Source: Cyclobacteriaceae bacterium (GTDB lineage: Bacteria; Bacteroidota; Bacteroidia; Cytophagales; Cyclobacteriaceae). Taken from it: DNA of 33,571 bases. The position numbers and the translations under genes were made by a program. The stretch spans positions 1-33,571 of the forward strand of contig JAHEGY010000045.1 of NCBI GenBank assembly GCA_024644875.1, in the 5' to 3' direction. The notes beneath the pieces are model-generated. The model worked only from the letters and a program-made list of their open reading frames with translations, made no database searches and had not been told where the DNA came from. Positions within the stretch are counted from its first letter, which is position 1; each line of letters starts with the position of its first letter. Below are positions 1 through 33,571 of this stretch, piece after piece.

Positions 1-99
1 ATGTATGACTTCCAGATGGTTGAGGACGCCAATATAGCGCTGGAAGCATTGGCTGATGCAGATGTCAAGTCAAACAGAAAAAGACCCTGGAGGGCGTAA
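1..99 (+). CDS. C-terminal end of an unidentified protein (5' truncated)
   Basis: An open frame enters from the left edge and stops at TAA 97-99, giving 32 residues that end in a basic tail (SNRKRPWRA). The first codon in the window happens to be ATG, but the segment is too short to be a credible whole gene and its composition looks coding, so it is read as the end of a gene that starts upstream. I do not recognise the family. A terminal helix of an oxidoreductase is possible but cannot be supported. No clear terminator follows. Confidence 0.55.
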   Translation: MYDFQMVEDANIALEALADADVKSNRKRPWRA

Positions 100-421
100 T
101 TGATTGACAACTTAAAGATTGCAATATTCTATTTTTTTTATTCGCTCCCAGCAAGGAAATATAATTCCTTAAATCAATTATTATTATTGATAACACGATG
201 TTCTACTGTGGTTTCTTCTATTAACAATAATCGTGAATTCTCGGTAACAGTATCCCAAAAGTTTGAGTTTCAATTGAGAATTTCACTATTGCGGAGAATT
301 CATTATTAGACTAAAAATGAAAGGGGTTCTTTTTGGAACTATTTTAAACTTTAGTATCTTTTCAACACCTATTTCGACAAAGTTTTAATAAACAAATATT
401 TAATATTTTAAATCATATTCA
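100..421. other. AT-rich intergenic region
   Basis: No convincing gene lies here. A 69-codon frame at 100-309 needs a TTG start and has no family features. GAATTCTC at 235-242 and GAGAATTC at 294-301 form a distant 8-bp inverted repeat of doubtful meaning. The right part holds the candidate promoter of the stress protein. Confidence 0.6.
332..362 (+). promoter_or_regulatory. Candidate Bacteroidota-type promoter for the universal stress gene
   Basis: TTTG at 332-335 is followed by a 19-nt spacer and TATCTTTT at 355-362. This fits the Bacteroidota housekeeping form TTTG-N19-TAnnTTTG with one mismatch in the -7 element. It would give a leader of roughly 55 nt before the ATG at 422. It was found by eye only. 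Confidence 0.4.
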
Positions 422-1345
422 ATGTATCAGTTTAAAAGAATCCTGGTTGCACTAGATCAAAGTGATAATGATAAGATCTTGTTTCAATTTGTCTCTCATA
501 TTTGCTCGAAAATTGAAATTGACAAAATCTATTTTATTCATGTTACTAAAAGTCTGGAATGGCCTCCGGAAATCATAGACAAATATCCTGATTGTCTTGC
601 CCCACTGGATGAGAATATTCAGCATATGATCCAGGAACAGATCTCAACCAATCTGGCGAAAGATCTTATTCCTGATTCCGAGATCCTGGTACAGGATGGC
701 AATCCTGAAGAGGTTCTTCTAAAAGAAGTGAATATAAAAGAAATTGACTTGCTGGTAATGGGCAAGAAACCAATTGATCAAGGCACAGGTCGAACAGCCA
801 GAAGAATGGCAAATCTTGCCCAATGTTCTGTTGCTTTAGTTTCAAATTCATTCCAAAAAGCACTAAAGACTGAATTTGCCATGATGGTTTCTGTTGATTT
901 TAATGAAAGTAGTTTAAATGCCAGCAAAACAGCTGAAATGATAAGAAGTGCCAATGATGCAAAAATGCTGCTTCATCATGTTTATAGTGTACCTTCAGGA
1001 TATCATTACAGTGGAAAATCCTTCGATGAATTTGCCAAGATCATGAAGAAAAACGCACAGGATAAAATGCTGAAATTGGTGGATAAGGCCAAGTTAGATC
1101 CGGATAAATACAAACAGGTTTATACACTCGATACGAAAAACAATACCGCAAAGAATATAGGCGAGACAGCAGAAAAAGAAAAGGTCCACCTGATAGTGGT
1201 TGGATCTAAGGGTAGAACAAAACCTGCCTCCATATTTTTAGGAAGCACTGCCGAACAACTTGTTACCAATACCGATCTAAATATTCTGATCATTAAAGAC
1301 AAGAAGAGCAACCTGGATCTATTGTCATATCTAACTGACTTATAA
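422..1345 (+). CDS. Universal stress protein with two tandem Usp domains
   Basis: This 307-aa cytoplasmic protein has two Usp alpha/beta domains, about residues 1-145 and 150-300. The second carries the ATP-binding pattern G-x2-G-x9-G-S/T (GSKGRTKPASIFLGST, near residue 261). The equivalent stretch in the first domain (VMGKKPIDQGTGRTARRMA) is degenerate, so probably only the second half binds ATP. The start MYQFKRILVALD is typical of the family and the length matches other tandem Usp proteins. The gene stands alone between long intergenic regions and has its own candidate promoter. Usp proteins assist survival under nutrient or energy stress; the specific role here cannot be read from sequence. 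Confidence 0.93.
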   Translation: MYQFKRILVALDQSDNDKILFQFVSHICSKIEIDKIYFIHVTKSLEWPPEIIDKYPDCLAPLDENIQHMIQEQISTNLAKDLIPDSEILVQDGNPEEVLLKEVNIKEIDLLVMGKKPIDQGTGRTARRMANLAQCSVALVSNSFQKALKTEFAMMVSVDFNESSLNASKTAEMIRSANDAKMLLHHVYSVPSGYHYSGKSFDEFAKIMKKNAQDKMLKLVDKAKLDPDKYKQVYTLDTKNNTAKNIGETAEKEKVHLIVVGSKGRTKPASIFLGSTAEQLVTNTDLNILIIKDKKSNLDLLSYLTDL

Positions 1346-1495
1346 TAAAATCTTTTAAACCCCAAGGTTATTTAGATTTTTAGAATTTACCGAAATACCA
1401 CATCTGCAGGAATAAATCTATCCTGAAATTTTATTTTTATTGTATAAGATTTTAACTTAAATGTATTATCATTTAAATATCTAAACACATGCTCA

Positions 1496-2641
1496 ATGAA
1501 TACTATTAAAGCTGCTGTTGCCGGCCTGGGATTTATTGGTCCGGCTCATGTTGAGGCCCTTCGCAGACTTCCTGGAATCGAAGTGGTAGCCATATCTGAT
1601 GTTTCACTTGAGGTAGCAGAGAAAAAAGCCGAAGAACTTGGGATTAAACATTTTTATAGTGATTTTGATGAGTTGATCAACCATCCCGGTATTGACTGTG
1701 TCCACATCTGTACTCCCAACAACCTGCATTATCCAATGGCTAAAGATGCTTTGAAGCACGGCATTCATGTGGTATGCGAAAAACCCCTCGCAATGACCAT
1801 AAATGAAGCCGTTTACCTCAATGAATTGGGCATTAAATCCGGACTGGTCAATGCGGTTCACTTCAATATTAGATATTACCCCCTTGTCAGGCATATGCGT
1901 GCTGCACGGATGAAGGGAGAGTTGGGCGAAGTTTACTCAGTCATCGGATCTTATCTTCAGGACTGGTTGTTTTACGAAACGGATTATAACTGGAGACTTG
2001 AGGCGGATAAATCAGGCGAATCCAAGGCAATCGCAGATATTGGTTCCCACTTGATGGATTTATTGGAATATATCACCGGTTTGCAAATAGTTGAGGTTAT
2101 GGCCGATTTTGCAACCATACATCCTACGAGGAAGAAACCACTTAAACCCATTGAAACATATTCCGGGAAATTGCTTAGACCTGAAGACTATGAAAATGTA
2201 CCGATTGAAACTGAAGATTATGCTACAGTAATGTTGCGTTTTAATAATGGGAAAAAAGGTGTAATTACTGTCAGCCAGGTTTCGGCAGGTCGTAAAAATC
2301 AGCTAAAGCTGGAAATTGCAGGATCCGGTCTCACTTTTGCCTGGAACTCTGAGAACCCGAATGAACTCTGGACAGGAAAAAGGGATTCTGCCAATGAGGT
2401 TCTGATGAGAGACCCATCCCTGGTAGACAAGGATAGTCGTGGAATTATTTCTTTTCCGGGTGGACATAATGAAGGTTTTCCGGATACCAGCAAACAGATA
2501 TTCAAGGAGATTTATGAAGATGTCCGGAATGGTAGATCCACCAATCCACCTTATCCTACTTTTAAAGACGGATTGAGAGAGCTGATATTATGTGAAAAGA
2601 TCATAGAGAGCAATAAGAAACAGATCTGGGTTAAAGTATAG
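1496..2641 (+). CDS. Gfo/Idh/MocA family NAD(P)-dependent oxidoreductase (cytoplasmic)
   Basis: This 381-aa protein has an N-terminal Rossmann fold with GLGFIG at residues 10-15 and the family motif CEKPLAM, in which E95-K96-P97 contribute the cofactor-side lysine. The C-terminal alpha/beta domain includes the segment around DIGSHLMDLLEYITG, whose His lies where many family members have a substrate-site residue. No signal peptide is present, unlike the two later family members in this window, so it acts in the cytoplasm, probably oxidising or reducing a sugar or cyclitol. It is convergent with the MFS transporter gene, separated by 33 bp. The substrate cannot be assigned. Confidence 0.93.
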   Translation: MNTIKAAVAGLGFIGPAHVEALRRLPGIEVVAISDVSLEVAEKKAEELGIKHFYSDFDELINHPGIDCVHICTPNNLHYPMAKDALKHGIHVVCEKPLAMTINEAVYLNELGIKSGLVNAVHFNIRYYPLVRHMRAARMKGELGEVYSVIGSYLQDWLFYETDYNWRLEADKSGESKAIADIGSHLMDLLEYITGLQIVEVMADFATIHPTRKKPLKPIETYSGKLLRPEDYENVPIETEDYATVMLRFNNGKKGVITVSQVSAGRKNQLKLEIAGSGLTFAWNSENPNELWTGKRDSANEVLMRDPSLVDKDSRGIISFPGGHNEGFPDTSKQIFKEIYEDVRNGRSTNPPYPTFKDGLRELILCEKIIESNKKQIWVKV

Positions 2642-2674
2642 GTCTAAAAACGAAATAGAATTAAAACCTGAAAA

Positions 2675-3940
2675 TCAAGATTTTCTCCTTTTGAAACTGA
2701 TGGTCTTATTGGACACAAGCGGCTTAGCCCATAACCCAATGCTGAATATATAAGCCAATGTAACGAAATTAAACATCATCCCGACCTTTAGCGTGGTCAG
2801 ATCACTCAGACCTCCAATCAGTAACTGGACAACTGCACCACCCATTATCCCTGTCATCAGTATTCCGGCAAAAGAACCATGGTGTTTTGAAACGGAATTC
2901 AATGCAAGCGAAATAATAATCGGATACATGACTGACATAAAAAATCCTACCAGAGGAAATGCATACAATGATAAGGTCCTGCTTCCCAGCAATGCAAAGA
3001 GAAGACTGATAATAGCCGCCAGTGTAAACCATCTTAATACCAGTTTACTATCCAGAAGTTTCAGTAAAACAAGACCCAGTAATCCTCCAATCGTCATTAA
3101 TCCCCAGAAGTTGGCGACAGCATTCGCACCAACCGTTTCATAATCATACCCATGATATTGGGATAGGAACTTCGACATCCAATATGAAACCCCCTGTTCG
3201 GTCCCGACATAGGCAAAGATCCCCAGGAAAAACAGAATGACATACCGGTTCTTAAAAAGATCAAAATAACTTTCTCTGGTACCTACTTTTTCATCTTCCT
3301 TCAATTCTACCTTCGGAAAACGTGTCATCAGAATCAAAACCACCATGGCTATAGAGATCAGGCCAAAGACCCAGTATACGGAAACCCATGACATGGATTC
3401 AGGAACAAGCCCTGAAAGCGTAGAAATAAACGGATTTGTATTTGCCTCATCTGCTATGCCGGTAACGAGCCAGGAATACATCTTAGGGCTGACAAACGAA
3501 GCAGATCCAAAGACCAGCTGGGCGATGACAGAATAGAAAGCGAAATGTTCCTCACCTCCGGCAACTCTGAGCAAGGGATTTATAATCACCTGAAGCATGG
3601 CCATTCCGGCTCCAATAGTAAATAACGAAATGATATATATTCGGAAGGTTGGAAAACTGGCGAAAAGAAGCGATCCGATCAATGCCAGGATAAAGGCCAC
3701 GATCAACATTTTCTTTTCCCTGTATTTTTCTACCAGAAAACCGGAGGGAATTGACATCACCCCGTAAGCAATAAAAAAGGAAAAAGGCAGGAATCCTGCC
3801 AGGGTTTCATTCAGTGAATAACTAGCTGAGGCACTGGGATTAAGGGTTCCAAGTATGTTGGTCAAAAAGGAAATAACAAAAAATATAAGTATGACCAGAA
3901 AAACCTTGAAATAACTTCTTTGTGTATCGGTGGTATTCAT
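2675..3940 (-). CDS. MFS sugar:H+ symporter, FucP/GluP type
   Basis: This 421-aa protein has about 12 hydrophobic segments. The first half contains the FucP/GluP-like stretch GAGMAMLQVIINPLLRVAGG, followed by aromatic-rich helices. The family takes up fucose, glucose, galactose or GlcNAc across the inner membrane with protons. The start MNTTDTQRSY precedes the first helix directly. It lies 30 bp downstream of the GH2 gene on the same strand, so the two are probably cotranscribed and the transporter is expected to import the sugar released by that enzyme. Sequence alone does not tell fucose, hexose and amino-sugar carriers apart. Confidence 0.88.
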   Translation of the reverse strand: MNTTDTQRSYFKVFLVILIFFVISFLTNILGTLNPSASASYSLNETLAGFLPFSFFIAYGVMSIPSGFLVEKYREKKMLIVAFILALIGSLLFASFPTFRIYIISLFTIGAGMAMLQVIINPLLRVAGGEEHFAFYSVIAQLVFGSASFVSPKMYSWLVTGIADEANTNPFISTLSGLVPESMSWVSVYWVFGLISIAMVVLILMTRFPKVELKEDEKVGTRESYFDLFKNRYVILFFLGIFAYVGTEQGVSYWMSKFLSQYHGYDYETVGANAVANFWGLMTIGGLLGLVLLKLLDSKLVLRWFTLAAIISLLFALLGSRTLSLYAFPLVGFFMSVMYPIIISLALNSVSKHHGSFAGILMTGIMGGAVVQLLIGGLSDLTTLKVGMMFNFVTLAYIFSIGLWAKPLVSNKTISFKRRKS

Positions 3941-3970
3941 CCTTCGTTTTTTTTTATAATTATACTTGTT

Positions 3971-6583
3971 TTATTTTTCCATGTTCCAAAATATACTGGC
4001 TAAGGAGATGGTATCATCTTTATAATCTTTCCGGTTAACATATCCCATGATCTCCCTTTCTTCACCTGGCAATAAGGTCACGTAATTATCTTCCCAATAA
4101 ACTGGCAGGATGGCAGATCCGCTGTTATCTTTCAAGGTAAGTTCATTAAAAAATGCTATTTTATCCGAAATATTCTTCAGACTCACTGACACTTCCACCC
4201 TGTCACCAAGCTCAGCACTTGAAAATATTACTTCAACCATAGCCTTGGGCATTTTGTAAATACCCGTCATGTCGGCATAGGACTTGTTTGGTGTCACATG
4301 CCATTGCGTATTTTCCCAATCCAGTACATCTTCCTTGTTCGATAGCCAATAAAAATTTCTTCCTATATTTTTCCCTTCCTGGTTTTTTAGCCGGAGATCT
4401 AAAAAGTAGGTGGTAGTCAGGCCCTGAAGAACGGGCATATCAAATATCTTTTCGGAAGCGTTCGCTTGAATTCCCATGTTCAGCGTTTTAGAAAAAAGCT
4501 CTTTACTATTGATGTCAAATACCCGGATCTCAGCAGTAAGGCCTTCTACTTGGTGATTATACACATTCGAAAGATATATGTCTTTATCTCCATAGTTATA
4601 TATTATATTTAATGGCTGAAGGGCAGTCTTCGTTCCGAAATATGCGCCAGTAGGATTCAGGTACCAATCATACAGTTGCCATAGCATATTAGGAAAAGCA
4701 GAATTCAACATCCATTGTATAACGCCAGTAGCGTTGTGCTTATTCACAACAAAAGCTTCGAACATGGCCCTTACAGCTTCATAGTTAGACATTTGGGCTT
4801 TAAGAGCAAATTCTTCGACATCAGCTGATTCTCCATATCTACCTTTAAAAGGATTTATCCATAACTCAAATGATGCAAATTCGTTTCTACCGGTATGATA
4901 ATCCCATATTTCATTCATTGGCCAGAGGTCTTTTTCCGGGATCATTTTTTTGATACTTTCCAGTACAGGAGGTTGTAAACCCGGACCTGTTTCCGTATTG
5001 AAGCCATAAGCTCCTCCATTTTCCGTATCCAGGTACCAGTAATTAGGGGTAACATAGTGATATGGTCCTAACATTTTCACAGCAGTAGGTCCGGTAACAT
5101 CACTTTCCTGGTACTTGCAGCTGCCCAAAATAGGCCTGGTGCCATCTTCTTCCAATATGGATTTATTCAATAGTGTCTCCAGTTCAGGTCGCAATAGCTT
5201 ATCACTGCCGTAAACCCATAAGAATACACTGGGATGGTTCCGCAACCATTTTACCTGATCCATATACGCTCTGGCATGGGCGGTAAACTCTTCCGGAGTA
5301 TTGATCATCAAAAATTCCTCTTCCTTCCGGCCACAATATCCTTCCCACTCCCATTGGCAACTCCAGCCAATCATTACGAGGATCCCATTTTCATCGGCCA
5401 TTTCATATATTTTCTGATTTCTTCCCCAGAATCCTTCCAGGCGAATAGTATTCAGGTTCATTTGCTTCACATAATTAAGTTGTGCTTCAACTTTTTCATC
5501 CGGATCAGCAAGAAGAACATCATCCACCCAGCCAGCACCCATAATCTGTACCTTTTTACCATTAATTTTATAGCCACGATGCCCGTTTTCATTAATATAA
5601 TCCTTTACATCCCTGATCCCGAACCTGACGGAAGCGTGATCTGATGTATTCTGATCAATGGAAATGTTCATATCCATAGAATACATTTCAGGATCTCCCA
5701 AATGATTAGGCCACCAGATCCGTGGATTTTTAATATTCAGGCCCGGAGTATTTTCCGGACTGAATATTACCTTTCTGGTTTCTCCGCTTTCTAAAGATAT
5801 ATCTTGAGAAAAAGATATATCCTCAATATTTCCCCGAACTGTACATTCAACTTCGGAACTGGCATGATTCGTTAATTCAGCGGTGATGGTTAATGTAGCC
5901 TCTTCCAGTGTTTCCGTATTCAAATCTGGTTTCACAAATACATGCTTCATGGAAACAGGACCTGATTTTAATAATTTTACAGGCCTCCACAAACCTAAAT
6001 TATTATCAGGTGGCCAGGGATTCCAGTCTACAAATCCAATTGTCAGATCGCCTCGGACAGGTGGTATTACCTCTACAGCAAGTACATTCTCTCCCTTACG
6101 CAAATGATCTGTAATCTGGAAATTAAAAATTCTAAAACATCCTTCAACATCTTTCGATCCAGCAATTAAGTTTCCATTCAACCAGATATTCGCTTTATAG
6201 TTGAGGCCCTCAAAAATAAGTTGATAGTTTTCCTTGCTATCTTTCGTGTCGAGGTTAAAAGATGTCCGGTACCACCATGGGATCTCAAACTGTTCCTTAG
6301 GAATCTTATCAAAATTATCACCCATAAATATATTCTCATAGACGCCATTCTGTACCAAAACAGAAAGCACTGTGTTCGGAACTGTGGTATTATACCACCT
6401 ATCTGTCATAAAATCAGGTTCGGAAATAATACTTCCGTCATCGGACACATCAGCTGATGAAAATACCTGCCAGTTTTCTTCAAGAATTAAATCTTCACTT
6501 AGATCTTGAGGATCTTCAGTGCACGATATAATAGTTAGCGCTCCCGCTATTGCTATTAGTAATATTTCTGAAATTCTATTCAT
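3971..6583 (-). CDS. GH2 lipoprotein, exo-beta-D-glucosaminidase-like
   Basis: An 870-aa protein when started at the ATG at 6583, preceded by AGAAGGA; a start at 6610 would put nine residues before the signal peptide. The N-terminus MNRISEILLIAIAG ends in the lipobox IISC (Cys21) followed by acidic residues, which suggests export to the outer membrane surface. The order is sugar-binding jelly roll, Ig-like domain, TIM barrel and C-terminal Ig-like domains. The barrel has VYGSD (Asp461) followed by a Pro-containing helix and NTETGPG (Glu531). This matches the CsxA-type exo-beta-glucosaminidase subfamily, which uses an Asp as acid/base and a Glu in TET as nucleophile. Plant-type endo-beta-mannosidases and beta-mannosidases are related alternatives. 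Context of N- and 6-O-sulfatase-like genes favours glucosamine. Confidence 0.85.
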   Translation of the reverse strand: MNRISEILLIAIAGALTIISCTEDPQDLSEDLILEENWQVFSSADVSDDGSIISEPDFMTDRWYNTTVPNTVLSVLVQNGVYENIFMGDNFDKIPKEQFEIPWWYRTSFNLDTKDSKENYQLIFEGLNYKANIWLNGNLIAGSKDVEGCFRIFNFQITDHLRKGENVLAVEVIPPVRGDLTIGFVDWNPWPPDNNLGLWRPVKLLKSGPVSMKHVFVKPDLNTETLEEATLTITAELTNHASSEVECTVRGNIEDISFSQDISLESGETRKVIFSPENTPGLNIKNPRIWWPNHLGDPEMYSMDMNISIDQNTSDHASVRFGIRDVKDYINENGHRGYKINGKKVQIMGAGWVDDVLLADPDEKVEAQLNYVKQMNLNTIRLEGFWGRNQKIYEMADENGILVMIGWSCQWEWEGYCGRKEEEFLMINTPEEFTAHARAYMDQVKWLRNHPSVFLWVYGSDKLLRPELETLLNKSILEEDGTRPILGSCKYQESDVTGPTAVKMLGPYHYVTPNYWYLDTENGGAYGFNTETGPGLQPPVLESIKKMIPEKDLWPMNEIWDYHTGRNEFASFELWINPFKGRYGESADVEEFALKAQMSNYEAVRAMFEAFVVNKHNATGVIQWMLNSAFPNMLWQLYDWYLNPTGAYFGTKTALQPLNIIYNYGDKDIYLSNVYNHQVEGLTAEIRVFDINSKELFSKTLNMGIQANASEKIFDMPVLQGLTTTYFLDLRLKNQEGKNIGRNFYWLSNKEDVLDWENTQWHVTPNKSYADMTGIYKMPKAMVEVIFSSAELGDRVEVSVSLKNISDKIAFFNELTLKDNSGSAILPVYWEDNYVTLLPGEEREIMGYVNRKDYKDDTISLASIFWNMEK

Positions 6584-6830
6584 TATTCCTTCTAGAGTAT
6601 TTGAAATCAATATTTATATAAAAAAGTGAAAGTTCGGAATATGCTTATCATAAAAATCAGTAACCGAAATTTTTATTAAAAAATATTACAAAGAGATACA
6701 ATGTAAATTTAAAATAAATAATATTTAAACGCAGAACTGGTATAATATATATTTTGGAATTTCAAATGCAACATATACTTTTAAGATTTAATATCGATAC
6801 TTTCACGGGATATTGTATAACTTGAAAATC

Positions 6831-8408
6831 ATGAAGCGTTTTATCATTATTTATTGCCTGACTCACCTGTTTTCTTATTGCCATCCTCCTTCAGATCCGG
6901 GTGAGCGGCGACCAAATATTTTATTTGCCATTGCGGATGATGCATCCTTCCCACATATGGGTGCATATGGTACGAATTGGGTAAAAACACCTGCTTTTGA
7001 CCGTGTTGCCCGCGAAGGTATCCTCTTTATGAATTGCTATACACCGAACGCAAAATGTGCTCCTTCCCGATCCTGTATCCTCACTGGCCGTAATTCCTGG
7101 CAACTGGAGGAAGCCGCCAACCACTGGCCGTTCTTCCCTCTGAAATTTAAGACCTACGCTGAATCATTAAGTGAGAACGGATATTTTGTCGGCTATACAG
7201 CAAAAGGATGGGGACCCGGCATCCCGGGAGAAATTGATGGAAAAAAACGCCAGCTTACCGGCATCCCTTTTAATGATCATACACTGGAAGCACCAGCAAA
7301 ATTCATTAATTCAAATGATTATGCTGCTAATTTCAAAGCCTTTTTGGAATCAAGACCCGATGAAAAGCCCTTCTGCTTCTGGTACGGAAGTACGGAGCCC
7401 CACAGAGCCTATGAATTTAAGGCAGGTATTAAATATGGAGGTAAGTCGATTGAGGAGATAAAAGAAGTACCTCCTTTCTGGCCGGAAGTGGACAGCATCA
7501 AGGTGGATATCCTGGACTATGCGTATGAAATTGAGTGGTTTGACCAGCACCTCCAGGAAATGCTGGCCTTACTTGAAGAAAAGGGAGAATTGGATAATAC
7601 CCTTGTTGTTGTAACCGCTGATAATGGAATGCCCTTTCCAAGGGTAAAAGGACAGGTTTATGAATATTCCAACCATCTGCCACTGGCGATAATGTGGAAA
7701 GATGGCATTAATAATCCTGGACGTACGGTAGAAGATTTTGTGAATTTCATTGACTTTGCCCCTACATTCCTTGATCTGGCAGGAATTCCAGAAACAATGT
7801 CAGGCATGGCAGCCATAGAAGGAACTAGTCTGACCGACATTTTTAACTCAAAGAATGATGGTCAGGTTAATCCGGCTAGAAATTTTGTGCTGCTTGGCAA
7901 GGAAAAACACGATGTCGGTCGCCCCGGTGATGTGGGCTATCCCGTCAGGGGAATTATTAAAGATGGTTACCTTTACCTGAGGAATTTTAAAACAGACCGC
8001 TGGCCGGCTGGCAATCCGGAAACCGGGTATCTTAATACAGATGGGAGTCCAACAAAAACAGTAATTCTAAATGATAGAAGAAATAAAGGTGAAAGCGAAT
8101 ACTGGCAATTGAATTTTGGGAGGCGTATAGAAGAAGAATTATATAATATTAAAGAAGATCCTTACTGCCTAAACAACCTGGCTCTGAATCTAAGCTATTC
8201 GGAGATCATGGATAAACTTAAATTGGATATGGCCAGCAAACTGGAAGATCAGGAGGATCCCAGGATGGCAGGAAATGGAGATATCTTCGACAGTTATCTT
8301 TACTCCAATGAGGCAGACCAGAATTTCTATGAAAGATTCATGGCCGGCGAGGAAGTTCAGGCCGGGTGGGTTAATGAAAGCGACTTTGAGAAAGAAAACA
8401 TTGACTGA
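6831..8408 (+). CDS. Sulfatase, heparan N-sulfatase (sulfamidase)-like, S1 family
   Basis: A 525-aa exported sulfatase of the alkaline phosphatase superfamily, starting at the ATG at 6831; a TTG 18 bp upstream would only lengthen the basic N-terminus. A hydrophobic signal ([17 protein letters not shown]) is present; the FSYC site is a poor lipobox, so lipidation is uncertain. Asp36-Asp37 (ADD) bind calcium and Cys76 in [12 protein letters not shown] is the residue converted to formylglycine. STEPHRAYE and TADNGMP supply the other active-site positions. The phrase [13 protein letters not shown] and the region after the signature resemble sulfamidase-like S1 enzymes that remove N-sulfate from glucosamine. 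It is first in an operon-like row; activation needs a formylglycine-generating or anSME enzyme not seen in this window. Confidence 0.87.
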
Positions 8409-8432
8409 AATGAATCATAAAATCTCATATAA

Positions 8433-8590
8433 AAATTTTAACCTTGTGAATCTAACTCTGTGAATTTAATCCTTTGAATTAAACTCATGAATATAATCTT
8501 CTGAATTAAAATCTATGAATTTAATCGTGTCAATTAAACTCTGTGAACTAAATACTATGAATTTAACCCTGTGAATTTAACCTTGTGAAA
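8433..8590. repeat. Tandem array of 14-bp degenerate repeats, about 11 copies
   Basis: The gap between the sulfatase and the next gene is filled by imperfect direct repeats of the form TGTGAATTTAACCC. The TGA core begins at 8447, 8461, 8475, 8488, 8502, 8516, 8530 (as TCA), 8544, 8558, 8572 and 8586, so the step is 14 bp every time except one of 13. The last copy supplies the GTG start codon (8585) of the downstream gene. Each unit has a start-like GTG or ATG, and most have a TAA; since 14 is not a multiple of 3, no long frame can run through it. Confidence 0.9.
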
Positions 8591-11365
8591 AAAATCTGTT
8601 TTATACTATCTATTGTAATACTGGGATGCCAGCCGGAAAAGATCGACCCATGGATAATGACCGCCCCGGCAGGAGACATGTATGTTGAAATCAACAAAGA
8701 GGGAAAAACTGTTTTACCGAATGGAAGATTTATTACTCCACCCGGTTTAACATATGAGGTTGCCCCCCACCCCTATGGATTGATTCTGAGTCCTGATGGA
8801 AAAATCGCTGTTACATCAAATTCCGGAACAAATCCCTTATCAATAAGTATTCTGAGGGATATTACTTCTGAAAAGCCCCAGATACAGCAAATCCCTCCTG
8901 GTCCTTCAACGGATGAAGGTGTTCTTGCCTCTGTGTTTATGGGACTTGCCATTTCCAATGACAACAGTTCTGTTTATGTTGCCGGTGGACAGGAGAACAA
9001 GATCTTCATATTTGATTTGAGGAACGGGGATCCTAAAGGATATATCGATTGTGCATTCGTGGATGCTGATCATGATTATTCTCATGGTTATATAGGTGAT
9101 ATGGTATTAAGTAAGGATGGACTTACACTCTATGCTGTCGACCAGATCAACTTTCGCGTGATTCTAATAGATGTGGAGCAGAAAATAATTTTACATAATG
9201 TTCCCGTCGGCCGTTACCCATTCGGAATAACCCTGTCTCCTGATAATAGAAAGGCTTTTGTTGCGAATGTAGGCATGTTTGCCTACGAGAAGATCAAGGG
9301 TATCGAACCGGAAAACATGAAAGATACCGGATTGAAATTTCCTCCATTCGGATATAATACTGAGGAGGCTGAAAAAGGCATTAAAACCGATTCTCTTGAA
9401 GTTCCAGGATTGGGAGAGGTCAATTCACCGGAGGCATTTTCCGTATTCACCATTGATCTGCAGAAATCCGATAAACCGGAAGTAACCGCTAAAATCAAAA
9501 CAGGACATCTCGTAGGCGCATTGGTTGAAGGGATCCCTGCAGTTGGCGGTTCCAGCCCTAATTCCCTGGTAGCAACTGATGATTATGTATTTGTCAGTAA
9601 TGGCAACAATGACAATATATCCGTAATCGATATTAAGCAAGATACTGTTTTACATGAAATCGAGTTAAAACCGGATAAAAGAATTCAATCTTTCAGGGGT
9701 ATTATTCCTTTCGGACTTGCCTTGTCACCCGATCATAAACGATTATATGTTGCCGAAGCGGGTATTAACGCTATTGGAGTGATAGATACTAAAACGCTCA
9801 AAGTCCTTGGCCATATCCCGGCAGGCTGGTTTCCTTCCAAACTTAAAGTTACGCCTGACGGAAAGCATCTTGTGGTAGCCAATGCGAAAGGATATGGAAG
9901 CGGGCCTAATGCCGGGTCGAAATTCGATCCTTTTTTATATGGCAGCTATATCGGGAACCTGATGCGGGGTTCGGTATCGGTTTTTGCTATCCCGGAGGAG
10001 GATGAACTAAAAGCTCTTTCTGAAAAGGTGATCGAAAACAATTTCAGAATGCTAAAATCCAGCTCTCAGGAATTTGAGTGGCGACAAAACAATCCTGTGC
10101 CTTTATACCCCGGTGAAAGGAGCTCACCAATTAAGCATATTGTGTTTATATCAAAAGAGAACAGGACCTATGATGAGGTATTCGGGCAAGTTGAAAAAGG
10201 TAAGGGAATGAAAGAACTGGCCAGGTATGGTAAAAATGTTTCTATTAGATATAAGGGAATGGAAGAATCCATCGATAATCTAACGGTAATGCCCAACCAT
10301 TTACAGCTTGCAAAAGAATTTGGCATATCAGATAATTTCTACGTCGATGCGGATGTATCCGCCGACGGTCATAGATGGCTGGTAAATACCTATCCCAATG
10401 AATGGGTGGAAACAAGCACAGCAGCCAGTTATGGAGGCAACAGAACTTTCAAGTCTGATTCTAAAGCTCCAGGTGTTTACGCCATGAATGGATCAGCAGG
10501 TGCGATATATCCCGAAGATTATAATGAAGCAGGATCCATGTGGGATCACCTGGAAAGAAATGGTAAGGAATTCTTTAACTTCGGGTTCAGTATTATGTTC
10601 GAACCAGCCTCCTATCAACCTGATTTCAAATATACAGGCATCAGGCATTATATAAACTTCCCGGTCCCTCAACCTATTTTTGAAAGGACTTCAAGAACCT
10701 ATCCCACCTATAATATGGCTATTCCCGATCAGTTCAGAATTGATATGTTTATACAGGAATTTAGTGAGAAATGGATGAATGGAAAAGATCCGATGCCATC
10801 TCTGATTACTGTCATTATTCCCAATGATCATGGTGCCGACGACCGGCCTGAAGCTGGATTTCCATACCGGGAGAGTTATATGGCCGACAATGACCTTGCC
10901 GTAGGCAGGATTGTCGAATTCCTGTCACATACTCCTTACTGGAAAAATATGATGATCGTAATTACAGAAGATGATGCCCAGAACGGGGTTGACCATATTG
11001 ATGCGCACCGTAGTTTGCTGATGGTGATCTCTCCCTATGTAAAACGAGATTATGTCAGCCATATGCATTATAGTTTTGGGAGTTTGTTTAAAACCTTCTG
11101 GAATATACTGGGTCTCCCTTATCTGAATCAATATGATGCAGGCGCTACTGATCTGGCTGATTTTTTTACCGGCGAACCTGATTTTACCCCCTATTCGGCA
11201 TTGAGCGTTGATGAAAGGATATTCAAACCGCAGGAAGCCCTGGATCCGTTTGATGAAGATTTTGACTGGACAGCCGTGGAAGAATCACCGGAACTGGACA
11301 ATGTCGATGATATGCTGAATGAGAGTAAAGAAAGAGATGAATACCGGTTAAATGACCAGCAATAA
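8585..11365 (+). CDS. Bifunctional YncE-like beta-propeller / phosphoesterase lipoprotein
   Basis: A 926-aa fusion. MKKICFILSIVILGC is a lipoprotein signal (Cys15). Residues about 50-460 form a YncE-type propeller with repeated blades such as GLALSPDHKRLYVAEAG and VSNGNNDNISVIDIKQ. Residues about 515-870 are a phosphoesterase of the alkaline phosphatase superfamily, with ENRTYDEVFG, NDHGAD near residue 747 and TEDDAQNGVDHIDAHRS near residue 795 carrying metal-site Asp and His residues. The start is GTG inside the last unit of the 14-bp repeat; no better ATG exists. Its place between two sulfatases suggests it acts on the same glycan or on a phosphorylated or phosphodiester-linked substrate. 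The natural substrate of this fusion family is not known to me. Confidence 0.88.
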   Translation: MKKICFILSIVILGCQPEKIDPWIMTAPAGDMYVEINKEGKTVLPNGRFITPPGLTYEVAPHPYGLILSPDGKIAVTSNSGTNPLSISILRDITSEKPQIQQIPPGPSTDEGVLASVFMGLAISNDNSSVYVAGGQENKIFIFDLRNGDPKGYIDCAFVDADHDYSHGYIGDMVLSKDGLTLYAVDQINFRVILIDVEQKIILHNVPVGRYPFGITLSPDNRKAFVANVGMFAYEKIKGIEPENMKDTGLKFPPFGYNTEEAEKGIKTDSLEVPGLGEVNSPEAFSVFTIDLQKSDKPEVTAKIKTGHLVGALVEGIPAVGGSSPNSLVATDDYVFVSNGNNDNISVIDIKQDTVLHEIELKPDKRIQSFRGIIPFGLALSPDHKRLYVAEAGINAIGVIDTKTLKVLGHIPAGWFPSKLKVTPDGKHLVVANAKGYGSGPNAGSKFDPFLYGSYIGNLMRGSVSVFAIPEEDELKALSEKVIENNFRMLKSSSQEFEWRQNNPVPLYPGERSSPIKHIVFISKENRTYDEVFGQVEKGKGMKELARYGKNVSIRYKGMEESIDNLTVMPNHLQLAKEFGISDNFYVDADVSADGHRWLVNTYPNEWVETSTAASYGGNRTFKSDSKAPGVYAMNGSAGAIYPEDYNEAGSMWDHLERNGKEFFNFGFSIMFEPASYQPDFKYTGIRHYINFPVPQPIFERTSRTYPTYNMAIPDQFRIDMFIQEFSEKWMNGKDPMPSLITVIIPNDHGADDRPEAGFPYRESYMADNDLAVGRIVEFLSHTPYWKNMMIVITEDDAQNGVDHIDAHRSLLMVISPYVKRDYVSHMHYSFGSLFKTFWNILGLPYLNQYDAGATDLADFFTGEPDFTPYSALSVDERIFKPQEALDPFDEDFDWTAVEESPELDNVDDMLNESKERDEYRLNDQQ

Positions 11366-11457
11366 TAAATCAGTATATATTCTCTTTCACATTTTTAAGC
11401 AATTGTTTTAAATTACCGGCCTGTTTGGATGTTGCTTTTTTAATAAAACGTATTAGA

Positions 11458-13002
11458 ATGAGAATCTTTCCATATTTAATAATAGGATTTCTGGTTTTTG
11501 GATGCACTTCAAAACCCGTTGAAACTGTTCAAAAAAGACCCAACATCGTTTTTATCATGTCAGACGATCATGCCTACCAGGCAATCAGTGCCTTTGGTCA
11601 TGGCCTTATTCAGACTCCGGGCATCGACCGCCTGGCCAAAGAAGGTGTTATGTTTGAAAATTCCTTTGTCACGAATTCCATTTGCGCCCCGAGCCGGGCT
11701 GTTTTACTGACCGGGAAGCACAGTCACCTGAATGGTGTTTTGGATAACCTCCTCTCATTTGACGGCTCCCAGCAAACTTTCCCTAAACTATTGCAGAACG
11801 CTGGATATGAAACAGCCATGGTGGGCAAGTGGCACCTGAAGTCCACACCAACAGGATTTGATTATTTCAATATTCTGAGAGGACAGGGAGAGTATTATAA
11901 TCCTTTCTTTATAGGTGAGAAAGATACTGTTCAGATCGAAGGATATGTAACAGATATAACCACTGACATTGCAATTGACTGGTTAAAATCGAGAAATGAT
12001 GACGAAAGTCCATTCTGTCTTTTACTTCATCACAAAGCTCCTCATCGTAACTGGATGCCGAATTTAAAACATTTATCCCTGTTTGACGGCGAGGATCTCC
12101 CCGTACCGGAAAATTATTTTGATGATTATAGAACCAGGTCTGCCGCAGCTGCGGAACAGGCTATGGAAGTGGCCCGGGATATGAGAGATCAGTGGGACCT
12201 GAAAGTTTTACCTGATGATCCGAATGTAGATAACTGGGCTGATAAGGGTTATGCATGGCATTACGGGAAACTGCTTACTGATGAACAAAAGGAGGTCTGG
12301 GATGCATTTTATAATCCCAGGAATGAAATCTATACCAGTGGTACCATGACTGAGGAGGAAACAGCCATTTGGAAATACCAGCGGTATATTAAAGATTACC
12401 TGCGCTGTATTGCCTCTGTGGATGAAAATGTCGGACGAGTGCTTGATGTACTTGATGAAATGAATTTAAGTGAGAATACCCTAGTTGTTTATACTTCAGA
12501 CCAGGGATTTTACCTGGGTGAGCACGGCTGGTTTGATAAAAGATTCATGTATGAAGAATCCTTCAGAATGCCTCTCCTGATGCGTTTTCCTGGCATGACG
12601 GTTGGAGGGAAAATAGTGACACAACTGGTACAGAACCTGGATTTTGCCCCCACATTCCTGGACCTGGCCGGTGTGGAGATACCGGAGGACATGCAGGGAT
12701 TATCCCTTCTCCCACTATTAAAGGAAGAAGATCCGGGTGATTTAAGAGAATCACTGTATTATCATTATTATGAGTACCCGGGAGCACATAGTGTAAAAAG
12801 ACACTATGGTATCCGTAATGATCAATATAAACTGATCCATTTCTACCACGACATCGATGCCTGGGAGTTGTATGATTTGAAGAACGACCCTTCCGAGATG
12901 AATAATCTCATCGAAAATCCCGATTATGAAGGACTCATCCAATCATTAAAAGCGGAATTGAGAGAATTGCAGGTTCAATATAAAGACACAATAAGTATTT
13001 AA
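11458..13002 (+). CDS. Sulfatase lipoprotein, N-acetylglucosamine-6-sulfatase-like, S1 family
   Basis: A 514-aa lipoprotein from the ATG at 11458; an upstream TTG would add 11 residues before the signal. The signal MRIFPYLIIGFLVFGC has lipobox VFGC (Cys16). Asp36-Asp37 (SDDHA), Cys76 in SICAPSRAVLLTGKHSH (formylglycine site), MVGKWHLK, HHKAPHRNWMP and TSDQGFYLGEHGW give a complete sulfatase active site. The HKAPHRNW stretch and the overall order resemble the S1_11 group, which includes GlcNAc-6-O-sulfatases from gut Bacteroides. It is 92 bp after the propeller fusion and 12 bp before the isomerase gene. 6-O-sulfated glucosamine or GlcNAc is the likely substrate, by family resemblance. Confidence 0.87.
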   Translation: MRIFPYLIIGFLVFGCTSKPVETVQKRPNIVFIMSDDHAYQAISAFGHGLIQTPGIDRLAKEGVMFENSFVTNSICAPSRAVLLTGKHSHLNGVLDNLLSFDGSQQTFPKLLQNAGYETAMVGKWHLKSTPTGFDYFNILRGQGEYYNPFFIGEKDTVQIEGYVTDITTDIAIDWLKSRNDDESPFCLLLHHKAPHRNWMPNLKHLSLFDGEDLPVPENYFDDYRTRSAAAAEQAMEVARDMRDQWDLKVLPDDPNVDNWADKGYAWHYGKLLTDEQKEVWDAFYNPRNEIYTSGTMTEEETAIWKYQRYIKDYLRCIASVDENVGRVLDVLDEMNLSENTLVVYTSDQGFYLGEHGWFDKRFMYEESFRMPLLMRFPGMTVGGKIVTQLVQNLDFAPTFLDLAGVEIPEDMQGLSLLPLLKEEDPGDLRESLYYHYYEYPGAHSVKRHYGIRNDQYKLIHFYHDIDAWELYDLKNDPSEMNNLIENPDYEGLIQSLKAELRELQVQYKDTISI

Positions 13003-13014
13003 AGAAGATATATT

Positions 13015-13935
13015 ATGCATGATTTAGGTTTTGTTAGCGCCATTATGGCAGATAAAAGCTTTGAAGAGGTTATCACCTTTGCCAGCAAGAAAAAGTTCAA
13101 ATGCGTTGAGATTATGTGCTGGCCTGTAGGCAAAGCTGAAAGACGATATGCCGGGGTTACACATATCAATGTGGAGGAACTGGATGATGCCAGGATCCAT
13201 TATATCAATAATTTCCTGATGGAAAAAGGGATATATATCTCCGGATTGGGATATTACCCAAACCCATTGGATCCGGATGAAGAAACTTCTGAAAAGGCTT
13301 TTGAACATATAAAAAAGGTGATTGCTGCTGCATCAAAGCTGGGAATACCAGTTGTAAATACGTTTATCGGTAGAGATCCGAAGAAAAGTATAGAAGATAA
13401 TTTGAAATTATTCGAGGATAAATGGCCGCCAATTATTGAATATGCTGATAGCATGGGCATAAATATCGGTATTGAGAATTGTCCAATGATCTTCACAAAG
13501 GACGAATGGCCTGGAGGCAAAAACCTGGCCACAACACCTGTCATCTGGGATAAGATGTTTGAGATCATTCCAAATAAGAATTTTGGATTAAACTATGATC
13601 CCTCACATCTGGTATGGCAGCAAATGGATGAGATACAGCCAATATTTAATTACAAGGACCGTCTGCACCATATACATCTAAAAGATGTAAAGTTATACAA
13701 AGATAAATTGGACAAGCATGGAATTATGGCCTATCCTTTGCGATACCATTCACCGAAGCTTCCTGGCCTGGGTGATGTACGATGGTCTGACTTTTTCTCA
13801 GCTTTATCCAGTGTCGGTTATCGTGGCCCATGTTGCATTGAAGTGGAAGACCGGGCTTTTGAAGAGTCCGAGACCGACATACAGAATTCAATACTCATCA
13901 GCCGGAATTTTTTGAGACAGTTCTTGGTGCTGTAA
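13015..13935 (+). CDS. Sugar phosphate isomerase/epimerase-like TIM-barrel protein (cytoplasmic)
   Basis: A 306-aa protein of the xylose isomerase-like/AP endonuclease 2 superfamily. Likely metal ligands are Glu154 in IGIENCPM, Asp195 and His198 in NYDPSHL, His221 and Asp224 in HIHLKD, and Glu276 in CIEVED. No signal peptide is present, so it acts inside the cell. It starts 12 bp after the sulfatase stop and ends the operon before the terminator at 13995. Members of this superfamily isomerise or epimerise sugars, keto-sugars or inositols; the specific reaction cannot be fixed, but the location suggests it handles the sugar released by the upstream exported enzymes. Confidence 0.9.
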   Translation: MHDLGFVSAIMADKSFEEVITFASKKKFKCVEIMCWPVGKAERRYAGVTHINVEELDDARIHYINNFLMEKGIYISGLGYYPNPLDPDEETSEKAFEHIKKVIAAASKLGIPVVNTFIGRDPKKSIEDNLKLFEDKWPPIIEYADSMGINIGIENCPMIFTKDEWPGGKNLATTPVIWDKMFEIIPNKNFGLNYDPSHLVWQQMDEIQPIFNYKDRLHHIHLKDVKLYKDKLDKHGIMAYPLRYHSPKLPGLGDVRWSDFFSALSSVGYRGPCCIEVEDRAFEESETDIQNSILISRNFLRQFLVL

Positions 13936-13994
13936 AAAATATTTATATAACTATTTCAAGATTAATTCAGGAACTTAAAGCCAATAGTCCTTAT

Positions 13995-14022
13995 AAAATG
14001 CACTCTTCAGTGCATTTTTTTT
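13995..14022 (+). terminator. Rho-independent terminator of the sulfatase operon
   Basis: AAAATGCACT (13995-14004), loop CTTC, AGTGCATTTT (14009-14018) gives a perfect 10-bp stem followed by a T run. The A-rich left arm could also let it work on the other strand, but no gene faces it from that side. Confidence 0.85.
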
Positions 14023-14207
14023 ATTCATTTTAAAATTCAATTATCAAAATATATATTATTGATAATCAAGTATATATGGAAATTATAAAGTAGAATAAAA
14101 CTGATAGAAAATAATTATTTCTAAATTGAATTGAAATATAACAATTTCAGGGGTTTCCTTTCGTTAAATAATCGTATATAAAAGTACAAAACAATAAACA
14201 AGGTAGT
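14023..14207. other. AT-rich spacer with a short inverted repeat
   Basis: ATTATCAA at 14040-14047 and TTGATAAT at 14059-14066 form a perfect 8-bp inverted repeat about 140 bp upstream of the small gene. It may be an operator or a chance palindrome in AT-rich DNA. No clear promoter was found. Confidence 0.35.
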
Positions 14208-14381
14208 ATGAAAGCGTATGAATTTTTATTAGAAAAAGGAATCAACAAAGTACACCAACCCAGCAAAAGATATAACCTAAGCGTTCACGAGCTAATCACA
14301 TTTTTAGAGGAATTTGCACAAAGAGAGAAAAAGGTATTTTACAATCCTTTTGAGATAAGGATGTATAAAAATCTATCTTAA
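14208..14381 (+). CDS. Small unrecognised 57-aa protein
   Basis: ATG 14208 to TAA 14379-14381 encodes 57 residues, starting MKAYEFLLEKGINKVHQPSK and ending EIRMYKNLS. It is soluble, charged and predicted helical (HELITFLEEFAQREKK) with no signal or membrane segment. It reads as a real protein rather than random AT-rich translation: acidic and basic residues alternate, and a strong terminator follows about 110 bp later with no other gene between. I do not recognise the family. Confidence 0.55.
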   Translation: MKAYEFLLEKGINKVHQPSKRYNLSVHELITFLEEFAQREKKVFYNPFEIRMYKNLS

Positions 14382-14491
14382 ACAATGTAGGGCCCGATCA
14401 ACCAGAACTTAATAAGAAAAAGATCAGCGATAATTAGTATAAGCTTTGTTTTAAAACGATTAAAGCCAAATTGTCAAAAACGATAGCTATG

Positions 14492-14523
14492 AATCCCGCC
14501 TAACCAGCGGGATTTTCTTTTTA
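14492..14523 (+). terminator. Rho-independent terminator after the small gene
   Basis: AATCCCGC (14492-14499), loop of 7 nt, GCGGGATT (14507-14514) gives a GC-rich perfect 8-bp stem followed by TTCTTTTTATTT. It ends a transcript that can only come from the 57-codon gene or from a non-coding RNA in 14208-14490. Confidence 0.85.
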
Positions 14524-14643
14524 TTTCCTATTCCACTTTATTTTGCCTCTTGAAATCAATTATTTGTCCTATTACATCCATGAGGTTGATTTCTTAGGTC
14601 TTTTTAGGTTGTATTCTGTATCTTTACTTTCATTTTTTTGATC

Positions 14644-15720
14644 ATGAAAGCACTTATACTTGAAACTCTGGATATCCGGCCATTGAATGTTGGCCTTACA
14701 GATACTTTCACTATTTCACAAGGCAGTGTGCAGGAAGTACAAAGCCTTCTGGTCTCCTTAACATTGGATAACGGGATGAAAGGCTATGGAGAGATCACCC
14801 CTTTTCCCGAACTTGCGGGGGAGACCAAAGAGGTCTGCATAGAAAGATTTAATGAAGTTTCACCTGAGCTGATCGGCAAATCATTAAATAATATTCGTGC
14901 TTTGAGTCATATACTCGAAGAAGCACTTCCTGGCAGTCCATCAGTTAAATGTGGAATAGAGATCAGCATGCTGGATGCGTTGACACGGACCCTGGAAACA
15001 CCAATGTGGTCTTATTTTGGGGGCTTGAATGAGGAAATCCTTCAGACTGATATTACCATACCTATTCTTTCACATGAGAGGTCGCTGGAATTAGCCGATA
15101 AATGGGTAAAAAAAGGCTTCCGAACCCTAAAGATCAAGGTAGGTTCCGATCATGACAAGGAAATCAATCTTATATCGGAAATTAACAAAAAATATCCTGA
15201 TATTCAGTTCATTATAGATGCCAATCAGGCATTTGAAGAAAACCAAACGCTTGAATTTACGAGGGAATTACTGGCAAAGGATTGTGATATTATTCTCCTG
15301 GAACAACCATTGAATCGTTACGATTTTATTGGTATGGGGAGGTTAAAAAAACTATTAAATGTACCCATCGCTGCTGATGAATCCGTGTTTTCCAGGCAGG
15401 ACCTTCAGCAGGTGATTAAATATAACTCGGCTGATGTTGTGAACCTGAAAATAATGAAAACAGGGGTATTCAATGCCCTTGATATTTGCTCAACCGCAAG
15501 ATCAATGGGCTATGAATTGATGATCGGTGGAATGGTGGAAACCAGGATAGCTATGGGCTGCTCTGTTGCCATAGCCATGGGATATGCTCCTATAAAATAT
15601 ATCGATCTGGATACGCCCCTTTTATTATCATCAGACCCTGTCATTGGCGGATACAGCTATTGCGGACCAGACATTATGTCCTGGGACACTCCAGGCCTGG
15701 GGATGGAACCATTAATTTAG
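14644..15720 (+). CDS. Dipeptide epimerase (L-Ala-D/L-Glu epimerase type), enolase superfamily
   Basis: A 358-aa cytoplasmic enzyme from the ATG at 14644. It has the capping domain and the (beta/alpha)7-beta barrel of muconate lactonizing enzyme-type proteins. Lys163-x-Lys165 (LKIKVGSD) and Lys269 (NLKIMKTG) are the two-base catalytic lysines. Asp192 (IDANQ), Glu220 (LEQPL) and Asp245 (AADES) are the Mg ligands. These positions and spacings agree closely with Bacillus YkfB. Such enzymes epimerise L-Ala-D-Glu from murein peptides, although Bacteroidota homologues vary in dipeptide preference. It ends one base before the convergent gene's stop. Confidence 0.9.
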   Translation: MKALILETLDIRPLNVGLTDTFTISQGSVQEVQSLLVSLTLDNGMKGYGEITPFPELAGETKEVCIERFNEVSPELIGKSLNNIRALSHILEEALPGSPSVKCGIEISMLDALTRTLETPMWSYFGGLNEEILQTDITIPILSHERSLELADKWVKKGFRTLKIKVGSDHDKEINLISEINKKYPDIQFIIDANQAFEENQTLEFTRELLAKDCDIILLEQPLNRYDFIGMGRLKKLLNVPIAADESVFSRQDLQQVIKYNSADVVNLKIMKTGVFNALDICSTARSMGYELMIGGMVETRIAMGCSVAIAMGYAPIKYIDLDTPLLLSSDPVIGGYSYCGPDIMSWDTPGLGMEPLI

Positions 15721-15721
15721 C

Positions 15722-16627
15722 TTATCCCTTAAAGATCTTCTGCATACGCTTTGAGATATCCTCCAGTCTTTTTCTGTCCCCTCCCGGTACTTCTGCCGAA
15801 GCCCAACCATTGTACCCGATATCATCCAGTGCTTCCATGACGGCCGGCCAGTTGCAATCTCCTTCCATCAGTTCAACCTCAAAGCCCTTCCATATCCCTT
15901 CTTCGGATTGCTTTTTCCTGCTATATTCCTTTGCATCGATTCGCATAATCCTTTTATCCAGTATGTGTATCCATTGTTCAGGCCATCCATATCGTACTAT
16001 ATTTCCTACATCAAAATACCAACCTACCATTTTACTATCCAGTTCATCGATATACCTGGCCGCTTCAATTGGACTGATCAGGAAATTATTCCAGACATTT
16101 TCAATTGCTATTTTTATTCCGGTTTCCTCGGCATAGGGTATTAATTTCCTGATCTCTTCCTGGGAACGTTTATAAGCATCATCATAGGAAACTTCGTTAT
16201 TGACTACTCCGGGAACAAGCAATACAGTGGTGCCTCCATATGCCTTACAATCGTTTAGGGAGGTTTTCATAGCTTCCACACATTGGGCCCTAACCTTCTC
16301 ATCCGGATGGGACATGGGGCTTTTCCAGTGAACCGAGTTAATAACACCGGGTACTTCAAGCCCTGTTTTTTTACTTGCCTCTATAACCTCATCATTATTA
16401 AGATTATTCGGACTATCCATTTCAACACCATCAAATCCGATATCCTTCAGCAGCTGGAATTTTTCCAATACCGACATGTTTCCCTTTACCATTCCATATT
16501 TAAGACATATTTTGATATCAGGCTTTGCAAATGCAGATTTGTTTGTTGCACCTGTGATCGATAAGGGATTCACCATCGACAGTCCTACTAATCCGGCACT
16601 TGCTTTAATGAATTCTTTGCGTTGCAT
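15722..16627 (-). CDS. Exported sugar isomerase/epimerase-like TIM-barrel protein with Tat-like signal
   Basis: A 301-aa protein starting MQRKEFIKASAGLVGLSM, a Tat-like signal with Arg-Lys in place of the twin Arg, followed by a xylose isomerase-like TIM barrel. Candidate metal ligands are Glu176 (IAIENVWN), Asp206 (WYFDVGN), Asp231 (MRIDAKE) and Glu279 (ASAEVPGG). It lies 22 bp downstream of a Tat-exported Gfo/Idh/MocA gene and is surely cotranscribed with it. Such pairs occur in pathways that oxidise glycosides at C3 and then cleave or isomerise the keto-sugar in the periplasm. The exact reaction is unknown. Confidence 0.88.
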   Translation of the reverse strand: MQRKEFIKASAGLVGLSMVNPLSITGATNKSAFAKPDIKICLKYGMVKGNMSVLEKFQLLKDIGFDGVEMDSPNNLNNDEVIEASKKTGLEVPGVINSVHWKSPMSHPDEKVRAQCVEAMKTSLNDCKAYGGTTVLLVPGVVNNEVSYDDAYKRSQEEIRKLIPYAEETGIKIAIENVWNNFLISPIEAARYIDELDSKMVGWYFDVGNIVRYGWPEQWIHILDKRIMRIDAKEYSRKKQSEEGIWKGFEVELMEGDCNWPAVMEALDDIGYNGWASAEVPGGDRKRLEDISKRMQKIFKG

Positions 16628-16649
16628 ATTATTTTCTTTTTTTGAATTA

Positions 16650-17954
16650 CTATTTAAATTTTGTCATTCCGGGCATAGCTATCGGAGGACCTTCGTATTC
16701 GAGATCCCAGGAGTATTTATCAATTGCAGGCCCCAGGATCTCTTTGGATTTTAAGGCATCCTCATAAGAAATGGTCTGACCGGTATAAGCTGCCATACGT
16801 CCCATAATGGCCAGCATATTACTCTGGGCCATCCAATCCCCATCATTCATCAGGTTTCCAGACCTGATGGAAGCAAATAGTTCATCATGTTCCTGCTGGT
16901 ACATGTCGTTGCCATCGCCCCTGTAACGCCATGGGTTTTCGCCCGTTATCTCATCGATTCTTTTTATCACATCGATAATGGCTTTTCCTTTTGTACCCCA
17001 TACTTCGACATGGTATGAACGTGAACAGTTCTTCTGTTGCCTGGTGATATGGAAAGCTTTTGCCCCGTTCGCATATTCAAATTCTACAGCAAAATGGTCA
17101 TATATATTTCCATAGATCTCCTCTATCCTTACCTGACGCCCTCCAGTCCCCATAGCGGATTTTGGTTGCATATCATTCATGGCCCATGATCCCATATCAA
17201 TACTATGAATGGCTTGTTCTACAATATGATCACCTGATAGCCAATTATAGTAATACCAATTACGCATCTGTTTGGTCATTTGAGTCCAGCCCTCTTCGTA
17301 CGGGATAGACCATAAGGTTCCTGTATTGTATGTACTATACACCGCTTGTACTTCTCCTATTGCTCCATCATGTATTCTTTGAAAAACCTCACGTTTAGGG
17401 GTATGATACCTCCAGCAGAAACCGGAAACAAGTGATATTTTCTTCTCTTTTGCAATCTGAGCCGCAGCGATTACCCTTCGAATACCTTGGGCATCTACAG
17501 CCATTGGTTTTTCACAAAACACATGCTTGCCTGCTGCGATGGCAGCCTCCAACATGGCTGGCCTGAAACTTGGGGGTGTGGTCAGTAAAACCACGTCAAT
17601 ATCGGAAGCCAATACCTTTTTATAGGCATCAAATCCAACAAATTGATGGGATGCATCAACCTGTACCTGATCTCCCCTTTCTTTCTTCAGATTTTCTAGA
17701 CTTTTAGATATACGATCCTCGAAAGCATCTCCCATGGCTGTCAGTACCACATTATTATCTGCTTTTAAAGCCTGATTTGCTGCACCAGTTCCCCTGCCAC
17801 CACAGCCGATCACTCCCACTTTAAGCGTATCGTTATTCATGGCAAATGCTGATTTGCCTGAAATAAAATTCATAGCCAGGGCTGATCCTGCAGCCACTGA
17901 TCCTGTCGTTTTTAAAAACCTTCTTCTCGACGACTTTAGTTCACTGTTTTTCAT
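16650..17954 (-). CDS. Tat-exported Gfo/Idh/MocA family oxidoreductase
   Basis: A 434-aa protein. The signal SSRRRFLKTTGSVAAGSALA is a classic twin-arginine signal, ending near SAFA (residue 38). The Rossmann motif GCGGRGTG is at 50-57 and CEKPMA has Glu148-Lys149-Pro150. The export of a folded protein with bound NAD(P) explains the Tat route, as in glucose-fructose oxidoreductase. The gene is the first of a two-gene operon with the TIM-barrel protein and diverges from the SDR gene across 128 bp. A periplasmic sugar or glycoside oxidoreductase with tightly bound cofactor is the best reading. Confidence 0.93.
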   Translation of the reverse strand: MKNSELKSSRRRFLKTTGSVAAGSALAMNFISGKSAFAMNNDTLKVGVIGCGGRGTGAANQALKADNNVVLTAMGDAFEDRISKSLENLKKERGDQVQVDASHQFVGFDAYKKVLASDIDVVLLTTPPSFRPAMLEAAIAAGKHVFCEKPMAVDAQGIRRVIAAAQIAKEKKISLVSGFCWRYHTPKREVFQRIHDGAIGEVQAVYSTYNTGTLWSIPYEEGWTQMTKQMRNWYYYNWLSGDHIVEQAIHSIDMGSWAMNDMQPKSAMGTGGRQVRIEEIYGNIYDHFAVEFEYANGAKAFHITRQQKNCSRSYHVEVWGTKGKAIIDVIKRIDEITGENPWRYRGDGNDMYQQEHDELFASIRSGNLMNDGDWMAQSNMLAIMGRMAAYTGQTISYEDALKSKEILGPAIDKYSWDLEYEGPPIAMPGMTKFK

Positions 17955-18082
17955 CGTAGTTCTAAAAATTAGTTCCGCTATTAATTAAAAATCAACCCAT
18001 TAAATTAATCCTTAATTTTTTCCTTACCCAATATTTTTATTAAAAGCCTTATTTTTTTAGCTTCAATTATAAATTTTAAACT

Positions 18083-18850
18083 ATGGGACAATTACTTGAT
18101 TTTAATGTTAAAGGACAGGTCGCACTTATTACAGGTGGTGCGAAAGGTATAGGAAGATCATGTGCTCTTGCCCTCGCAGAAGCAGGGGCTGATATTGCAC
18201 TGGGATTAAGAGATATCAACAGCGACAACCAGGTACCGGAAGAAATCAGATCCTTGGGCCGCGAAGTCCTGCCTTTGCAGATGGATGTAGCCAGTTTGGA
18301 TGAGATCAGACAAGCCGTAGCTGATACTATTGAAGAGTTCGGGCGTATCGATATTCTGGTAAATAACGCGGGCATAGCTCCAGCTAATCTGATTGAAGAT
18401 TACACTGAGGAAGATTTTGACCATACGATTAATGTAAACCTGAAAGGAACATTCTTTACCAGCCAGGAGGTTGGGAAGCATATGATCAAAAATAATTCCG
18501 GAAGGATAATCAACCTCGGTTCCCAGGCTGGATATATCGCCCTGCCATCTGAATCGGTATATTGCATGACCAAGGCAGGAATCAGTCATCTGACCAAATG
18601 TTTCGCGGTGGAATGGGCAAAGTACAATATAAATGTTAATGCTGTGGCCCCGACTTTTATAGAGACCCCTGGTACAGAACCCTGGCTGAAAGATCCGGAT
18701 TTCAAGGCAAATGTATTGTCTCAGATAAAACTGGGGAGGATTGGCATACCCCAGGAAGTGTCAAGTGTCGTAGTCTTTCTGGCTTCGCAGGCCTCATCCT
18801 TAATTACCGGGACCACCATTCTTGTTGATGGCGGGTGGACTGCGGTATAA
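18083..18850 (+). CDS. SDR family NAD(P)-dependent dehydrogenase
   Basis: A 255-aa classical short-chain dehydrogenase. TGGAKGIG at residues 17-24 binds the dinucleotide, NNAG is present, and Ser plus YCMTK give the catalytic Ser-Tyr-Lys set. The C-terminus ITGTTILVDGGWTAV is typical of FabG and sugar dehydrogenase-like members. No signal is present, so it is cytoplasmic. It is followed after 105 bp by a Tat-exported Gfo/Idh/MocA gene on the same strand and shares a terminator with it. It may reduce or oxidise a sugar-derived ketone made by the neighbouring enzymes, which is inference. Confidence 0.92.
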   Translation: MGQLLDFNVKGQVALITGGAKGIGRSCALALAEAGADIALGLRDINSDNQVPEEIRSLGREVLPLQMDVASLDEIRQAVADTIEEFGRIDILVNNAGIAPANLIEDYTEEDFDHTINVNLKGTFFTSQEVGKHMIKNNSGRIINLGSQAGYIALPSESVYCMTKAGISHLTKCFAVEWAKYNINVNAVAPTFIETPGTEPWLKDPDFKANVLSQIKLGRIGIPQEVSSVVVFLASQASSLITGTTILVDGGWTAV

Positions 18851-18955
18851 TGATCTAATTAATCACATCACAATATTGTAATTCTGCAAATTAAATTGGA
18901 TTTTTAAAGAACGATTTTTGAATATCCTTTTTTTTGACAATCAAATATTTTTAAT

Positions 18956-20329
18956 ATGAACACATCACGACGTAAATTTATCAGAAAATCAGCTATTGGT
19001 GCTACAGGCCTGTCGATGGCGGCAAGCAGCCTACCCCTTTCCGCCAAGAACTACAAAAACATCTTGGGTGCCAACGACCGTATCAATATGAGTGTAATCG
19101 GTGTAAGGGGACAAGGATTCGGGCATCTCCGGAGATGGGCTTCTATGGCTGCCGTAGATAATGTATATATAAAAACCATATGCGATATCGATGAAAACTT
19201 ATGGGCGGAGCGAATAACGGCTATAGAAGAGATACAAGGTGAAAAACCAGGAACAGAATTCGACCTGAGGAAGGTCTATGATGATAAAGACATAGATGCG
19301 GTATCCATTGCAGCTCCCAATCACTGGCATGCCCTGGCCACGATCTGGGGAGTGCAGGCTGGAAAACATGTTTACGTTGAAAAACCTTCAAACCATAATG
19401 TTTGGGAAGGAAGAAAGATGATCGAAGCGGCTGAAAAATACGACCGTATTGTCCAGGTGGGATTTCAGAACCGTTCCATTGAAAATGTGAGAAAAGCGAT
19501 GCAGTTCCTTCATGATGGAGGCTTAGGTGATGTTTACATGGCCAGAGGACTTTGCTTCAAACCCAGGGATTCATTTGGACAAGCTCCGGATAGTGAGGTT
19601 CCGGCAGGTGTCCATTATGACTTGTGGGTTGGACCAGCAGGTATGTATCCATACAATGAAAAGAAATTCCACTATAACTGGCACTGGTTCTGGGATACGG
19701 GTAATGGAGATATTGGCAACCAGGGGCCGCATCAGTGGGACATCGCACGCTGGGGTATGAATAAGAATGAACATCCGGTTAAGATCAGTTCTTCCGGCGG
19801 ATACTATAAATGGACAGATTGCCCGCAGGAAACTGCCAATACGCAAACCGCAGTCATGGAATATGCCGATGGCAAGATCATGCAGTTTGAGGTACGGGGC
19901 TTATATACCGCCGGGGAAGATAGCATGAGTGTGAAAATAGGCAACCTTTTTTACGGAACAGAAGGATGGATGGAAATCAAAGGCTCTGATTGGAAAACCT
20001 ATATGGGACGAAAGGGAGAACCCGGACCAAGCAGCGATAAACCGGCAGAAGAAGGTAAAGATCTGGGATACCTTGCAGCACCAGGTGGAGGCGGTCACTA
20101 TATGAATTTCATTACTGCTTTACGATCCGGTAAAAAATCTGACCTTACCTGTCCTGTGGAAGAAGGTGTTATTTCATCAGACCTTCCGATACTGGCTAAT
20201 ATCTCATACAGGCTGGGCCGGGATCTATCCTTTGACGGCAAGAAGGAAAAATTTGTAAATGATCCGGAAGCAGATAAGATGCTTACCCGGAAATACAGGG
20301 CGCCTTATACTATTGATAATACTATTTAA
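18956..20329 (+). CDS. Tat-exported Gfo/Idh/MocA family oxidoreductase
   Basis: A 457-aa protein. NTSRRKFIRKSAIGATGLSM is a twin-arginine signal. The nucleotide-binding loop is VIGVRGQGFGHL, and VEKPSNHNVWEGRKM holds the family Glu-Lys-Pro. WFWDTGNGDIGNQGPHQWDI carries the His typical of the substrate pocket of this long subfamily, which is common in Bacteroidota and Planctomycetota. The aromatic-rich stretch suggests a sugar or glycoside substrate. It is the last gene before the terminator at 20356 and probably pairs with the SDR gene. Confidence 0.93.
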   Translation: MNTSRRKFIRKSAIGATGLSMAASSLPLSAKNYKNILGANDRINMSVIGVRGQGFGHLRRWASMAAVDNVYIKTICDIDENLWAERITAIEEIQGEKPGTEFDLRKVYDDKDIDAVSIAAPNHWHALATIWGVQAGKHVYVEKPSNHNVWEGRKMIEAAEKYDRIVQVGFQNRSIENVRKAMQFLHDGGLGDVYMARGLCFKPRDSFGQAPDSEVPAGVHYDLWVGPAGMYPYNEKKFHYNWHWFWDTGNGDIGNQGPHQWDIARWGMNKNEHPVKISSSGGYYKWTDCPQETANTQTAVMEYADGKIMQFEVRGLYTAGEDSMSVKIGNLFYGTEGWMEIKGSDWKTYMGRKGEPGPSSDKPAEEGKDLGYLAAPGGGGHYMNFITALRSGKKSDLTCPVEEGVISSDLPILANISYRLGRDLSFDGKKEKFVNDPEADKMLTRKYRAPYTIDNTI

Positions 20330-20355
20330 ACTCGGTTAGTTTATACTTAATTACG

Positions 20356-20393
20356 AAAGATCATGTTGCTGATAGCGGCATGGTCTTTTTTTA
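20356..20393 (+). terminator. Rho-independent terminator after the Tat oxidoreductase
   Basis: AAGATCATG (20357-20365) pairs with CATGGTCTT with one G-U wobble, continuing inward through TTGC/GCGG, and is followed by a run of T. It separates two convergent operons. Confidence 0.85.
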
Positions 20394-20398
20394 TCTAC

Positions 20399-21121
20399 CT
20401 ACCTTGAAGTTCTAAAGTTCAATTTACCGTAGGACAATGGATTATGAAAACCCGGCGGGGTCCAGGTGGATGCTTCCTTTTTATCAGGATTTTCATCACC
20501 CTCCCCCCTGGTAAAAGTCACGTGCCATGTATCCCCGTCTTTTGGTGGATTGTTGGGTGCAGTATATACCTGGTCAAAGGGAATAGCAATTTCAATGGTC
20601 CAGTGACTGTCCTTGTCCGAAGGATCATTTATTGTACCATCGACCTGTACGGCGCTTAAAAGGCCCTCACAATCCCATTTCCACAACTGCCGGATATCGC
20701 TCCTATCGTTGTGTTTGTTCAATACAAAAAGGTCGAGAATTGTATTCAAAGGATTTATTTCAATCTCAATATATGATTTAGATGATCCATCCGCATTTAT
20801 AAAAAATTCAACTACATTTTCATACCATAGATACGCATCACGTTCTGTCATTTTTGCCCATATATGATCGTCTTCCACATAGAATGCGCCATATAAATAT
20901 TTATCATCCCAAAGCCACTTAAAGGTAGTTTTCTGCCTGGGTTCCGATCCATCCATGTCTATAAACAAAGCCTCCGGGGCATGGTCCCAGGCACCCTCGT
21001 TGATGTGTCCATCGATCTTAATTTCATCTTCAGTTTTATAACACTCATATTGTGGTTTCTCTGCCATATTCCCGGCAATAAGAAAAGTCAGGCCTGACAA
21101 TAATAGGTTCAAAAATATCAT
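20399..21121 (-). CDS. Exported CBM9-like carbohydrate-binding protein
   Basis: A 240-aa protein with a signal peptide (MIFLNLLLSGLTFLIAG) and one domain resembling family 9 carbohydrate-binding modules. Seen features include the opening DEIKIDGHINEGAWDHA, the strand pair FKWLWDDKYLYGAFYVEDD, WYENVVEFFINADG and a C-terminal WHVTFTRGE. The domain makes up nearly the whole protein, so it is a stand-alone binder or an uncharacterised enzyme rather than a module of a xylanase. It lies 11 bp downstream of the deacetylase-like gene, in the same operon. Confidence 0.82.
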   Translation of the reverse strand: MIFLNLLLSGLTFLIAGNMAEKPQYECYKTEDEIKIDGHINEGAWDHAPEALFIDMDGSEPRQKTTFKWLWDDKYLYGAFYVEDDHIWAKMTERDAYLWYENVVEFFINADGSSKSYIEIEINPLNTILDLFVLNKHNDRSDIRQLWKWDCEGLLSAVQVDGTINDPSDKDSHWTIEIAIPFDQVYTAPNNPPKDGDTWHVTFTRGEGDENPDKKEASTWTPPGFHNPLSYGKLNFRTSR

Positions 21122-21132
21122 ATGATAAATAT

Positions 21133-22497
21133 TTATTTTAAGTTTATTTCACTTTTTCCCTTAGGAAGTTTAAAGCACAAAATGGATTCTTTCTTGTCAG
21201 CATAATACGTTGAATCGCTTAATTCCAAAACAGAATTTTTCTTTATTAATGTGATGGTTTTGCTCCCGGTCAATAATTCAGCACCTTTAATTTTTTTATC
21301 AATCTTGATGGTAAACTCTTTTGTTGAGAATGGAGCATCAAATAATATTCTGCTCTTTTCCGCCGAAATTCCGGTCAGTTTTTTGGCAGCCCAATATCTG
21401 GCGATCTCACTAAGAGTCATCCAATAAAGATGGTCATATTTTTTGTGCAACCTTCCAACAACAGTTTTCAATACATTAAATCCAATTTTATCGCCATTAT
21501 AATAAATACCAGGCCAATGACAGACCATAATGGCTGGCTCCTGTTTTTCAATCACTTCCACCATTCTTCCAGAGGAAAGGTCAGGGCTTATGAACTTATC
21601 CGGGTCCCCGGGCTTCAGGCCATCCCATCCGCCGAACCAGTCTCCTGTACAACCGATTATATGAACCGAACATCGCGGATCATTTGTTCCAATCCCGCTA
21701 ACATGAAACAGTTCCGGCTCAACACTCTTTCCAGGATCGGTATAAATATTTCGGAAAAAATGAGGTACTTCGGTTTGATAGACATCCTTCTGGGCTTCGA
21801 GTGTTCCCAGGGCCAGGTTCTCCATATTTTTGCTTCCAAAACCACCTGGGGTAGTGATCCCTTCACAGTATAAACCGGCTTCCTTAAGCACATTCAGTGC
21901 ATAGCCAATATAATCAGCCAGTTCATCAGCACTTTTTGTCTGGCTCCACTCCCAGTTTTCCATATATTCCGGAGTAGCAGAAGGATAAGGCACACCGGTT
22001 TTCGTGTTGATCACCCGGGTATGACTGATCATCTCCGGATGGATATCCCAGTTCGGGGTCATCGTATCTCTTACCAATTTCAGACTTTCTTCGAGGTCAG
22101 TTTTAGACCAGCCTGGTATAAACCTGTGCAGCCACCCTGTGCAAGCCGGGAATGGCACCATGCTGTATTTCCCTTTTACCCCGTTCTCACCACACCAGTC
22201 ACGGAATTCCCGGACAAAATCGTCGGGTATCTCGCGAGGCAGTCTCGTCCAATCCTGAAGATATTGCTGTGGAAATACCTCCGCAAATTGAGGAATCCCA
22301 AAATAGGCCATGTTGACAAGGGCAGTAGAATCATCTATGATAAAACTCACCGGTACCCTGTTTCTTGGATTTAATATTTTAACTTCTGATGCCATATTGT
22401 TAGCTAATAAAGGATTGGAAATACCTGCTGAAATTAATGCAGAGGATGCTAATCCCTTTCGCATGAAATCCCGGCGGGAATTGCTTTTTGGTTTCAT
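21133..22497 (-). CDS. Tat-exported polysaccharide deacetylase-like protein
   Basis: A 454-aa protein starting with a Tat signal, SNSRRDFMRKGLASSALIS. The mature part opens PVSFIIDDST, which resembles NodB motif 1 with paired Asp, and later has HPEMISHTRV and ITTPGGFGSKN, which may stand for the His metal motif and motif 3. These are divergent from classical CE4 motifs, so deacetylase activity is not proven; a catalytically altered NodB-like barrel is possible. A short beta-rich C-terminus (KEFTIKIDKKIKGAELLTG) suggests an added Ig-like module. It is first in a two-gene operon with the CBM9-like protein. Confidence 0.6.
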   Translation of the reverse strand: MKPKSNSRRDFMRKGLASSALISAGISNPLLANNMASEVKILNPRNRVPVSFIIDDSTALVNMAYFGIPQFAEVFPQQYLQDWTRLPREIPDDFVREFRDWCGENGVKGKYSMVPFPACTGWLHRFIPGWSKTDLEESLKLVRDTMTPNWDIHPEMISHTRVINTKTGVPYPSATPEYMENWEWSQTKSADELADYIGYALNVLKEAGLYCEGITTPGGFGSKNMENLALGTLEAQKDVYQTEVPHFFRNIYTDPGKSVEPELFHVSGIGTNDPRCSVHIIGCTGDWFGGWDGLKPGDPDKFISPDLSSGRMVEVIEKQEPAIMVCHWPGIYYNGDKIGFNVLKTVVGRLHKKYDHLYWMTLSEIARYWAAKKLTGISAEKSRILFDAPFSTKEFTIKIDKKIKGAELLTGSKTITLIKKNSVLELSDSTYYADKKESILCFKLPKGKSEINLK

Positions 22498-22722
22498 CTG
22501 TTTAAAATTTTTTGATTTCTAAATGTTCAAAAAATTTGAAGGCATTCAGGAACTCACACAAATTTTCATCATTCTCTTTTGTGAATATAGAAAATGAAAA
22601 TTCATGTTCATTTCATATCTGAAAACTAAAACTATGATTCAATTTAAAAAATATAAGCTTTAAGTTAAATAAAAATCCTGTGTTGCGAGCTTTTTGTCTT
22701 CCTTTTATTATACACCCGATAC

Positions 22723-23457
22723 TTATTTCTTTAAGGATCCTTTATTTAACAGATCATCCGGAATAGGAACGTCGAATTGAATTTCTGTAACAACGAACTC
22801 AGTTCCTTTTCCGTCCTTCAGCATATCCTTGAAAGTCATTTTTCTGGGGTACCATCTTCCCTGAACCCGAACCACATCACTCATTTCCATGCGTTTCAAT
22901 AATTTTCCACTTTTGGCAAACAAGTCCTGTTTCATAGGTATATATTTCTCCTTGTCGACCCAGATCTTTCTTGAATCATACGCGAGATCATCCGTTTTAG
23001 CCTTAAGGTCGATGACCCAGCAGGAAGCGCCATTGAAATCCTCTTCAGCATTTACCACGGCATCATAGCTTTCCTGCATCTTTTTATCATCCAGCATGTC
23101 TTCATAAGACAGATCGGATCCCATAACAGATTGCCTCAGCATATGCCCGCTAATCTTAATGGTACGGTCTGTAGAGGGAGAATACATCCATAACAAATCC
23201 TCAAGCTTTAACATTTTGGTACCTTTTTCCCGGGCCGGTGCCAGATATTCAGTGTAAGAATTATTATCTCCCTCCGACCAGGTTTTCGACTCTATATTCC
23301 GGCTACCTCTCCGGCCATGAATAACCATAGTTGAGGTAAATATCCTGGAGTCGGAGGACATATTCTCATCAATCTTTTCCAGCAATTCAGATCCATCCGG
23401 GTACTGGGCAAATGATATAGTTGATACAAATAAGAATCCCGTGAGTATATTTTTCAT
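22723..23457 (-). CDS. LolA-like outer membrane lipoprotein-sorting protein
   Basis: A 244-aa exported protein (signal MKNILTGFLFVSTISFAQ). The fold features are those of the LolA-like group with long beta strands: STMVIHGRRGSRNIESKTW, EYLAPAREKGTKMLKL, LLWMYSPSTDRTIKISGHM and RKIWVDKEKYIPMKQDLF. Canonical LolA carries lipoproteins or other lipids across the periplasm. It is the last gene of the TetR operon, 47 bp after the second permease, which makes it the likely periplasmic partner of that transporter. The cargo is unknown. Confidence 0.87.
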   Translation of the reverse strand: MKNILTGFLFVSTISFAQYPDGSELLEKIDENMSSDSRIFTSTMVIHGRRGSRNIESKTWSEGDNNSYTEYLAPAREKGTKMLKLEDLLWMYSPSTDRTIKISGHMLRQSVMGSDLSYEDMLDDKKMQESYDAVVNAEEDFNGASCWVIDLKAKTDDLAYDSRKIWVDKEKYIPMKQDLFAKSGKLLKRMEMSDVVRVQGRWYPRKMTFKDMLKDGKGTEFVVTEIQFDVPIPDDLLNKGSLKK

Positions 23458-23504
23458 TTTTTTAAAATTTTCAGTTCTTAAATATTACCTGATTTTTTCC
23501 CTCC

Positions 23505-24779
23505 TCAGGTTTCCAATTCTTTAAATAAATCGGCCGTTTTCCGTCTGTAGATGCCTATTCCACTCAATGCCGTACCCAGAACAGTCGAGAACAAACCTGG
23601 AACAAAGCCAATATAATAGGCTACTGGTGTTATATGCGCTCTATAAACATTGGGTATCATCATGGTTGTCTTTTGAGTAAACTGACTTACGTCAAATCCA
23701 TATACCTGCAGATATAATGCAAATCCCAGGCCAATAATCGACCCGATAAAAGATCCGGCAATACCAATCGCTACGGACTCTGATATCATAGATCTGAACA
23801 CATGCCCTTTATTTTCTCCAATGGCGAGACGAAGTCCATACTCCCCATATCTCCTTATTCCACCCAGCAGGCCGGCATTCCATAGCACAATTGACATCGC
23901 CAGAACGAAAATGAATACAATAATTCCAATCATTGCCTCGGAATAACTTAACATGGCATCCAATTGGTTCTGTTGTCTGAGTGATTGCATTATTGGTGAA
24001 AATTCATCGGTTACATCCAGGAAACGGGCGTTATAATCCTTTACCACCAGCTGAGCTTGCTCATCCTCATAAATCCCATCGTCAAAATATCCAACGATCT
24101 CACTGGCCGCATCCACCATATCCAATGCATATTGTGCATCAGCAAGGTCGATAATAATTGCTCCTCTGTCCATTGCAGACATCCCGAATTCCACCATTCC
24201 CACAACCGTAAAGTTCTGCATGGCCATACTTCCGTACATGGTGGAACTGATGAGGGTGACCGGATCGCCTAATTTCACTTCCAGATTATCTGCAAATTCC
24301 TTACTTATCAAAATCTCACCCGATTCATTGGGAATTTCTCCTGCCATCAGGGAGGTTTGAATATTCATCCGGTCTATTTCCCCTGAATTAGTTGAAAAAA
24401 GATCAATTCCGAGGCCCATTACGGTTCCTTGTGATCTGGTCTCACCATTTTCATCCGGAGCATCAAGCAATCCGCCAAAACGGATCCGGGTCGTAAAATT
24501 CATATCCGAAAAAATGGATTCTGCCTCAGCAATTATATCTTCAGCATTCATTAAAGCCAGATCATTTGGTGATTGGTCAATGTTTTCCAGATAGGACTGT
24601 GACATGATCTTAACATGACCGGTTGAGAACCGGGCATTCACATCGATCATATCACTGAATATCCCAGTAACCCAGCAATGTATTAAAACGGTCAGCGACA
24701 CCCCTACCGTTACCGTAAGTATCGGGAACATACTTCGGTTTCTGTCCCTGATCAATCCTTTTATTAAAAACTTAATCAT
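23505..24779 (-). CDS. ABC transporter permease, FtsX/MacB/LolC-E type (second)
   Basis: A 424-aa permease. One membrane segment near the N-terminus (residues 17-40) is followed by a large periplasmic domain of about 230 residues, then three segments in the FtsX-like C-terminal block (MIGIIVFIFVLAMSIVLWNA; SVAIGIAGSFIGSIIGLGF; VAYYIGFVPGLFSTVLG). The four-segment layout is that of LolCDE and MacB, which move substrate out of the membrane rather than through a channel. Its start overlaps the previous gene's stop by four bases (24776-24779), indicating translational coupling and a heterodimer with that permease. Confidence 0.92.
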   Translation of the reverse strand: MIKFLIKGLIRDRNRSMFPILTVTVGVSLTVLIHCWVTGIFSDMIDVNARFSTGHVKIMSQSYLENIDQSPNDLALMNAEDIIAEAESIFSDMNFTTRIRFGGLLDAPDENGETRSQGTVMGLGIDLFSTNSGEIDRMNIQTSLMAGEIPNESGEILISKEFADNLEVKLGDPVTLISSTMYGSMAMQNFTVVGMVEFGMSAMDRGAIIIDLADAQYALDMVDAASEIVGYFDDGIYEDEQAQLVVKDYNARFLDVTDEFSPIMQSLRQQNQLDAMLSYSEAMIGIIVFIFVLAMSIVLWNAGLLGGIRRYGEYGLRLAIGENKGHVFRSMISESVAIGIAGSFIGSIIGLGFALYLQVYGFDVSQFTQKTTMMIPNVYRAHITPVAYYIGFVPGLFSTVLGTALSGIGIYRRKTADLFKELET

Positions 24780-25936
24780 TGTATTTTTCCTTTTATAGCA
24801 TCCGTTGGATTCATTTTGGCTATTTTCCGGGCAGGTATGTAGCTTACGATAGTAGCCGTTAGCATCACAATTATGATTGTCCCCAGGATCAGTCCCAGGC
24901 TGTATGAAGGATAGATCACTTCACTGATGGCAATTCCAAAATCGTCAGGTTCGTAGGGCATGGCATAACCCACCTTATATTGCATGATCAACAGAGGAAC
25001 TCCATATACTGCACCGACCAGCGCTGCCAGTACACTGTTCATACCCCCTTCAATTGTAAACAATTTCACAACCTGTTTCCGGGTCATCCCCAGGGCAATA
25101 AAGGTGCCGATTTCCTTCTGTCTTCTGAAAATGGATAATATCTGTGTATCAAATATTGCCAGCATTGCCAGCAGTAGCAGCAGGATGTACATGATGGAAC
25201 CTCCCACACTCTTCTGTTTAATGATCTGGTCAAGATCCGCGAGCAGGAAATCCATGGATTTAAAATCCCAGCCTGAAATATTCATATTGTTCAATGATTC
25301 CGACCCCGATACAATCAACGTGGCTTCCCCTTCGGATTGTGTCATTTGTTGAAGGTCTTCCAGTGTCAACCACACATTTCCCTGGTCAACAGAAGGTACA
25401 TCCGTACTGAATATTCCGGCAATACGAACTTCCGTAGCATCAAAAGTACCATTTGAATCTCTCCAGCGTAAAGTGAGATAATCCCCTTCTTTCAGTTTAT
25501 TATTAGTCGCCATCCGTTTTCCTACCAATACCGGGATCTCCCCGTTCTCCTTGATCAGCCTATCGGTAGGCAACCTAAGCACTTGTTGGTCTTTAGCAAT
25601 GCCCTTGAGTATTACACCCTGGATACGGCCTTCAGGGTATATGGTTCCCTGAGTGATCAGTATAGGAGCTACATTTCCCCCAGCCAGGTTATCAGGAATA
25701 CTTCCATGGCTGTCTTCCAGCGTAAACGGATCGTAAGAATCGTATGCTTCATGCCAGTATTGGCCCTGTGCGATTTCCCATGCGATCATGTCCCTTCGAG
25801 CTTGAACATTCCATCCATCGATAAGTCCCTGATACCAGATTATGATCACATATGAAAATGACAAAACAATTACATTGAGCCAGGTTCGTAATCCTGCGCC
25901 AAGTAAGTTTCTCAAAGCAAGTTTTATAGACATCAT
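24776..25936 (-). CDS. ABC transporter permease, FtsX/MacB/LolC-E type (first)
   Basis: A 386-aa permease with an N-terminal membrane segment (WLNVIVLSFSYVIIIW), a periplasmic domain, and a C-terminal FtsX-like block containing IMYILLLLLAMLAIFDTQIL, the loop RRQKEIGTFIALGMTRKQVV and two further segments. The EIGTFIALGMT loop is the hallmark coupling region contacting the ATPase. It starts 10 bp after the ATPase gene and overlaps the second permease. The two permeases differ clearly in sequence, so this is a hetero-complex like LolC/LolE. Confidence 0.92.
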   Translation of the reverse strand: MMSIKLALRNLLGAGLRTWLNVIVLSFSYVIIIWYQGLIDGWNVQARRDMIAWEIAQGQYWHEAYDSYDPFTLEDSHGSIPDNLAGGNVAPILITQGTIYPEGRIQGVILKGIAKDQQVLRLPTDRLIKENGEIPVLVGKRMATNNKLKEGDYLTLRWRDSNGTFDATEVRIAGIFSTDVPSVDQGNVWLTLEDLQQMTQSEGEATLIVSGSESLNNMNISGWDFKSMDFLLADLDQIIKQKSVGGSIMYILLLLLAMLAIFDTQILSIFRRQKEIGTFIALGMTRKQVVKLFTIEGGMNSVLAALVGAVYGVPLLIMQYKVGYAMPYEPDDFGIAISEVIYPSYSLGLILGTIIIVMLTATIVSYIPARKIAKMNPTDAIKGKIQ

Positions 25937-25946
25937 AACCTTAGAT

Positions 25947-26660
25947 TTAGCTTGCTGCTTCCTTTAATTCCATCCAATCATCCTTAACTACTTGACCATC
26001 CTCGAGTCGAATGATCCTTTTCAGGTATGACATCACTTTTTCATCATGCGTCGCAAAAATGAAAGTGGTGTTCAAGTCATTGTTAAGCTTCTCCATAGTC
26101 CTGAGAATATGATGTGAATTCTCAGAATCCAGGTTGGCCGTTGGCTCATCAGCCAATACAAGCTCGGGCTTTTTCACCATAGCCCGGGCTATAGCCACCC
26201 GCTGGCTTTCTCCTCCGGACAGTTGGGCAGGTTTGGATTTGATCTTATCGGTCAGCCCGACCCATTCAATGGCCTCCTGAACTGCTTTTTCCCTTTCCCT
26301 GGCAGGCATTTTGAGCAAAAGCAGGGGGAATTCCACATTTTCATAAACAGTATAAACCGGAAGAAGATTATAAGTTTGAAAAATGAAACCGATATGACCG
26401 TTCCTTAACTGAGCGGCCTGTTTGTGTGATAGGGTACTGATCTTTTTATCAAGAACAGTCGCCTCCCCTTCTGTGGGAACATCCAGAGACCCCAGTATAT
26501 TTAGCAATGTGGTTTTTCCGGAGCCGCTAGGCCCGACAATACCGGTAAATTCACCTTTCGAAAAAGATAAATTGATATCATCAAGTGCAGTAAAAAATCC
26601 TCCGCCTACAGGGAATCTTTTAATGAGGTTATTGATTTCAATGATACTTGATTTTTCCAT
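25947..26660 (-). CDS. ABC transporter ATPase, LolD/MacB-like
   Basis: A 237-aa nucleotide-binding protein with a complete site: Walker A GPSGSGKT at 43-50, Q-loop Gln95, signature [14 protein letters not shown] from 147, Walker B LVLADEP with Asp171-Glu172, and H-loop His205 (FATHD). It belongs to the LolD/MacB/FtsE group that works with FtsX-type permeases. It sits 10 bp upstream of the first permease and 10 bp downstream of the outer-membrane protein, so the ATPase, permeases and envelope partners are made together. Confidence 0.95.
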
Positions 26661-26670
26661 GTCTTATAAA

Positions 26671-27825
26671 TTAATGATTAAATACAAATTGAACCTGGAA
26701 TCCTTTTCCGGTATACAAACTAGTCTCATCGTTGAGGTTCTGGTACAATGTAAAATTATCGGGATTCCAGTATGCCATTATATAGAGGTTGATCCTGTCC
26801 CAGGTCATACCCCAGTTGATAAAATTGTAAAACCCGTTATTTGACCAGTCATAGTAGAATATATAAGTAAGATTGTCAATTATACTTACGGGATAATTGG
26901 CTGATATGGCTGTGAAAGAATTACTTTCCTTACTTTTTAAAAAATCCTCTCCTGTAGCAAACCAAAGCTGTTCAGCCATTACAGTTAATCCGCTTCCTAT
27001 TCCAAAAGTATAATCCAATCCAATATTAAGTAGTTTTTTAGATTTAAGCTCAGAGATTTCAATATCCTGATGGATGAATGATGTCTCAAACCATAATCCT
27101 ACACCTACATCCCATTTCCCATCTAATCCGATACGGTTCTCAGCTGCCTGACCATCAGTTGCAGGAAATCCCATAAACTCATCACTTTCAGTATTAGCAA
27201 TCCTGTGGTGATAGCTGAGTGCTAACTCACCCGTAAATAAAGGAGTTTGTATTCTTCCACCAAATTCCGGAATATTCTTTACTGAGGGAAATAATTCCCA
27301 TCCTTTTGGCTGGTCATTCCCGTAAAGGAACCAAAACCAGATATTTGCATTATTGGAGAAATAATAGCGGCCCAATGCAGCATATACACCTTCTGTCAAT
27401 TGTAGCGGATCCCTCGGATCGATCTGGTCGAACCACATAAGTGGTCTGAGCATCGCTGCTGAACCAAAATTGATCTTCTGGAGGCCTACCCTTACACTGA
27501 ACCGGTTGGATGAGAACCTTACCCAACCACGGAAAAGATCAAACTGGCCGTCCCAATTGACTGAATCACCATTGTAATACATGTATCCGTACATATTCAG
27601 TTGAACTTCCGCGGCCAATGTATACTTTTCTTTAAATATATGTTCATAGTTCAGTTCAGGTATGTATCGTGCACCAATCTGAGATTGAAAATTATCGAAT
27701 GGCTTAGTAACACCCCATGCTACAAGCTGTCCTCTCATACCAAATCCTTTCCCCAGGTCCTGGCTAAACCCTTCGATAACCATTATCAGGATAAGAAGGA
27801 TCAATATGAGGATAAACTGCTTCAT
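26671..27825 (-). CDS. Outer-membrane beta-barrel protein of unknown family
   Basis: A 384-aa protein with a signal peptide (MKQFILILILLILIMVIEGFSQ) and many alternating amphipathic strands rich in Trp, Tyr and Phe, such as LFRGWVRFSSNRFSVRVGLQ and NANIWFWFLYG. It ends in FQVQFVFNH; the last strand is near a terminal aromatic residue, as usual for barrels. It looks like a porin-sized barrel of about 14-18 strands. It lies between the TetR and ATPase genes, 9 and 10 bp from them, so it is likely the outer-membrane component of the transport system. I do not recognise a characterised homologue. Confidence 0.78.
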   Translation of the reverse strand: MKQFILILILLILIMVIEGFSQDLGKGFGMRGQLVAWGVTKPFDNFQSQIGARYIPELNYEHIFKEKYTLAAEVQLNMYGYMYYNGDSVNWDGQFDLFRGWVRFSSNRFSVRVGLQKINFGSAAMLRPLMWFDQIDPRDPLQLTEGVYAALGRYYFSNNANIWFWFLYGNDQPKGWELFPSVKNIPEFGGRIQTPLFTGELALSYHHRIANTESDEFMGFPATDGQAAENRIGLDGKWDVGVGLWFETSFIHQDIEISELKSKKLLNIGLDYTFGIGSGLTVMAEQLWFATGEDFLKSKESNSFTAISANYPVSIIDNLTYIFYYDWSNNGFYNFINWGMTWDRINLYIMAYWNPDNFTLYQNLNDETSLYTGKGFQVQFVFNH

Positions 27826-27834
27826 CGATGTATT

Positions 27835-28431
27835 TTACCTGTTTTCTGCTGGTAGAAGTCCATAAAAAAAGAAATTTGTCAATTCCTTGATCAATTCACC
27901 CGGTTGCTCATACATTCCAACCAGTTTTTCATCGTTAACCATTTCTATCATATGGTTCAGGAAATAGACAATAAACTCTGGTTTGATATCTCTTCTGATA
28001 TCACCTTCCTTCTGCGCCTTAAGATACCAGTCTGTAACAGTACGCAAATTAGAAAGGCGTTGCTCCTGCAGGACCTGGTTCAGTTCAGGATCATTCTGAC
28101 GATGAAAATCCCTGAAAAAGGCCTCACTGATATTTTCAGTCTGTTCAATCTTCAATTCAACAGATTTTCTGATCTTATCAACAAAAGGGATATCTTCGGT
28201 CATGATCTCGTCATATAATCTCAGGGAATATTCAGACATTTCCTTCATGATAAACCGGACAAGATCATTCTTATTCTTAAAATGCTTATAGAAAGTCATC
28301 TTACTCACGCCGGCTTCCTTACAAATTTCCTCGATGCTAACCCTGGTAAATCCATATTGCCAGAACAGGTCCCATGCTTTTTCCACAAGTTGTTGAAGTT
28401 TTTTATTGCCGAAGTCTCTAAAAGGTTTCAT
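27835..28431 (-). CDS. TetR/AcrR family transcriptional regulator
   Basis: A 198-aa regulator. The N-terminal DNA-binding domain spans about residues 10-60 and has the TetR helix-turn-helix VSIEEICKEAGVSKMTFYKH. The C-terminal part is an all-helical ligand-binding domain with no recognisable ligand. It is the first gene of a six-gene operon, 9 bp before the barrel gene, so it almost certainly controls that operon and itself, with an inverted repeat at 28454-28485 as its likely operator. The inducer may be the substance exported. Confidence 0.94.
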   Translation of the reverse strand: MKPFRDFGNKKLQQLVEKAWDLFWQYGFTRVSIEEICKEAGVSKMTFYKHFKNKNDLVRFIMKEMSEYSLRLYDEIMTEDIPFVDKIRKSVELKIEQTENISEAFFRDFHRQNDPELNQVLQEQRLSNLRTVTDWYLKAQKEGDIRRDIKPEFIVYFLNHMIEMVNDEKLVGMYEQPGELIKELTNFFFYGLLPAENR

Positions 28432-28453
28432 GATTACTGAAATTTAAAAACTA

Positions 28454-28485
28454 TACGAATATAGTAATTATTTACTATTATCGTA
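28454..28485. promoter_or_regulatory. Candidate TetR operator (14-bp imperfect inverted repeat)
   Basis: TACGAATATAGTAA (28454-28467), spacer TTAT, then TTACTATTATCGTA (28472-28485). Twelve of 14 positions pair, including the outer TACGA and inner TAGTAA arms. It lies 22 bp upstream of the tetR-type start codon, where a self-repressing regulator would bind. Confidence 0.6.
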
Positions 28486-28630
28486 CGTTTATAATAAAAA
28501 AGTGTTGCAGGTTTTAATATTTATTATTGAAAAAGGATAGAATTCTCAGGATACAGGTTGAGTAGATACCTAAATTATGGAGCGATAATTGGATTTAGTC
28601 AATTGATACATCGGTGAGACCGGCCCATTC

Positions 28631-28666
28631 TCTTTTGAAAAATCAATTTTTGAGAACTTCAAAAGA
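28631..28666. promoter_or_regulatory. Inverted repeat upstream of the GH16 promoter
   Basis: TCTTTTGAA (28631-28639) and TTCAAAAGA (28658-28666) are exact complements separated by 18 bp, and end 16 bp before the TAnnTTTG element. The position suits a regulator-binding site, or possibly an enhancer-like -33 region. Confidence 0.4.
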
Positions 28667-28682
28667 TTGTTCTATTATTCTG

Positions 28683-28690
28683 TATATTTG
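28683..28690 (+). promoter_or_regulatory. Candidate -7 promoter element for the GH16 gene
   Basis: TATATTTG is an exact match to the Bacteroidota -7 form TAnnTTTG, about 90 bp before the ATG at 28782. No TTTG sits at the standard 19-21 bp upstream (the nearest is 30 bp away), so the promoter may be activator-dependent. Confidence 0.45.
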
Positions 28691-28781
28691 TGCACTAACC
28701 TGCAACCACCTTAAACTTCATCAAACTCGAATATTATGGTATATGGGCTATAATTATGGCCAACACTGAAAAAGAAAAATT

Positions 28782-29969
28782 ATGAGAAAAGCATTATTCT
28801 GCGGGGTATTCATTCTATTAACAGGTGGGATAATATCATGTAGCGACGGGGAAACAGTAATACCGGAATTATCGGTCGGATCGGCTTCGATAGTTGAAGG
28901 AAATGAAGGCGTAACAACCTTGCAAGTTGATATTACTTCTTCAACGGTCATAGAGACACCTTTGGAAATTACCTATACTACATCAGATGGATTAGCAAAG
29001 GCCGGTAAAGACTATAATGAAGTTAGCAACGGATCAGTTACCATACCTTCAGGAAGTGATAAGGTCACTATTGATCTGGAAATCATTACCGATGAGGTTA
29101 TGGAATTCAGGGAAGACTTTTCGCTAAACATCGTGAATACAGGTGAGGCGAAGATCAATACCAATGAGGTCTCTATTTATATCCTGGATGATGATGATGA
29201 AACCTATGTAATTGAAAAGGATGCCGATGGATACATCACACCGGATAATTATCCTGAAATGAGCCTTGTCTGGAGCGATGAATTTGATGGGGCAGGTATT
29301 GATACGGATAACTGGACTTTCGAGCTGGGTGATGGATGTCCAAATGTATGCGGATGGGGGAATAATGAATTACAGAGCTATACTGAAAAGGCAGAAAACG
29401 CCAGAATCATTGATGGTAAACTAATCATAACGGCCATAGAAGGCGGCATAGATAATTACACATCAGCGAGGATGATCACCAAGGACAAGCAGGAGTTTAA
29501 ATATGGAAGAATAGATGTCAGGGCAAAATTACCTGAAGGACAGGGAATCTGGCCGGCTATATGGATGCTTGGAGAAAATATCGATGATGTGGGTTGGCCA
29601 AGATGTGGTGAAATTGACATCATGGAACTGGTTGGTCACCTTCCAAAGGCCTCTCATGGAACGGCCCATTATAATAAAGGAGGTCATGAATACGTCGGGA
29701 GCAGTTATGTAATAGCCAATAAGTTCAGTGAAGAATTCCATGTATTCAGTATTTTCTGGGACAGGGATGTCATTAAATGGTATGTTGACTACAACAAATT
29801 CTTCGAGATCAGTTCCAATGATGTGGGAAGTACATATCCTTTTAATAAACCCTTCTTCTTTATTATGAACATAGCGGTCGGCGGAAACTGGCCTGGCGAG
29901 CCGGATGAGACCACCCTTTTCCCACAGGAAATGCATATTGATTATGTACGTGTATTCCAACCTGAATAA
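28782..29969 (+). CDS. GH16 endo-beta-1,3-glucanase (laminarinase)-like lipoprotein with Calx-beta domain
   Basis: A 395-aa lipoprotein; lipobox IISC at Cys20 is followed by SDGE, suggesting surface display. Residues about 28-135 form a Calx-beta domain (SASIVEGNEGVTTLQVDIT, TTSDGLAKAGKDY, ending ILDDDDE). The catalytic GH16 domain spans about 150-395. GEIDIMEL has nucleophile Glu277, Asp279 and acid/base Glu282; the extra Met in EIDIME is the beta-bulge form usual in laminarinases. It ends MHIDYVRVFQPE, as the family does. It likely cuts laminarin or mixed-linkage beta-glucan outside the cell. It has its own promoter and stands alone. Confidence 0.94.
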   Translation: MRKALFCGVFILLTGGIISCSDGETVIPELSVGSASIVEGNEGVTTLQVDITSSTVIETPLEITYTTSDGLAKAGKDYNEVSNGSVTIPSGSDKVTIDLEIITDEVMEFREDFSLNIVNTGEAKINTNEVSIYILDDDDETYVIEKDADGYITPDNYPEMSLVWSDEFDGAGIDTDNWTFELGDGCPNVCGWGNNELQSYTEKAENARIIDGKLIITAIEGGIDNYTSARMITKDKQEFKYGRIDVRAKLPEGQGIWPAIWMLGENIDDVGWPRCGEIDIMELVGHLPKASHGTAHYNKGGHEYVGSSYVIANKFSEEFHVFSIFWDRDVIKWYVDYNKFFEISSNDVGSTYPFNKPFFFIMNIAVGGNWPGEPDETTLFPQEMHIDYVRVFQPE

Positions 29970-30120
29970 ACTCATATGAACTATTATTCTGGGAAAAGCA
30001 GGAATAGTGATTAATCGCTAGAGATCATTAAAGATTCAGAAGTGCCCTGGTTTTCAATAATAATGTTGAGGATGGAGGAGGGCAAAGAATTCAATAGGAC
30101 ACCAGGTTGAATCACAAGAT

Positions 30121-30873
30121 CTAGTCTTCAATTATCTGCAGGATGTTATTTTCTTTGATATAGGCGATGCTTCCCTCCCATTCGACCTTAACCCAAACAT
30201 CATCTTTCCCAAGTACATGCACCCTGTGCCCCATATCCGCGATGGCGATTAGCTTAGCACCTGAAGACGGACCATCCATCAGGTAGGTATCAGGGCTGAT
30301 TATAATACCTTTCTGGTATCTTTTGCCGAAATTCACCACATAAAATAACAGCCCTACTACAATAATCAGGTAAAACAGGGAAAATCCCGGGTTGACTTTC
30401 ATACGTAATTTCTTGTAGATCATATATCCGATCAGGATCAGAACTAGGCCAGACAGTCCATATACAATGGCAGAATAGTACCTGTAAAAAACATTCATAA
30501 AGAATTCAACATCCGTGTATTTATACCCTTCCAGATTATATTTTTTAGCCACATCCTCCATTTTACGAAGGGCTCTCTTATTATGGGTTTGAAGGTAGTA
30601 CAGATTCAAATAGTAGAGGGCATTACTATAATCTCCAAGCCCTTCCCTGATATATGCCATTTTAAGAAGCATAGCGGGTGAGGTCAGGTTTTCAGACTCC
30701 AATATTGTGCTATATATCTCAAAAGACTGAGTATATTTTCTTTCCGCAAACAGGGAATCAGCCAGTTCAATATCTTTCACATTATCCTGTGCCTGTACCG
30801 TTACCGCAGCCAGGATAACAATTAATTTAATTAAAATAACATTTTTGAAATTCAAATTTTGTATTCTAAGCAT
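30121..30873 (-). CDS. BatE-like membrane protein with TPR and SH3b domains
   Basis: A 250-aa protein with a signal (LIVILAAVTVQAQ), two TPR-like repeats at about 35-105 (ADSLFAERKYTQSFEIYSTI, AYIREGLGDYSNALYYLNLY), two membrane helices at about 130-180, and a C-terminal bacterial SH3 domain (SPDTYLMDGPSSGAKLIAIA; VWVKVEWEGSIAYIKENNI). This order is like BatE of the aerotolerance Bat cluster, but the other bat genes are not next to it here. CAAAAATA at 30913-30920 reads TATTTTTG on the minus strand, a perfect -7 element about 40 bp upstream of the start. Confidence 0.75.
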   Translation of the reverse strand: MLRIQNLNFKNVILIKLIVILAAVTVQAQDNVKDIELADSLFAERKYTQSFEIYSTILESENLTSPAMLLKMAYIREGLGDYSNALYYLNLYYLQTHNKRALRKMEDVAKKYNLEGYKYTDVEFFMNVFYRYYSAIVYGLSGLVLILIGYMIYKKLRMKVNPGFSLFYLIIVVGLLFYVVNFGKRYQKGIIISPDTYLMDGPSSGAKLIAIADMGHRVHVLGKDDVWVKVEWEGSIAYIKENNILQIIED

Positions 30874-30932
30874 AAGAGTCTAGATTTGCATTCCGTTTAA
30901 AGGAAAGCGGTACAAAAATACAAAAAAGTATT

Positions 30933-31005
30933 GATTCCGTAGCTCAGCTGGTAGAGCATCTCCCTTTTAAGGAGAGGGTCCTGGGTTCGAGCCCCAGCGG
31001 GATCA
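30933..31005 (+). tRNA. tRNA-Lys (anticodon UUU)
   Basis: A complete 73-nt cloverleaf. Acceptor arms GATTCCG (30933-30939) and CGGGATC (30998-31004) pair with one T-G wobble. The D stem is GCTC/GAGC, the anticodon stem TCTCC/GGAGA encloses loop CTTTTAA with anticodon TTT at 30966-30968, and the T arm is CTGGG-TTCGAGC-CCCAG. The discriminator is A and CCA is not encoded. Confidence 0.97.
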
Positions 31006-31011
31006 CTTAAT

Positions 31012-31050
31012 AAGCCTCTAATCAATTGATTAAGAGGCTTTTATGTTTTT
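31012..31050 (+). terminator. Terminator after tRNA-Lys
   Basis: AAGCCTCT (31012-31019) and AGAGGCTT (31033-31040) enclose the inner palindrome AATCAATTGATT, giving a long nearly perfect hairpin followed by TTTATGTTTTT. Confidence 0.85.
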
Positions 31051-31261
31051 AATACGTATAAAATTATGTATTAATATTCCTTTATAAAACGAAACTAATT
31101 AAACCTAGTGCTTGCATTTATTTAAGCTTAGATTTTTTAAATAATCAAAACTTCATATTACTGAATTTTACTGCTATTAAATCAATTCGATATTAACTTG
31201 AATAGATATTATAGGTAAACTTAATATTTCTCTCCGTATAATTTTTTATTTAGCTAATTAT
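31051..31261. other. AT-rich intergenic DNA
   Basis: No gene, RNA or repeat of note was seen here between the tRNA terminator and the broken cyclase-like frame. Confidence 0.5.
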
Positions 31262-31609
31262 ATGAAAGCAATCATTAACGGATATAAATGATATATTGAT
31301 ATTTTGGGATATTATAATCTTAAATACACATTTAAATCAACGCATGGCGAAGAAGCATCAGTAATCATTATAAAGAGGATTTTTGATTCACTTGATCAGA
31401 ACACACAATTATTTAAAGAGAATACTGATATTAATTGGTTAAGATATGGAGATGGATATGTTTTTTATTCACCTAACAATGATGTTGAGTATTTAAATAT
31501 TATGATTTTTCAATACAGTCAATTAATTGCCCATTCATTAAACATTTCAATTCCGCTAAGAATTGCTATAGCTCAAAATACTTTGAAGGCTCACAGCATT
31601 TTGAAATGA
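31262..31609 (+). pseudogene. Broken, truncated class III nucleotidyl cyclase-like ORF
   Basis: From ATG 31262 the frame reads MKAIINGYK, hits TGA at 31289-31291, then continues without interruption as YIDILGYYNLKYTF to the stop at 31607-31609. YIDILGY resembles the first metal-binding motif of class III cyclases (F-x-D-I-x-G-F). Fifty-one residues later comes RYGDGYVFYSP, resembling the second Asp motif, and then PLRIAIAQN, resembling the R-I-G-I strand. The protein then stops, about 60-70 residues short of a full domain. The only alternative start after the TGA would be TTG 31304 or ATT 31295. A decayed cyclase-like gene is the best reading; a working small protein is possible. Confidence 0.45.
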
Positions 31610-31679
31610 TTATACTCATTTTTCATCCCCTATTATATAAATAATCCATATCTTTAGTTAGCTATAATTTATTCATTCG

Positions 31680-32738
31680 ATGTGCACTTTTAAACAGTTT
31701 ACAATGATCCAATCAATAAAGCATTCCTGTCTGGTATATTCAGATGTAAATATTCAAAGTTTTAGGAAGTTTCTATTTGCACTTTTATTCCTGTTATTAA
31801 ATTCAATTACAACCTATTCCCAACCAAAAGAAGAAATACTTAAGTATATGAAAAGTCTGGGTAATGGGTCGTACCTTTTCGGGCAAATGGCTACCTGGGT
31901 GCATAATGAAAATCCGGATATGGACCATGCAAGTAACTGGATCAGGAAAGTTTATGATCACACGGGTAAAACACCTAAGTATGGCTGTATTACCTATGAT
32001 TTCGATGATGATCCGTTTACGGATATGGACTGGAATAATGGCGTTAAAAAGATGAGGGAAAAGGGTATGATTCCTGGGGTGTATAGTTGGTTCGCAAATC
32101 CATCAGGAGCAACCTTCAAAGAACACTGTGATATAGACCAGATCTTTGCTGAAGGTACCAATTCCATTAAAACCAATTGGTACGATCAACTGGACAGGAT
32201 GGCCAAAAATCTTCAATGGCTTCAAGAGCAGAAAATCGTTGTCATATATACACCATTTGTAGAGCTTGATAACAGAGGTAAGTGGTTTGGAACAGATGGG
32301 AAAGACAACGCCATCAAACTACACCGCCTGATCCATGATTATTTTGAAAAAAATAAGGGATTAAATAATATCATTTGGGCTTATCACACAGGAAGTAGTG
32401 GTAATATGAAAGATTTTTATCCTGGAGATCCTTATGTGGATGTTTTGGGACATTCTATTTACCATCGATGGGGAAATCCACCTTTGGATTTTTTCGACTA
32501 TGAATGGGCAGTCGAGAAGAAAAGAAAAACGGGGAAAATAATCTGGATGGCTGAATTGGGTATTAACGCGCAAGGGGAACCACCAAGGGATTGTTTTGAT
32601 GTCTTGGAACGCCTCGAGAATGACTACCCTGAATTGGCCGGATTCGTATTCTGGAGCGATGCAGCCTATTACAATGTGGTAGGTAATAAAAATGGGCCTG
32701 AATTTATGGCCCATCCCAAAATTATTATCCTGGAATAA
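31680..32738 (+). CDS. GH26 family glycoside hydrolase (mannanase-like, divergent)
   Basis: A 352-aa exported protein from ATG 31680 (a second ATG at 31704 is also possible). The hydrophobic signal FRKFLFALLFLLLNSITTYS is preceded by an unusually long N-region of about 27 residues. The catalytic barrel is GH26: FGQMATW early, TPFVELDNRGKWFG with acid/base Glu195, and WMAELGINAQG with nucleophile Glu292. Classical mannanases have His before the acid/base Glu (FHE-x-N-G); here it is Val, and the following residues differ. The enzyme probably cuts a beta-linked mannan or another beta-glycan outside the cytoplasm, but the substrate is open. Confidence 0.87.
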   Translation: MCTFKQFTMIQSIKHSCLVYSDVNIQSFRKFLFALLFLLLNSITTYSQPKEEILKYMKSLGNGSYLFGQMATWVHNENPDMDHASNWIRKVYDHTGKTPKYGCITYDFDDDPFTDMDWNNGVKKMREKGMIPGVYSWFANPSGATFKEHCDIDQIFAEGTNSIKTNWYDQLDRMAKNLQWLQEQKIVVIYTPFVELDNRGKWFGTDGKDNAIKLHRLIHDYFEKNKGLNNIIWAYHTGSSGNMKDFYPGDPYVDVLGHSIYHRWGNPPLDFFDYEWAVEKKRKTGKIIWMAELGINAQGEPPRDCFDVLERLENDYPELAGFVFWSDAAYYNVVGNKNGPEFMAHPKIIILE

Positions 32739-33487
32739 ATGTCAGGTTAAAAAAGAATGGATTTCAATATATGGTAATAAACAATTCCAGCCACAATGGA
32801 TAGGCTATAGTCAAAATGGAGCAATAAAATATTGTATTGTTTAATATCAGCGATGTAGGTACCAAAGACCCTATTGGTCAATTTCAACTAAATGGTAAAG
32901 AGTAAAATAGAGGTCCAAATTAAAAATCTTGATAATATTATTAAAGTAAGGGCAAATGAAATTCTTAGAGTTAGAAGGATTAAATTACATGTATCAGTTT
33001 AAAAAACTAATTTTATAGTTTTACAACTAATCAATTAGTTGTGTATTCGGTTTTAAATAACAATACACAATAAAAAAATGAATTCCATTAAAATCTGATT
33101 CAGAATACCTGTACAATGAAAATCAGGTTGCGGTTTCTTTTTAACCTTAGATACTTATATACTTCTTTATGCATTATTTATCCTCTTTTTTGTCACAAAG
33201 TTATCTCTTATTAAATGTCCGGGAGGGTATGAATGAACTAAAGGAATCATCAATGTAAAAATAGATTTTGTATTTATATCTCTGATTATTCTATATAATT
33301 TCACTGAAATTGTCCAACCAGCTTTAGGTAAATCAAACCCTAAATCATAAACTTAAACTAAAAGATAATATACATACACGCAATATATTGATTTTTAATG
33401 AGTTATCAGTATAAAATTTAAAACCTTTCCTGCCATTTTTTGGAAAGGTCCTTTATTTTATGTAAAACCCAAATGTTCAATTTAGTT
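32739..33487. other. Gene-poor AT-rich region with scraps of open frame
   Basis: No credible gene was found in about 750 bp. Short open stretches exist, for example a 36-codon ATG frame at 32892-33002 and a protein-like piece around 32750-32850 (EWISIYGNKQFQPQWIGYSQ) broken by stops and frame changes. These may be remnants of a decayed gene but do not identify a family. ACAACTAA/TTAGTTGT at 33023-33042 makes an AT-rich hairpin without a T run. The right end holds a stronger hairpin. Confidence 0.5.
33423..33461 (+). terminator. Terminator-like hairpin upstream of the last gene
   Basis: ACCTTTCC (33423-33430), an 11-nt loop and GGAAAGGT (33442-33449) form a perfect 8-bp stem followed by CCTTTATTTTA. 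It lies only 26 bp before the ATG at 33488, so it could end a transcript from the left or act as an attenuator for the last gene. Confidence 0.5.
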
Positions 33488-33571
33488 ATGAAAAAATCAC
33501 TCTTGTTATTTGCAATGTTGATTGTGAGTACGATCACATTTGCACAGGTTAAATTCAAAATGGATGGAGGT
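33488..33571 (+). CDS. N-terminus of an exported protein (3' truncated)
   Basis: ATG 33488 begins 28 codons running off the window: a signal peptide (MKKSLLLFAMLIVSTITFA, cleavage likely before Gln) and the first mature residues VKFKMDGG. The Ala-Gln cleavage form is usual for secreted and outer-membrane proteins of Bacteroidota. The family cannot be told from this fragment. Confidence 0.75.
   Translation, partial: MKKSLLLFAMLIVSTITFAQVKFKMDGG

Follow-up and report, generated by a model that had tools for sequence, protein, structure and literature searches.

Six adjacent minus-strand genes of a Cyclobacteriaceae bacterium are a genuine, widely shared operon, and we favor, with somewhat better than even confidence, the reading that they encode an ABC-driven, locally controlled trans-envelope exporter whose cargo would be a lipid or a small hydrophobic or amphiphilic molecule. 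The operon lies in the stretch of DNA analyzed here (the window; all 33,571 nucleotides of contig JAHEGY010000045.1), and no description of it was found in open-licence PMC texts.

Organization and Conservation of the Operon

ORF coordinates and Pfam domains (Table 1) bore out the six-gene layout claimed in an earlier note made from the DNA letters, with gaps of 9, 10, 10, -4, and 47 bp from tetR to the LolA-like gene. That note had also proposed checking the gene order in relatives. Of 51 related loci whose flanking DNA was long enough for a test, 40 show the identical six-gene order, so the arrangement is not due to chance; tetR is present in 41 of the 51. The barrel-ATPase-permease-permease-LolA order holds in 50 of them, which makes the linkage between the barrel and the LolA-like gene firm. 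The remaining contig genes that were scanned were mostly glycan-degradation-like.

Table 1. Features of the operon and its upstream region (window positions)
Feature	Coordinates	Strand	Basis
TetR-family regulator	27835..28431	-	ORF; TetR_N 4.1e-15 (Pfam); operon's first gene
Barrel gene	26671..27825	-	18-strand outer-membrane barrel by AlphaFold2 model and fold matches
LolD-like ABC ATPase	25947..26660	-	ABC_tran 9.2e-37 (Pfam)
PermA, FtsX-type permease	24776..25936	-	FtsX 1.3e-15 (Pfam)
PermB, FtsX-type permease	23505..24779	-	FtsX 6.3e-14 and MacB_PCD 4.2e-10 (Pfam)
LolA-like periplasmic carrier	22723..23457	-	PF17131 LolA_like 8.1e-59 (Pfam)
Putative 32-bp palindromic operator	28454..28485	.	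Pattern TACGA-N5-GTA-N6-TAC-N5-TCGTA

The operon was found in 14 of 392 sampled genomes of the phylum (one match being marginal) and in 4 of 59 relatives, with its own genome counted in both. Carriers include the cultured environmental bacteria Rhodocytophaga aerolata (L104) and Maribellus maritimus (L102). A quick operon tree with a midpoint root placed the window in a starred set of 20 rows, apart from two members of its own family (L016 and L018). The window stands beside Calditrichota rows, although not as a starred pair, and the phylum names in this tree come from MAG titles. The operon probably moves horizontally as a cassette.

A Putative Operator Upstream of tetR

The palindromic operator pattern occurs in the window with 0 mismatches and nowhere else in it at ≤3 mismatches; its far end lies 54 bp ahead of the tetR start codon. 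Leaders of 64 of 66 tetR genes were compared, two having been dropped as too short. The frame TACG-N24-CGTA was present in 36 of the 64 (window counted) versus 0 of 834 control leaders. No site above 16 bits was found in 23 of the 64 leaders, which counts against the exporter explanation. The comparison of leaders and the specificity controls back the earlier claim of TetR control at the level of sequence: the palindrome is probably the binding site of the operon's own TetR, which would in turn probably be an autorepressor. The upstream control region is part of the operon unit.

Across the 5.06-Mb genome, the operator at ≤1 mismatch fits just two places, one in the window and the other at C38:868-899. 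The C38 site was considered as a lead to the cargo through the regulon but gave none, because it sits between convergent genes, ahead of a 61-aa ORF. At ≤3 mismatches there were 7 places for the operator and 29 for a reversed control pattern; weaker operator-like sites are therefore meaningless.

The ABC Genes Are Distinct from Housekeeping Lol

The ATPase scored 238.9 bits (4.4e-71) against the LolD model TIGR02211, under the equivalog cut-off of 307.75. This criterion separates little, because no ATPase of the genome passes it; the window ATPase ranks fifth. Against TIGR02212 (lolCE) the two permeases reached 53.8 bits (PermA, 1.5e-14) and 36.5 bits, both below the cut-off of 362, and the genome's best LolC/E-like genes likewise fall under it (211 and 170 bits).

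LolA and LolC/E-like permeases are encoded elsewhere in the same genome. In a permease tree, proposed by the earlier note, with long branches and built without the genome's second LolC/E-like gene (L119), the window permeases fell in starred clades apart from LolC/E, whereas the genome's own LolC/E-like L120 grouped with E. coli LolC and LolE (99/95). A housekeeping Lol role was rejected on both grounds. The operon is not the only lolCDE/lolA of its genome, and the note's view of it as a separate system holds.

The AlphaFold2 model of PermB (pLDDT 83.6) had LolE as its best VIA match (9xro_E; Z 27.2, rmsd 5.6, 361 aligned), followed by LolC (23.4), HrtB (20.6), and MacB (17.4), with YtrEF and BceAB lower in the ranking. 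PermB thus models best as LolE/LolC, but the whole-model superposition is loose at this rmsd, which counts against the exporter explanation. The type VII (Lol/Mac/FtsX) ABC fold was found in PermB by the model and in PermA by its FtsX domain alone; the PermA alignment took in 49 homologues. Residues 178-190 of PermB form a conserved Met-rich hairpin, aligned at the position of the LolC Hook, in which M181 and G183 are present in 53 of 53 sequences and M185 in 52 of 53. Pfam detected no HlyD/MacA-like or TolC-like domain among the six genes, and a MacAB-TolC-type tripartite pump was rejected for want of the adaptor and TolC domains. The MMPL domain by which the HAE3 RND engine of AmeABCD-like exporters would be recognized was also absent from the operon (Pfam).

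The LolA-like Protein and a Larger Operon Class

The LolA-like protein scored 198.8 bits against PF17131, well above the gathering cut-off of 30. It begins with a stretch that, by eye, resembles a signal peptide, and no lipobox was seen. Its PDB relatives are 9tp6, 3bk5, 4z48, and 3buu. PF17131 proteins carry the name "outer membrane lipoprotein-sorting protein."

A survey of 148 sampled genomes from the phylum covered 74 strong PF17131 loci, with engines scored by script and four RND queries taken from four of the scored loci. Locus L188 lost its barrel to a contig end. The script placed an engine beside 57 of the 74: FtsX-type ABC genes in 46 and an RND pump in 11. Neither engine was present in the stretch taken at 15 loci; the script gave 17, having scored L247 and L248 as "neither" although they carry ABC genes (their carrier was missed by tblastn); one more, L197, is truncated at a contig end. 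With 15 loci of this kind, the presence of PF17131 is not enough to identify an exporter. The split between ABC and RND loci indicates that the engine varies around a constant LolA-like carrier, which is often accompanied by a related barrel.

A second operon type, in the order TetR-LolA-PermB-PermA-ATPase-barrel, accounts for 34 of the 74 PF17131 loci. It contains the same six kinds of part, with ∼21-29% identity to the window operon in permeases and LolA-like proteins, is commoner in the sample, and has barrels linked to the window barrel by profile. The window's own genome carries an operon of this second type (L019, the same as C177). The window operon thus belongs to a broad class of LolA-like/engine/barrel operons in Bacteroidota, within which it forms a minority branch and is not a one-off.

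The Outer-Membrane Barrel

Searches with the barrel gave no match in Pfam or NCBIfam (E up to 0.1) or among PDB sequences (E up to 10), so its identity as a barrel comes from the AlphaFold2 model (pLDDT 89.9, 18 strands) and fold matches. VIA aligned the model with OccK7 (4frt_B; Z 23.8, rmsd 3.2, 298 aligned) and AlgE (4xnl; Z 22.3), rows ≤1 Z apart counting as tied, and Foldseek placed general porins at the top. The protein models as an 18-strand OprD/AlgE-like channel, a class assignment at the level of fold, with 5-13% identity. A strongly conserved segment (residues 117-146) lies between strands 5 and 6.

Pfam offered no useful family by which to name the barrel or its homologues directly: at E up to 0.5, none of 65 homologues matched PF06980 (DUF1302). 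Two other putative barrels, adjoining PF17131 genes in L217 and L242, matched no Pfam family, which counts against the exporter explanation. Profiles gave a longer path. In hhalign, the window barrel profile matched that of second-type barrels (97%, E 9e-11), the profile of the latter matched barrels adjoining RND pumps (97%, E 4e-11), and one RND-adjacent barrel exceeds the DUF1302 cut-off. The direct match between the window barrel and DUF1302-type barrels was weak (probability 1.8%, E 0.027, over only 4 near-identical rows), and shared strand patterns can inflate such scores. The profiles therefore suggest a remote, indirect kinship, through the second type and at 15% identity, with DUF1302-type barrels of RND/LolA-fold operons. 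Neither DUF1302 nor OprD/AlgE-like barrels fix the direction of transport.

Flanking Genes and Cargo

Up to two genes per side (110-1000 aa) were listed for 43 loci, giving 147 genes. A size limit reduced these to 132, with L101-L104 dropping out, and two L051 genes were scanned separately; the domain scan covered the other 130, from 39 loci. Flanking genes vary between loci. Of 175 families matched, none occurred more than 6 times. Among the 25 commonest, glutamine-amidotransferase (6) and asparagine-synthase (5) domains led, followed by two families at 3 times; others occurred twice or lay within the first group. No recurrent biosynthetic neighbor was found among the 130 genes, no family stood out, and the gene neighbors pointed to no cargo. 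The differing flanks and patchy spread are less in keeping with a pigment route than with an inducible exporter or tolerance device that is portable. The earlier interpretation thus survives in part: the non-housekeeping nature, barrel/LolA linkage, and TetR control are supported, whereas the idea of a dedicated pathway for a special lipid or pigment is unsupported or overstated.

Proposed Function and Alternatives

An exporter is favored because the five-gene order is so widely kept, a Lol-type fold ranks first for PermB, the six genes lack adaptor and TolC-like domains, the putative operator is conserved, the engine varies around a constant LolA-like carrier in the phylum survey, and the barrel profiles chain through the second type to RND-adjacent, DUF1302-type barrels. 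It also draws on the AmeABCD exporter of Castellaniella defragrans, whose deletion lowered monoterpene tolerance and raised Nile Red accumulation (PMC6394551). TetR bound to the putative operator before its own gene would keep the operon off. As the greasy molecule builds up, a ligand, probably the cargo itself, would free TetR and switch the operon on. By analogy with LolCDE, the ABC complex could then use ATP to extract the molecule from the inner membrane. The LolA-like protein would dock on PermB, with the hairpin at the Hook position as the probable site, and would carry the molecule across the periplasm inside its greasy cavity. The 18-strand barrel may receive it for release into the outer membrane or outside, as the constant barrel linkage and AmeABCD suggest.

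Bulk lipid upkeep of the outer membrane (e.g., sphingolipid or ornithine lipid), in place of tolerance to toxic compounds, overlaps with this reading in how it would work but not in its cargo or purpose; the odds of the two are therefore not exclusive. Cargo-neutral flanks would also be expected if the substrate were produced by genes at another site of the genome, and Flavobacterium LolA2/LolB2 are suggested to serve flexirubin (PMC11885536). The scarcity of the operon in the phylum and among relatives and its dedicated putative operator make such upkeep rather unlikely. A second lipoprotein-sorting line, in which a subset of lipoproteins is moved and the barrel inserts or surface-exposes them in place of LolB, is unlikely. 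The Lol-type permease fold, LolD-like ATPase, and LolA-like carrier suit it, and a similar role is discussed as a possibility for Borrelia BBJ23-29 (PMC13078400); against it are the housekeeping genes elsewhere, the separate permease clades, the OprD/AlgE-like barrel model, the patchy presence, and the lack of a prominent client lipoprotein family among the 130 flanking genes.

Import is quite unlikely: the barrel would admit a hydrophobe or lipid, and the carrier and ABC complex would return cargo to the inner membrane in the fashion of Mla. OprD/Occ-group channels, the top folds for the barrel, serve uptake, an OprD- and FadL-like use that would suit this route, as would the glycan-degradation-like genes of the contig. 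To our knowledge, however, type VII ABC complexes of known role (LolC/E, MacB, FtsX) extract, export, or transmit force and none imports (cf. PMC12646458), which argues against it, as does the absence of a prominent lipid-degrading partner among the 130 flanking genes. On the side of import, growth of Thalassolituus on a long-chain alkane raised two proteins, one with MMPL and LolA domains and one porin-like, and both are read as parts of the transport of the alkane (PMC6304351). An envelope-stress or antibiotic device with Bce/YtrEF-like mechanotransmission, whose ABC complex moves no periplasm-crossing molecule, is improbable given the constantly linked LolA-fold carrier and barrel, even though FtsX-type permeases include such systems (YtrEF and BceAB appear at lower Z in the PermB list) and divergent pairs of TetR-like and outer-membrane-efflux-like genes lie upstream in L046, L051, and L084, with an HlyD-like gene in L051 and L084 (Pfam: L051).

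Beyond this exporter reading, we tentatively propose, at slightly less than even confidence, that one general type of trans-envelope hydrophobe exporter is common to Bacteroidota, Calditrichota, and KSB1: a fixed LolA-fold shuttle and DUF1302/OprD-like exit barrel with a swappable engine (Lol-type ABC pair or MMPL RND), here with a dedicated 32-bp operator, passed between lineages as a cassette. Such a system would be a shuttle-based counterpart of the continuous AcrAB-TolC and MacAB-TolC tunnels and a new, testable route across the diderm envelope for toxic or signaling lipids. If PF17131 systems are hydrophobe exporters, many "lipoprotein-sorting" annotations are misleading. The putative operator is a ready reporter for ligand screening and therefore probably for the cargo.

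Comparison with Known Systems

The operon resembles E. coli LolABCDE in its permease fold, LolD-like ATPase, and LolA-fold carrier. It differs in its separate clades, in scores that fall short of the equivalog cut-offs for LolCE and LolD, and in having a barrel and putative TetR operator and no LolB-like gene (Pfam). Low-iron operons of Porphyromonas and Prevotella (PG1175-1181 and kin), compared by description, also combine TetR, an inner-membrane pump, and a protein with a PF17131-type name, but their pump is of the MMPL type and their expression goes up strongly when iron or hemin is low (PMC10434189; PMC10470040). Borrelia BBJ23-29, likewise compared by description, shares a MacB/LolE-like ABC, a LolA-like protein, and an outer-membrane barrel; its permease is homodimeric, its barrel is of the Omp85 type, and it includes TPR proteins (PMC13078400).

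AmeABCD comprises a DUF1302 barrel, a DUF1329 LolA-superfamily protein, AmeC, and an HAE3 RND pump (PMC6394551). By that description, it likewise unites a barrel, a LolA-fold periplasmic protein, and an inner-membrane extractor in one inducible cassette, and DUF1302-type barrels appear remotely related to the window barrel via the second operon type. It has an RND pump where the window has an FtsX-type ABC and a DUF1329 carrier where the window has PF17131, with AmeC in addition and a location in a monoterpene gene island. By analogy, the window operon is best read as an ABC-driven parallel to this RND-driven monoterpene exporter.

Gene content and separation from housekeeping Lol

An ORF check exactly reproduced the positions and gaps of the six minus-strand genes described in an earlier note. 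Pfam assigned a TetR regulator, an ABC ATPase, two FtsX permeases (PermA and PermB, the latter with an additional MacB_PCD match) and a LolA_like protein (PF17131). The barrel gave no Pfam or NCBIfam match (E up to 0.1) and no PDB sequence match (E up to 10). The window is the entirety of contig C34 in a genome of 5.06 Mb and 254 contigs. That genome also has a gene for a type IX secretion PorP/SprF protein; this marker, not known outside Bacteroidota, indicates that phylum, as do the named relatives.

The housekeeping Lol system was ruled out as the identity of the operon: LolA (PF03548, 43.2 bits) lies on contig C128, LolC/E-like permeases lie on C215 and C3, and the window permeases occupy separate clades. 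LolC/E-like scores were 210.9 bits for C215, 169.7 for C3 (locus L120), 148 and 119 for a second operon and 52.5 and 35.3 for the window; none of these permeases passed the equivalog cut-off. In a tree of 46 permeases, which has several long branches and no C215 row, the C3 permease groups with E. coli LolC and LolE (99/95), and PermA and PermB each fall in an 11-row clade of their own (100/100 each).

Elsewhere in the window are a 454-aa protein with an N terminus that looks twin-arginine-like by eye (no Pfam or NCBIfam match, E up to 0.1) and a glycan-use-like region of sulfatase, family 2 glycosidase, MFS, sugar-isomerase-like and oxidoreductase genes. No lipid-synthesis gene was among the eight scanned there.

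Positions of the features discussed
Feature	Sequence	Positions	Strand
Six-gene operon	window	28431-22723	minus
Operator	window	28454-28485	
454-aa protein	window	21133-22497	
Glycan-use-like region	window	2675-17954	
Near-perfect operator	own-genome C38 (L255)	868-899	
61-aa ORF	own-genome C38 (L255)	1097-1282	
Second operon	own-genome C177 (L019)	6616-12383	
PF05635-like ORF	L016	6575-6922	

Conservation of the operon

The barrel is present in 4 of 59 relatives, a number that counts the genome of the window; gene order is the same in the other three, one of which is truncated by a contig end. When the GTDB species collection was searched with a barrel alignment of four rows, 251 relatives were obtained. 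The best 80 were retained, mainly Bacteroidota MAGs with two Calditrichota and two KSB1 (labels as in the MAG records), and the three relatives above were added to give 83 loci. The 51 testable loci (those with 600 bp or more ahead of the barrel and 4.2 kb or more behind it), picked by closeness to the query barrel and so describing close relatives, contain the ATPase and PermA in 51, PermB and the LolA-like gene in 50 and TetR in 41, with all six genes in order in 40. The exception, L028, is without PermB and the LolA-like gene and has masked bases within PermA.

Co-directional TetR is missing in ten testable loci, L051 and L084 among them. Directly upstream of the barrel in L046, L051 and L084, a divergent TetR-like gene and an outer-membrane-efflux-like gene are found in the absence of the usual TetR, accompanied in L051 and L084 by an HlyD-like gene (Pfam on L051 only). 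Four of the 83 loci (L016, L032, L077 and L092; BLAST with the L016 copy, Pfam on L016 only) have a 23S_rRNA_IVP-like (PF05635, four-helix) ORF within the operon, and the pair of genes that it separates varies. Such ORFs may insert without disrupting the operon.

A predicted operator before tetR

The palindrome TACG-N24-CGTA occurs in 36 of 64 tetR leaders (up to 150 bp, the window's counted), and the highest count for any other spacing from 0 to 60 was 8. The consensus, TACGAATnTnGTAnnATnnTACnAnATTCGTA, starts 35 to 68 bp before tetR; its exact frame is absent from all 834 control ORF leaders. Of the 28 tetR leaders outside the 36, nine exceed the 99% shuffle level, and 41 of the 64 hold a site above 16 bits. 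In the 1.09 Mb of sequence from the 83 loci, each of the 55 sites scoring above 16 bits falls at the operon start and none is elsewhere. Because 36 of these leaders served to train the matrix, the tally at operon starts is partly circular, whereas the lack of sites elsewhere is free of this problem. In 13 loci that have no co-directional TetR, the 500 bp preceding the barrel contain no site (best score 3.9).

The window operator is an exact match and the only window site at up to 3 mismatches (0.06 expected). Genome-wide, there is one further place, with 1 mismatch, between convergent genes on C38. Since these are the only two at up to 1 mismatch, the regulator looks local in scope, and the operator scan of this genome revealed no regulon that would name the cargo. 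The C38 site, some 200 bp ahead of a 61-aa ORF, could be a relic or mark a small target. The palindrome, newly found here, is the predicted TetR operator, from which TetR would repress the operon and respond to a ligand.

Structure models

The AlphaFold2 model of the barrel (65 sequences, pLDDT 89.9) has 18 strands and a long segment (residues 117–146) between strands 5 and 6 that contains many invariant residues. OprD/Occ channels lead its structure matches (Z 23.8, rmsd 3.2, 298 aligned) ahead of AlgE (22.3), with differences of up to 1 Z counted as ties; in the ranking given by Foldseek itself, general porins come first. The PermB model (pLDDT 83.6) best matches LolE (Z 27.2, rmsd 5.6, 361 aligned), followed by LolC (23.4), HrtB (20.6) and MacB (17.4). 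The Hook of E. coli LolC is placed at residues 168–178 in the available text of PMC10865981. Alignment of PermB with this protein puts a shorter hairpin, SSTMYGSMAMQNF, at the Hook, with M181 and G183 in 53/53 sequences and M185 in 52/53. At 15–17% identity to LolC, the hairpin as a Hook counterpart is suggestive only. The PermA hairpin is different and charged (W158, R159 and D166 in 50/50). Relatives of the LolA-like protein with solved structures are 9tp6, 3bk5, 4z48 and 3buu, and no molecule name among them gives a tested function.

The wider PF17131 class

The second operon, TetR-LolA-PermB-PermA-ATPase-barrel, is in the same genome on C177; Pfam assigns every gene except the barrel. PF17131 matches 92 of 148 genomes at E 0.001, and 70 exceed the family cut-off. 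Flanks were taken for 74 matches of at least 115 bits, excluding the two of the window's genome. A script classed 34 as second-type operons (the commonest form in this phylum sample) and 5 as the window type; a further 7 had other ABC sets, 11 an RND pump and 17 neither engine, though L247 and L248 have ABC genes and L197 is cut by a contig end. All six RND proteins scanned are MMPL. One of them has a DUF1302 barrel next to it; another two putative barrels in PF17131 loci matched nothing in Pfam. Barrel profiles link the window type to the second type (97%, E 9e-11, 15% identity) and the second type to the DUF1302 type (97%, E 4e-11, the DUF1302 side being only 4 near-identical rows); the direct link from window to DUF1302 type is weak (E 0.027). 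By these locus counts and profile links, the carrier and, as far as seen, the barrel recur while the engine varies.

Another architecture, in L245–L249, has an FtsX-type permease, a LolA-like gene and then a 440–460-aa putative barrel, with an ATPase nearby in 4/5 and weak similarity to other loci. Distant PF17131 genes in L234, L235, L239 and L240 lie beside an aldehyde-dehydrogenase-like gene (Pfam on L235 only) with no engine nearby, and PF17131 therefore has other contexts.

Distribution

The barrel profile (65 sequences) matches 14 of 392 genomes of the phylum, the window's own counted (13 strongly, one of them split in two pieces, and one marginally). A midpoint-rooted tree of 58 concatenated operons, built by a quick method, places the window within a starred 20-row set of Calditrichota, KSB1 and Bacteroidota rows, and L016 and L018, from its own family, in the opposite half. 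This placement, the patchy presence and the differing flanks suggest that the operon moved by horizontal transfer, although several old operon copies followed by losses, or wrong binning of MAGs, could also account for the pattern.

Discussion

With its gene content, order, conservation, operator and two modelled folds, the window operon is a genuine and conserved system under separate regulation. The genes, spacing and order reported in the earlier note stand; its interpretation, a dedicated, inducible route for a special lipid, pigment or toxic amphiphile, was borne out in part. The best explanation is a TetR-switched exporter in which a ligand would relieve repression, the ABC complex would extract a hydrophobe and hand it over to the LolA-like carrier, and the barrel would provide its exit. 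The class is common and has no name in the open-licence PMC texts searched; the operator now makes it testable.

A precedent for the extraction step is YbbAP-TesA, a Type VII ABC complex that, in the portion of PMC12646458 available, is proposed to extract inner-membrane hydrophobes. Expression of TetR-MMPL-LolA-like operons of Porphyromonas and Prevotella rises strongly when iron or hemin is low, according to extracts of PMC10434189 and PMC10470040. The nearest tested analogue is AmeABCD, the Castellaniella defragrans monoterpene exporter, which combines a DUF1302 barrel and a LolA-superfamily protein with an RND pump; when it is removed, cells tolerate monoterpenes less well and accumulate more Nile Red (extract of PMC6394551). 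The window operon is best read as an ABC-driven version of such LolA-fold plus barrel hydrophobe exporters.
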